Shown: positions 1 to 46,585, counted from the stretch's first letter. The stretch is DNA of 46,585 nucleotides from a virus (IMGVR_UViG_3300044910_000838:1-46585), one strand, 5' to 3'. Made by a program: numbers and translations. Notes: generated by a model from the letters alone, not told the origin.

Positions 1-80
1 AAATGAAATTGAATAGTAAAATAAGATTTATCTTCTATACCATCATTTTCTTTTAATAAGAATGATTTAAAGTTTTGCAT
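1..80 (-). CDS. Tandem-array paralogue, N-terminal fragment cut by window edge
   Basis: The first 26 codons are visible and begin MQNFKSFLLKENDG, the same start as the other array members, so this is the next gene of the array running off the left edge. Its ATG lies inside the end of the upstream gene (14-nt overlap), exactly as at every other junction in the array. No function can be assigned; the middle and the expected conserved tail are outside the window. Confidence 0.8.
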   Translation of the reverse strand, partial: MQNFKSFLLKENDGIEDKSYFTIQFH

Positions 81-792
81 ATTGTCTAAACCCGTTAGTA
101 ATTAATTCTTCTTGACATTCTAATATATCTCTATCTATTTTTGCATGATAATTTATAATATCCATTACAATACTTAATTCTGTTAATTTATTACCAGCAA
201 TTCCATTATGAGATATTCTATTAAAATTCTTTGTTAGTAAAAGTGATAATAACGGAGTATTAGTTAAAAGTTTTTCTGCAACACTTGCTCCAAAATTTAA
301 AGATAATGAAGTATCTGATTCAAAAGATTTTGAAAAATCCTTAGCATTAAATTTAGAAGCAGCATTAATAAAAATATGATTAGTTTTAACATTACAATTA
401 AATTCTTCTAAACTTGGAGTATATAAATCTAAATCGTTGTATGATCCTCGCAAATTTTCTAGTGTTTTAATAGATTTTAATTTAAATTCAAGTTCATCAG
501 CAATAATAGGAGCACCCCAAATATTTGTTAATGTTTCACTTCTTATAGTTAAATCGTTAGCAGTATCAAAATGAAATGGTAATCTAGTTTTATCTAATAG
601 TGTATTATCATAGTAAAAAGAAGCACGGGATTTAATAACATTTACAGAATGTTTATAAACAGCAAAATCATTAATATGATTTCTTCCATCATATTGAATT
701 GCTTCTTTTATTTGTTTAGAAGATGTTAAATGCCAAGGAGCTAATTTAATATTAGTATTTTCTGTTATTAAATATTCTTTAAAATTTTGCAT
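67..792 (-). CDS. Tandem-array paralogue (MQNFK...LECQEELITNG family), 241 aa
   Basis: The protein starts MQNFKEYLITE and ends DRDILECQEELITNGFRQYAKL. Residues between these ends share little with neighbours apart from a hydrophobic stretch (LLSLLLTKNFNRI) before the tail, which corresponds to the ILGLLxIxxL element of other members. The middle keeps weak leucine-rich-repeat-like spacing (TIRSETLTNIWGAPIIADEL). Start and stop each overlap a neighbour by 14 nt, so translation is probably coupled through the array. The C-terminal ECQxELI motif is, from memory, seen in uncharacterised leucine-rich-repeat-like proteins of T4-like phages. Function unknown. Confidence 0.8.
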   Translation of the reverse strand: MQNFKEYLITENTNIKLAPWHLTSSKQIKEAIQYDGRNHINDFAVYKHSVNVIKSRASFYYDNTLLDKTRLPFHFDTANDLTIRSETLTNIWGAPIIADELEFKLKSIKTLENLRGSYNDLDLYTPSLEEFNCNVKTNHIFINAASKFNAKDFSKSFESDTSLSLNFGASVAEKLLTNTPLLSLLLTKNFNRISHNGIAGNKLTELSIVMDIINYHAKIDRDILECQEELITNGFRQYAKL

Positions 793-1405
793 ATTGTTTT
801 AATCCATTAGTAATTAGTTCTTCCTGACATTCTAATATATCTCTATCTTCTAAATGTTTATAAGCAATATTAGCCCATTTAGGTGTAATAGTATTTACGT
901 GAAAATAAATATTTACACTTTTATCAATTTTAAATATATCTAATATTCCTCCAGTTATATTATCAACATTGCTAAAAAATAATTCTATGCATTCTTTATC
1001 AATTACTTTACTTATTCCAGTTAATGAAAAATTAGAAGGACAAATAATTTCAATTGTTTCCCATTGTAATTTTTGATTAGGTAATCCATGAGATATTAAA
1101 TTAGTATTTCCGCCTTCAATATCATTATCAAATTGTAATACTATTGCATTAACTTCTTCTAATAACATATCATAAATATTAGTTAATTCATGATTAGAAA
1201 TATTAGTTAATTTTAAAACTTTACAAGTAATTTGTTCTCTATCTATAGAGATGTCAAATTGATAATCTTCATTTAATGATTCAACTTTATCTTGAAGAAA
1301 TTGAACCTCTCTTCTATTGAGAGAATTAGTAGCATGAAATACTACTTCAAAAGTATAAGAAGAAGTTTGTTCTTCTTTTAATAAAAATTGTTTAAAGTTT
1401 TGCAT
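779..1405 (-). CDS. Tandem-array paralogue, 208 aa
   Basis: Starts MQNFKQFLLKEE and ends DRDILECQEELITNGLKQYAKF. The middle has no leucine-rich-repeat spacing; residues about 15-100 look like an alpha/beta domain (FEVVFHATNSLNRREVQFLQ). A matching layout is seen in the member at 2104-2685: both contain a SFGLP/TYKLEWQ- or GLPNQKLQWE-type segment followed by GGxLxxxxID and NTIxPKW, so these two form a subfamily within the array. The 14-nt overlaps with both neighbours are preserved. Function unknown. Confidence 0.8.
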   Translation of the reverse strand: MQNFKQFLLKEEQTSSYTFEVVFHATNSLNRREVQFLQDKVESLNEDYQFDISIDREQITCKVLKLTNISNHELTNIYDMLLEEVNAIVLQFDNDIEGGNTNLISHGLPNQKLQWETIEIICPSNFSLTGISKVIDKECIELFFSNVDNITGGILDIFKIDKSVNIYFHVNTITPKWANIAYKHLEDRDILECQEELITNGLKQYAKF

Positions 1406-2117
1406 ATTGCCTTAATCCATTAGTAATAAGTTCTTCCTGACATTCTAATACATCTTTATCGCCTTGCAAATGTCTTCCAACAATATTTACCGCTTTAATG
1501 AATTTTGGATATTTAGTTAATTCACCAGTAGTTGCAGTTGGTGAATAACCTATATCATTACATCCAGGAATAAGCAAAAATCCTAAGAAGGAATCTCCTA
1601 AATTAGAGAATGGTAAAACAAAATGATCATAATCTTCAGTAGATGGATTTATTTTTTTAACTATTTTATTAATACGGTGAAACGAAGCAATAGAAGTTCC
1701 ACGTAATATATATTTAGAAGCACTTTCTGGAAAATAATCTAAAGTTGAAATATTATCATTACCAGAAATGCTAAATTTACCTTCAACAGAAGTTGGAGCT
1801 CCTTTTAAAGAAAATAAATCACAATCTCCTGCAAAAAAATGTCTAGATATATGACCAAATTGACAAGGAAATTTTCTTAAATCAGTTTCTTCTTCTAATG
1901 GCAAACATTCAGGAAATGAAGAAATTTGAACATAAGAACAATTTAATTTTCCATAAGTAATTATTGGATTTAAAATTTGACCTTGTTCATGAGGTGATTG
2001 AACATTATATTTTTTTAATACTGCATGTCCTTGGTCTGTAGCCCATTCGCGAATATCTTGTTCTGGCCAGAAATCATTATGTTCTTCCTGAAGTAAATAT
2101 TTTTTAAAATTTTGCAT
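1392..2117 (-). CDS. Tandem-array paralogue, 241 aa
   Basis: Starts MQNFKKYLLQEE and ends GDKDVLECQEELITNGLRQYAKL. The centre keeps a degenerate repeat (LFSLKGAPTSVEGKFSISG, then ISTLDYFPES) that matches the LxSLxGxPxxVxGxFxxxxN unit of the clearer members at 44014-45124. A FLGFLLIPGCNDI segment precedes the tail. Both ends overlap neighbours by 14 nt. Function unknown; a binding role for the repeat part is only inference. Confidence 0.8.
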   Translation of the reverse strand: MQNFKKYLLQEEHNDFWPEQDIREWATDQGHAVLKKYNVQSPHEQGQILNPIITYGKLNCSYVQISSFPECLPLEEETDLRKFPCQFGHISRHFFAGDCDLFSLKGAPTSVEGKFSISGNDNISTLDYFPESASKYILRGTSIASFHRINKIVKKINPSTEDYDHFVLPFSNLGDSFLGFLLIPGCNDIGYSPTATTGELTKYPKFIKAVNIVGRHLQGDKDVLECQEELITNGLRQYAKL

Positions 2118-2685
2118 ATTGTCTTAATCCATTAGTAATAAGTTCTTCCTGACATTCTAAAACATCTCGTTCATTTTCTAAATGTTTATCTATAATAGCT
2201 AACCATTTAGGTTCAATTGTATTAAAAGTTAAAAATGGAATTTGGTCTATTAATAATAAACTTAAAACTCCACCAACAACATTATGGCATTGTGAAATTA
2301 CTAATGATTGACATGAACCAATAACTTTATCCAATCCAGATATTGATTGATTAGGTTCTACACTAAGTAAAATATTTTGCCATTCTAATTTATATGTAGG
2401 AAATCCAACACTTTGTAATTCACTTTCAAAATAATAAACTTCAAATAATTCATCGCACATACTAACAATTACATTTTCAATATGTTCTAAAGCTTGTTTA
2501 TTACCATTTTGTTGGTTTAGTTGTTTAAAAGATATATGAACATTTTTGATAAACAAATTAACTTCAATTTTATATTTTTTAAAAAATTGTTTTAAATTGG
2601 CTTTAAATTGTTTAACATCTGCGAAACCTTTATAATTTATATCTATATGAAATTCAACATTTCCAAGTTCTTTAGAGTTTAGCAT
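2104..2685 (-). CDS. Tandem-array paralogue with diverged start, 193 aa
   Basis: I place the start at 2685 (MLNSKELGNVEF) rather than the ATG 15 nt upstream. This ATG sits at the same place as MQNFK in the other copies and restores the common 14-nt overlap with the upstream stop; MLNSK is then a drifted MQNFK. The protein ends NERDVLECQEELITNGLRQYAKF. The middle resembles the member at 779-1405 (GFPTYKLEWQNI, GGVLSLLLIDQI, NTIEPKW) and has no leucine-rich repeats. Function unknown. Confidence 0.75.
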   Translation of the reverse strand: MLNSKELGNVEFHIDINYKGFADVKQFKANLKQFFKKYKIEVNLFIKNVHISFKQLNQQNGNKQALEHIENVIVSMCDELFEVYYFESELQSVGFPTYKLEWQNILLSVEPNQSISGLDKVIGSCQSLVISQCHNVVGGVLSLLLIDQIPFLTFNTIEPKWLAIIDKHLENERDVLECQEELITNGLRQYAKF

Positions 2686-3295
2686 AATGTCTATAACCAT
2701 TAGTGATTAGTTCTTCTTGACATTCTAACACATCTCTATCACTTTGTAAATGTTTATTTATAATTTCACAAATATTTCCACTATAATCATAATCATCATT
2801 AGTATATACTTCTTCTAATTTTTTTATATTTAATAATCCTAAAAAATTATTTTTAGTAATACTTCCACTAATTATAATATTCTTACATTGTAATAAATGT
2901 TTATGAATTCCAGAAAGTGATATTAGGTTTGGACATTTAGAAATATCTAAATCTTCTGTTATAATTTTAGTAATACCTTCAAAAGAAGAAAAATTATTTC
3001 TACTAGCGTTAACATTTCCTTCAACTTGTTCTGGGAAATTTTTAAAAGATTTTAATTTTAAATTACTACAAGTAAAATCTGAATGATAATCATCTATTAA
3101 ATTAGCAATTGGAACAATAATTTCATCATAATGAACTAAATCTGATTGATAATATTCTAACGTAAAAGAATTAGTTGTTCTTAATAATTTCCCATCATCT
3201 GTTATTTTCCAAATGACAGGATATTCTTTAACCAGTTGAATAATAGATGGAGGTATATTATTTTGTTCTTTTAAAAATAATTCTTTTACTTTCAT
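2672..3295 (-). CDS. First member of the left tandem array, 207 aa
   Basis: This is the promoter-proximal gene of the left array. It starts MKVKELFLKEQ instead of MQNFK, and its ATG overlaps the RimK-like gene's stop by one base (TAATG), so the array appears translationally coupled to RimK. The tail is DRDVLECQEELITNGYRHYAKL. The middle has leucine-rich-repeat-like units (LKLKSFKNFPEQVEGNVNAS, then ISLSGIHKHL) followed by NFLGLLNIKKLEEV. Function unknown. Confidence 0.8.
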   Translation of the reverse strand: MKVKELFLKEQNNIPPSIIQLVKEYPVIWKITDDGKLLRTTNSFTLEYYQSDLVHYDEIIVPIANLIDDYHSDFTCSNLKLKSFKNFPEQVEGNVNASRNNFSSFEGITKIITEDLDISKCPNLISLSGIHKHLLQCKNIIISGSITKNNFLGLLNIKKLEEVYTNDDYDYSGNICEIINKHLQSDRDVLECQEELITNGYRHYAKL

Positions 3296-4908
3296 TATTC
3301 TTCTTCTTTGGTAGATACTGTGGCGCTAATTGCAGAAATATTATTCATTGCAGGATTAATTAATAATGCTGCTTGAGCTAATGTATTTCTACCTAATAGA
3401 ATAGCGTATTTCATATGAGAACGTTCATTAACATTTAATTCAATGTTATGTAATACAGTTTCATTAACTGTCATATCTACTCGAATAACTGCTCGTTCAT
3501 TTGTTTTATCACTATCAGCTTGTCTAATTTTAGCAATACGTAATAAATGAAATTTATAAACTGTTCCATTAAATTTGAAAGAAACTTGATTCGTATCTTT
3601 ATCAATTTTAATATCTTCACCTGCAATTGAAGAAACATTAGCTCCAGTATCAACTCTAGCTTCAATAGGAACTTCATCATTAAAGTGTTTGATAACAACA
3701 TTAGTTACAGTTCCAATAATCTGTTCATGAGCGTTATCTAATAATTCAGGATTAATTATATTAGCATGAGGGTTCATTGATTTTTCATCAGATTTTTCTT
3801 CTTTTTTATCTAATTCAGCAGCTTCTTCTCTATCCATATCAACTTCTTTAGTTCCAGTTTCTTCTTCCTCTTCTTCCTCTTCAGTAGGACCTGATTCTTT
3901 TTCAGCAGAAGTTGTAAATTCTAATTCGCCTAATTCAGGTTGTTTATCATCTTCACTTTTATCTGATTGTTTATCATCATCTTCTTCTTTACTATTATCT
4001 GTTGAAGTTTCTTCTTTATCTTCTTCTTTTCCTCCATCTATTAATGAAGAGCAATAATCAATAACTGTTTTAGCAACATCAATATCAACAACTTTTTGCA
4101 TACTTTCAAAACCAGGAGAACCATTAACTTCTAAAATAACAACATCATCTCCATCCATAATATAATCAACTGCAGCGAAATCAATACCAATTGCATCAGC
4201 TGCTTTTTTACATACTTCTAATTCTTGTTCTGAAGGTTTATGAACTTTTAATTCAGCACCTTGATGAGCATTACTTCTAAAAGAACCTTCAGGAACTGTT
4301 CTCATCACAGTTGCTAAAGGTTTTCCACCTAAGAATAAAATACGACCACTTTCTTTATGTTCAATAAATTCTTGTAACATAAATTCAGTTCCTGATTTTA
4401 TCAATTGCTGTACTATAGATACTAAACTAGCTCGACTATCTGCTCTGATTACCCCGATACCTTGTGTTCCATAGATAGTTTTAACAATAACTGGAAATTT
4501 ATTCCCAATAGCTTCTACTGCATGGTCTATTTGTTCATCATTAGTAAATAATGTTGTTTTAGGTGTTTTAATACCTTCAGCATTTAATTTAATTTGTGTA
4601 TCAATTTTATTAGAAGCAGTTCTTAATGCAGGACCTTTATTAAGGACCTTTACACCCATTTTATCTAAGTGATTAATGATAGAAATTTTATAATCTAAAT
4701 TAGTTTCAGATAATCTAGGAATACATAAATCAGCACCTTTATATTTGGTGCCTTTATAAGAAATATATTCTTCATTTGTTAGATTGATATAACATTCTTC
4801 CGGGTCAATAACTTCAACATCGTATCCTGCTTCCTCTGCCTTTTTAACAAGTTCTTTAGGAGCCCAATTTTCTCGTTCAGTAGTAAGAAGTAATAATTTT
4901 TTAGACAT
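3295..4908 (-). CDS. RimK-like ATP-grasp ligase fused to RimB/retropepsin-like domain, 537 aa
   Basis: Residues 1-293 form a RimK-type ATP-grasp enzyme: KGPALRTASNKIDTQ, the ATP-binding segment VIVKTIYGTQGIGV (about 140-153), and the metal-binding LEVNGSPGF (259-267). RimK enzymes add glutamate to protein C-termini (ribosomal protein S6 in E. coli). An acidic linker, residues 294-375, leads to a C-terminal domain with ARVDTGANVSSI (D420-T-G-A) and ILLGRNTL, typical of the retropepsin-like 'ATP-dependent zinc protease'/RimB family often encoded beside rimK. The start at 4908 (MSKKLLLL) is preferred because the longer ORF would overlap the upstream gene. Here ligase and partner are one polypeptide. 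The natural substrate (host ribosome or virion protein) cannot be told. Confidence 0.85.
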   Translation of the reverse strand: MSKKLLLLTTERENWAPKELVKKAEEAGYDVEVIDPEECYINLTNEEYISYKGTKYKGADLCIPRLSETNLDYKISIINHLDKMGVKVLNKGPALRTASNKIDTQIKLNAEGIKTPKTTLFTNDEQIDHAVEAIGNKFPVIVKTIYGTQGIGVIRADSRASLVSIVQQLIKSGTEFMLQEFIEHKESGRILFLGGKPLATVMRTVPEGSFRSNAHQGAELKVHKPSEQELEVCKKAADAIGIDFAAVDYIMDGDDVVILEVNGSPGFESMQKVVDIDVAKTVIDYCSSLIDGGKEEDKEETSTDNSKEEDDDKQSDKSEDDKQPELGELEFTTSAEKESGPTEEEEEEEETGTKEVDMDREEAAELDKKEEKSDEKSMNPHANIINPELLDNAHEQIIGTVTNVVIKHFNDEVPIEARVDTGANVSSIAGEDIKIDKDTNQVSFKFNGTVYKFHLLRIAKIRQADSDKTNERAVIRVDMTVNETVLHNIELNVNERSHMKYAILLGRNTLAQAALLINPAMNNISAISATVSTKEEE

Positions 4909-4912
4909 AATA

Positions 4913-5314
4913 TTATACGTAATTTTTTGGATGGGAAATACCAGCAAGTTCTCTATATCTTTTTAAATCAGATTTATCTTCAGTTTTGCTTTCAACATAA
5001 GTAACTGGTTGTTGGCAACTATTTAATAATTCTTGATATAAAGATTTTTTACACATTTTTAATTTTTTAATTATAGTTGCGCTTTTACCTTCACAAGATA
5101 CATTTAAAATAATATCAAAGAATATATCATTACTACCTTCTGGATTCTGTATAGAAGGTAATTCTTTAACATAAGCATATAAATTAGGACAAGGTTCAGC
5201 AGCAGGTTCTTCTGGTTGAGGTGTATATTCAACAGGAATTTCTGGTTGTTCTACAGGTGTATGATAATCTGTTGATATCATTGGTTGTGAAGTAAAGGAT
5301 ATTGTATCATTCAT
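4913..5314 (-). CDS. Hypothetical protein, Pro/Glu-rich N-terminus, 133 aa
   Basis: The first 45 residues are disordered-looking and rich in Pro, Glu and Gln (VEQPEIPVEYTPQPEEPAAE). The rest is mixed, with four cysteines (PCPNL, NVSCEG, KMCKKS, NSCQQP) and a basic C-terminus. I do not recognise the family. It ends four bases before the RimK-like start, so the two are probably co-translated. Confidence 0.7.
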   Translation of the reverse strand: MNDTISFTSQPMISTDYHTPVEQPEIPVEYTPQPEEPAAEPCPNLYAYVKELPSIQNPEGSNDIFFDIILNVSCEGKSATIIKKLKMCKKSLYQELLNSCQQPVTYVESKTEDKSDLKRYRELAGISHPKNYV

Positions 5315-5340
5315 ATTATAATCTCTCTTTTTTATATTTT

Positions 5341-7293
5341 TTAATCTTCATCAATAATATCTAAGATAGCATTGACATCTTTTTCATGTAATAAAATTCC
5401 ATTCATATATTTGTCAGAATTTTCGTTAATAGCGATATATTTTTTACCATGATCAATGGCTTTAAATTGCCATTCTTCATTACCATCTTTAATTAAGGTG
5501 CTTAAACCATTATCAATTGATGATTTAAATAATTCTAAATCTTTTCCATCTAAAGTAATACTAACATCTTCAATGGATAATGTCATTTTATCTTTTTTAG
5601 AAGCAATACTCCAATTTCCTAAATCAGCAGCTCTATGCATATAAGCGCTATTAACTTCTTCTGTTGTCATTTGAGTATCAGCAATTTGTTGATTTGATAA
5701 TATTTTAGCTATTGATATTAATTTGTTTTTAGCAGAAATTAAATCAGGTTTCTTATCTTTAATAGATTGAACAACCATAGATTTTTTATAAACTAAATTA
5801 GCTTCTGGAATACCTAATTGAGTAGCTATTAATACAACTAAATTAACAAATTTATCTGGAGAAAAGTTAGATACATCTTCAGATAATAATTCTTCAGAAA
5901 TTTCTTCAGGAGCATCAATATCTAATGCACGAGCTAATTTTTTCAAATTAGATTTAATTCCAGTATGGCTAGCAAAAGCTCTAGCTGTTTTCCTAGTATC
6001 TTGTTTTAATTGAGATACTTTATTTGTTAATAATACTTCAGGAACACCTAATGCTCTATAAATTTTAATAATTAATTTCTGTAATTCATTAGTCATTTTT
6101 TCATCAATATCAGGACTTTCTTTTAAATCTTCAGAAGTAAAATTGCTAACTAATTTTCTTTGTTTATTATATACTTCATCTTTAGACATCAACACTGATA
6201 AATCTTTAATTAATCTTCCTATCAATAATTTAGCTCTAGAATTTGTATTCAATTCTAATGCTGCATTCCTAACACCTTTTCTAAATTGGGATTTCTTTAA
6301 TAAAATTCTATCAACAGGAAAATCTAATAGAAACAATAACTTAGCTATTTTTTGTTGAAAAGCTGTATTAAAAATATCTTCAATTTTTAGTTCATCTTTA
6401 GAAAAGATTTCTTTTTTATCTTTAGCTTCTGATAAAATAGGTTTATTTAAAAAATCTGCGAATAAAAAGCTTTCTTTCATTTCAATGGTTTCCTTATCTT
6501 TAGTTGATTTTTTCTTTTTCTTTTTGTCTTTTTTTGGTTTATTATCACCATCTTCGTCATCAGAACCATCTTCAGCATTATCTTCCTCTTCATCTTTTTC
6601 TTCCTCGTCTTCAACATCTTCATCAGATGTTTCTTCTTTATCTTTATCATCTTCCATATCAAAGTCTAAATCACTTTCTTTTCCAGTATCTTCTTCTTCT
6701 TTTTCATCATCTTTTCCTTCTTTATCTTCATCTTTTTCTTCTCCATCTTTATCCTTTTCTTCATCTTTTGTTTTATTAGTTAAATCAAAATCTAAGGCAA
6801 ATTCTTTTTCTGCTTCATCATCTTCTTCTCCACCTTCTTCAGAACCTGGAACTTCTTGTCCTGTTTCAGGATTTTGTAATCCATCACTTCCTCTTTCTTC
6901 AGGCCATTCAACTGAGACAATATCGTAATCATCTGATAGTTTTTCAATAGCAACTTCAACATCATCTTCTTGTCCTAGCATATCTCCTAAAGCTTTTTCA
7001 AACTGTTCAGATTGTTCTGCATTTACAAATATTTTGACAATTTCACCATCATCTAATTCCATTCCAAAAGCAATTGTTTCAATTTCTTCAGCTCTATCAT
7101 GTGCTTGAGTAACTAAGTCTTGAGCTGTTTTATCATTAATATTGTCAAATGTTTTTCTATCAGTTTTTAATGATTTAATTAGCGTATATTCTAATTTAGC
7201 TTGTTCAGGAGATTTAGTTTTTACTTCACCAGTATCCTTTGCAGGTAATCCCTGAATTCCGCCGCTTTTTTCCATTTCTTGTAATAAACCCAC
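5341..7293 (-). CDS. Large protein with central acidic tract, 650 aa, unknown function
   Basis: The start is GTG at 7293, supported by a GGAG site seven bases upstream that lies over the previous gene's stop. Residues 1-135 form a folded N-terminal domain (IETIAFGMELDDGEIVKIFV, DYDIVSVEWPEE). Residues about 140-265 are an almost pure Asp/Glu/Lys tract, followed by a Lys-rich run. Residues 280-550 are helical, with repeated LLxxKSQxRKGxR-type segments (LLKKSQFRKGVRNAA, LLTNKVSQLKQDTRKTA, LVYKKSMVVQSIKD) suggesting three related helical units. A small beta-rich domain closes the protein. I do not recognise a family; position beside other large virion-type proteins is compatible with a structural role. 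Confidence 0.75.
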   Translation of the reverse strand: MGLLQEMEKSGGIQGLPAKDTGEVKTKSPEQAKLEYTLIKSLKTDRKTFDNINDKTAQDLVTQAHDRAEEIETIAFGMELDDGEIVKIFVNAEQSEQFEKALGDMLGQEDDVEVAIEKLSDDYDIVSVEWPEERGSDGLQNPETGQEVPGSEEGGEEDDEAEKEFALDFDLTNKTKDEEKDKDGEEKDEDKEGKDDEKEEEDTGKESDLDFDMEDDKDKEETSDEDVEDEEEKDEEEDNAEDGSDDEDGDNKPKKDKKKKKKSTKDKETIEMKESFLFADFLNKPILSEAKDKKEIFSKDELKIEDIFNTAFQQKIAKLLFLLDFPVDRILLKKSQFRKGVRNAALELNTNSRAKLLIGRLIKDLSVLMSKDEVYNKQRKLVSNFTSEDLKESPDIDEKMTNELQKLIIKIYRALGVPEVLLTNKVSQLKQDTRKTARAFASHTGIKSNLKKLARALDIDAPEEISEELLSEDVSNFSPDKFVNLVVLIATQLGIPEANLVYKKSMVVQSIKDKKPDLISAKNKLISIAKILSNQQIADTQMTTEEVNSAYMHRAADLGNWSIASKKDKMTLSIEDVSITLDGKDLELFKSSIDNGLSTLIKDGNEEWQFKAIDHGKKYIAINENSDKYMNGILLHEKDVNAILDIIDED

Positions 7294-7295
7294 TT

Positions 7296-9701
7296 TTAAT
7301 CTCCAATAAGTGTTTGTATGTCTGAATATTCTAATCCATACTGTTCTTTTAAAAATCGTTCAATATCTAATTTACTTCCAGATAATTTAACTTCTGGCCA
7401 TCCTTTATCATTAGCTTCTAATACAACCTTAGATACTAAATTATATTGTTGTCTAGTAAATTCAAAACCTTTATAATTTTCCTGTTTAACATCTAAATCA
7501 TTCCATTCAATTTGAACTGATTTCATTTCATTAATTTTAGAAAATGCTCCAAATTGTTTAGGTTGATCTTCTTTATTAGGACGTTCAAATTTAGATTTTT
7601 TAACAAAAGTTCTAGGTCTTCTAATAATAACCTTTCCTCTAAATAATTTTTTAGGAACTGGAGCAACTGCTTGTGAAGATGTCACTCCTGCAATATTTCC
7701 ACTTGGTGTCACAGGAGAAGCTGTTGCCGCCTCATCTTCTAATATTTTAATTAAACTTTCTTTAATCACTGGATTAACCCCATTCTGTAATTTTTCTGAT
7801 TTAGTATTTATCAATACATCATTAGCTAGCTTACGCATTCTGGCAAATAATGGTGATTGACTATCATGTCTTTGTAAATAAAAAAATAATTGATTAACTG
7901 TTTGAACTCTATCAGATTGATTAGCATCATCCCAATATCTAATAACTTGAATACAATCAGATAATCCTTTTTCATATACTTCTAATCTCATTAATAATAG
8001 CTTTACAGTATCTTCTTGTAAAGCCCAATCCTGTAATAAATTATTTCCTTTGCTTAAACTATCATGAACGTAATGAATTCTCCTTTCAATAAACCTTCCA
8101 GCAATTTTCTTTAATTCCTTCCAAGTTCCTATATTTAACATTTCATTTGCAACTTTATTATAATTACAATTGAATATTAGGAAAGCCCAGGTATTAACTC
8201 TTGACATATTTTTATTATATTTTTTATATCTATCAGAATTATCTTTTACTAATGAAGAAGCTGTTTTATCTTTATTACGTAATAATAACAAAGCTGCTAG
8301 ATAATTAGCCATAAATGCAAAACAAATATCTTCTGTAGATAAGTGTTTGAATTGTTTTATATTTAAATCTTCTTTAACAATTATATCATTATGAACTAAT
8401 TCTAAAACTCTTTGATATACTACTAATACAAGTTCAATTATATTAGTAGATGTTTTAATATCATGTAATTGTTGCGAAACAATATCTAATATTTCTCCAA
8501 ATGCATTTAAATTGGTTTGAATATCATCTTGAGAATATTTTAATATAGTATTATCAGATAATTTTAATTCATATTCTCCATTATCATGTTTAAATTGATC
8601 TAATTTTTCATGAATATCTTTTATTAAATTTTTATATATTGCAATCAATTTAGTTTTAGTATTAAAGAAATTAGATTTATCAGATAAACTATTAGCAAAA
8701 TTCTGAGCAGTTTCTTCTGGAGTATTTCCTTTAATATCTTTAAATATTTTTTTAGCTGATTGCATATTAGCTAATTCAGGAATACCAAATAATGTTCCAA
8801 TACGTTGTTGAACTTCTCCATATAATCCACCTCTTAATTCTAACTTGGCAGAAGGGTCATTAGTTCTTACAATCCCAGCTAATTCATGTTTTGGACCTAA
8901 GAAAAAATTATTTTTTAATAAACTATCATCTTTAATCTGAACAATATCATCATCTGTCTCAATATCTATTTCAGGATTTGTATCTAAAAATTCTGACTTT
9001 ATTGGAAGTTTAAATTTAGTTAAAATAACATCATTGATTTTATTTCTTGCAACTTTGTAAATATTACGTTGGTCCATAGGAATAGAACCTAAATTCAGTT
9101 TTGTAATATCAAAATTGGTATACTTATCATCAACATAACTTACACTATTTAAATATTCTCTAAGTTTATCTAATTCTTTTCTAATAGATGAAGTATCTAA
9201 AGGTTCTTTTAAATCTTTCTGAAATCCAATATCCCAATAAGAAGGTGTTTCTATAGTAGAGGTATTTAAACCATCAATTGAAAATGTTTGATTAGAACGA
9301 ATTAATTTTCTAGAAAAAATATCATTATCAGGAAATTCATCTATTAGAATGAGTTTATTTTCTTTATCCCATTTTTGTTCAAAGAATTGTATTTTAGCAT
9401 GAACAACTTGATTAGGAGATAATATCTGTTCTAATTTATGCTTATGTTTGAAAACGTATTTGTGAGCACCAATAAAAGCATTATTGTCAGGTTCACTTGC
9501 ATATCGATGACTTGAATAGAAAGGGTCTTTATCAGAATATTTAGAAGTAAATAATTTCCCTTCTCCATCTAACCCGAAGAAAAAATCAAATCCTTTAATA
9601 GCTTTCTTAACTTCTAACGTGGCAAGATTTTCAATAGTATGCAAATATTCATCAATTGACAAATCTTCAAGCTGAGATACATTTTCTAATAAACTAAACA
9701 T
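7296..9701 (-). CDS. 801-aa protein, possible distant DUF6267/nucleotidyltransferase-fold relative
   Basis: The N-terminus (LEVKKAIKGFDFFFGLDGEGKLFTSKYSDKDPF, residues about 29-62) resembles the motif I region of DUF6267 phage proteins, which read KWDGAPAxFxGxDxxxGKFFVxxKSxFNKNP and look like degenerate RNA-ligase folds. The usual catalytic KxDG is not intact here. Further on, HELAGIVRTNDPSAKLELRG recalls the EGxVxR/K segment of the same fold. The rest is mainly helical with a basic Pro/Arg segment near 685-715. An AATAAATA box lies 20 nt upstream of the ATG. The family assignment is tentative; the gene itself is not in doubt. Confidence 0.7.
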   Translation of the reverse strand: MFSLLENVSQLEDLSIDEYLHTIENLATLEVKKAIKGFDFFFGLDGEGKLFTSKYSDKDPFYSSHRYASEPDNNAFIGAHKYVFKHKHKLEQILSPNQVVHAKIQFFEQKWDKENKLILIDEFPDNDIFSRKLIRSNQTFSIDGLNTSTIETPSYWDIGFQKDLKEPLDTSSIRKELDKLREYLNSVSYVDDKYTNFDITKLNLGSIPMDQRNIYKVARNKINDVILTKFKLPIKSEFLDTNPEIDIETDDDIVQIKDDSLLKNNFFLGPKHELAGIVRTNDPSAKLELRGGLYGEVQQRIGTLFGIPELANMQSAKKIFKDIKGNTPEETAQNFANSLSDKSNFFNTKTKLIAIYKNLIKDIHEKLDQFKHDNGEYELKLSDNTILKYSQDDIQTNLNAFGEILDIVSQQLHDIKTSTNIIELVLVVYQRVLELVHNDIIVKEDLNIKQFKHLSTEDICFAFMANYLAALLLLRNKDKTASSLVKDNSDRYKKYNKNMSRVNTWAFLIFNCNYNKVANEMLNIGTWKELKKIAGRFIERRIHYVHDSLSKGNNLLQDWALQEDTVKLLLMRLEVYEKGLSDCIQVIRYWDDANQSDRVQTVNQLFFYLQRHDSQSPLFARMRKLANDVLINTKSEKLQNGVNPVIKESLIKILEDEAATASPVTPSGNIAGVTSSQAVAPVPKKLFRGKVIIRRPRTFVKKSKFERPNKEDQPKQFGAFSKINEMKSVQIEWNDLDVKQENYKGFEFTRQQYNLVSKVVLEANDKGWPEVKLSGSKLDIERFLKEQYGLEYSDIQTLIGD

Positions 9702-9720
9702 GGTTTTTCTCTGAAATAAG

Positions 9721-9728
9721 TATTTATT
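9721..9728 (-). promoter_or_regulatory. Late-promoter-like AATAAATA
   Basis: One mismatch to the T4 late consensus TATAAATA, 20 nt before the ATG at 9701. A start site about six bases downstream would leave a short leader. Weak on its own in AT-rich DNA, but similar boxes precede several other genes here. Confidence 0.35.
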
Positions 9729-9810
9729 CTTTCAATAAAAATACGATTATTTTCAATTTTTACCTGGAACTGTTAGTTTAGAGAGTGTTATAATTTTATC
9801 AATAGGAAAA

Positions 9811-9896
9811 ACTGGGTATTCGCGGCGTAATTTCTAGAGGAATAGGTATAATAACTATAAGGTCAACTTCTACATGAATAGCCAGTGATACCCAGT
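9811..9896. ncRNA. Candidate structured RNA in the 9702-10155 gap
   Basis: A perfect 9-bp inverted repeat, ACTGGGTAT (9811-9819) and ATACCCAGT (9888-9896), continues inward after a one-base bulge with CGCGGC (9821-9826) against GCCAGTG (9881-9887), giving about 15 bp broken by two single-base bulges. The enclosed 54 nt contain smaller hairpin possibilities (TTC/GAA, ATAG/CTAT). The stem is much more GC-rich than its surroundings. It folds slightly better as plus-strand RNA because one G-U pair becomes A-C on the other strand. It has no T-loop or other tRNA signature and I do not recognise a ribozyme core. No protein gene is visible in this 450-bp gap. Confidence 0.45.
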
Positions 9897-9949
9897 AAGG
9901 CATTTTTAAAATTTTGTATAGAATATTGCATTTTTTGATTATTTTGAAA

Positions 9950-10051
9950 AAGTACACAACATTTTATCTGGTGAAATTTTTGTCTTTTTTAAAAATGTGA
10001 AAAAAACTCATGTTATTGATTTAATTCCTGTATTCCAAGAAAGTACACAAC
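9950..10051. repeat. Direct repeat AAGTACACAAC, two copies 91 bp apart
   Basis: AAGTACACAAC occurs at 9950-9960 and again at 10041-10051, each preceded by a GAAA-type run. Both lie in the non-coding gap between the fibre gene and the 801-aa gene. They could be protein-binding sites or the remains of a duplication; nothing in the sequence decides this. Confidence 0.5.
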
Positions 10052-10113
10052 TAATGCTATCCCCTGTATTTTATTTAAAAATGATTATTTTTCGTAAAAT
10101 TTTAGAGAAAAGA

Positions 10114-10140
10114 AAGGAGAGATTTTTTAGGTCTCTCCTT
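10114..10140 (-). terminator. Rho-independent terminator after the fibre gene
   Basis: AAGGAGAGA (10114-10122) and TCTCTCCTT (10132-10140) form a 9-bp stem with a nine-base loop. On the minus strand it is followed by TTCTTTTCTC. It lies 16 nt beyond the stop of the 1236-aa fibre gene. Confidence 0.7.
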
Positions 10141-10155
10141 GTTTGAGGTTTTTAT

Positions 10156-13100
10156 TTATCTTGCTGTTGCATATTTAAATGGTGTTTCAGCGAAAGCAGC
10201 GTAGATGTAATTGCCATTAGTTGTGTTCCAATTAGCATTTGTATCTCGTAATTTGAAGCCATTAGATATTAAATCAAATGCAGCTAAATTGGTTCCTTCT
10301 GCATCAATAACATCAGCAGCCAATCTAGTATTAATGGTATTATAAGAGCCTCGAAATGTATCCCATATTTGCCAATTCCCAGTACTATCAGTTCTCTTAA
10401 CCATTATCCAGCGAGGCTTAAATCCGCAATAAACGAATGGGCCATCAGCACTTCCATTACCAGTATAAGAACCAAACTTACTATAACCTTCGATTTCAGC
10501 AAATAGGTAGAACAGACAATTTTGACCAGCCGCAGAAGCAAATACCCCTTGATTTCCACAATTGATTGCTGTAGAAGTTGGACCACCAACTCCCCATAAA
10601 TCTGTTGCAGCAGTTGATACTACTCCAGTAGTATTTAATTGTGTATAATTTCTTGCTTTATTAGCATACGAAGAATGATAAACCCACCAATTATCTGCCA
10701 AATTAAGATTTTTGATTATTATGAATGAAGGTACAACTCCCAAACTATGGTTAATTGTTAGAGGAGTAGTTGATCCAGTGGAAGTTATTGGAACAATATC
10801 AAGTCCTTTAGCAATACCTTTCTTCCACATCCAACTTACATAAGTATTATTCAAAGTATTAACAGCAGCATTATTACCAAGATAAAAACCATTCTTGTTG
10901 AAAGATACTAAGCTATTAACATCAGTAGTATCTATAGCTGTTAAATTAGAAGAAATATACTTACCAGCGCCTCTAACACTATCAAATAACATATGATTAG
11001 TAGCAGCAGATCTTGATTTTATCCATACTAAATCAGGACTTTCCAAATCTGAGGTATATTCTGCAATATTAGGAATAGATACTGTTTTGAAACCAGTAGG
11101 TGGAGTATAAACAAATGGACGTTGACCGAAGTTCACACTTGTACTCATACTTGCACCCCCATTACCTCCACCAAATATTCCAATTTTTTTGAGATTAGTT
11201 GACCAACCATCTAAAACTCCCATTGTTGTTCCATTAAGTGCAAAAGTTAATTTTTTAGTTTCCATATTGATAGAAATGCTAAAAATATTTCCATTCACTA
11301 ATGCCGCAGGAATGCTAATTGGAGTACTATTACTATAATCATATTCATTTTGGCCATATCCATTTCTCATGAATCTTAACCACTGCCCTAATTTGTTTTC
11401 AATTAATAAATATACCCCAGAATTCCCATCAAAACTTACACTATTAATGACTATTTCAAAATAAATATTTAAATTATCATCAGGTATTATATTAAGATTG
11501 TGTATGCTTTGATATCCAGTGCCAGATGGGCGGCTAAAAGATTGAGAAAGATTACCATCATATAACGTTCCACCTACAACGTTTCCTGTCAATACATCTA
11601 AAGTAGCAAAGTTATTAGTAGGACTATCAATCATACTATCATAGGTAGTACCAGCAGTTAAACTGATATTATTAGTTGTCCAGTAATTTCCATTACCAGA
11701 GAAGTCCTTACCTAAACCAACATTAGAAGTAGTAGTTAATGCATTGTTGTCAGAGAAAGGTAGATAGAAACCATTGGTTCCATAAGTACCAGTGTAAGCT
11801 TTTGGTATCCAATAGCCGTTAACATCTTGCTCACCGAATTGAGTAGGAGTTAATGCTTGCCCATCAACAAAATTGACTTCAGCCATATAACCATTAAAGG
11901 AATAAATACCACCTACATAAATACCTAATCTACATGCCAGTGCACTATTAAAATAATCAGCTTGATTAAGTCCTGGATATGAACCAGCAGTTGATTGTAA
12001 AACTCCATTTAAATATATTTTATATCTATCAGAAGCTACAGTTGCTGATAAATTTTTTGATATAACAAGATGTTTCCAATCACTTGGGCTAATAGCTTGA
12101 ATTGTATAACATTGCCATATAAGAGTTCCTGATGATAAATATTCTATATAAATGCGGTTATCGCCTTTAATATGAATATTTGTACGAAAATTCCCATCAT
12201 TTGCATACTCAAACAACCACATAGGAGTTGAATACGCAGATAATTTAAACCATAAAGATAACGTTGCAATAGATGAATTACTAGGAGTACCAAAGGTTCT
12301 GCTCAAATGGCTATTAGCACCTTTAAATCTCAATGACCTATTAATCAAGTAGTTAGGTCTTGGAAATTGATATTCGCCAACTTGGATATTACCACCATTA
12401 CCAGTATAAGTAGCAATATCCATACCAGTTTCACCTCTAGTAATAGAAGGAACTGGAAGATTTTTAGAGCAAAGAGATTGGAAACCAGCAGGTGGAGTAT
12501 GAGCAAATGGTCTTTGACCAAAGTTTGCATGTGGTTTTGCATAACCAGCACCAGTATAAAATCCAGGAGATCTATTATCATTTATTGGTAATGTATAAAT
12601 TGGAGATGTTCCAGAAGCTGGATCAGGAGATCCACTACCTTGCCAAACTCCATTTTTACTTACCCATATTTTTCCAGTTGAAGGATCATATGCAATCCCA
12701 ATTACATCATTATTTGTAAAAGAAGAAACAGTTGTAATTGTTGCACCATTATAACTAATTGTTCCACCTTGCCAATATCCAAATGAATTTCCATCATATC
12801 CTGGGTAATAAGATCCTTTTCCATTTTCATAAAGACCAACATTTGGAAAGTTTGCAGAAGCTGAACCTGTTGAAGCTACAGTCATTTCATAATATATTTT
12901 TCCAAATGAAGATGTTGCTGAAAAAGTACTACGCTTACCAACCCATGAATAATTGTCATTAACTGTTAAACCACCATTTTGAACACCATTTACAGAACCT
13001 GGATAAACATAATCTATATCATTTAATGTTGCAAAGTTATTAGTGGGAGTATCTAACATGCTATCATAGTTAACACCAGCAGTTAGACTGATATTAGTAG

Positions 13101-13866
13101 GTGTCCAGTTATTACCATTTCCAGATTTATCAGCACAAAGTGTTGTTAAACTTGTACTATCTTTGAAGTCAAGATAAAAACCGTTAGTTCCATAATTACC
13201 ACCATATTTTTTAGGAACCCATTGACCTGATTCATTATCAATTCTTCCGAAATAAGTTGGATCTAATGCTTGACCATCAATAACATTTATTTCAGCAAGA
13301 TAACCATCCAAAAGATATGGATTAAGATAACCGCTACCTATTCTTGCAATCCATGTTCCACTACGAACACTCAAAAACGATGCAGCGTGATTATTTAGAG
13401 CTGGAACTGTATTTGTTACCCAATTAGTAATACGATTACCATTTACATATGCTTTTACTCTATCCTCAGCAATAATATTAGTTGTATCTACATTAATATG
13501 AATATGATACCAGGCTCCAACATCTCTAAATACTTGGGTACTTATTTTTAAAAGTACTACACCGCCATGTTCAGCAACGTTGTTGCATCCAATCCACAAT
13601 TTATCATTAGAATCAAACATAATTGCCCAATAATTATTTACATCATACGCGGTGCTAATCATTATTTGATTTGTAGCTAATTGTCCTCTCTTTACCCAAA
13701 AAGAATATGTTTTTATACGCGCATTTGTATCCACTGGAGTTGTTGTATAATTTTTACTCAAATAAGCACTTGCACTTCCTCTAAATCTTAAGCTTTTATC
13801 TATTTCATATGTTTCACTATCGATATAATCATTATCGATAGTTTGAAAAAGTTGTGTATTTAACAT
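10156..13866 (-). CDS. Tail fibre/adhesin with duplicated LamG-like and SPRY-like modules, 1236 aa
   Basis: Two copies of a long module are visible. Each has a concanavalin/LamG-like jelly-roll ending in VIDGQALDPTYFGRID...WVPKKYGGNYGTNGFYLDF (first copy) or FVDGQALTPTQFGEQD...WIPKAYTGTYGTNGFYLPF (second copy), then a DKSGNGNNWTPTNISLTAG-type segment, then a SPRY-like beta domain (about 310-450 and 780-900), closing with VNFGQRPF-type words. The last 300 residues carry repeated WIKSRSAATNHMLFDSVRG / WIMVKRTDSTGNWQIWDTFRG units ending AAFAETPFKYATAR. Such proteins are virion-associated adhesins in many phages. The small protein at 13870-14211 is immediately upstream, four bases away. Confidence 0.85.
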   Translation of the reverse strand: MLNTQLFQTIDNDYIDSETYEIDKSLRFRGSASAYLSKNYTTTPVDTNARIKTYSFWVKRGQLATNQIMISTAYDVNNYWAIMFDSNDKLWIGCNNVAEHGGVVLLKISTQVFRDVGAWYHIHINVDTTNIIAEDRVKAYVNGNRITNWVTNTVPALNNHAASFLSVRSGTWIARIGSGYLNPYLLDGYLAEINVIDGQALDPTYFGRIDNESGQWVPKKYGGNYGTNGFYLDFKDSTSLTTLCADKSGNGNNWTPTNISLTAGVNYDSMLDTPTNNFATLNDIDYVYPGSVNGVQNGGLTVNDNYSWVGKRSTFSATSSFGKIYYEMTVASTGSASANFPNVGLYENGKGSYYPGYDGNSFGYWQGGTISYNGATITTVSSFTNNDVIGIAYDPSTGKIWVSKNGVWQGSGSPDPASGTSPIYTLPINDNRSPGFYTGAGYAKPHANFGQRPFAHTPPAGFQSLCSKNLPVPSITRGETGMDIATYTGNGGNIQVGEYQFPRPNYLINRSLRFKGANSHLSRTFGTPSNSSIATLSLWFKLSAYSTPMWLFEYANDGNFRTNIHIKGDNRIYIEYLSSGTLIWQCYTIQAISPSDWKHLVISKNLSATVASDRYKIYLNGVLQSTAGSYPGLNQADYFNSALACRLGIYVGGIYSFNGYMAEVNFVDGQALTPTQFGEQDVNGYWIPKAYTGTYGTNGFYLPFSDNNALTTTSNVGLGKDFSGNGNYWTTNNISLTAGTTYDSMIDSPTNNFATLDVLTGNVVGGTLYDGNLSQSFSRPSGTGYQSIHNLNIIPDDNLNIYFEIVINSVSFDGNSGVYLLIENKLGQWLRFMRNGYGQNEYDYSNSTPISIPAALVNGNIFSISINMETKKLTFALNGTTMGVLDGWSTNLKKIGIFGGGNGGASMSTSVNFGQRPFVYTPPTGFKTVSIPNIAEYTSDLESPDLVWIKSRSAATNHMLFDSVRGAGKYISSNLTAIDTTDVNSLVSFNKNGFYLGNNAAVNTLNNTYVSWMWKKGIAKGLDIVPITSTGSTTPLTINHSLGVVPSFIIIKNLNLADNWWVYHSSYANKARNYTQLNTTGVVSTAATDLWGVGGPTSTAINCGNQGVFASAAGQNCLFYLFAEIEGYSKFGSYTGNGSADGPFVYCGFKPRWIMVKRTDSTGNWQIWDTFRGSYNTINTRLAADVIDAEGTNLAAFDLISNGFKLRDTNANWNTTNGNYIYAAFAETPFKYATAR

Positions 13867-13869
13867 AAA

Positions 13870-14211
13870 TTAAGCTCCTACGTTAGATCTGAAGCTCACT
13901 AGTTGAAAATTAGTTCCATCATAACGAAATACAAAATGGTCTGATCTACCACTTACTGAACTCTGAATAATAGTTGAAATTCCTTTATAAGCACTTCCAA
14001 AACTTAATGCAAAAGAACCAGTTCTATTAACAACTAATGCTGCATATTGTCCTTCTTCTGCGTTAGTTGGATTGGCTAATGTTCTATTTCCAGTGATTGT
14101 AACTTTTGCACTTTGCATCATAGTCCAATCCCATGAAATTGTGGCAGCATCAGTCAATGATTGAGCTGTAAAATTTGCTGCATTTGCTAATATTCTTGCT
14201 TTTGTTGACAT
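13870..14211 (-). CDS. Small tail-fibre-associated protein, 113 aa
   Basis: The sequence (ISWDWTMMQSAKVTITGNRTLANPTNAEEGQYAALVV) matches the beta-rich domain found at the ends of many phage tail-fibre proteins, where GNRTLANPTN is a characteristic word. The gene ends three bases before the large fibre gene starts, so a joint role in fibre structure is likely. A GATAAATA box lies about 41 nt upstream and a strong terminator isolates it from the preceding operon. Confidence 0.7.
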   Translation of the reverse strand: MSTKARILANAANFTAQSLTDAATISWDWTMMQSAKVTITGNRTLANPTNAEEGQYAALVVNRTGSFALSFGSAYKGISTIIQSSVSGRSDHFVFRYDGTNFQLVSFRSNVGA

Positions 14212-14251
14212 AATTATATTTCCTTATGTTAAAATTAAAAAGATTTTAATG

Positions 14252-14259
14252 TATTTATC
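14252..14259 (-). promoter_or_regulatory. Late-promoter-like GATAAATA
   Basis: One mismatch to TATAAATA, located between a strong upstream terminator (14273-14304) and the start of the fibre operon at 14211. That placement makes it the best candidate promoter for the fibre genes. Confidence 0.5.
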
Positions 14260-14272
14260 ACTGGAAATAAAA

Positions 14273-14304
14273 AAGGGAAGAAGATAATTAAATCTTCTTC
14301 CCTT
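14273..14304 (-). terminator. Strong rho-independent terminator
   Basis: A perfect 13-bp stem (AAGGGAAGAAGAT with ATCTTCTTCCCTT) and a six-base loop, followed on the minus strand by a T run (TTTTTTATTTCC). It closes the small-gene operon ending at 14327. The core AAGGGAAGAT...ATCTTCCCTT recurs at 24420-24448. Confidence 0.85.
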
Positions 14305-14326
14305 CTTATTTTTAAAAGTTTAAAAC

Positions 14327-14491
14327 TTATTCTTCGTCAGCAGCTTCTGCGGTATTACCAGCAGCAACCCATGCTAAATATTCTTGATAATCTTCGTTAT
14401 CTTGAAAATTAGGAATTCTTGCTTCATCTGCTAATCTAATTACATATTGTAAATCAGAATTTTCATCTGCTTTTGTTAATTTATATGCCAT
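14327..14491 (-). CDS. 54-aa protein with [14 protein letters not shown] motif
   Basis: This gene is short. It reads [17 protein letters not shown]...[29 protein letters not shown]. The ending (IPxxxxNxDYQxYLAWxxxGNTxExA) is a widespread element of small phage tail proteins of the XkdW kind and of fibre-assembly proteins. It follows the ACP-like gene by one base, has its own GGAGAGAA-type site, and is directly followed by a strong terminator. A tail-related role is likely but not shown. Confidence 0.75.
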
Positions 14492-14492
14492 T

Positions 14493-14714
14493 TTATTTCT
14501 CTCCTTTATTCAATAGTTTGACAGTTTCATTAATAAGGTCTTGAACAACTGCAATTTCATTTAACACATCATCTCTAATAGTAATATTAAAATGTTCTTC
14601 AACATTTTCTACTAAATCAATATATTCTAATTTATTTGCAGTTAAATTACAATGTCCTTCAAATTTAGGGTTAATAGTAAGAATAAACTCACTAACTTCA
14701 TTTGCAGCAACCAT
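14493..14714 (-). CDS. Acyl-carrier-protein-like protein lacking the carrier serine, 73 aa
   Basis: The pattern [43 protein letters not shown] aligns with the ACP signature (DSLDxVELVxxLEExFxxxIxxxxxxxxxTVxDLxxxV) over helices II-IV. The DSL that carries 4'-phosphopantetheine is NKL here, so the protein cannot be charged in the usual way. It sits in an operon of small tail-gene-like proteins. I infer an ACP-fold scaffold or binding protein rather than a lipid carrier. Confidence 0.65.
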
Positions 14715-14717
14715 AAT

Positions 14718-14981
14718 TTATTCCTCAACAATATTTTCACCAACCTCTTCAAGTTCTTCTAATACTTCAGCAGGTTCTTCCAAATGCTGTTTAATTTTAC
14801 CAGTTAATTCACGAGTTAAATCACGAATTGCTGCTTCAATCATAGGAACTTGTAATCTTGCTTCAATCAATTTTGCTTCCCAATGTTGATGAATACCAAC
14901 TAAACGTTGGACATCAGTTGGAAATGTAGCAAGTTCATGTTCTACGCCATCGACAGTAATTGTTTTGATTTGTTCAGCCAT
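14718..14981 (-). CDS. Small DUF6447-like protein, 87 aa
   Basis: It begins with a short beta hairpin (IKTITVDGVEHELATFP), followed by a long helix (DVQRLVGIHQHWEAKLIEARLQVPMIEAAIRDLTREL) and an acidic tail. This layout, 'ITVDGxxY/Hxxxxx...' plus helix, is common in small phage proteins of the DUF6447 type next to fibre genes. First gene of the operon 14981-14327. Confidence 0.6.
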   Translation of the reverse strand: MAEQIKTITVDGVEHELATFPTDVQRLVGIHQHWEAKLIEARLQVPMIEAAIRDLTRELTGKIKQHLEEPAEVLEELEEVGENIVEE

Positions 14982-15051
14982 TTTTTATTTCTCCAAAAGT
15001 TATATTTAAAAAATCCTTGTGTTTTAATTGTCCATATTACTATATATCAAT

Positions 15052-15528
15052 TTAAGTTTTGATTAAATTGAGTAAATTATTATTCGTGGAAGAATGTTTA
15101 TCAAAAATAGTTCCACCAATATGTAATGGTTCTTTATTATGAAATTTATCTGATTTAGGTTTTAATGTTAATCCTTTTGTTTCATCAACCTCTATTAAAT
15201 CAGATACTCGTAAAGCAATAGGGTCCCATTTCATTAAAATATTAGAACCTACAGCTCCAGAATTTCGTGTTTTTAAGAATTCAAAAATGTATTCTCCAGT
15301 AGCCCTCATTTGGTCAGTTTGAATAATAGCAATCATTAAATCTGCACTTTGTATCTTTGAAAATCCACCTTGTATGTGTCCTTGATTTACTTTTTCTGCC
15401 TCAATTGAACTATTATGAACTAAAATCCCATTTGCATAAAACAGATGATTTCCATCTACTTCTATGTCAATTGTTTCTTCTTCATCTAATTCTTCTATTT
15501 CAATAATTTCGTCTATAAAAAAATTCAT
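15052..15528 (-). CDS. gp41-like replicative helicase, C-terminal half with C-intein, 158 aa
   Basis: Residues 1-39 (MNFFIDEIIEIEELDEEETI..., ending GNHLFYANGILVHN) are a C-terminal split intein and very like the published gp41-type C-inteins. From S40 the sequence is the last 119 residues of a DnaB/gp41 helicase (GGFSKIQSADLMIAIIQTDQM, NILMKWDPIALRVSDL). The ORF opens further upstream, but I take ATG 15528: it has a GAGGAG site just upstream and overlaps the endonuclease stop as TAATG. With the N-half at 16802-18091, trans-splicing would give a 451-residue helicase, close to T4 gp41 in length. Confidence 0.9.
   Translation of the reverse strand: MNFFIDEIIEIEELDEEETIDIEVDGNHLFYANGILVHNSSIEAEKVNQGHIQGGFSKIQSADLMIAIIQTDQMRATGEYIFEFLKTRNSGAVGSNILMKWDPIALRVSDLIEVDETKGLTLKPKSDKFHNKEPLHIGGTIFDKHSSTNNNLLNLIKT
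15412..15528 (-). other. C-terminal split intein (39 aa) of the gp41 helicase
   Basis: It contains intein blocks F (TIDIEVDGNHLFYANG) and G (ILVHN, followed by Ser as the +1 nucleophile). The penultimate His and terminal Asn required for splicing are present. Its partner is the N-intein encoded at 16805-17095. Confidence 0.9.
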
Positions 15529-16724
15529 TATGTCTCCTCTTGTAAAAAATTTAAACATTTATCAATTACCAATTGCTTATTTTCTTTGTATTCTTTTTCC
15601 CAAACTATCATTATATCATAGTTTTTTGATTTTATTATGTTTATTCTCTTTTCATCTTGTAAATGGAGTTCTTTAACAGAAACATCTTTTCTAAATGGAT
15701 GAGGACAATCTTCCATACAATATATTTCTGGGTTCCCATGCCAAATATCACCAAAAAATTCTATTATTTTTTTCTTAGATTTCACTAAAAAATCTGGAAA
15801 AATCATTTTTTGCTCCATAATTATTCTTTCATCTTTATTCAAAAATATGCAATATTCGTTATTGCCATAATACACATCATCTTCTTGAAAATCCATTTGT
15901 TGTTGTTGCATTATTGCTTCAAATAATTCATTAGATATTTTTGAACTTGTTCTAGCTTGCCAAGTTATTTTTGAATATCGAATTCTCCCTTCTTCTTCTC
16001 CAAATAATTCTATTAAATTATCTAAATTATGCATCAATTTTGTTTTTAAACAGAACTCATTATATTTTTTAGTTCCTATTTCTTCACCTTCTCTATCAAT
16101 AAAAGACATCAAACTATTATTATCCCATCTTTTTTGAGCAATTTCATTTGCTTTACTTTCTCCATACGTATCAATGAGATATTGTTTTGACTGACTATAA
16201 AGTCTTTTATCTCTGCTTTTATTCCAACGTAAAATTCCTTCTTCCTCACCATACTTCTTTTTGAAAGTATTAATAGAAAATGAATTATAATCTCTACCTT
16301 CTGATTTTCTATCTTGATATGTTTTATTGCGTTTAATTTTATATTGTTCCCAACGAATAGGTCCTTCAATTTCTCCATGAACTAAAATATAATTTTCTAA
16401 AGAAGCAGATCTTCGTTTCAATTTTTCTAGTCCGAGTTCTTCTCCATATAATCTAATATAATCATCTCTTGTGACAGTTGTCTTTTTTGTTTTTTCTCTA
16501 TGTTTGAGTGTTCCTAATTCTTTACCATATCTGAGTATATAAGCATTTAAACTTGAAGAATTTCTACCTAATAATATTATTTGTTCTAATCTAAATAAAA
16601 GTTCATCATTGCATAATTTAACACCTCCTTCAGCTAATCTAGACAAATGATTTTTTAGATTTGCTTTTGATACAACAATACTTTTATTTTTACATAACTC
16701 AAATATATTATTCAAATCGTACAT
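15528..16724 (-). CDS. Homing endonuclease, Vsr/EDxHD-like, nested between helicase halves, 398 aa
   Basis: The N-terminal two thirds carry at least six copies of a YGEExGxxRW/K-type repeat (YGKELGTLKHRE, YGEELGLEKLKR, HGEIEGPIRWEQ, YGEEEGILRWNK, EGEEIGTKKYNE, FGEEEGRIRYSK), a likely DNA-binding array. The C-terminal 110 residues (FPDFLVKSKKKIIEFFGDIWHGNP...DEKRINIIKSKNYDIMIVWEKEY) match the Vsr-like PD-(D/E)XK nuclease fold of the endonuclease family described with fractured gp41 genes (Dassa et al. 2009). Start: ATG 16724 (MYDLNNIF), with GGGAG eleven bases upstream; the longer reading frame uses TTG. Its GGGAG lies in the arm of a long hairpin. Its stop overlaps the helicase C-half start. 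Confidence 0.88.
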   Translation of the reverse strand: MYDLNNIFELCKNKSIVVSKANLKNHLSRLAEGGVKLCNDELLFRLEQIILLGRNSSSLNAYILRYGKELGTLKHREKTKKTTVTRDDYIRLYGEELGLEKLKRRSASLENYILVHGEIEGPIRWEQYKIKRNKTYQDRKSEGRDYNSFSINTFKKKYGEEEGILRWNKSRDKRLYSQSKQYLIDTYGESKANEIAQKRWDNNSLMSFIDREGEEIGTKKYNEFCLKTKLMHNLDNLIELFGEEEGRIRYSKITWQARTSSKISNELFEAIMQQQQMDFQEDDVYYGNNEYCIFLNKDERIIMEQKMIFPDFLVKSKKKIIEFFGDIWHGNPEIYCMEDCPHPFRKDVSVKELHLQDEKRINIIKSKNYDIMIVWEKEYKENKQLVIDKCLNFLQEET

Positions 16725-16730
16725 TTTACA

Positions 16731-16776
16731 ATAAGCTCCCAAAATATTATAATAAATAATATTTATGGGAGCTTAT
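16731..16776 (-). promoter_or_regulatory. Hairpin that buries the endonuclease ribosome-binding site
   Basis: ATAAGCTCCCA (16731-16741) and TGGGAGCTTAT (16766-16776) pair perfectly over 11 bp, and AAATATTAT (16742-16750) with ATAATATTT (16756-16764) adds nine more, giving 20 bp with a five-base loop and one bulged base. On the minus-strand RNA the 3' arm contains the GGGAG of the endonuclease. No T run follows, so it is not a terminator. Confidence 0.8.
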
Positions 16777-16784
16777 AAAGTAAA
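16756..16784 (-). promoter_or_regulatory. Sigma70-like promoter inside the hairpin
   Basis: TTTACT (16779-16784), 17-nt spacer, TATTAT (16756-16761). It belongs to the same family as six other sites in the window. Transcripts would begin near 16749, after the 5' arm of the hairpin, so the endonuclease RBS would be free. Confidence 0.5.
16760..16767 (-). promoter_or_regulatory. Late-promoter-like CATAAATA inside the hairpin
   Basis: One mismatch to TATAAATA. A start about six bases downstream would also omit the 5' arm of the hairpin. T4 I-TevI uses this arrangement. Confidence 0.45.
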
Positions 16785-16801
16785 TATATCCCCAATAGCT
16801 A

Positions 16802-18091
16802 TTAAATTTTATTATCAATTAAAATTTTATGGCCTACTGTTAATCCTTGACAAATACTAATATCTCCTAACATTATACCATTATCATCAAAAATAGGTAA
16901 TGTATGTCTATTTGATACTTTAACTTCTTTTCCACTTTTAGTTTTAATTTTAAAAACTTTTTGTTTGCTTATTGGTGTTTTAGCTAAAACTTTATTAAAA
17001 CCTAAGTCACATTTAATTTTATCCCCAATTTTAACATCTTTAATTGGTATTTTATTTCCATTTTCTAATTCAATTAATGAATTAATTTCAACACATCTTC
17101 CTAATTGGGATGCTGTAATAATAGCACAATCGTAATCAAACCCGATTGCACGGCATTCTTCAGAAACGAATTTATCTTTTAGCCATATATTCTCACTACT
17201 AATATTTCTGTTTGACGCCATTAAATCCAGGTAATCAATAATGATTGCATCTGGTTTAAATGCATGAGTTTGTTCAAATTCCTTTAAATAAGCTCTAATA
17301 TGATTAGCTGTTGTTGTACTTTCAGGCATTCTTTTAATAAAAAGTTCGCCTTTATTTTTGTGTTTAAAATGATCAACACCTGCTACAACTTTACTAATAT
17401 TATCTAAAATATCAGCTTGAGATATTGATGTAACCATACTATCAAATCTTTTTGCAACAATTCTATCAGCTAATTCTAACGAAATATAAATTACATTATA
17501 CCCTTGTTCAATTAAGTTAATACCTAAATTGGACATAACAATGGATTTTCCTATACCACTAGAAGCGGCCCAAAGTAATAATTCTTGACGACCGATAATA
17601 CCTCCACCTAATGCTTCATCAACATCCTTCCAACCAGATTTAATCATTGGAGAATTATTTAATAAATCTCTTAATCTTGCTTCAACATTTTCAAAATAAT
17701 TAATACCTAAATCTCTATTCAAACTAACTTGAATAGCAGCTTTTAAATTCATTTCAATTGTGCCAAAATCCTGTTTTTCAAGTAAAGCAGGAGCAGCAAG
17801 AATAGCTTCTTCTATCGCTTTATTTCGACAAAATGTTTCTATTTCAGTTGCAACATATTCTTGTTCAGCTTTTTCTAATGGTATTTTCGTAATTTCTAAT
17901 TTCGTTTCTGCTTTTATAATAGGAGCAGTTGGAAGTGTATGATATTTTTCAAAATATTCTTGTATATATGCAACTGATTTTTTTAAATATGGGTCAAAAT
18001 AATTTGGTTTAATAATTGAATTGCATTTAGCAAATAAATCTGGATTCGATAATAATAATTCAAATACAATACGCTGTTTTTCTAAATCCAT
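16802..18091 (-). CDS. gp41-like replicative helicase, N-terminal half with N-intein, 429 aa
   Basis: Residues 1-332 are the N-terminal and most of the RecA-like domain of a DnaB/gp41 helicase: Walker A AASSGIGKS (175-183), YISLELADRIVAKR (202-215), and Walker B IIIDYLDL (283-290). After ITASQLGR the sequence switches at C333 to an N-intein that runs to the stop at residue 429. The remainder of the helicase is at 15052-15528. Gene order N-half, endonuclease, C-half keeps all three co-oriented. The hexameric helicase unwinds DNA at the phage fork and pairs with the primase at 19032-19973. Confidence 0.92.
   Translation of the reverse strand: MDLEKQRIVFELLLSNPDLFAKCNSIIKPNYFDPYLKKSVAYIQEYFEKYHTLPTAPIIKAETKLEITKIPLEKAEQEYVATEIETFCRNKAIEEAILAAPALLEKQDFGTIEMNLKAAIQVSLNRDLGINYFENVEARLRDLLNNSPMIKSGWKDVDEALGGGIIGRQELLLWAASSGIGKSIVMSNLGINLIEQGYNVIYISLELADRIVAKRFDSMVTSISQADILDNISKVVAGVDHFKHKNKGELFIKRMPESTTTANHIRAYLKEFEQTHAFKPDAIIIDYLDLMASNRNISSENIWLKDKFVSEECRAIGFDYDCAIITASQLGRCVEINSLIELENGNKIPIKDVKIGDKIKCDLGFNKVLAKTPISKQKVFKIKTKSGKEVKVSNRHTLPIFDDNGIMLGDISICQGLTVGHKILIDNKI
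16805..17095 (-). other. N-terminal split intein (97 aa) of the gp41 helicase
   Basis: Begins C333 (CVEINSLIELENGNKIPI, block A), continues KIGDKIKC and a block-B-like VSNRHTLPI with its His, and ends LTVGHKILIDNKI. The catalytic Cys1 is present. The length fits N-inteins of the gp41 class. Confidence 0.9.
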
Positions 18092-18099
18092 AGAACTCC

Positions 18100-18615
18100 T
18101 TATATAGTAAAATAGTTAGATTGAATGTCAAATATTTTTAAACATTTCAAAAAGTTTTTAAAATTAAAACCATCATGACGATGAACTTTCACAAAATGCT
18201 TCTTTTGAATTGCAAGCATATCATCACTATCATCTATTATAACATAATTTGTCCAATTATTGTTATCTAACCATACTTTTATTTCATCACCTCTAATACT
18301 CCATTTTTTATCTGTAATATTCTTTTTAAAATGACCACAAGTTCTTCCTATAATCGGAAAATCATCCCAAGAATAATGTTCTTTCATATTATTCTTAAAT
18401 TCGGAAATACATTCTTCATCAGATTGATAATGTAATCTCCAAGTAGAAGATAATACAATTTTTGCATTAGATAATGATACTAATTCTTGTAATAATCCAA
18501 TAGAAATAGGATTAAATCCTTGAAAAGAATATGGCGCTAATCCTAATTGTTTACATCGAATTGAATTAGAAATACAATTTAATGTTTCATCAATATCTAA
18601 AAAGATTATATTCAT
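18100..18615 (-). CDS. HAD-like phosphatase, 171 aa
   Basis: Motif I is FLDIDETLN (D7, D9, T11), motif II is VLSSTWR (nucleophile-assisting Ser/Thr and a basic residue), and the metal-binding acidic motif is VIIDDSDDM. This pattern and size match the small HAD domains related to the Swiss Army Knife RNA-repair proteins of phages. The substrate may be a nucleic-acid end phosphate or a nucleotide, but this is inference. It follows the next gene upstream with a 4-bp ATGA-type overlap and precedes helicase. Confidence 0.75.
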   Translation of the reverse strand: MNIIFLDIDETLNCISNSIRCKQLGLAPYSFQGFNPISIGLLQELVSLSNAKIVLSSTWRLHYQSDEECISEFKNNMKEHYSWDDFPIIGRTCGHFKKNITDKKWSIRGDEIKVWLDNNNWTNYVIIDDSDDMLAIQKKHFVKVHRHDGFNFKNFLKCLKIFDIQSNYFTI

Positions 18616-18848
18616 AACAATGTTAATAATATAGCAGCAATTAAATCTAATATAATAAACATATTTTTTAAATTGGGAATATAATAAGTTTCAAATATCT
18701 TATCAAATTCTGAATTATCCATATCCTGAAATTTAAGTATTTTTTCATGTGGAACTTTTAAATAAGTTATTAACCATAATGACATAAATCCTAATATAGC
18801 TTGCAAAAGGACAAATGATAATAATGTTTCAATGATTTGTTGTGTCAT
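18612..18848 (-). CDS. Small membrane protein, 78 aa
   Basis: Two hydrophobic helices are clear: ETLLSFVLLQAILGFMSLWLI near the N-terminus and MFIILDLIAAILLTLL at the end, with a charged loop between them. I choose ATG 18848 (MTQQIIETL) over the ATG seven codons upstream because AGGAAAG lies just before it. The start overlaps the preceding gene by 20 bp. Function unknown; two-helix layout would be compatible with a holin-type or inner-membrane protein. Confidence 0.65.
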   Translation of the reverse strand: MTQQIIETLLSFVLLQAILGFMSLWLITYLKVPHEKILKFQDMDNSEFDKIFETYYIPNLKNMFIILDLIAAILLTLL

Positions 18849-19035
18849 TAGCTTTCCTACAGGTTTCAATAATGTTATTAATACGTTCTACTACTTGTTT
18901 ATCAGTTGCGATTTTTTTAATGTCTTCTGCTAAAAGTTTAATACTGTGAATAATTTCTAATACAGCATCTGTTTCATCTAAAGCAGATTTTAATTTGGCC
19001 ATTGTATAATCCTGATTTAATTTTGAAGGTTTCAT
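18829..19035 (-). CDS. Small helical protein, 68 aa
   Basis: The protein is nearly all helix with heptad-like hydrophobic spacing (LKSALDETDAVLEIIHSIKLLAEDIKKIATDKQVVERINNII). The ATG overlaps the primase stop as ATGA; an internal ATG at 19002 (MAKLKS) has a better AGGA site, so the true start is uncertain. Function unknown. Confidence 0.6.
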   Translation of the reverse strand: MKPSKLNQDYTMAKLKSALDETDAVLEIIHSIKLLAEDIKKIATDKQVVERINNIIETCRKANDTTNH

Positions 19036-19973
19036 ATATTAGCTATTAACAATTTCTTTTCTAATTCTGATTTAACAGTATTTTTAGCCAATTTATAAGA
19101 TGTAAATAATTTTCCATATTGAATAATACTTTTATTGATGTCTTCATTTAAAATAGTAAGGTCTCCTAATTTATGTTCTAATATTTGATTTGCAAGTAAT
19201 TTACCATTTTTATCTTTATCGATTACAAATATTAATTTTCTTCTTGATTGTTTTAATAATGTGATTTTAGCTTCATTCAATTTACTTCCTATAATAGAAA
19301 TACCATCTACCAAAATTGCGTCAAAAATACCTTCTGTAATATATAAAGGTTGTTCAGTTTTTTGATAAATTTTGTCAATATTAAATATAACTGCTTCTTT
19401 AGATACTTCACAATTTAAATATCTTTTCTTTTCATTTTGTAATATAGACCTAGCTTGCCAGTAAATAATTTTACCATGTCTATAAAAAGGTAAAATTATT
19501 CTATTAACATAATATTTGTCACCTGAAATATAAAATGGATAATCGTCTAATTCTATTTTTCTTGATTGCAAATAATTTACGTAATCTATATGGGTATCAT
19601 TAAGTTTAACACAAAGTTTAGGTAAGGATACCTCAGGTGTGTATAGATTAACTTTCTTTAATTGTTCTAATGAAACTATAGCTTCTTCTTTTGGAGCAAA
19701 GAATGCAAGTCCTCTAGCTTTTTCAATATCTTCAAGTGGTATATTAATTGCTAATAGAAATTTCTTAAGATTTTTAGAAATAATTCCATTAGCAATTTCA
19801 TATCTTGCTTTGAATTGACAGTTAAAACAATTTATACCAACATTATCTCCATCAAATTTAATTCCCATTCTGTCTTGATAATCATGACAAATAGGACACT
19901 TGCATTGATTAAAGCCTGTTGAAGACAATTTAGTATAAAAGATATTTTTGTTTATTAGTTCAGCAATTTTCAT
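19032..19973 (-). CDS. DNA primase, T4 gp61-like, 313 aa
   Basis: A zinc ribbon is visible at the N-terminus (CKCPICH near 24-30 and CFNC at 49-52). Toprim elements follow: ITEGIFDAILVDG with its Glu, and FVIDKDKNGK with the DxD. The central part has VNRIILPFYRHGKIIYWQARSI as in DnaG-type cores. It makes RNA primers with the gp41 helicase encoded downstream. A sigma70-like promoter sits so close (-10 box eight bases before ATG) that the main transcript may be leaderless. Confidence 0.88.
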   Translation of the reverse strand: MKIAELINKNIFYTKLSSTGFNQCKCPICHDYQDRMGIKFDGDNVGINCFNCQFKARYEIANGIISKNLKKFLLAINIPLEDIEKARGLAFFAPKEEAIVSLEQLKKVNLYTPEVSLPKLCVKLNDTHIDYVNYLQSRKIELDDYPFYISGDKYYVNRIILPFYRHGKIIYWQARSILQNEKKRYLNCEVSKEAVIFNIDKIYQKTEQPLYITEGIFDAILVDGISIIGSKLNEAKITLLKQSRRKLIFVIDKDKNGKLLANQILEHKLGDLTILNEDINKSIIQYGKLFTSYKLAKNTVKSELEKKLLIANI

Positions 19974-19980
19974 ATAAAAT

Positions 19981-20009
19981 ATTATATCATTTTATTTGAA
20001 AAAAGTAAA
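19981..20009 (-). promoter_or_regulatory. Sigma70-like promoter for primase
   Basis: TTTACT (20004-20009) within TTTACTTTTTT, 17-nt spacer, TATAAT (19981-19986). The predicted start is within a base or two of the primase ATG at 19973. Confidence 0.6.
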
Positions 20010-20016
20010 TTATAAT

Positions 20017-20691
20017 TTATAACAATTTATCTTTTTTAATATTGAAAATGCTTCTATTAACCAATTTAACATATCCCATTTTTTCAGGTTTCTTCGGAAC
20101 ATGCCCTAAATTATATGCTGCAATTAGCTGATTATCAGAATGAGCGTCATCTTGAAGGTCTTTAAGATATAAAGCAGCAACATAAATATTAAATTTGTCA
20201 TTATACGCAAGTTCATGCTGAACATCTTTAGAATGCATATGTTGTTTAATTTCTGGATGTCGAGCAATAACTGCTTTGGCAGTCCCAGTTTTAATTTGCC
20301 CTAATCCAACAGTTTGGTCATGTGCAGCTTTATGTTTTGAAGTTCTAAACTTCTTAGCTGTTCCTGCTCCACTTTCATGCAATATGATGCCAGGCAAGAT
20401 GACAGGATTTTTTAATCCTTCTTGCTGTGCAGTTGAATAAGCAGTTCTAAGAATTGCTTTTTGTGATGAACTGAAGTTTTCTCCATTTGTTCTATTATCT
20501 TCGGTTGAAACAAGAATTTCTTCTTGATGTTTTCTATTTCTAATATGCTCTATAATACGAGCTTTCTTTATATGTGTTAAGGTCTGTTTCTCAACTTGGC
20601 CTTTGTTATGACCTATCTTCGCATGTTTCGTTCTGGCTTCAGCAGAATTTGTTAAAAGTAAAGCTAAAATTAGCACATTGAAGTATTTCAT
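20017..20691 (-). CDS. Exported lytic transglycosylase (SLT fold), 224 aa
   Basis: Residues 1-19 are a signal peptide ending AEA. Residues 20-70 are basic and low in structure. The catalytic domain has LHESG with E106, GLGQIK (129-134) and AAYNLG (191-196), the three marks of SLT-type lysozyme-like transglycosylases. It would cleave peptidoglycan in the periplasm, for lysis or wall passage. A GAGGGAGA site lies right before ATG. The 5' leader is long and heavily structured (20720-20885). Confidence 0.85.
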   Translation of the reverse strand: MKYFNVLILALLLTNSAEARTKHAKIGHNKGQVEKQTLTHIKKARIIEHIRNRKHQEEILVSTEDNRTNGENFSSSQKAILRTAYSTAQQEGLKNPVILPGIILHESGAGTAKKFRTSKHKAAHDQTVGLGQIKTGTAKAVIARHPEIKQHMHSKDVQHELAYNDKFNIYVAALYLKDLQDDAHSDNQLIAAYNLGHVPKKPEKMGYVKLVNRSIFNIKKDKLL

Positions 20692-20719
20692 TTTTTCTCC
20701 CTCTCTCTTGAGTTTTAGA

Positions 20720-20885
20720 CATAGGATACAAAAAATTCCTATGGGATACTCTACTTTCGGGTTTTTAGCTCGAGTATCACAACGCCTATGCTATATGAAA
20801 AACACTAACGACTTAGTGTATAGCATTCTTTAGGCAAATAAGGCATAAGCAAATGAAGCTTATATTTAGACTAAGCAAGGTAGTC
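20720..20885 (-). ncRNA. Multi-hairpin leader RNA or ncRNA upstream of the transglycosylase
   Basis: Five inverted repeats follow each other with little space: CATAGGA/TCCTATG (20720-20743), GATACTC/GAGTATC (20745-20778), a long stem at 20784-20835 (GCCTA/TAGGC, TGCTATA/TATAGCA, CACTAA/TTAGTG with loop CGAC), ATAAGC/GCTTAT (20845-20863) and GACTA/TAGTC (20869-20885). A late-like box at 20900-20907 would start minus-strand RNA just before it. No ORF of note. It lacks tRNA, tmRNA or RNase P signatures I know. The strand is inferred from the promoter and the gene downstream. Confidence 0.5.
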
Positions 20886-20899
20886 CGCCGTTAAATAGA

Positions 20900-20907
20900 T
20901 ATTTATT
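20900..20907 (-). promoter_or_regulatory. Late-promoter-like AATAAATA before the structured leader
   Basis: One mismatch to TATAAATA; a start near 20893 would make the first hairpin begin about eight bases into the transcript. It lies in the short gap downstream of the dCMP deaminase stop. Confidence 0.4.
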
Positions 20908-20917
20908 CAAAAAAATC

Positions 20918-21373
20918 TTAAGCAAGTGGTAAATATTCGTATTCGATATTATGGCTATTAAATCTAGTAACTGAAGACATATCAACTCTATCATAATAAT
21001 TGCTAAACACTACGCGTTTTACACCAAGAGCTAATAATAATTTTGAACAGTGGATACAAGGTTGCAACGTACAATACAATGTAGAACCTTCTAAAGATAT
21101 TCCTTTTTTAGCTGCATACACTATAGCATTTTGTTCAGCATGTAATTCAGCAACATCAGACCATGCTCGATGTTCAGCCGGGTCAAAATTTTGTTTATCA
21201 AATAATTCATCACAATTTTTTTCATCAGGTGGAGTTCCATTAATACCTGATACCAATATTCGTCCATCTAAAACATATAAACATCCAACTTGTCTAGATA
21301 CACAATGACTTTTATCTCCTAATTCTTTTGCAATTCGAAGAAATGTTAAATCCCATTCTTTTAATTTACTCAT
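20918..21373 (-). CDS. cd: dCMP deaminase, 151 aa
   Basis: The zinc-binding and catalytic motifs are HAEQNAIVYAAKKG (His and catalytic Glu) and CTLQPCIHCSKLL (PCxxC). The N-terminus (FLRIAKELGDKSHCVSRQVGCLYVLDGRILVSGINGTPP) is typical of phage and bacterial deoxycytidylate deaminases. The enzyme turns dCMP into dUMP for dTTP synthesis. The start overlaps the stop of the Cys-repeat gene upstream by 4 bp. Confidence 0.9.
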   Translation of the reverse strand: MSKLKEWDLTFLRIAKELGDKSHCVSRQVGCLYVLDGRILVSGINGTPPDEKNCDELFDKQNFDPAEHRAWSDVAELHAEQNAIVYAAKKGISLEGSTLYCTLQPCIHCSKLLLALGVKRVVFSNYYDRVDMSSVTRFNSHNIEYEYLPLA

Positions 21374-21672
21374 CTATTTCCTCGTTTAACACAATAATTA
21401 CCAGATTTAAAATAACCTGAAGGACAACCCATACCATTATACGAAGGAACTGCTGTATATCGCGAATTAGTTGCTACACAATAATTACCAGATGAAAAAA
21501 ATCCTGAAGGACATCCTCCATTCCTAGGTATTGCAAATTTATCTGAAGTTGGAACACAATATCCTCCAGAACTTCTATATTGTGAAGGACAACCATTCAT
21601 ATAAGGAACTGGATAACCTTCTGCGAATAAAGAACTTGAAAATAATAGCATTAACATTAATACAGTTTTCAT
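21370..21672 (-). CDS. Secreted Cys-repeat protein, 100 aa
   Basis: Signal peptide MKTVLMLMLLFSSSLFA is followed by three copies of a GCPSxxxxSGxYCV unit (GCPSQYRSSGGYCV, GCPSGFFSSGNYCV, GCPSGYFKSGNYCV). Each unit has two cysteines, suggesting one disulfide per repeat in the periplasm or on the surface. I do not know a function; similar units occur in bacterial secreted proteins. It sits between a cytoplasmic deaminase and an unknown gene with 4-bp overlaps at both ends. Confidence 0.75.
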   Translation of the reverse strand: MKTVLMLMLLFSSSLFAEGYPVPYMNGCPSQYRSSGGYCVPTSDKFAIPRNGGCPSGFFSSGNYCVATNSRYTAVPSYNGMGCPSGYFKSGNYCVKRGNR

Positions 21673-22289
21673 TTTACAAACTCCTCAATTTTAATTCCTT
21701 TTGATGATAAATTAACATATTGTTTATTGTCAGAAACCCATTTTACTGTAGCACTAACTTTAAACCAAACATTTTCTTTTTCTGCAAACATATTAATAAT
21801 TTTTTTACTATTGGTATTAATTTTAAAATGTTGATTAACATCATTAATTAATCTAATTGCAATATGAGAAGTTGATTGACCATAAAAACTAGGTTCATCA
21901 AAAACTTGTTCCATTGAAATAAATTTTAAATTAACTTTAGTTTCAACATTAATATCAAAATCATCAAACAATTCTTTTGTAAATCTTAATTTTTTTTGTT
22001 CTTCAACTCTTCTTAAAACAACATTAATTTGAGCAATTGACAATTTGCCCCAAGTATAATATTGGGAAAAAATACTTTTTTCTATTTCTGATAAAGTAGT
22101 TTTATCTCCTGATACAAAAATTTCTTTTCTTTTATTAAAGATAGCTAATTGTTTTTCATCCATTAACGCATTAGTAGCTTCTTTAGCAAGCTCAACACGT
22201 TCAATAAAAGCTCTTTGTTTTTCTAAACGTTTAGCTTCTTTTCTATCTAAAGCTCTTTGTAATTTCTCTTCAGCGGTTAATTTAGCCAT
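21669..22289 (-). CDS. Hypothetical protein with N-terminal coiled coil, 206 aa
   Basis: Residues 1-60 are a highly charged helix (EEKLQRALDRKEAKRLEKQRAFIERVELA). The middle is mixed and the last 70 residues look beta-rich (VWFKVSATVKWVSDNKQYVNLSSKGIKI). I do not recognise the family. It is the first gene of the operon that continues to the deaminase, and it has its own sigma70-like promoter and a GAGGAG site. Confidence 0.7.
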   Translation of the reverse strand: MAKLTAEEKLQRALDRKEAKRLEKQRAFIERVELAKEATNALMDEKQLAIFNKRKEIFVSGDKTTLSEIEKSIFSQYYTWGKLSIAQINVVLRRVEEQKKLRFTKELFDDFDINVETKVNLKFISMEQVFDEPSFYGQSTSHIAIRLINDVNQHFKINTNSKKIINMFAEKENVWFKVSATVKWVSDNKQYVNLSSKGIKIEEFVK

Positions 22290-22314
22290 GGCAGCTTCTC
22301 CTCTATTTTGAAAT

Positions 22315-22343
22315 ATAATATACCAAAATTAAGGAAAAGTAAA
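22315..22343 (-). promoter_or_regulatory. Sigma70-like promoter
   Basis: TTTACT (22338-22343) extended as TTTACTTTT, 17-nt spacer, TATTAT (22315-22320). It lies 26 nt before the ATG at 22289. Confidence 0.55.
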
Positions 22344-22346
22344 TAA

Positions 22347-22709
22347 TTATTTTTTATTTTGTTCAATAATATTATTAGAAGTTTTGCTCTTCATTGCTAA
22401 AAATTTACTATAAGCATCCACTCCTCCAACATATGACAAATATAACCCAAATATATCAAATGATAATTTATCCATTATTGTTAAATGAATAACAACCCAA
22501 GAACCTATCACCAATCCAATTAAAGACATTACTTTAGGCAAAGCAACTTTATTACTAGTTCCATTAACTGTTAATAAATCAGACCAATCCATTGTTGCTG
22601 ATGTTTGCGCTTTTCTAAAAACTCTTATTAGAAAAAATACGCAAACTAAAAATGCAAAAATAGAAAATCCACCATTCCCTATTTGTAATAATTGTACAAA
22701 TTTATCCAT
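22347..22709 (-). CDS. Membrane protein, holin-like/DUF2644-like, 120 aa
   Basis: Hydrophobic segments are FSIFAFLVCVFFLIRVF near 17-33 and VMSLIGLVIGSWVVIHLTI plus FGLYLSYVGG in the second half. The layout SDLLTVNG...K...LIGLVIGSWVVI...DIFGLYLSYVGGVDAYSKFLA resembles small phage membrane proteins of the DUF2644 type, some of which are annotated as holins. A lysis role would fit the nearby transglycosylase but is inference. Confidence 0.65.
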   Translation of the reverse strand: MDKFVQLLQIGNGGFSIFAFLVCVFFLIRVFRKAQTSATMDWSDLLTVNGTSNKVALPKVMSLIGLVIGSWVVIHLTIMDKLSFDIFGLYLSYVGGVDAYSKFLAMKSKTSNNIIEQNKK

Positions 22710-22755
22710 ATCTTATACTCCATAAAATTTCCTTTTTCATGAAGTATTTACGCAA

Positions 22756-23004
22756 TTATCCCAAATGTTGTTTAAGATTATCCAAACCTCCAATAACTGC
22801 TCCATCAATAACAACTTGTGGAACACTTCTCGCTGTAGGTATTTGTTCTAAAAACATATCTCTAGAAATTAAATCATTATCAACATCAATTTCATCATCT
22901 GGGACAATAATAACTTCTTTATATGGAATACTATGTTCTTCTAACAAAAGTTTAGCTTCGTCACCCTGCGGGCATATTCGAGTAATATATAAAATTGCAT
23001 GCAT
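22756..23004 (-). CDS. Glutaredoxin-like protein, 82 aa
   Basis: Thioredoxin-fold features are the N-terminal strand HAILYITRICPQGDEAK with CPQG in place of CPxC, the cis-proline loop RSVPQVVIDG, and the final IGGLDNLKQHL. It has only one active-site cysteine, so it would work by a monothiol mechanism. Phage glutaredoxins usually feed electrons to ribonucleotide reductase (T4 NrdC). No reductase gene is in this window. Confidence 0.85.
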   Translation of the reverse strand: MHAILYITRICPQGDEAKLLLEEHSIPYKEVIIVPDDEIDVDNDLISRDMFLEQIPTARSVPQVVIDGAVIGGLDNLKQHLG

Positions 23005-23022
23005 ATTTAATTCCCTAATAAA

Positions 23023-23030
23023 TATAAATA
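23023..23030 (+). promoter_or_regulatory. Late promoter TATAAATA
   Basis: Exact match to the T4 late -10 consensus on the plus strand, 80 nt before the plus-strand homing endonuclease ATG. A start near 23037 would place the following hairpin at the 5' end of the transcript. Confidence 0.6.
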
Positions 23031-23039
23031 TATTTTAAA

Positions 23040-23086
23040 AATATGCTTGTCACGATCCTGCCAGATCTACAAGCTCTAAACATATT
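23040..23086 (+). promoter_or_regulatory. 5' leader hairpin of the GIY-YIG-type endonuclease
   Basis: AATAT (23040-23044) pairs with ATATT (23082-23086) and GCTTGT (23045-23050) with ACAAGC (23069-23074). Inside are two GATC tetramers. The AAGGAG of the endonuclease (23098-23103) lies outside the stem, so unlike the helicase locus the RBS is not buried. Confidence 0.45.
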
Positions 23087-23109
23087 TTACCATAATCAAG
23101 GAGATTACT

Positions 23110-24411
23110 ATGTCCAGCAAAAGTATTTATTCATTTAAAAATGACTATTCACCTTCTAATTTATCTTTTATTCCATATACTTATGTTATAAAACATAAAA
23201 AAAGCGGTAAATGTTATTATGGAGCAAAATATTCTTCCAATGCAAATCCTGAACTATTTTTTAAACATTATTTCACATCTTCTAATATAGTGCATCTATT
23301 ATTGGAAAATGAAGGTATTGAAGGTTTTGATTTTGAAATAAGAAAATGCTTCAAAAATGTTGCAGATTGTTTAAAATGGGAACAAACTGTATTGAGAAGA
23401 TTAAATGTTAAACATAAAGATATTTGGTTAAATAAAGATCAACATCAACAAAGTGCAAACAATTTAAATAAAATTTTAATTTCTAATGAAGAATTAAATA
23501 TTTGTATTAGATGGCCAAAAGATATAGAAATACCTAAAGGTTGGATTAAAGGTAATATAACAACTAAAAATAAAAAAATATCTTATTCTAATAGAAAATG
23601 GTATCATGATCCGTTAACAGGTAAAAATTATCATATAGATCCATCTAAAGCAGATTTATTTAAATTGATTTCTGGAAGAAATGCAAAAAACACTAAATCT
23701 AATTCTGAAAAACTTAAAAAACGAAATCTTATTAATATAAATAATGGATTAGAAAATAAAATGATTTCTATAAATGAACCAATTCCTGAAGGTTGGATTA
23801 AAGGTAGATTATTTAGTGGAATAATTAGAATAACTAATGGAATAGAAAATAGACATTTTAAAATATCTCCAGGTATAAAAATACCAGACGGTTATTGGAA
23901 AGGAAAAACTAATTTAGAAAAAGTAAATCGAAAAGTTCCTAAAAAATTTAAACATATAACTAATGGTACAATTGATTGTTTATTATATGAAAATGAGCAA
24001 ATGCCAAATGGGTTTTATTATAAAGCTGTTAGTAATATCAACAAAAATTTTTACTGTTGTCCTCCAACACCTAAAATAATTATCAATAACGGAATTAAAT
24101 CAATAAAACATCCTAAACATATGCCTATTCCAAAAGGATGGACATTAGGATATGTTAAAAAACAAAAACTCACTTTAAAAAGTAAATTATCAGTTTTTAA
24201 AAATATTTTTACAGCAGAAACAAGATTATTCAGTTCTGATTTTAAAAATGATAATTGGAAAAAATATAATCAATCAAAATTTAATCAATCAAAATCTGCC
24301 CCAAATAAAGGAAGAATAAGAATAGTTAATTTAAGTTCTGGTAAAATTAAATATATTAAACCAAATGACAAATTACCAAATGGGTATGATTTTTATACAA
24401 ATATAAAATAA
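23110..24411 (+). CDS. Free-standing GIY-YIG-type homing endonuclease, 433 aa
   Basis: The N-terminus fits a GIY-YIG nuclease: YTYVIKHKKSGKCYYG (YTY at 23-25, YYG at 36-38), then CLKWEQ with the catalytic Glu (E91) and IWLNKD with an Asn. The rest carries six spaced copies of a 'xxNG(x)n xxIPxGWxKG' unit (for example EPIPEGWIKGR, IKIPDGYWKGK, MPIPKGWTLGY), as in other phage homing endonucleases. It is on the opposite strand from its neighbours, has AAGGAG six bases before ATG, and its own late promoter, all signs of a mobile gene. The target site is unknown. Confidence 0.8.
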   Translation: MSSKSIYSFKNDYSPSNLSFIPYTYVIKHKKSGKCYYGAKYSSNANPELFFKHYFTSSNIVHLLLENEGIEGFDFEIRKCFKNVADCLKWEQTVLRRLNVKHKDIWLNKDQHQQSANNLNKILISNEELNICIRWPKDIEIPKGWIKGNITTKNKKISYSNRKWYHDPLTGKNYHIDPSKADLFKLISGRNAKNTKSNSEKLKKRNLININNGLENKMISINEPIPEGWIKGRLFSGIIRITNGIENRHFKISPGIKIPDGYWKGKTNLEKVNRKVPKKFKHITNGTIDCLLYENEQMPNGFYYKAVSNINKNFYCCPPTPKIIINNGIKSIKHPKHMPIPKGWTLGYVKKQKLTLKSKLSVFKNIFTAETRLFSSDFKNDNWKKYNQSKFNQSKSAPNKGRIRIVNLSSGKIKYIKPNDKLPNGYDFYTNIK

Positions 24412-24419
24412 TATTAAAA

Positions 24420-24448
24420 AAGGGAAGATAATTTAATCATCTTCCCTT
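24420..24448 (-). terminator. Terminator between convergent genes
   Basis: AAGGGAAGAT (24420-24429) pairs with ATCTTCCCTT (24439-24448) around a nine-base loop. On the minus strand it is followed by TTTTTAATATT, so it best ends the DUF932 gene; on the plus strand it lacks a T run. Confidence 0.75.
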
Positions 24449-24458
24449 CATTAAATCA

Positions 24459-25445
24459 TTATGATACTTCTGACATTAACATATTATAAGCTTTTGTCTT
24501 AATTTCATTTTGACCACCAAATTCAGCATCCCAAAATTGATGACTTTCTCCTTTACGACCAGTTCCATGTGTATTCAATTCAGTGACGGCATTTAGCAAA
24601 CCCCAAGCCGTTCCGTAAGACATATCAGAACCGATTCCATTTTTATATAATTCCATCAATTTCTCTACCTTACGTAATTCAGTCCTTGTTGGCTCCGGTT
24701 TTTTATTTTCTAATACCAAATTTTGAAAGAAATTTTCTGATTGCTTATCAGTAATTTTTACCTGAACTAGCTTATTGATGCTATTCATAAATTCAATCCA
24801 TGATTTATCTAATAATCCTAAATTAATTTTCACTGCTGTTGGATCCCATTGTTTTCTATGGGAAATTGATATAATATCTCTAACAGAATTTTCTGCTAAA
24901 GCAATACTGAGAGTGTTCTGACATACAACTCGTGTAGATACAAACCGTGCAGATGTCTTTATAGAAGAGTCCACTGAAGTTGTTAGTAGTAAATGTCCTG
25001 AAACTTTGTCACCTGAAGTAACTTCAAAGTCTTTACCTAGTTCAGCTAAAGCCCAAAATCTTCTACCTCCAAATAGAGAACCGGCTGTAGATAATTTCAT
25101 ATTATTATTTTCTACTAAATCTCTGAAGAATTCAATAACTTCAGTTGGTTGAACTACTTTAAAATCTTTACTAACAACTGATAATGCAGCATGAGTATCT
25201 GAACGATAAAGCACTTTTCTATCTGGAAATGTTTTAACATCAGGAATAAAGAGAGGTGATGAACCTGGAATTGTGTATGAAACATCAGAGGTTTCTACAT
25301 TCCAATTTAAACCAGCAGCAATTGTCCATTCATCAATAGACGCATTATCTTCCATTTGTTGGCCTTGACCATGCCATACTTTAGAACGGTCTCCTAAGAA
25401 AGCCATGTTGGTTCTGTTATTACTTGTATCTAATTCAGCAGACAT
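24459..25445 (-). CDS. DUF932 protein, 328 aa
   Basis: The sequence matches the DUF932/phage-plasmid-like family: TNMAFLGDRSKVWHGQG at the start, YRSDTHAALSVVSKDFKVVQPTEVIEFF, and FVSTRVVCQNTLSIAL, with YGTAWGLLNAVTELNTHGTG near the end. The family is common on plasmids and phages and its role is not known. The gene is visibly less AT-rich than its neighbours, which suggests more recent acquisition. It has a sigma70-like promoter and a terminator of its own. Confidence 0.85.
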   Translation of the reverse strand: MSAELDTSNNRTNMAFLGDRSKVWHGQGQQMEDNASIDEWTIAAGLNWNVETSDVSYTIPGSSPLFIPDVKTFPDRKVLYRSDTHAALSVVSKDFKVVQPTEVIEFFRDLVENNNMKLSTAGSLFGGRRFWALAELGKDFEVTSGDKVSGHLLLTTSVDSSIKTSARFVSTRVVCQNTLSIALAENSVRDIISISHRKQWDPTAVKINLGLLDKSWIEFMNSINKLVQVKITDKQSENFFQNLVLENKKPEPTRTELRKVEKLMELYKNGIGSDMSYGTAWGLLNAVTELNTHGTGRKGESHQFWDAEFGGQNEIKTKAYNMLMSEVS

Positions 25446-25480
25446 CTTCTTATCCTCGTATTGTTTTAGAAAGTAAGATA

Positions 25481-25508
25481 ATTATATACTAATTTGTGAA
25501 AAAGTAAA
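25481..25508 (-). promoter_or_regulatory. Sigma70-like promoter for the DUF932 gene
   Basis: TTTACT (25503-25508) extended as TTTACTTTTT, 16-nt spacer, TATAAT (25481-25486), 36 nt before ATG. Confidence 0.6.
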
Positions 25509-25516
25509 ACATTTTT

Positions 25517-25888
25517 TCACAATTTTATTTCTGAAAAATTTTTAATAGCTGACATCCAATTTGTTCCGATAATACATTTTTTAGTTAATGTTAATAAATT
25601 TTCATAATTGATTTCAATCCATTTTTTCAACATAGAAATATCTTCTTCTGTTAAATTGTTTTTTCCTTCTAAAACTTCAAAATTTAATTTAGATTTTATT
25701 TCAATAAAAAAACAATTATCATCTAAATCCCAATTATCAGAAATATTATTAATTTGTAAAATTGGATTGATCAAATGTTTATTATGGATAATGCCTTTTT
25801 TATTTGTGATAATTAAACCATACATTATTTTGAAATTTAGCCCAGTTTCCTTTTCTGAAAAAGGATAGTAATCATAAATTTTTTTCAT
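25517..25888 (-). CDS. Hypothetical protein, 123 aa
   Basis: No family recognised. It is a mixed alpha/beta protein (NFKIMYGLIITNKKGIIHNKHLINPILQIN, then an acidic DDNCFFIEIKSKL). The ATG overlaps the upstream stop as TAATG, so it is probably co-translated with the 60-aa protein before it. Confidence 0.65.
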   Translation of the reverse strand: MKKIYDYYPFSEKETGLNFKIMYGLIITNKKGIIHNKHLINPILQINNISDNWDLDDNCFFIEIKSKLNFEVLEGKNNLTEEDISMLKKWIEINYENLLTLTKKCIIGTNWMSAIKNFSEIKL

Positions 25889-26070
25889 TATTGTTTATAT
25901 GGTATTAATTTTGAAATGATTTGTTGAAAATTACCAATACCTTTTTCATAAAATATAGCCAATTCTGATAATGTAACTTTATTATCAGATACCCATTTTA
26001 ATATGTGCGCGCGTTCTTCATTTGGGATTTTACAAGACTGTAATGTTTTTATTTTAGAAGTAATTATCAA
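25888..26070 (-). CDS. Hypothetical small protein, TTG start, 60 aa
   Basis: No ATG exists in frame; the reading frame begins with TTG 17 bases inside the end of the CCA-adding enzyme gene, with GGTGA just upstream. The sequence (ERAHILKWVSDNKVTLSELAIFYEKGIGNFQQIISKLI) is helical. The tight packing with both neighbours supports it, but the unusual start lowers confidence. Function unknown. Confidence 0.5.
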   Translation of the reverse strand: MIITSKIKTLQSCKIPNEERAHILKWVSDNKVTLSELAIFYEKGIGNFQQIISKLIPYKQ

Positions 26071-27148
26071 TTTTCACCATTCGATGTGCCATAATAGCTT
26101 CACTAATCGCAGAACCTTTCAAAGCTTTCTGTTCTGGAGTCAATGAATCAAAACTAACACTACAATAATCAGAAATCATCAATGAGGCCCTATGTGAATC
26201 TTTCCTATTATCCATATTGATACTATTGAACATATTAAACACTTTCCAAAACTGCTGAGGGTTATGAGACACTTTAAAGTGGTCAAATACCTTAACCGTA
26301 TATCGAGCATTCAAATCATACTTCTGTCTAAAAATTTTAAAGTCAATCGACAAGTCTCTTACTTCATTGGAAAATTTCATTCTTTCGCAAATAGACTTAA
26401 TTTGTTCTTCTTCAAATTTAGAAAACATAAAAGCGATTCGTTCAATGTTGCAGGTCATATGACGCAATGTAATAGTCCATTCAATCAAACGAGCAGGTGA
26501 TTGGTCTTTAATCATTACATCCAATTCTGGAAAAATGACTTCCAAAGCTCCAACTTGCCACAAACAAGTAATAAAACGCATTGGGTCATTTTCACTAAAA
26601 GCTTTCTCGAATTCCAATACTACTCGTTCTTTTGTCAAATGTTGCAATTCACCTTTAGATACCAAGTCCTTCATCAACTCTATTGTCTTTTCAGCAACTT
26701 TAAAATCTACATATCTTGCTGTAAATCGAGCAACTCTCAATACACGTACAGGGTCTTCAGCAAATGCAGAAGATGTATGTCTCAAGATTTTGTTTTTCAA
26801 ATCTTCTTGACCATTGAATGGGTCAATAATTTCGCCTGTTTCAATATCTTGTGCTATGCTATTAGCAGTAATATCCCGGCGACCCAGATCTTCTTCCAAG
26901 GTAACTGATGTACTGAAGTCTGTCTCAAAGCCATGGTAACCAGCTGTAACTTTACGTTCTTTACGAGCCAGAGCATATTCTTCTTTAGTTTCAGGATGCA
27001 AGAAAACTGGAAAATCTGCTCCAACTTGGACAAAACCTCTTGAAATCATGTCATGGGGAGTAGCTCCTACAACAACATAGTCAATATCTTTAGGAGTTCT
27101 ACCCATTAAGGTATCTCTTACTGCTCCACCAACTTTCATAATCTTCAT
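26054..27148 (-). CDS. cca: CCA-adding tRNA nucleotidyltransferase, 364 aa
   Basis: The head domain is very like E. coli Cca: VGGAVRDTLMGRTPKDIDYVVVG with GG (7-8), R11 and D21/D23, then ADFPVFLHPETKEEYALARKERK, LGRRDITANSIAQD and AEDPVRVLRVARFTARY. The E. coli-type HD phosphohydrolase domain is not evident; the C-terminal part is helical. It would repair or add 3' CCA on host or phage tRNAs. No tRNA gene is visible in this window. The gene is clearly less AT-rich than its neighbours, which suggests capture from a host. Confidence 0.9.
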   Translation of the reverse strand: MKIMKVGGAVRDTLMGRTPKDIDYVVVGATPHDMISRGFVQVGADFPVFLHPETKEEYALARKERKVTAGYHGFETDFSTSVTLEEDLGRRDITANSIAQDIETGEIIDPFNGQEDLKNKILRHTSSAFAEDPVRVLRVARFTARYVDFKVAEKTIELMKDLVSKGELQHLTKERVVLEFEKAFSENDPMRFITCLWQVGALEVIFPELDVMIKDQSPARLIEWTITLRHMTCNIERIAFMFSKFEEEQIKSICERMKFSNEVRDLSIDFKIFRQKYDLNARYTVKVFDHFKVSHNPQQFWKVFNMFNSINMDNRKDSHRASLMISDYCSVSFDSLTPEQKALKGSAISEAIMAHRMVKIDNYF

Positions 27149-27179
27149 TTCATTGCATCCATCTAATTAACTTTGAAAT

Positions 27180-27208
27180 ATTATAAATCAACCCTGCAAA
27201 AAAGTAAA
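27180..27208 (-). promoter_or_regulatory. Sigma70-like promoter for cca
   Basis: TTTACT (27203-27208) extended as TTTACTTTTTT, 17-nt spacer, TATAAT (27180-27185). It overlaps the end of the upstream 95-aa gene and gives a leader of about 25 nt. Confidence 0.6.
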
Positions 27209-27475
27209 CAAATGAATTAAATTTCCCAACATTAAAATCGAACAAATCCAGAACAATGTTATATTTTGTTTTTCTATTTTGTTAATTTGTAAAATAGACA
27301 ACCATTGTTTTCTTGTTTCTTGTTCTAAAAGATCCTCAAGTTCTTTAATTTTTTTATTTTTCTTATTCACAAATTGGAATAACAAATGAATATGATCTTC
27401 ATATTTAACCAATGTTCCATCTTTACATTGTTCTAATGGACCAAACCATTTAAATCCTAAATTATATCTTTTCAT
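27188..27475 (-). CDS. Hypothetical coiled-coil protein with C-terminal membrane helix, 95 aa
   Basis: The centre is a charged coiled coil (NKKNKKIKELEDLLEQETRKQW) and the C-terminus is one membrane span (LFWICSILMLGNLIHLFTFL). With its N-terminus in the cytoplasm it would be a tail-anchored inner-membrane protein. Family and role unknown. A CATAAATA box at 27500-27507 on the same strand may drive it. Confidence 0.6.
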   Translation of the reverse strand: MKRYNLGFKWFGPLEQCKDGTLVKYEDHIHLLFQFVNKKNKKIKELEDLLEQETRKQWLSILQINKIEKQNITLFWICSILMLGNLIHLFTFLQG

Positions 27476-27489
27476 ATCATTTTAGCCTC

Positions 27490-27497
27490 TATAAATA
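27490..27497 (+). promoter_or_regulatory. Late promoter TATAAATA
   Basis: Exact match on the plus strand, 34 nt before the ATG of the exonuclease at 27531. Its mirror CATAAATA box (27500-27507) points the other way, so the two divergent genes share this short region. Confidence 0.6.
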
Positions 27498-27530
27498 ATT
27501 ATTTATGATTATAAGAGAGATGCTGCCAAT

Positions 27531-28187
27531 ATGAAATTAGAAAATACTGTTGAACTTTCTACAATAAATCAGAATAATATGAGACTATATAAAATTCCAT
27601 CAGGAGAACATTTACCTTCTATTACAACAATATTAGGACAAACAATGGAACCTGAAAAACAAGCTTCTTTATCAAGATGGCAAGATAGTTTAGGAAAAGC
27701 TAAAGCTCAAGCTTATACAAAAAAAGCAGCAGATAAAGGAACAAATGTTCATTTATTAATAGAGCGATATTTAAAGAAAGAAGATTTGCAACTTAAAACT
27801 TTTTCAATTGAAGATATTAATGTTTTTACCGCTTTAAAAGTAAAATTGAATAATATAAAACCAACTGCTCAAGAAATAGCTTTATATTCTGATGAATTGG
27901 GAGTTGCTGGAAGATGTGATTGCATAGGTTATTATGAAGATATCCCAAGCATTATTGATTTTAAAACATCTAATAAAGTTAAATCTGATAAAGATATTTT
28001 AGATTATAAATTACAATGCACGTTTTATGGTATTGCTTGTAATGAATTATATGGAACTAATATTAATCAAGGTGTTATATTAATGTCAGCCCAAACTGGA
28101 TTTCCTTTAGTATTCAAGTTTGAATTATTACCATTCAAAGAAGAATTAACTAAAAGAATAATCCAGTTTTACGAGAAATTTATTTAA
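27531..28187 (+). CDS. PD-(D/E)XK exonuclease, MGME1/Cas4-like, 218 aa
   Basis: The layout matches phage single-strand exonucleases of the PDDEXK_1 type: LPSITTILGQTMEPEKQASLSRWQDSLGKAKAQ, AADKGTNVHLLIERYL with its His and Glu, GVAGRCDCIGYY with the metal-binding Asp, and SIIDFKTSNK, the (D/E)xK. It lies on the plus strand between minus-strand genes and ends overlapping the next gene by four bases. Probable role in recombination or DNA end processing; inferred. Confidence 0.8.
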   Translation: MKLENTVELSTINQNNMRLYKIPSGEHLPSITTILGQTMEPEKQASLSRWQDSLGKAKAQAYTKKAADKGTNVHLLIERYLKKEDLQLKTFSIEDINVFTALKVKLNNIKPTAQEIALYSDELGVAGRCDCIGYYEDIPSIIDFKTSNKVKSDKDILDYKLQCTFYGIACNELYGTNINQGVILMSAQTGFPLVFKFELLPFKEELTKRIIQFYEKFI

Positions 28188-28606
28188 ATAACATTACATT
28201 TTCTAAATGCATCATAAAGATAATGAGCTTCATTTTTAAAACAACAGTAAACTTCATCCATACCAGCAGAATGTCCTCGGTCATAAGCTTTTTCATAAAC
28301 AACATCAAATGAAAATTCAGACAAATTAGATAATTCAGGATGGTTTAATTTAAATTCTTCTTTTAAATCAGCATACCATGAATTAAAAACTTTATTATCA
28401 ATTTGTCGAAGTTTATCATAATATGTATCAATATCAGTTTGATTGGTAACTACTTTTTCAACAAGTTTAGAATGATTATGAGCTAAGTCCCAAGTATCAA
28501 AAATAGTTGCTTGTCCTTTTTTATATGCATAATATTGTATTACAGGTTCAACTTTCTCTGGCAATACTGGGCAAATTTCAGTTTTATATTCTTTATATGT
28601 TTTCAT
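28184..28606 (-). CDS. Hypothetical protein, 140 aa
   Basis: Charged helical protein with a C-terminal AYDRGHSAGMDEVYCCFKNEAHYLYDAF segment; the YxRGHSxGxxEV word recurs in uncharacterised T4-like phage proteins. ATG is preceded by AGAGGAAA over the previous gene's end. Function unknown. Confidence 0.7.
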   Translation of the reverse strand: MKTYKEYKTEICPVLPEKVEPVIQYYAYKKGQATIFDTWDLAHNHSKLVEKVVTNQTDIDTYYDKLRQIDNKVFNSWYADLKEEFKLNHPELSNLSEFSFDVVYEKAYDRGHSAGMDEVYCCFKNEAHYLYDAFRKCNVI

Positions 28607-28607
28607 C

Positions 28608-28790
28608 TTATGTTTCCTCTGTTTTCAAAAAATCAGAATGATATGATTTCCAAAATTCTTGTTTATCTTTAGAAAAATGTAATTCTATATCAATTTTAAC
28701 TGGAATGTTATAACATCTTTTATATTTTCCTATAATAGGAATAATTTCTTTTAAAAAATTTTCTATAGCTTCATCGTTAATGTTTGTCAT
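28608..28790 (-). CDS. Hypothetical small protein, 60 aa
   Basis: Short acidic helical N-terminus (NDEAIENFLKEIIPIIGKY), then beta-like PVKIDIELHFSK. It follows the DNA polymerase fragment by 13 bases. I compared it with DNA polymerase and it carries no polymerase motif, so it is not the missing half. Function unknown. Confidence 0.55.
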   Translation of the reverse strand: MTNINDEAIENFLKEIIPIIGKYKRCYNIPVKIDIELHFSKDKQEFWKSYHSDFLKTEET

Positions 28791-28803
28791 ATTATATTAC
28801 CAT

Positions 28804-30465
28804 TTAATCAGAATGTAAAACATTTTGTTTTTTTAATTCTTCTAACTTTTTCTTCCATGATTTCAATTCTTTCTGTAAAGCTTTTCGTTCTGAATACCAA
28901 TATTGCAGTACACCAGGAATAATACCTTGTTTTCCTGATTGATCAAAAATTGTTCCATAAGCAGATACTGCCCATTTCTGTTTTCTTAAATATTCATTCC
29001 ATTGTTTACCAGTTTTTGTAATATATTGACCATTAATTAATGCTGTATGAGGATAATCATCTTTAGCAAAAATTCCACGCCAATCATATTCTTTAGACAT
29101 AGCAGAAAAGAATGTATCTAGATTTACTCCAGCTTTATTACTGTCTTTAATTAATTGTTGAACATCTTCTAAAGTTTGCATTCTTTCAAATGTTTCAGGT
29201 GTTTCAAACTGACCAATTAAAGTTTCTGGAGAAATATTTAAACTTCTTAATACTGAAGGATAAAGAGAGTTAATATCAACACTTCCAACCCATTCATGTA
29301 ATCCTCTATTAGGTGTTAATACAATAGCACCTTCAACTTTTTCATGAGAACCATGAACGTCTTTATCTTTAACAATTACATTTAAATGATTGTGGGCGTA
29401 ATTAGTAGTTCCTGTATCAACATATCTAGTAGTTCCTAAAATTGCATCAAATGGTACAGTATTTTCATGAGCCATTTGATTAACTAATGCAACAAAAGAA
29501 AACTTTTTATCAAGTTTAACAAGAAGAAAAACGTCAATTACATTATAAGTAATGAATTGTTCAAAATTATTATAATACAAATCTCTTAAAGAACCATGAT
29601 ATTCTAATTTAGATAAACCTAATTCTTCTTCACAAATATTAGCTAATGAATAAGATGCTCTTCCTTCAAATGTAAATTTCTTAAACATAGCAAGATAATC
29701 TAAATGCGACCTTCCCATTAGTGTTACAACTTGCTCTTTTTTTCCAAATCTTTCAACTTCACGAATTCTTGGTTTTCCAGCGCCAGTAAAACATAATTGT
29801 TCTGCTGCTCTTTCACCAAGAATTTGAACAATTCGATTATAAATATATGGAATATCAAAAAACTCGCTATTCCATCCAGAAATAAAATCACAATCATCAA
29901 TTAATTCTAAAAAGATTGATAATAATTCTGCTTCAGATTGAACAAATATAATTTCTAGATTTTCAATAGCTTCATAATTATATTTTGTTGTATCTGGAAT
30001 GAATTCTTTTCCGTCCCAATTAGGTGGCGGTAATGCTAAAACATAGAATGTATCAAGCCATTGATTATATAAAGTGATTGCATTAATTGGACATCTTGCA
30101 TCTTTAGGTGTTGCGAAACCTTGATCGTCTACATCTACCTCAATATCAAAAAATGAATAATTTAAATTTGGAATTGTTTTTCCATAATAATTATTCATCA
30201 ATACTTTATCTATAATAGAAAAATCACTTTCATATTTTACTGGATATTCAGCGCATGCTAATTTAAAATCATCTCTATTTGAAAAAGATAATTTTTTTAA
30301 TGATTGTTCTCCATACATTGATTTATAAGGACCATCACCTTCAACATAAAAATAATATGGATTAGGATATCGTGTTGCTTCACGTTTAGTTCCCACTCGT
30401 TCCCATACAATGATTTCTTCAGTTCCATAATCTTCAACAACTCCAACATAATTAGGTTCTGTCAT
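28804..30465 (-). CDS. B-family DNA polymerase, N-terminal half only (gp43-like), 553 aa
   Basis: The exonuclease is complete: Exo I FFDIEVD (D107, E109), Exo II GWNSEFFDIPYI (D204), Exo III YNVIDVFLL (Y307, D311). The palm begins with motif A, VDINSLYPS (D397). The frame then stops in the fingers (WYSERKALQKELKSWKKKLEEL..., residue 553), before motif B (KxxxNSLYG) and motif C (DTDS). T4 gp43 has 898 residues, so about 350 are missing. There is no intein at the break and no C-terminal half anywhere in this window. Either the polymerase is split into two genes, as known in some Aeromonas T4-like phages, or this is a remnant. Confidence 0.9.
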   Translation of the reverse strand: MTEPNYVGVVEDYGTEEIIVWERVGTKREATRYPNPYYFYVEGDGPYKSMYGEQSLKKLSFSNRDDFKLACAEYPVKYESDFSIIDKVLMNNYYGKTIPNLNYSFFDIEVDVDDQGFATPKDARCPINAITLYNQWLDTFYVLALPPPNWDGKEFIPDTTKYNYEAIENLEIIFVQSEAELLSIFLELIDDCDFISGWNSEFFDIPYIYNRIVQILGERAAEQLCFTGAGKPRIREVERFGKKEQVVTLMGRSHLDYLAMFKKFTFEGRASYSLANICEEELGLSKLEYHGSLRDLYYNNFEQFITYNVIDVFLLVKLDKKFSFVALVNQMAHENTVPFDAILGTTRYVDTGTTNYAHNHLNVIVKDKDVHGSHEKVEGAIVLTPNRGLHEWVGSVDINSLYPSVLRSLNISPETLIGQFETPETFERMQTLEDVQQLIKDSNKAGVNLDTFFSAMSKEYDWRGIFAKDDYPHTALINGQYITKTGKQWNEYLRKQKWAVSAYGTIFDQSGKQGIIPGVLQYWYSERKALQKELKSWKKKLEELKKQNVLHSD

Positions 30466-30485
30466 AGTATCTCCATTTAAAAATG

Positions 30486-30511
30486 AAAATGGCCTAATAT
30501 TAGGCCATTTT
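30486..30511 (-). terminator. Hairpin terminator after dsbA
   Basis: AAAATGGCCTA (30486-30496) pairs with TAGGCCATTTT (30501-30511) around ATAT, followed on the minus strand by CATTTTTAAA. It lies between the dsbA-like gene and DNA polymerase, so the polymerase may need its own promoter or read-through. Confidence 0.65.
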
Positions 30512-30527
30512 ACATGTTATTTAAGTA

Positions 30528-30815
30528 TTAGTCGTTAGAACCAAATAAAATTTCAATTGCAGCATCTAAAGCATGAATTTCAGATTGGGTTTCCAATGCA
30601 TTATTATTAGTTGCGATTTTAACTAATGCATTGAACATTTTAGGGTCTAAACCAATTTTTTCAAGAGCTTCGTCTTTAATTGCTTTAATTGATTCATTAT
30701 TATCTTTAATAATCATTTTTAATCGAACTGCTTCATCAATAAAACCCTGTAATGTTGTTTTATCTTTAGGGTTATTTAGAATGCTTTCAATATTTACGAT
30801 TTCAGGTTTTGCCAT
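30528..30815 (-). CDS. dsbA: DsbA-like double-strand DNA-binding protein, 95 aa
   Basis: The central and C-terminal parts (FIDEAVRLKMIIKDNNESIKAIKDEALEKIGLDPKMFNALVKI) match T4 DsbA in length, helix pattern and the KMFNxLxxx word. In T4, DsbA binds double-stranded DNA and aids late transcription. The gene has its own sigma70-like promoter, a GGAG site and a terminator, forming a single-gene unit. Confidence 0.8.
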   Translation of the reverse strand: MAKPEIVNIESILNNPKDKTTLQGFIDEAVRLKMIIKDNNESIKAIKDEALEKIGLDPKMFNALVKIATNNNALETQSEIHALDAAIEILFGSND

Positions 30816-30849
30816 TTTTATTACTCCACATAATTGTTTTCAAAAATTT

Positions 30850-30878
30850 ATTATAATACATCTTCAATAAAAAGTAAA
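30850..30878 (-). promoter_or_regulatory. Sigma70-like promoter for dsbA
   Basis: TTTACT (30873-30878) extended as TTTACTTTTT, 17-nt spacer, TATAAT (30850-30855), 35 nt before ATG. Confidence 0.6.
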
Positions 30879-30883
30879 TATTT

Positions 30884-31276
30884 TTAATCTACATAAGGTA
30901 TCAACTCCTCGTCATAAGGTTTAACTAAAACATTTGCCATTGCAATATACATTTCTTTATTATCTTTCTCAAATAAAAAAACATGAACAATTTCTTCAGA
31001 ATTCCATTCTTTAGTTATATGAGGAGCATTCTTCATCCTATCAGGATTAGCTTCCCAACCAACTTCAAATTCCTTTCCTGATATTTCTGATAAATTTTCA
31101 CTAAATGCTAATAACAGATTATTACAATCATTAACACATGCTTCATATTCAGAAAAATGTTCAGACTCCAATTCTAAAGAAACAGCATCTAAATTTACTT
31201 TAAGTGGATAATTTTCAAAAACTTTATGTTCCATTTGAAACATTATCGTATAAACATAATAATTTCTTTTTTTCAA
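30884..31276 (-). CDS. Hypothetical protein, 130 aa
   Basis: No family recognised. Alternating strands and helices (NYYVYTIMFQMEHKVFENYPLKVNL, CNNLLLAFSENLSEI, VGWEANPDR). The start overlaps the stop of the 144-aa gene upstream by four bases. The two proteins share a faint layout (helix, then a xxNPD word), so they could be distant duplicates; this is weak. Confidence 0.65.
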   Translation of the reverse strand: MKKRNYYVYTIMFQMEHKVFENYPLKVNLDAVSLELESEHFSEYEACVNDCNNLLLAFSENLSEISGKEFEVGWEANPDRMKNAPHITKEWNSEEIVHVFLFEKDNKEMYIAMANVLVKPYDEELIPYVD

Positions 31277-31707
31277 TGTCTTCTCTCAATAATTTGGGAT
31301 TGTTGAATATCTTCTGTTGTTAATGTAGAAAATAAACAAACTAATTCATTGTCAAGTTTTACAGAATAATCACAAACAATAAATTTGTCAATATTAAAAT
31401 CGTCTTCTTCATCTCCCATCATGTATAAAGTATCTCCAATTAATGCAGATTTTTCTTCTTCTACTCTTTTTTCAAAATTATTAGTTGGAAAAAAATCAGG
31501 ATTTGGATTAAAGTCAATTTCAACATTGTCTTCATCAAATATATCAACTAACATTTCGCAAAAACTTTGAGCTTGATTAAGTAATCCAATATCATATTGT
31601 TGATTATCAGTCATGATAGTCATCTTAAATATTTTATGTTCATCTCCAAATTCTGGACACACTGTGGAAATAACTGGTTCAAACAGTTCAATATAATTAT
31701 AATACAT
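31273..31707 (-). CDS. Hypothetical acidic protein, 144 aa
   Basis: Acidic protein (DIFDEDNVEIDFNPNPDFF, GDEEDDFNIDKF) without recognisable motifs. It begins three bases after the stop of the 355-aa structural-type gene and is coupled to the 130-aa gene by a 4-bp overlap. Function unknown. Confidence 0.65.
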   Translation of the reverse strand: MYYNYIELFEPVISTVCPEFGDEHKIFKMTIMTDNQQYDIGLLNQAQSFCEMLVDIFDEDNVEIDFNPNPDFFPTNNFEKRVEEEKSALIGDTLYMMGDEEDDFNIDKFIVCDYSVKLDNELVCLFSTLTTEDIQQSQIIERRH

Positions 31708-31710
31708 TTT

Positions 31711-32778
31711 TTAAATTATTCCAATAATATTTGAAATTATGTTGTCATTTGTGACATAAGAATTATCAACACTAGATACGTTTGATATTGTATCAGGTGT
31801 CATTAAAACTGGCTGCATTAATGAAGATGTCATAACGCAACCATTGGTACATTGTATCATATAATTTTTATTTTGTAAACTTAATCTTAAATAATTTTCA
31901 TCATTTACAAAATTATTTAATGGAACTCTGCTAGATAATATTCTATCAACGACTGTATAGTGAGGATTAGCAATTAATATAAAACATTCATTATCATCAA
32001 TTAGAGCATCATTATCACCTGGATATAGATTTAATCTAGAATTTATTGGCAAATTTAATATTTGGTTACTTGAAAATAACTTATAATTTTTACCATCGCT
32101 TTTGACATAATTAACATTGTTCCATGCTGTATTGAAGGATGTCACATATTTATTTTCAAAAAATTCTAAATAATTGGTGTAAACAATATCGCTTGGTTTA
32201 TATACTAATATTTTAATAGTGGATAAACTATAAATCATATTTGTTAATATAATAGAAGTTCCAATACTATTAAAATATGATTTTTCATATGAACTTTCAT
32301 CTAATACTTGACCATTCAAAAAAACTAATACATTATCTGTATTAGAAAATTTTAATACTTTTTGGATATTAGAATTATCTTTTCCTGAAATAATTTTTGT
32401 ATTAGATACACGATAAACAAATTCATCAAAAGTTGTTGAATTTTGAGAATTAATATTAAATCTCAAATTTATTCTTGGAGGTAAAGGAACATCATCAAAT
32501 TCTCTAATAGCAATTGTTATTGTATTATAGCTTGAATTTAGATTAACAAAATTAATATCAGAATTATTTTTATCAGGATATAACGTATTATTTTTATTAA
32601 AAATAGTAGTATCTAAATCTGTTGATAAAATATTTCGAGTTTTTTTAGTTTTTATTGGTACTAATTTTCCAGCACAACCTTGCGTAATAGAGCATTTATT
32701 AATGAAAACACGTAATTGGTCTTCTTCAATATCAATTTCTCTTTTACAAGTATTGCATTTATATGTAATAAAGTTCAC
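31711..32778 (-). CDS. Protein with N-terminal zinc ribbon, probably structural, 355 aa
   Basis: Residues 1-36 form a four-cysteine zinc ribbon (YKCNTCKREI, then INKCSITQGCAG). The remainder is beta-rich with Asn/Ser-rich strands (VLVFLNGQVLDESSYEKSYF, TSIILTNMI), the look of a phage tail or baseplate protein. No close family recognised. The start overlaps the DexA-like gene's stop by four bases. Confidence 0.65.
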   Translation of the reverse strand: MNFITYKCNTCKREIDIEEDQLRVFINKCSITQGCAGKLVPIKTKKTRNILSTDLDTTIFNKNNTLYPDKNNSDINFVNLNSSYNTITIAIREFDDVPLPPRINLRFNINSQNSTTFDEFVYRVSNTKIISGKDNSNIQKVLKFSNTDNVLVFLNGQVLDESSYEKSYFNSIGTSIILTNMIYSLSTIKILVYKPSDIVYTNYLEFFENKYVTSFNTAWNNVNYVKSDGKNYKLFSSNQILNLPINSRLNLYPGDNDALIDDNECFILIANPHYTVVDRILSSRVPLNNFVNDENYLRLSLQNKNYMIQCTNGCVMTSSLMQPVLMTPDTISNVSSVDNSYVTNDNIISNIIGII

Positions 32779-33365
32779 GCCATTAAATCCTTAAATATAG
32801 CATTGTATTGTCGAGCAACATCCAAAGTCATTCTTGCATCTTCTAATGCATTATGAGCTGCTCGTTTATCATTACCAAATAGTTCAAATACATGATCTGA
32901 TTTATAAGTTCCGAAACATATAAAAGACATTCCAGCAACATCTAATACAACATGATGACTTTTAAATTCTACCCCAAAATCATTAAACAATTGTTCAGTA
33001 AAATTAATATCAAAACCTGTATTAAATCCTAATACCATCACTTTTGGATTAGGACCTAAATGCTTTAATAAAAATTCCATTAACAATACACAAGCTTCTT
33101 CTCGTTCTACTCCGTGTTCAGCCAAATATTCTCTAGTTAAACCATGAATTTTTTGAGCATCATTAGACCATTGGTATGTTGTTTCATCAAATTTTATTTC
33201 AACATATAATTCATCTACAATTTCAAAAGTTCTAGTATTAAAAATAATAGCACCAAAAGAAAGACCTTGAAATGTTAAAGCACTATTACCTAAAAAATCC
33301 GAACCACTACTTTCCCAATCGATACATAAACCATAAGTTGGCGCATAAGAATGGTATTTAATCAT
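32775..33365 (-). CDS. dexA: DexA-like 3'-5' exonuclease (DEDDh), 196 aa
   Basis: DEDD motif I is LCIDWESSG (D16, E18); motif II lies near MVLGFNTGFDINF with its Asp; motif III is HNALEDARM (H171, D176). Size and motifs fit T4 exonuclease A. It would degrade single strands, possibly for nucleotide recycling. It overlaps both neighbours by four bases. Confidence 0.8.
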   Translation of the reverse strand: MIKYHSYAPTYGLCIDWESSGSDFLGNSALTFQGLSFGAIIFNTRTFEIVDELYVEIKFDETTYQWSNDAQKIHGLTREYLAEHGVEREEACVLLMEFLLKHLGPNPKVMVLGFNTGFDINFTEQLFNDFGVEFKSHHVVLDVAGMSFICFGTYKSDHVFELFGNDKRAAHNALEDARMTLDVARQYNAIFKDLMA

Positions 33366-33937
33366 TTTCTCTCCACAAAGTTAATAATTTCATCTACTCG
33401 TTTTTTAATATCATGTTCTTTTACTAGAAGAAAAGGAATATCGCTAAGTTCGCATAATTCAATTAATCTATTATTGAAGATTTCTTGTGTTTCAAAACTT
33501 CCTCTATTTTTATCTTCTTCAAATTTAATATTTTTATTTGTCTCAATAATAACTAATTTATCATAAATTAATTGATATTTTAAACATGCATTTCTAAAAC
33601 CATCAATCCAATAATTATTATTTCGAGTATTTAATTGTTTATTCCATAATTCAGCATAAATTAATATGTCAAAAAAGGAACGCTCAACAAATACTTTATC
33701 ATTAAAACTCTTGGTTCTTAATTTAAAATCATGTTCATATTTTTTATGAATCACAAGTTCTTGGAAATTATTCATATCTTTAAAAGATGATAAAGCTTCA
33801 ACTAAGCTATTATAACCCATTTCTTTCTGAACATGGCGAGAAACTTTAAAATTATCGACTGAATAATCTAACATTGATAATTCATTCAACACTGTGGATT
33901 TACCTACACCATGAGCACCAGATACAGCAATTAACAT
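33362..33937 (-). CDS. P-loop kinase/AAA_28-type ATPase, 191 aa
   Basis: Walker A is GAHGVGKST (7-15). The lid-like region and FVERSFFDILIYAELW follow the pattern of AAA_28/NadR-type and nucleotide-kinase P-loop proteins. The substrate cannot be told; a nucleotide or nucleoside is likely. It has its own sigma70-like promoter and AGGAAG site, and starts an operon with DexA and the zinc-ribbon protein. Confidence 0.7.
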   Translation of the reverse strand: MLIAVSGAHGVGKSTVLNELSMLDYSVDNFKVSRHVQKEMGYNSLVEALSSFKDMNNFQELVIHKKYEHDFKLRTKSFNDKVFVERSFFDILIYAELWNKQLNTRNNNYWIDGFRNACLKYQLIYDKLVIIETNKNIKFEEDKNRGSFETQEIFNNRLIELCELSDIPFLLVKEHDIKKRVDEIINFVERK

Positions 33938-33970
33938 ACACTTCTTCCTAATATCAAAATAACATAATCA

Positions 33971-33999
33971 AATATATCACACAATGTTAGATTTGTAAA
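33971..33999 (-). promoter_or_regulatory. Sigma70-like promoter
   Basis: TTTACA (33994-33999), 17-nt spacer, TATATT (33971-33976). It lacks the TTTT extension of the other sites but has the same geometry. It lies 34 nt before ATG 33937. Confidence 0.5.
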
Positions 34000-34005
34000 T
34001 ATTTT

Positions 34006-34656
34006 TTAGCTAAAAATCAAAGCTGCTGCATAATCTCTTTTTGCTTTAGGAACAACCCATTCTGAACCATTATAAGCCTTAATTTCATTTGATAATGCAT
34101 CATACCAAACTTGGCCAGTAACAGGATTTGTTGGAATAGTATTATAAATTAATGCAACTGGAAACCAAGTTGTTCCATCATAAGCTTTTAATTGATTATT
34201 ACTAGTATCATACCAAGTTTGCCCTTTAGTGACACCTGTTGTTGGTTGAGTTGTTCCCATATAAGGAGCAGATACTGGTTTCCATATAGTTCCATCCCAA
34301 GCTCTTAATTGATCAGTACTAGTATCATACCATAAATCTCCTTCTGAAGGATTAGTTGGTTGTCCTGTTGGGAGTTTTGCAGCTAATTGCCAAAGACTTG
34401 TTCCAGCATTATAAACTCTCAATACTTTAGGATCAGTACCAACATCAAACCATAATTGTCCTTCGATTGGATTAGATGGAGCAATAGAACTTGCAAAGCT
34501 TTCAAGTAATCTTACAAAGTTTTGTTGTTGTCCTACACCATAATTTTTAGCACCACGGCCATGTAATAATAAACTAGTTAATGTTGAATTAACTTCTAAT
34601 GGTTCAATTTCAAAATCTGGTTTATTAACGTCTGAACGATGAATAACATAAGTCAT
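34006..34656 (-). CDS. Tail-fibre-like protein with four WYD repeats, 216 aa
   Basis: Four copies of a beta unit follow one another: NPIEGQLWFDVGTDPKVLRVYNAGTSLW, NPSEGDLWYDTSTDQLRAWDGTIW, VTKGQTWYDTSNNQLKAYDGTTW, NPVTGQVWYDALSNEIKAYNGSEW. Such units occur in phage fibre and neck proteins. The N-terminus (RSDVNKPDFEIEPLEVNSTLTSLLLHGRGAKNYG) is a segment seen at the start of T4-like fibre-attachment proteins. The same unit occurs in the gp13-like protein at 41166-42656. Confidence 0.75.
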   Translation of the reverse strand: MTYVIHRSDVNKPDFEIEPLEVNSTLTSLLLHGRGAKNYGVGQQQNFVRLLESFASSIAPSNPIEGQLWFDVGTDPKVLRVYNAGTSLWQLAAKLPTGQPTNPSEGDLWYDTSTDQLRAWDGTIWKPVSAPYMGTTQPTTGVTKGQTWYDTSNNQLKAYDGTTWFPVALIYNTIPTNPVTGQVWYDALSNEIKAYNGSEWVVPKAKRDYAAALIFS

Positions 34657-34671
34657 AATATTTAGTTCCTT

Positions 34672-35040
34672 TTAATCTTGTTTTTTAATAACATAAGCAA
34701 TCCATCTATTTAACGCCATAGATGGGTCCTTAAATTGAGCATATTGTTCTTTATTTTCTTCATTATTCAACATAATCAAACACCATTGAGCTAATTCCAC
34801 TTGTTCTTCATTTTTTAATTGCTTTAATTCGTCTAATTGTTCTTTAGAAGAAGAGAACTCATTAGCATATCGTGGATTAGTATTTTCACCATTCTTAAAC
34901 AAATTCACTAATTGTAATAATACATTATAATGAACAGCATTAGTACATTTCTTAGCTTTACAAATTTCTTGTAATATCATAGAAATATGAATTGGCGTAA
35001 TCTGCTCTTTTAATATTGGTTTTATTTCATGTAATTTCAT
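34672..35040 (-). CDS. Hypothetical helical protein next to terminase, 122 aa
   Basis: All-helical protein (ISMILQEICKAKKCTNAVHYNVLLQLVNLF, QVELAQWCLIMLN). It lies directly downstream of terminase large subunit with a GATAAATA box between them. In T4 the small terminase gp16 is upstream of gp17, so position does not support that name and I saw no terminase small-subunit motif. Function unknown. Confidence 0.65.
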   Translation of the reverse strand: MKLHEIKPILKEQITPIHISMILQEICKAKKCTNAVHYNVLLQLVNLFKNGENTNPRYANEFSSSKEQLDELKQLKNEEQVELAQWCLIMLNNEENKEQYAQFKDPSMALNRWIAYVIKKQD

Positions 35041-35068
35041 TTTAATTCCTAAGTATAAAGTTATTTAG

Positions 35069-35076
35069 TATTTATC
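35069..35076 (-). promoter_or_regulatory. Late-promoter-like GATAAATA
   Basis: One mismatch to TATAAATA, 29 nt before the ATG at 35040, in the gap between terminase and the 122-aa gene. Confidence 0.45.
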
Positions 35077-35077
35077 T

Positions 35078-37183
35078 TTAAAATAAAATTGGCATTGGCT
35101 CATCCATTTCATCAGCTGTTTCATTATCAGAAGAATAATCATTTTCATCATATTTATACATGAGTTTATGAGCTTCAGGATCAAAAGAAGCAACATACTT
35201 AATTAATCTAACAATTAACACTAATGCCATAACTGCGTCATCAGTAGCTCCCTGTTTAGCAGCATAACTTCCACCCGAAGCTATAAAATTTTTCAATTCA
35301 AATATTGTAATTTCAGAATTTATAATTAATCCATTCTTAATCTTTTCCAATAATGTCTTCATTTGCAAACAAGCCAATACTTTTGATTTATTAGTAGTTG
35401 CCATTCCTAATTTTCCAGGAACATCATTAATCAATTCTGCAAATTCTGGTTGTTCTTCATCTGTCTCATATAATGCAGCAATAGCTTCTCCAATACTATT
35501 TCTTTCAAACGTCCACATTACCTCAGGTCTTTTATTACCGATAGGTTTTGATAACTTTTCTAATATCCACTTTAACTTGCCATATAATCCTGGGATATTT
35601 AAATCATTAGAACGATATTGACCAATTTGAACTAATCCTGGAAATGTAAAAATATCTATTACAGAAAAATCTGCTCCTCTACCAGTCGCAACATCACAAG
35701 CAACTAAATACATAGGATTTCCTTTTAACTCATCCCAAAACTTAAAACCATTATCTTCAAATAATACAGAAGAATATCTAAATTCATTTAATCGTAATGA
35801 ACTAACTAATAATGCATCTGAAGATAAAAATTCACAATCTAATTCAACTTTAGCTTTTAATTCTCCTAATTTACCAACCATTTCTTCATAATATCCAGAA
35901 CCAGGTCCTCTTTCAGGATGTCTATGATATAAAACAGTTTTATTTACAAAAGAATTTAATCCTGCACATGAACTTCTCCATAATGAAGCAAATAAATCAC
36001 TATCACCATTAGGAGTAGTTGTTAGAATAAATTTACCACCTGTTGATAAAGAAGGAGTAATAGATGCCCACATTTCGTCTTGAATTCTTTTAGATACGAA
36101 TGCAATCTCATCAATAAACAGAATACTTGGTGAACCACCTCGGCCAGTTTTTTCAGTGGTTGCTTCTGATTTTATAACAGAGCCATTATCAAACTCTATA
36201 CTAGTACGATTGTAGAATTTGCAACCTGCTTTTAACCAATTTGGTAATTCTTCATAAGAGAATTTTATTCTACCCATGATTTCAGTAGCATGCGCCATCG
36301 CTTTAGAAGCAATAACACATAATTTATCTTTTTGGAAAGTAGCCATCCACAATATATAGATGGCAGCTACTGATGTATTATGTGATAAAATTCCATTTGT
36401 ATAATAAACATGCTCTTCATCATCAAGTTCTAAATCATACATATTTTCATAATTATCATATTTAATTAAATCAACAACTTTGCTAATACCTTTTATAGTT
36501 TTTAAATATGTATTTGAATTTAAATCTTTTAAAAATAGTTCTTTATTATCTTTATCAATAACAATATGATTATCTGCACCTTTTAAATATAAACCATTTT
36601 CTAATATAACTTCATAAAGTTTATATTTTACGGTTTTAAAACTTGATTTTATTTTTGACAGTCCTAAAGGAGTATCAACATAACAATTGTTAATACTAGT
36701 TTGTTGTATAAATTTTAAATTACCTTCATAATCATTTATAGCAACAGTTATAGGATTATTTAAATTATGAAATTGTTCTATAGATATTTCTTGTTTATCT
36801 AAACAATATCTTAATATTTTATTTTTTAATCTGCTAAAAAAAGATTTTTTGGCATAAAGTTCCTTATCTAAAATCTTTAATAATAATATTTTGAACCAAT
36901 TTTTTGGTTTAGTATATATATTTATTAAAGTTTCAGAAGAAACACATTTACCTAATTGTCGACTAGCCAGTAATAAAACATCTTTATTATTATGTATGAT
37001 ATCAATCATTTCTTCTTGATATTCATATAAGTGGAATGGAACAGTGCCTTTAACAGGATGTTGAATTTTTACATAAGTTTTTATAAAATAAATTGGGTCA
37101 TTTGTGCATTTTTCTAATTCTTCAACTTTATCTAAATCATATTCATCTTGAATGTTAGCTCTTTTAATATATTGATTTGCCAT
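35078..37183 (-). CDS. Terminase large subunit (gp17-like) with intein in Walker A, 701 aa
   Basis: The ATPase P loop SRQLGK (74-79) is cut from its Thr (T270) by a 190-residue intein. After splicing the motif would read SRQLGKTSVA, as in T4 gp17. Walker B is ILFIDEIAF (D358, E359), followed by TTTPNG. The nuclease domain has ACDVATGRGADFSVID (D497, D505), WTFERNS and GATDDAVMALVL. Spliced length would be 511 residues against 610 in T4. The motor cuts and pumps DNA into proheads. Without splicing the ATPase could not work. A CATAAATA box lies upstream. Confidence 0.92.
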   Translation of the reverse strand: MANQYIKRANIQDEYDLDKVEELEKCTNDPIYFIKTYVKIQHPVKGTVPFHLYEYQEEMIDIIHNNKDVLLLASRQLGKCVSSETLINIYTKPKNWFKILLLKILDKELYAKKSFFSRLKNKILRYCLDKQEISIEQFHNLNNPITVAINDYEGNLKFIQQTSINNCYVDTPLGLSKIKSSFKTVKYKLYEVILENGLYLKGADNHIVIDKDNKELFLKDLNSNTYLKTIKGISKVVDLIKYDNYENMYDLELDDEEHVYYTNGILSHNTSVAAIYILWMATFQKDKLCVIASKAMAHATEIMGRIKFSYEELPNWLKAGCKFYNRTSIEFDNGSVIKSEATTEKTGRGGSPSILFIDEIAFVSKRIQDEMWASITPSLSTGGKFILTTTPNGDSDLFASLWRSSCAGLNSFVNKTVLYHRHPERGPGSGYYEEMVGKLGELKAKVELDCEFLSSDALLVSSLRLNEFRYSSVLFEDNGFKFWDELKGNPMYLVACDVATGRGADFSVIDIFTFPGLVQIGQYRSNDLNIPGLYGKLKWILEKLSKPIGNKRPEVMWTFERNSIGEAIAALYETDEEQPEFAELINDVPGKLGMATTNKSKVLACLQMKTLLEKIKNGLIINSEITIFELKNFIASGGSYAAKQGATDDAVMALVLIVRLIKYVASFDPEAHKLMYKYDENDYSSDNETADEMDEPMPILF
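36377..36946 (-). other. Mini-intein in terminase, 190 aa, no endonuclease domain
   Basis: Begins C80 (CVSSETLINIY, block A); block B is LKGADNHIVI with its His; block F ENMYDLELDDEEHVYYTNG; block G ILSHN, followed by Thr as the +1 nucleophile. All residues for cis-splicing are present. About 70 extra residues (KNWFKILLLKIL..., SIEQFHNL) separate block A from the next strands, as in other phage terminase inteins. No LAGLIDADG or HNH motif is seen. Confidence 0.9.
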
Positions 37184-37214
37184 AATTTTTCCATAAACGT
37201 AATTTCCTTATTTT

Positions 37215-37222
37215 TATTTATG
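37215..37222 (-). promoter_or_regulatory. Late-promoter-like CATAAATA for terminase
   Basis: One mismatch to TATAAATA, located 32 nt before the terminase ATG and directly after a strong terminator. Confidence 0.5.
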
Positions 37223-37228
37223 GAACGC

Positions 37229-37259
37229 AAAAAAGCCCATAATTATTATGGGCTTTTTT
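37229..37259 (-). terminator. Strong bidirectional-looking terminator
   Basis: AAAAAAGCCCATAAT and ATTATGGGCTTTTTT form a near-perfect stem with A and T tracts on either side, just beyond the VWA gene stop. It separates the VWA operon from terminase. Confidence 0.85.
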
Positions 37260-37269
37260 ATTTTTGAAA

Positions 37270-38418
37270 TTAATCTTTCCCAATATATGTTATATTTTGA
37301 GTACTAAATCCAGAATTTTTTCTAAATTCAAGATAAGAAGAACGAGTATCAAATATAATAAACACCTTTCCACCTGGTGTTTTAATTAATTCAACAAGTT
37401 CTTTCATATTATCTCCAGATGAAACATCACTATCAGAAAATATTAAAATATTATATTTGTCTTTAATTAATTTTTGAATATTTTCACGTAAATCTGCAGA
37501 GAAATTAGTAACAGAACCATAATGTTGTTTAAATATTACGCTCATTTTTCCATCAAATCTTGTTGGTTTTTCTAAAACATTAGAAACAGCAACTGCTTTA
37601 TCTGATTTAAACATACCTTTCCATGCATGCCAATTATCACTAAATTTAATAATGGTAAATAATGCATTTGATAATCTTGCATTAGATTTTAACAAATTAG
37701 CAATATTAGCATACATTGTTGCAATTATTGAACTCATACTTCCTGAGCTATCAATAACAAAAGCTAATTTTACTTCTTTAGCATCAAGAACATTTTCACC
37801 GGGTTTCATAGCTCCAGCGCCAGTTTGTCGTGCAGTATGGATACCTGATATACTTCTTCTAGAAGGTTTTTGATATGTTTCTTCTACTTCTTCTCCAGCT
37901 GAAGCAATAAACATTTTAATAATTTGGTTCCAATTAAACTTTGGTTGGATTTTTGAATAATCTACTTCTGATGGATTTGCATCTGAACCTTTACCTCTAC
38001 CACCTTTTTGAGCTGCTTCTTTTTCTCTTCTTGCAATTTCGTCTTCTTTTGCCTTTTCATTAGCTTCTTTTCTAGATAAATCCTTGCCAGCTTTAAGACG
38101 TTCTTCAGTTTTTTTATGTTGTTCATCTATTGCATTAACACCAGAACCTTCGCCAATTTCTTCAATTTTTTCTCCTTCTTCTTCCCCTTCTCCATCCTCA
38201 CTATCAGATTTTTGATTTCCTTCTTCTTCACCAGGTTCTCCAGGTTTGCCTGAACCACCTGGTGGCGGGTTTTGTTCTGGTCCTCCAGTTTCTTTTTTGA
38301 TGATTGTTATATTACCTTGTTCATCTATTTCATAATCACCATCTTTACCAATAATAATTTCAACAAAATCATTATTTTCTTCTTGATCTTCTTCTAATAA
38401 CATTTGATATTTTTGCAT
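37270..38418 (-). CDS. VWA-domain protein, 382 aa
   Basis: The C-terminal half is a von Willebrand A domain with MIDAS DSSGSMSS (D223 onward) and a second acidic loop FSDSDVSSGD. The N-terminal half is a flexible, Gly/Glu/Pro-rich region after a short beta segment (DGDYEIDEQGNITIIKK). I take ATG 38418 (MQKYQM), which has AGGA nine bases upstream. The pairing with the HExxH protein encoded just before it resembles the DUF2201 metallopeptidase/VWA-like pairs of bacteria. The role in the phage is not known. Confidence 0.8.
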   Translation of the reverse strand: MQKYQMLLEEDQEENNDFVEIIIGKDGDYEIDEQGNITIIKKETGGPEQNPPPGGSGKPGEPGEEEGNQKSDSEDGEGEEEGEKIEEIGEGSGVNAIDEQHKKTEERLKAGKDLSRKEANEKAKEDEIARREKEAAQKGGRGKGSDANPSEVDYSKIQPKFNWNQIIKMFIASAGEEVEETYQKPSRRSISGIHTARQTGAGAMKPGENVLDAKEVKLAFVIDSSGSMSSIIATMYANIANLLKSNARLSNALFTIIKFSDNWHAWKGMFKSDKAVAVSNVLEKPTRFDGKMSVIFKQHYGSVTNFSADLRENIQKLIKDKYNILIFSDSDVSSGDNMKELVELIKTPGGKVFIIFDTRSSYLEFRKNSGFSTQNITYIGKD

Positions 38419-38419
38419 T

Positions 38420-39703
38420 TTATACATCCTTTTGTTTCTTAATTCTAACAACAATATTACCATTACTATCGATATGATAATCTTTCTTAGAAATTGTTAA
38501 AACTGTTTGTTCTTGTCCTGAAAGAGGATCTGATGTTTTAACTTCATTATAACTATCTTTATGCCCAATTCTAATATTTCCATGACGATTAGCTGTTGGA
38601 ACTTTTTTAGCAATATCTCTACCATTAATAGTTAGATTTCCATAATCATCTTCTACATAATAAGGCCCTTTTTGTTCTTCACCTTCAGGTTTTTGACCTT
38701 GACCTTTTGGTTGTGGTTGAGCGTTAGGATCAGCAGGTCCTGGAGTTTTACCACCTTCTTCTTTTCCATGTTGTTGGCCTGTATCATGATCATCAGACAT
38801 ACCATCTAATTCTTCTTGAACCATTTGCTGTTGTTTTTTATTTAATTTGCTAAATTCAGCTGCAACTAAATTATACATTTGTTTATATGATGTTTGTCTA
38901 TCATAATTAATATCATCATTAAATAAACCAATTGGCAATTGCTCATATCCTGATTTAACTAACATATAATTAGAACGGAAATCACCAACCCAGTTGATAA
39001 TTTTAGGGTCAGCTTTAGGAATTTCATTTTGATAATGAAAGTCAGAATATGTATAATGTAAAAATTCATGAATAATCAAGAATTCAACCCAACAATATTC
39101 ATCTGGAGTATCTCCACCATTACTAACATATTTTTTACCTTTTGGAACTACACCTTTAATATGAGCAAAAGTCATTAAATCTTGCATGAATTCAGTATCA
39201 AAATAAAATTCACCTTTAGGAGATGCAGCAGCTGTTTCAATACTATTTAAATCTGGGCGTTTAGGATCTGGTAATAATAGAATAACAGGTTCATACAAAC
39301 GTTTAGGGTCTGTAAATGACCTCAATGGTAAAAATTGGTCATGTTCTACTTTAATATCTCTAATCAATCTCCAAAATATAGTTGCATCAAATTTTGGAGC
39401 ACCTTTAATGTCAATACCCTTCACTTCTTGAAATTTTTGAAATACTTCTGATTCTACAGTATTTTTAACAATAGTTCCATATAATAAAGGAGCTTTATCT
39501 GCAATTTCTTTGAATTTAGCAACTTTGTCTTCAATTTCTTTAACAATTTTACTTGCAGGAATACCATGAAATTTAGCAATAATATTAATGGTATCTTGAA
39601 TATGCTTGTCATTAATTGTATGGCTTTTAAATTGAATGGTTCCTTTTTGAAATTTGCGTTGTTCAAAAGCTTCATTCAGTTTTCTATATTTGTCTGTAGT
39701 CAT
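38420..39703 (-). CDS. Putative metallopeptidase (DUF2201-like), 427 aa
   Basis: IIHEFLHYTYSDFH (H212, E213, H216) is an HExxH zinc motif, and INWVGDFRSNYML (D241) about 25 residues on matches the NxAxDyxxN third-ligand motif of DUF2201-type peptidases. The C-terminal third is low-complexity (KEEGGKTPGPADPNAQPQPK) and ends with a DYHIDSNGNIVVRIKK segment similar to one at the start of the VWA partner. Start 39703 (MTTDKYRKL) has AGGA six bases upstream. Substrate unknown; a chaperone-like or virion-maturation role is only inference. Confidence 0.75.
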   Translation of the reverse strand: MTTDKYRKLNEAFEQRKFQKGTIQFKSHTINDKHIQDTINIIAKFHGIPASKIVKEIEDKVAKFKEIADKAPLLYGTIVKNTVESEVFQKFQEVKGIDIKGAPKFDATIFWRLIRDIKVEHDQFLPLRSFTDPKRLYEPVILLLPDPKRPDLNSIETAAASPKGEFYFDTEFMQDLMTFAHIKGVVPKGKKYVSNGGDTPDEYCWVEFLIIHEFLHYTYSDFHYQNEIPKADPKIINWVGDFRSNYMLVKSGYEQLPIGLFNDDINYDRQTSYKQMYNLVAAEFSKLNKKQQQMVQEELDGMSDDHDTGQQHGKEEGGKTPGPADPNAQPQPKGQGQKPEGEEQKGPYYVEDDYGNLTINGRDIAKKVPTANRHGNIRIGHKDSYNEVKTSDPLSGQEQTVLTISKKDYHIDSNGNIVVRIKKQKDV

Positions 39704-39705
39704 TT

Positions 39706-39918
39706 TTAATCCTGTTTTATTTGATATTTTTCTACTATTGGTATTATATACCTTTTTCCTATTGTTGGACAACTATTTTTGTTAAGCTGATTAAAAATTT
39801 CCACTAATTCTTGGAGTTCTGGTCCCTTTTGAATTAGTGGATTATGTAATCTTAACATTGCTTCTATAGTATGACCCATAGAAAACATTATTTCTGATGT
39901 TCTAAACTCCTGGGCCAT
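39706..39918 (-). CDS. Hypothetical small helical protein, 70 aa
   Basis: Helical protein (SEIMFSMGHTIEAMLRLHNPLIQKGPELQELVEIFNQL) placed two bases before the metallopeptidase start, so it is probably in the same operon. No family recognised. Confidence 0.6.
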   Translation of the reverse strand: MAQEFRTSEIMFSMGHTIEAMLRLHNPLIQKGPELQELVEIFNQLNKNSCPTIGKRYIIPIVEKYQIKQD

Positions 39919-39924
39919 AACTTA

Positions 39925-41094
39925 TCACCAGTTTGACTCAGCAACATTTACAGGAACAATACCACCAGGACCAAATGCTAATTCAAGGCGAATTTTATAA
40001 GGAGGCATAAATTTTGCATAAGCTTTTCTAAATTCTTCTTCTTCATTATCATCATAAAGATTTTTTAATAATTGTGCTTTCTTTTTAAATTTTTCATATT
40101 CTGGACTTTGATCATTAACTTTATATGATATAGAAGGTCTTGACCTAGTGTTATCTGTAAAATTAGACATTGACATATAGTCCATATCATAAAGTGTATA
40201 AGGAACACCTTTAACTTTTAAATATTTTAAAAAGCCTTTTGCTTTAATTAAATCAAGCATTTCTTCCAAAGTTACATCATCAGCTTTATTCTTTTTATAT
40301 TCATTCAATCTTGACATTAATGCTTTTTGAACAGCATCATGATAAAGATTATCCGCAACAGGTTTTGAATGACCTGGACGTAATTGCAAAGGCATTTTAG
40401 ATGGTTTTCCTTCAAAATCAAAAACAAATTCATCTCCTATTTTTTTAGCTGCGTATCGTTCTTTTCTTTTAACTAATCTTCTATCATCATTTGATATTGC
40501 ATAAGCTTTTAATTGTCCATATAATGTTGTTTCTTTCAACAATTTTAATAAAATATTTGTTTGGCTATTAATTTTACTTTGAGAAACTGTTTTAATATTA
40601 TCATACACTTTAGCAGTTGAATAATGTTTAAATTCTTGCGTTTCTATAAACTCAGCTTTGTGTAATAAATCAGAAAATTTTTGTTGATTATCTTCTTTAA
40701 CATTATCTATTAAAGTTTGCGTATCAACAAATAATTCAAAAGACATTTTTGGAGGAGTGGAAAAATCAGCTTGATATTTTCTAATTAGACATACTTGAGT
40801 TCCATTACTTTCTATAAGAACCATTTTTACAATATCATCTTCCAAAATTACTTGTAATTCGCTATTAGTTTTAAAATCTTTTTCATTAACTATAGCATCA
40901 CTTCCAAAAGATAATGGAACACCTGCCGTTTTATTTAATTCATTTGTTTTACTTGAGCTTTTATAATTTAAACTATCCCCAAATTTAAATAAATTTTTAA
41001 ATTTTTTATCAACAAAATTTAAATTTCCCCAATTTTCATTTAATATTTGATCATTATTAGATAAATCTAATAATTCCTGTAATAATTGTAGCAT
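39925..41094 (-). CDS. Hypothetical protein, 389 aa
   Basis: No family recognised. The N-terminal half is mixed (ELQVILEDDIVKMVLIESNGTQVCLIRKYQAD); the C-terminal half is basic and helical and ends GPGGIVPVNVAESNW. It is the first gene of the operon that leads to the metallopeptidase/VWA pair, so it may work with them. An AATAAATA box lies upstream. Confidence 0.7.
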   Translation of the reverse strand: MLQLLQELLDLSNNDQILNENWGNLNFVDKKFKNLFKFGDSLNYKSSSKTNELNKTAGVPLSFGSDAIVNEKDFKTNSELQVILEDDIVKMVLIESNGTQVCLIRKYQADFSTPPKMSFELFVDTQTLIDNVKEDNQQKFSDLLHKAEFIETQEFKHYSTAKVYDNIKTVSQSKINSQTNILLKLLKETTLYGQLKAYAISNDDRRLVKRKERYAAKKIGDEFVFDFEGKPSKMPLQLRPGHSKPVADNLYHDAVQKALMSRLNEYKKNKADDVTLEEMLDLIKAKGFLKYLKVKGVPYTLYDMDYMSMSNFTDNTRSRPSISYKVNDQSPEYEKFKKKAQLLKNLYDDNEEEEFRKAYAKFMPPYKIRLELAFGPGGIVPVNVAESNW

Positions 41095-41118
41095 AAGATA
41101 ATTCCTGTATTAGTTTTG

Positions 41119-41147
41119 AATAAATAATATCATAATTTATATTTATT
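41119..41147. promoter_or_regulatory. Divergent late-promoter-like boxes
   Basis: AATAAATA on the plus strand (41119-41126) points to the gp13-like gene and AATAAATA on the minus strand (41140-41147) points to the 389-aa gene. Each has one mismatch to TATAAATA. The 71-bp gap holds nothing else I can identify. Confidence 0.4.
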
Positions 41148-41165
41148 AAAAGAGATTACAATCTT

Positions 41166-42656
41166 ATGTCATCCATATTAAATCTTATCTCAGAAGCTTC
41201 TGAAATAAAACTACAAACAGTTAGAACAACACCTACAAGTTTATCAATATCTTGGAATATTCCCACCAATTATGTTTCATATAATGGTGCTGTTATATTA
41301 CTATCTGATGAACCATTTACTAATGCCAATAATCCGACTAATGGACAAACATATACACCTTCATTAAACTATTTAATTCCTACAAATACGATTTCTGGAG
41401 CTAATGTTGTTGGAGCTTTTTATGGAGCATTAGGAGATAGTATTACTAGTACTTCATTAATTGTTTCTAATTTAGATGCAAATAAAGTTTATTATGCATC
41501 TATGTTTATTTGTGATAATGTTATTAATTATTTAATACCAGGAATTAAATCATATGCTGATTTTGGCGTATCAGAAAATCAAAGTTCTGAACTAAATTCT
41601 GGAAATATTCCTGAAGCAACAACTCCACCATTAAATCCTACATTAGGGCAAGTATTTTATAATCATTTAGTTAATAAAGTATTCATGTGGAATGGTTCAA
41701 CTTGGATGGATGCCTCACCAACTCCAGCTTTAACAGGAACTGCATTTCCAACTAATCCAGCACAAGGAATATTTTTCTATAATACAATTTCTAATTCATT
41801 ATTTGTTTATAATGGAACTGATTGGATTAAAGCTAATACTGCTCAGGAAGATGTTCCACTCTATAATAAATTATCAATAGGAACCGATGGAAGTATTGAT
41901 GAAAGAGTGAGATTAATTTCTGATGTAAAAGCTCAATTAGGTTGGCCAAAAATGTGTGTTGAACTAGATGAAAGTCAATTTGAAAATGCTATTAACCAAG
42001 CATTAAGAGAAGCAAGACGAAGATTGGATAGTGTCTATTACCATAAACACTTTTTATTTGGATTAAAACCTGATCAAAATATTTATTATCTTAATAATCC
42101 TGAAGATGATAGTAACAAAATTGTTAATGTTATAAAAATTCATAGATTGTCTACATTTGGTTTGAATGTTTTATCTAATGATGCTGGATTATATTCTCAA
42201 CCTTTTTTAAATCAATTGTTTTTAGCAGGAGCAACAATGGATTTATTAAGCATTCATTTAGTCGCTCAATTAGGTGAAACGTTTAGTTTATTATTTGCTC
42301 AAGCTCTTCAATTTGAATGGAGAGAAAACACTCGCGAATTAACAATTTTACGTAAATTATACAAAAATGAACCTGTTGTATTAGAATGTGTTATGGAGAA
42401 AACAGAACAGGATATATTAAAAGATAGATGGACATCTCAATGGATATTTGATTGGACACTTGCTGTATGTTATGAACAATTATCTAATATTAGGGGTAAA
42501 TTTCAAAGTCTTCCAGGTCCTAATGGAATTACTTTAAATGGATCTGAATTAGCTCAAAAAGCGGAGACAATGAAGATAGAACTTCTTCGCCAAGTAAATG
42601 ATTATGAAGTTGGAAGTAATATTGAGTTCGGAAATTCTTTTATTTTGTTTGGATAA
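41166..42656 (+). CDS. Neck protein gp13-like with extra N-terminal modules, 496 aa
   Basis: The C-terminal 260 residues match T4-type gp13: DERVRLISDVKAQLGWPKMCVELDESQFENAINQALREARRRLDSVYY, KIVNVIKIHRLS, and the helical end with WIFDWTLAVCYEQLSNIRGKF. Residues 14-135 look like a fibronectin-type beta domain (TVRTTPTSLSISWNIPTNY), and 150-225 carry two copies of the NPxxGxxFYNxxxNxLFxYNGTxW unit shared with the fibre protein at 34006-34656. It lies on the plus strand, convergent with gp15. Confidence 0.8.
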   Translation: MSSILNLISEASEIKLQTVRTTPTSLSISWNIPTNYVSYNGAVILLSDEPFTNANNPTNGQTYTPSLNYLIPTNTISGANVVGAFYGALGDSITSTSLIVSNLDANKVYYASMFICDNVINYLIPGIKSYADFGVSENQSSELNSGNIPEATTPPLNPTLGQVFYNHLVNKVFMWNGSTWMDASPTPALTGTAFPTNPAQGIFFYNTISNSLFVYNGTDWIKANTAQEDVPLYNKLSIGTDGSIDERVRLISDVKAQLGWPKMCVELDESQFENAINQALREARRRLDSVYYHKHFLFGLKPDQNIYYLNNPEDDSNKIVNVIKIHRLSTFGLNVLSNDAGLYSQPFLNQLFLAGATMDLLSIHLVAQLGETFSLLFAQALQFEWRENTRELTILRKLYKNEPVVLECVMEKTEQDILKDRWTSQWIFDWTLAVCYEQLSNIRGKFQSLPGPNGITLNGSELAQKAETMKIELLRQVNDYEVGSNIEFGNSFILFG

Positions 42657-42657
42657 A

Positions 42658-43416
42658 TCAGCCGCTATCTTTATTAATAACAGATACAGAGAATAATGAC
42701 CCTTCTGAGAAGGATTGTTGTTCTCCGTTTTCATCATATTCCATAACTACAAACCCATTCATATTACCAATTCTTAAGATAATTTCTTGGATAATGTTAT
42801 CTCGTAATTCCATTGGAGCAGATAAATTGATTGGCATTGTAAAATTTAAAGACCATTGAACTATTCTTTTATCTTGACCCATTGGATAATTTTCTTCGTT
42901 ATTAATTCCTGTCAATTCTACATGAGTTAATCGCGTCCAATCTAATGCTTTATCATTTTTCTGAATTTGAACAGTTGGGTCAAATAGTAAAAGTATTTGT
43001 TCTAGTATCTGATGTAATTGGTCTGTATTAGACGCATAAATTCCTAATTCCATATTAAGATTGTAAGGTATAGGCATTAGGCGATAAACAACTTCTAAAT
43101 CTTCAGGAAATAAACCACCTGCTGGTAGGTATTGTCTTCTGTCAATAGTGCCAACACCTTTTCTTCTTTCAGGAGCTAATTCAATTCCTTGCATATTAAC
43201 TGCCATCATTGGAAGAGAGAACGGTTTATTTTGAGTATGGGCAGCTTGAATTGCAGCAACTACTCTATCTCTGTTACCAATTGAGATAGGAACTTGTATC
43301 ATTGCAGAAATTCCATCAGCATTTTTTCCTGTTTGGACATGAAGTCCTACAAAGATACCAACAAATTGTTTTATATAATCTTTTAATTGAGCTTTATACC
43401 AATAATTGTTTATCAT
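42658..43416 (-). CDS. Tail sheath stabiliser gp15-like, 252 aa
   Basis: The layout matches T4 gp15: INNYWYKAQLKDYIKQFVGIFVGLHVQTG, MIQVPISIGNRDRVVAAIQ, MPIPYNLNMELGIYASNTDQLHQILEQILLLFDPTVQIQ, then RIVQWSLNFTMPINL. gp15 caps the tail tube and sheath and joins the tail to the neck. The start overlaps gp4 by four bases (ATGA). Confidence 0.85.
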   Translation of the reverse strand: MINNYWYKAQLKDYIKQFVGIFVGLHVQTGKNADGISAMIQVPISIGNRDRVVAAIQAAHTQNKPFSLPMMAVNMQGIELAPERRKGVGTIDRRQYLPAGGLFPEDLEVVYRLMPIPYNLNMELGIYASNTDQLHQILEQILLLFDPTVQIQKNDKALDWTRLTHVELTGINNEENYPMGQDKRIVQWSLNFTMPINLSAPMELRDNIIQEIILRIGNMNGFVVMEYDENGEQQSFSEGSLFSVSVINKDSG

Positions 43417-43982
43417 GATTTAGGTTTCCGAGGTTTTTTAGTTCCAATATTAGGTTTAGCATTAGTGGTAGTTCTTTTAGGAGCTTTAGCTTTTTTAGGA
43501 GCAATTGGTTTTATTATTTTAGGTTTTATATTTTTCTTTTTAGATGGTTTATCAGATTGTTTGAATAAAGACAATTCTGTTAATACTCTAAATTGCATAC
43601 CATTAGAAGATGCAAATGCTTTTGCTGCTTTCCATTTAGCTTCATTAATCATAAGAGCTTTTTTATCATATTCAGTTTTAGCAGCTTCAGCAGTACTTTC
43701 TTTCAATGGCTTTACTTCAACAATTTCTTTAACTAAATTGCCAGATTTATCTTTATACTCAACATAAAAATCTGGAAAATATTTATGAACTCGTCTATCA
43801 ATTGGACTGATATATTGTAAAGAAAACTCCTCACTTGCCCAACGCATTACAGATACTGATAAATCAAAAAATTTGCAAACCTGAGTTTCCCACCTTGATC
43901 GACAAACAATATTATTTGGATTACCAATATATTTGCTAGGATTTTTTGGTATATATCTACTTTTTATTCCGTTAGTTGCCAT
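43413..43982 (-). CDS. Head completion protein gp4-like, 189 aa
   Basis: IPKNPSKYIGNPNNIVCRSRWETQVCKFFD, ISPIDRRVHKYFPDFYVEYKDKSG and IVEVKP match T4 gp4. The YFPDFYV...EVKP pattern is a PD-(D/E)XK nuclease-like core. The C-terminal 45 residues are extremely Lys/Pro-rich and extend beyond what I recall of T4 gp4. An exact TATAAATA promoter lies upstream. Confidence 0.88.
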   Translation of the reverse strand: MATNGIKSRYIPKNPSKYIGNPNNIVCRSRWETQVCKFFDLSVSVMRWASEEFSLQYISPIDRRVHKYFPDFYVEYKDKSGNLVKEIVEVKPLKESTAEAAKTEYDKKALMINEAKWKAAKAFASSNGMQFRVLTELSLFKQSDKPSKKKNIKPKIIKPIAPKKAKAPKRTTTNAKPNIGTKKPRKPKS

Positions 43983-44010
43983 TTTTTGAATTTATAAATA
44001 CATAAAATTA

Positions 44011-44018
44011 TATTTATA
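44011..44018 (-). promoter_or_regulatory. Late promoter TATAAATA for gp4-gp15
   Basis: Exact match to the T4 late consensus on the minus strand, 29 nt before the gp4 ATG. It overlaps the stop of the last gene of the right array. Confidence 0.65.
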
Positions 44019-44565
44019 ATTTGGCGTATGAACTTAATTTATTAGTTATTAATTCTTCCTGACATTCTAATATGTCTCTATCAGATTTGAGATGTTTATC
44101 TATAATTTCTTTTATGCTAATTAATGTTCTATCTCTAGCAAATGCTGTTGAATTTCTCATAAAAGCTATAGCACGCAATTGATTTATTTGTAGCAAACCT
44201 AATATATGTGAAGTTATGCTTTCAGGCAAATATAAAACACTTTTAATATAACCACCTGAATATTGTTTACCAATACCTTGTAAATTTTCAATAGGATTAT
44301 TATGACAATAAAGACTTGAATTAATTTTTAAAGCGCAGAATTTTAGAGAGGTTAATTGATTATATTGGCAAAAATAATCTCCATGGACTTCTTTTGGCCC
44401 ACCTTCTAAAGAAGTTAATTCGTTAGAATTTACAGCAAATTGTCCTTTAACTATTTTAGGAACTTCGAAAGGACAATCTAATAAAGATCCTTTTAATTTT
44501 GGATATAAATCCATTAAATAAACATCATCTTTTCCTTCTTTCAAGAATGATTTAAAATTTTGCAT
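44014..44565 (-). CDS. Last member of the right tandem array, LRR-like, 183 aa
   Basis: Starts MQNFKSFLKEGK and ends SDRDILECQEELITNKLSSYAKL, the most drifted tail of the set. It has three clear repeat units (LLDCPFEVPKIVKGQFAVNSN, ELTSLEGGPKEVHGDYFCQYN, QLTSLKFCALKINSSLYCHNN), then ILGLLQINQLRAI. No further array gene follows. Function unknown. Confidence 0.8.
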   Translation of the reverse strand: MQNFKSFLKEGKDDVYLMDLYPKLKGSLLDCPFEVPKIVKGQFAVNSNELTSLEGGPKEVHGDYFCQYNQLTSLKFCALKINSSLYCHNNPIENLQGIGKQYSGGYIKSVLYLPESITSHILGLLQINQLRAIAFMRNSTAFARDRTLISIKEIIDKHLKSDRDILECQEELITNKLSSYAKL

Positions 44566-45124
44566 AGTATCTAAATCCTTTAGTAATTAATTCTTCCTGA
44601 CATTCTAATATATCTCTATCTGAAGATAAATGTTTATTTATTATATCCTGTATATCTCGATTTGAGTTAAATCTAAAATTTTTTAATCCTTTTATTTTAA
44701 GTACTCCTAAAATGTTTGAAGTGATTTTTGTGGTGTCGCAATTTAATACATCACCAATCTCTAATAGATAATCTTTACCAATTCCTTTTAATGAAGTAAT
44801 TTTTGTTCCTGCACAGTCGAATGAACCACCAACTTTTTTTGGTGCAAACTCTAATGAAGTGATTTTAGAAAACCAGCATAAATAATTTCCACCAACTTCT
44901 ATGGGTCCATATTCCAATGAAGTGATTTTTGAATTTGCACAATTAAATTCTCCATCAACTATAGTCGGACATCCTTTTAATGATTTTAAACTTTTGACAT
45001 CGCAAATAAAGTTTCTACTGACATGTGAAGGATATGATTGGATTAAAAATCCTTCTTGCGAAACATGTTTTGGAAAAAGTAAAAAGTTTTCTTCTTCTGT
45101 TAGAAAAGATTTAAAGTTTTGCAT
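44552..45124 (-). CDS. Tandem-array paralogue, clearest LRR-like member, 190 aa
   Basis: Starts MQNFKSFLTEEE and ends DRDILECQEELITKGFRYYAKF. Four repeat units of about 20 residues are evident (LKSLKGCPTIVDGEFNCANS, KITSLEYGPIEVGGNYLCWF, KITSLEFAPKKVGGSFDCAG, KITSLKGIG). Each has LxSLxxxPxxVxGxFxC, the unit of phage leucine-rich-repeat-like proteins. ILGVLKIKGLKNF then leads to the tail. Function unknown. Confidence 0.82.
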   Translation of the reverse strand: MQNFKSFLTEEENFLLFPKHVSQEGFLIQSYPSHVSRNFICDVKSLKSLKGCPTIVDGEFNCANSKITSLEYGPIEVGGNYLCWFSKITSLEFAPKKVGGSFDCAGTKITSLKGIGKDYLLEIGDVLNCDTTKITSNILGVLKIKGLKNFRFNSNRDIQDIINKHLSSDRDILECQEELITKGFRYYAKF

Positions 45125-45839
45125 ATTGTCTTAAACCATTAGTAATTAATTCTTCTTGACATTCTAACACATCTCTATCCTGAACTAAATGTTTATTAAC
45201 AATAACTTGAGCTTTTAATTTGTTGTTAATATCAGGATATCTATGTTGAGAAGAACCAGTAATTAAAAAATTCTCCAATTTGTTAATTAAAAGAAATGAT
45301 AAAAATCCATTATAATTATAAGGTAATATTATTTTTCTAACTTGTTTAACAGTTTTATTAATATGATTAGAGATAGGCATATCTATCCAATTAAATAATA
45401 ATCCTTTTATTGTAGAAGGACAACCTTCAAGAGATTTAATTCCATGACATTCCATAACATTAAAAGCACCTTTAACTATATCTGGTAATCCTATTAAAGA
45501 TGTTATATTTAATGTTTCTAATGATAAATCTCCATTTCTTGTTGGATTTTTCCATTCTTTAAATTGAAATGGTAAATATTTTCCACCTTGATAATCAATT
45601 AGTAAACTATCATCAATAAATGGCCAATCGCTAAGTATTTCAAATTTTCCATTTTTCATACTACCCTGAAGAAAAACTTCACCAGAAGAAGGTTCTACTT
45701 GAGAATAAAATATTTTCCCATCTAATTCATCTTCTTGCCAATTTTTAAGCTTTGCTAATTCTTCATTAGTTGTTATTTGCCAAGGATATTGTTTTTCCTC
45801 ATCATTTTCTTTTAATAAGAATGATTTAAAGTTTTGCAT
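45111..45839 (-). CDS. Tandem-array paralogue, 242 aa
   Basis: Starts MQNFKSFLLKEND and ends DRDVLECQEELITNGLRQYAKL. The centre has weaker repeat units (LNITSLIGLPDIVKGAFNV, GIKSLEGCPSTIKGLLFNW) and FLSFLLINKLENFL before the tail. Overlaps both neighbours by 14 nt. Function unknown. Confidence 0.8.
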   Translation of the reverse strand: MQNFKSFLLKENDEEKQYPWQITTNEELAKLKNWQEDELDGKIFYSQVEPSSGEVFLQGSMKNGKFEILSDWPFIDDSLLIDYQGGKYLPFQFKEWKNPTRNGDLSLETLNITSLIGLPDIVKGAFNVMECHGIKSLEGCPSTIKGLLFNWIDMPISNHINKTVKQVRKIILPYNYNGFLSFLLINKLENFLITGSSQHRYPDINNKLKAQVIVNKHLVQDRDVLECQEELITNGLRQYAKL

Positions 45840-46503
45840 ATTGTCTAAACCCTTTAGTAATTAATTCTTCCTGACATTCTAACACATCTTTATCAGTATA
45901 AAAATGTTTTATAACAATACCACACCATTTATCAATGAATCTACCTTCTTCAAGTTTTCCAAGTTTTTTAATCAATAATAATCCTAATACGCTATCTTTA
46001 ATTCGTCTAGGAACATCAATAATTAGGCATTCTCCAGAAATAATTTTATGAATATTATGCAAAGAGCTTGGAGGTGCTGATACACCATCTATTCCTAAAT
46101 AAATTTTACTAGAAGTATCAACATTGAACTCTGGTAAACCATATGTTATATAGCAAAAGTCAGTATTATCGCTAATAGATTTTCCTGAAACATAAGGTAA
46201 TTGTTCAAATACATCTTTAACTTGTTCTATTATAGGTTCATGACTAGCATCACTTCCAAATTTAGCTTCTAATACATTAAATTGAAAACCTAATTTTATT
46301 TGACTATTATCTATTCTTCCAAATCTGTGATAAAGTTTTGTTCCACTAGGTAATGGATTATCTTTAAACATTTGAACAATATCATTAGTTACTTTATCTT
46401 CATTAATATCAGCATTTGGTTTTTTATTTATTATTAATGTTTTTCCAAATCGTAAATACCCTTTTTTATCTTCTTCTGATAAAAATGATTTAAAGTTTTG
46501 CAT
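45826..46503 (-). CDS. Tandem-array paralogue, 225 aa
   Basis: Starts MQNFKSFLSEEDK and ends TDKDVLECQEELITKGFRQYAKL. The first half does not look like a leucine-rich repeat (YLRFGKTLIINKKPNADINEDKV); the second half has VLGLLLIKKLGKL before the tail. Function unknown. Confidence 0.8.
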   Translation of the reverse strand: MQNFKSFLSEEDKKGYLRFGKTLIINKKPNADINEDKVTNDIVQMFKDNPLPSGTKLYHRFGRIDNSQIKLGFQFNVLEAKFGSDASHEPIIEQVKDVFEQLPYVSGKSISDNTDFCYITYGLPEFNVDTSSKIYLGIDGVSAPPSSLHNIHKIISGECLIIDVPRRIKDSVLGLLLIKKLGKLEEGRFIDKWCGIVIKHFYTDKDVLECQEELITKGFRQYAKL

Positions 46504-46585
46504 ATTGTCTTAATCCATTAGTAATAAGTTCTTCCTGACATTCTAATACATCATTATCATTCTCTAAATGTTTATTTAAAATTTT
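46490..46585 (-). CDS. Tandem-array paralogue, C-terminal fragment cut by window edge
   Basis: Only the last 31 residues are visible (KILNKHLENDNDVLECQEE..., ending RQYAKL). It overlaps the next gene's ATG by 14 nt, as in the rest of the array, so the right array continues beyond this edge. Confidence 0.8.
   Translation of the reverse strand, partial: KILNKHLENDNDVLECQEELITNGLRQYAKL

What the first reader, a model, noticed from the sequence alone, without database searches (positions are those of the whole stretch)
15052..18091. Fractured gp41 helicase: split intein with a Vsr-like homing endonuclease gene between the halves
Seen directly: helicase N-half ends ITASQLGR then an N-intein (97 aa); helicase C-half begins with a 39-aa C-intein ending HN followed by Ser; a 398-aa Vsr/EDxHD-like endonuclease lies between, co-oriented. 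Known: this arrangement was described from marine metagenomes for gp41 helicases, and gp41 C-inteins read EELDExExIDIEVxGNHLFYANxILxHN as here. Inferred: the endonuclease spreads the cassette into intact gp41 alleles. Its length, repeats and tight coupling to the C-half (TAATG) make this a complete example in a phage context.
Basis: partly seen in the sequence, partly recalled or inferred. Interest (0 to 1): 0.85.

Follow-up and report, generated by a model that had tools for sequence, protein, structure and literature searches.

The report
Split-intein helicase with nested homing nuclease
A large phage's DNA-replication helicase gene is cut in two by a self-splicing protein element (a split intein) with a DNA-cutting 'homing' gene lodged between the halves; this is a clear new example of a parasite arrangement known since 2009, with an extra RNA switch in front of the cutter.

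Summary
A DnaB-type (gp41-like) helicase of a jumbo-phage lineage is broken after ...ITASQLGR. The N-half ends in a 97-aa N-intein, the C-half starts with a 39-aa C-intein (HN/Ser), and a co-oriented 398-aa nuclease lies between. Removing the intein gives a 451-aa helicase colinear with intact relatives. The nearest relatives (57%, 52%) lack the insert, so empty sites exist. The joined intein's best solved relative is gp41-1. The nuclease has a C-terminal Vsr/EDxHD domain (E290-D311-H329-D357; fold matches Vsr and I-Bth0305I) behind 6-7 helical repeats.

Of 79 related IMG/VR loci, 71 have a C-intein just downstream, in about ten host genes. Nuclease clades follow the host gene, as expected of site-specific homing. 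This is the 'fractured gene' arrangement of Dassa et al. 2009: a new member, not a new kind. The insertion is at the QLxR/S position, three codons before the gp41-1 site.

Such leaders recur in the family (p 1e-13, covariation in RNR cassettes) and resemble I-TevI control. Splicing, cleavage and timing remain untested.

The parts
17096..18091 (-). Helicase (DnaB/gp41-like) N-extein, 332 aa, ends ITASQLGR
   Evidence: DnaB_C E 7.7e-17, phrog_19 E 2.9e-60, colinear with intact relatives
16802..17095 (-). N-intein, 97 aa + stop, starts CVEINS (Cys1), block-B-like SNRH
   Evidence: Intein_splicing/Hint matches; aligned to gp41-1; homologous N-inteins in L009-L071
16731..16776 (-). 20-bp RNA hairpin in the nuclease leader (5' arm 16776-16756, 3' arm 16750-16731); Shine-Dalgarno GGAG 16739-16736 lies inside the 3' arm
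   Evidence: dG -28 kcal/mol, z -4.69, 0 of 200 shuffles as low; coordinates; family-wide test
16756..16784 (-). Promoter-like element overlapping the hairpin 5' arm: TTTACT-17-TATTAT, and CATAAATA (T4-late-like, one mismatch) at 16767-16760
   Evidence: Pattern scan; TAAATA enriched in related leaders 30/59 vs 66/319; not proof of function
15528..16724 (-). Homing endonuclease gene (398 aa + stop): 6-7 YGEExG helical-hairpin repeats, then Vsr/EDxHD-like nuclease domain (about residues 258-398)
   Evidence: A3 alignment, profile to Vsr, AlphaFold2 mean pLDDT 84, Foldseek to 1CW0, 1VSR and 3R3P
15412..15528 (-). C-intein, 39 aa, MNFFIDEIIEIEELDEEETIDIEVDGNHLFYANGILVHN; start codon overlaps the nuclease stop (TAATG); its SD (GAGGAG) lies in the last nuclease codons
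   Evidence: Intein_splicing E 4.1e-4, gp41-1 alignment, sequence
15052..15411 (-). Helicase C-extein, 119 aa + stop, begins Ser(+1)-SIEAEK
   Evidence: phrog_19 positions 511-589; colinear with intact helicases

Best explanation
A mobile split-intein cassette sits in the replicative helicase gene of a jumbo phage. The two helicase precursors are translated separately, associate through the intein halves and trans-splice, leaving an ordinary 451-residue helicase, so the insertion costs the phage little. The gene between the halves encodes a site-specific nuclease: helical repeats bind DNA and a Vsr/EDxHD domain cuts. On co-infection it would cut the uninterrupted helicase allele near the QLxR/S codons, and repair from the interrupted copy would spread N-intein, nuclease and C-intein together. 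The nuclease is probably kept silent on the long helicase message by a hairpin over its ribosome-binding site, and made from a promoter inside that hairpin whose transcripts lack the 5' arm, as for T4 I-TevI. Shown here: anatomy, conserved intein and nuclease residues, the fold prediction, empty alleles, site-tracking of the nuclease family, and the predicted hairpin. Inferred: splicing, cleavage, homing and timing.
For: Observation exact. Joined intein matches gp41-1, with Cys1, an SxxH block B, HN and Ser+1 present. Intact nearest relatives L072 (57%) and L073 (52%), with 33/45 and 32/45 nt flank identity for L072. 63 viral contigs carry the gp41-like C-intein motif, nearly all in split helicase genes, most with GIY-YIG, HNH or Vsr nucleases between the halves and a few with none. 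71 of 79 nuclease relatives have a C-intein just downstream. Host-gene label needs 21 changes on the nuclease tree vs 42.4 in shuffles, 0 of 200; the window pairs with L152, which has the same gene and site. Vsr/I-Bth0305I fold. Hairpin z -4.69; leaders z -2.47 vs -0.31 in controls, p 1e-13; compensatory changes in RNR-cassette leaders.
Against: No activity data. The window nuclease alone has no Pfam or PDB hit; the Vsr profile matches are weak (E 0.03-0.06) and the PDB fold matches have E > 0.1, although Vsr ranks first by fold. The hairpin is not kept in most helicase-site relatives (L153, L187, L192, L223). The promoter inside it is only a consensus match, and exact TATAAATA is not enriched in the window. 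The record is a fragment, so a second helicase elsewhere is not excluded.
Confidence: 0.85

Rival explanations
1. The split intein splices, but the nuclease no longer homes: a passenger kept because the C-half's ribosome-binding site is embedded in its last codons.
For: The C-half SD lies in the nuclease's last codons. Several fractured helicases carry no nuclease between the halves (L012, L021, L037, L047, L070), so loss is tolerated.
Against: The window nuclease keeps a full-length open frame, all near-invariant catalytic residues, and a repeat array alignable end to end with L152.
Confidence: 0.12
2. The helicase is degenerate or pseudogenised by a nuclease insertion, and the intein remnants do not splice; an intact copy elsewhere in the genome does the work.
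For: The record is a 46.6 kb fragment, so a second copy cannot be excluded.
Against: Both halves are open, start and end cleanly, keep helicase motifs and intein catalytic residues; the C-half has a strong ribosome-binding site; the gene is in the canonical primase-helicase position.
Confidence: 0.04
3. The leader hairpin is a terminator-like or mRNA-stability element rather than an occluder of nuclease translation.
For: It lies between two genes on one message; hairpins are common between phage genes, and the terminase leader in this window folds as strongly (z -4.46).
Against: No terminator is called there. The SD is fully paired, and SD pairing is more frequent in nuclease leaders than in controls (p 0.0014).
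Confidence: 0.25

Closest known systems
Fractured genes with split inteins and Vsr-like nucleases (Dassa et al. 2009, doi 10.1093/nar/gkp095)
   Same: Enzyme gene broken by a split intein with a free-standing nuclease gene between the halves; phage origin; gp41 helicase among the hosts; Vsr-like nuclease.
   Different: This case is in a jumbo-phage DnaB at the QLxR/S position. The paper itself was not held: content is from memory and from papers that cite it.
gp41-1 split intein (PDB 6QAZ)
   Same: C-intein nearly the same motif (EELDE..IDIEV.GNHLFYAN.IL.HN), N-intein alignable throughout, E 4.9e-21.
   Different: Inserted three codons earlier (QLGR/S rather than QTTRSGY/S); intein on a separate, longer branch.
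Aeromonas phage Aes123 PolB split intein with 'putative VSR endonuclease' (JN377899)
   Same: Same order N-half + N-intein, Vsr-type nuclease, C-intein + C-half in an isolated phage; its nuclease is the best viral fold match (I6ZRS3, E 4.1e-11).
   Different: Host gene is DNA polymerase, and the intein is of the cysteine-less type.
I-Bth0305I, EDxHD homing endonuclease (PDB 3R3P)
   Same: Catalytic-domain fold (probability 0.84, TM 0.64 by target), E-D-x-H-D residue order.
   Different: Different DNA-binding region (YGEExG helical repeats here); described as a group I intron enzyme, not in split inteins.
T4 I-TevI and mobE/segB leader control (PMC2988022)
   Same: Hairpin over the nuclease SD with a promoter placed so that its transcripts lack the 5' arm.
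   Different: Here in a split-intein cassette; promoter use untested; CATAAATA instead of TATAAATA.

Membership tests
Split intein (gp41 group) | N- and C-intein on separate polypeptides with Cys/Ser1, block B, terminal HN and Ser/Thr/Cys +1 | tested here: met
   Sequence and gp41-1 alignment; block B reads SNRH, cf. SEEH in gp41-1
Split intein (gp41 group) | Protein trans-splicing activity | not testable with these tools
   Needs expression
Fractured gene | One enzyme gene broken in two by a split intein with a nuclease gene between the halves | tested here: met
   colinear intact relatives
EDxHD/Vsr-like homing endonuclease | E-D-x-H-D catalytic residues in a Vsr-like fold | tested here: met
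   E290, D311, H329, D357 conserved in the 26-member alignment; Foldseek 1CW0 prob 1.00, 3R3P prob 0.84 but E > 0.1; relatives hit MTES_1575 (11/26) and DUF559 (4/26)
EDxHD/Vsr-like homing endonuclease | Site-specific cleavage of the empty allele | not testable with these tools
   Indirect only: nuclease clades follow the insertion gene and empty alleles exist
I-TevI-type leader control | Stable hairpin pairing the nuclease SD | tested here: met
   Predicted fold
I-TevI-type leader control | Late promoter whose transcripts lack the 5' arm | tested here: inconclusive
   TTTACT-17-TATTAT and CATAAATA lie where required, but TATAAATA is not enriched in the window

The most novel reading that the evidence does not exclude
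The fracture itself may be explained by nuclease timing. A homing gene with its own stop-flanked leader, internal promoter and SD-burying hairpin can be silenced on the early helicase message and switched on later only if it is a separate gene, so acquiring this control module breaks a contiguous intein into a split one. L152, where the nuclease is still fused in frame to the N-intein, would be an intermediate or a reversal.
Probability: 0.25. Interest if true: 0.65.

Novelty: new member of a known kind. Interest (0 to 1): 0.48.

Why it matters
The arrangement is known, but this complete case, its empty relatives and its two-ORF cousin (L152) make the origin and upkeep of split inteins directly testable. 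The survey suggests that one repeat-plus-Vsr nuclease family is found mostly in split-intein genes, across about ten phage replication, repair and packaging genes, with recurrent I-TevI-like leaders. It also supplies new split inteins for protein engineering.

Tried and rejected
A close-relative protein scan with the N-half found nothing; an alignment query was needed. Tandem DNA repeats in the nuclease gene: none; the repeats are protein-level only. Exact T4 late promoters TATAAATA: 8 found vs 16.4 expected in the window, so no genome-wide late-promoter claim. phmmer of the window nuclease against the PDB: no hit. The profile match to phospholipase A1 covers the helical repeats and linker, not the nuclease domain, and was dismissed. 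A full-leader MAFFT alignment of RNR cassettes was too gappy; the arms alone, chosen by eye and joined by an artificial linker, were used. Intein tree: the window joins L037 on long branches, so not used to argue descent. One Pfam batch failed on wrong coordinates. The Dassa 2009 paper is not in the library.

Full report
OBSERVATION. On the minus strand, the helicase N-half (18091-16802) is 332 aa of helicase plus a 97-aa N-intein; the nuclease runs from ATG 16724 to its stop at 15528; the C-half (15528-15052) is a 39-aa C-intein plus 119 aa of helicase. DnaB_C (E 7.7e-17) and Intein_splicing ring on the halves; PHROG phrog_19 covers both helicase parts in order, positions 160-507 then 511-589. 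The joined intein finds gp41-1 first in the PDB (6QAZ, E 4.9e-21). The joined extein aligns without a break at the junction to intact helicases of Vibrio, Xanthomonas, Sinorhizobium and Escherichia jumbo phages, which keep the order primase-helicase-small gene seen in the window (three small genes are inserted between primase and helicase in the window). The record is a 46,585-base IMG/VR fragment with one helicase.

EMPTY AND OCCUPIED SITES. A profile scan of viral contigs found 80 helicases. The two nearest, L072 (57%) and L073 (52%), are intact at the site (ITASQLGR|GAIEAEK); L072 matches the flanks at 33/45 and 32/45 bases. A degenerate DNA pattern for the C-intein gave 63 contigs, nearly all helicases with a split intein. 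Two insertion positions occur: after QTTRSGY (the gp41-1 position) and directly after QLxR (the window; from memory also gp41-8). On the intein tree the first forms one group; the window joins L037, but on long branches.

WHAT LIES BETWEEN THE HALVES. At the gp41-1 position the middle gene is GIY-YIG or HNH; at the QLxR position it is Vsr-type or, in L041 and L042, YGEExG repeats joined to an HNH-like domain; some have no nuclease. These type calls rest on sequence motifs. The window's own nuclease family was then followed: 79 loci, of which 71 have a C-intein just downstream by motif search, in gp41 helicase, ribonucleotide reductase, DNA polymerase, UvsX, UvsW, gp46-like ATPase, terminase, topoisomerase and others. 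Host-gene names were given from flanking motifs, not full annotation. These are the best-scoring 79 of 255 relatives, some are near-copies, and the query itself came from fractured genes, so the proportion is biased upwards. On the nuclease tree the host-gene label needs 21 changes against 42.4 in shuffles (0 of 200); RNR nucleases form one supported group and the window pairs with L152 (SH-aLRT 81). This is what nucleases specific for their own insertion site should show.

THE NUCLEASE. The 26-member alignment keeps E290, D311, E322, G325-D326, H329, N331-P332, D357 and W375-E376. Its profile reaches E. coli Vsr weakly (E 0.03-0.05); relatives hit MTES_1575 and DUF559. AlphaFold2 gives mean pLDDT 84, with the C-terminal domain at 93-98 in most blocks, and shows the YGEExG repeats as helical hairpins. 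Foldseek ranks Vsr first (1CW0, prob 1.00, E 0.12) and finds I-Bth0305I (3R3P, prob 0.84). The best viral model is the putative VSR endonuclease of Aeromonas phage Aes123, which sits between two intein-bearing pieces of its DNA polymerase. PMC12350094 describes related nucleases with several ~60-aa repeats and an EDxHD/Vsr domain as a large unrecognised group.

L152. In the closest relative at the same site, helicase-N, N-intein and nuclease are one open frame, and only the C-half is separate. It may be an intermediate, a reversal, or a sequencing artefact (single contig).

LEADER. Between the N-half stop and the nuclease start lies a predicted 20-bp hairpin (z -4.69, 0 of 200 shuffles) whose 3' arm holds the nuclease SD. 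Across the family, 59 nuclease leaders fold better than 319 control leaders (mean z -2.47 vs -0.31, p 1e-13); the SD is more often paired (p 0.0014); TAAATA is enriched (30/59 vs 66/319, p 4e-6). Start codons were chosen by rule, and related loci are not independent; taking one mean per host gene still gives p 8e-5. Six RNR-cassette leaders show 8 of 14 pairs with changes on both sides, covariation 0.495 vs 0.211 shuffled (arms chosen by eye). GIY-YIG cassettes at the gp41-1 site carry TATAAATA inside such hairpins. T4 I-TevI, I-TevII, I-TevIII, segB and Aeh1 mobE use this layout (PMC2988022). In the window the promoter is only a consensus match, and most helicase-site relatives lack the hairpin.

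PLACE IN THE LITERATURE. Dassa et al. 2009 described fractured genes with split inteins and a Vsr-like nuclease family; the paper is not held and I rely on memory and on citing papers. From memory its abstract mentions control elements brought in with the nuclease, so the leader finding may be partly known. The case is therefore a new member of a known kind.

Noticed in passing
window 36377-36946 (-): The large terminase carries a contiguous 190-aa intein at its Walker A (GK/C...HN/T) with no nuclease; relatives L167, L179 and L211 have split versions with a Vsr-type nuclease inside.
   Followed up: partly
window 28804-30465 (-): DNA polymerase B ORF holds only the N-terminal part (553 aa); no C-terminal half in the record. 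Aes123 also has a separate gp43A.
   Followed up: partly
window 67-3295 and 44014-46503 (-): Arrays of paralogous genes at both ends of the record with a shared start (MQNFKxFL) and tail (DRDxLECQEELITNGxxxYAK), variable middles; at least eight tails.
   Followed up: no
window 23110-24411 (+): Free-standing SegE-like GIY-YIG nuclease gene (PF19835, E 1.8e-4, below the curated cut-off).
   Followed up: no
L152 841-3820: Helicase-N + N-intein + nuclease in one open frame, C-half separate: a two-piece variant at the same site.
   Followed up: partly
L041 and L042: At the same QLxR intein site the YGEExG repeats are joined to an HNH-like domain instead of Vsr: an apparent swap of cutting domain on the same kind of DNA-binding array.
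   Followed up: partly
window 35078-37183 leader (-): The terminase gene leader folds as strongly as the nuclease leader (z -4.46).
   Followed up: no
window 3295-4947 (-): RimK-like ATP-grasp joined to a Zn_protease/retropepsin-like domain in one ORF.
   Followed up: no
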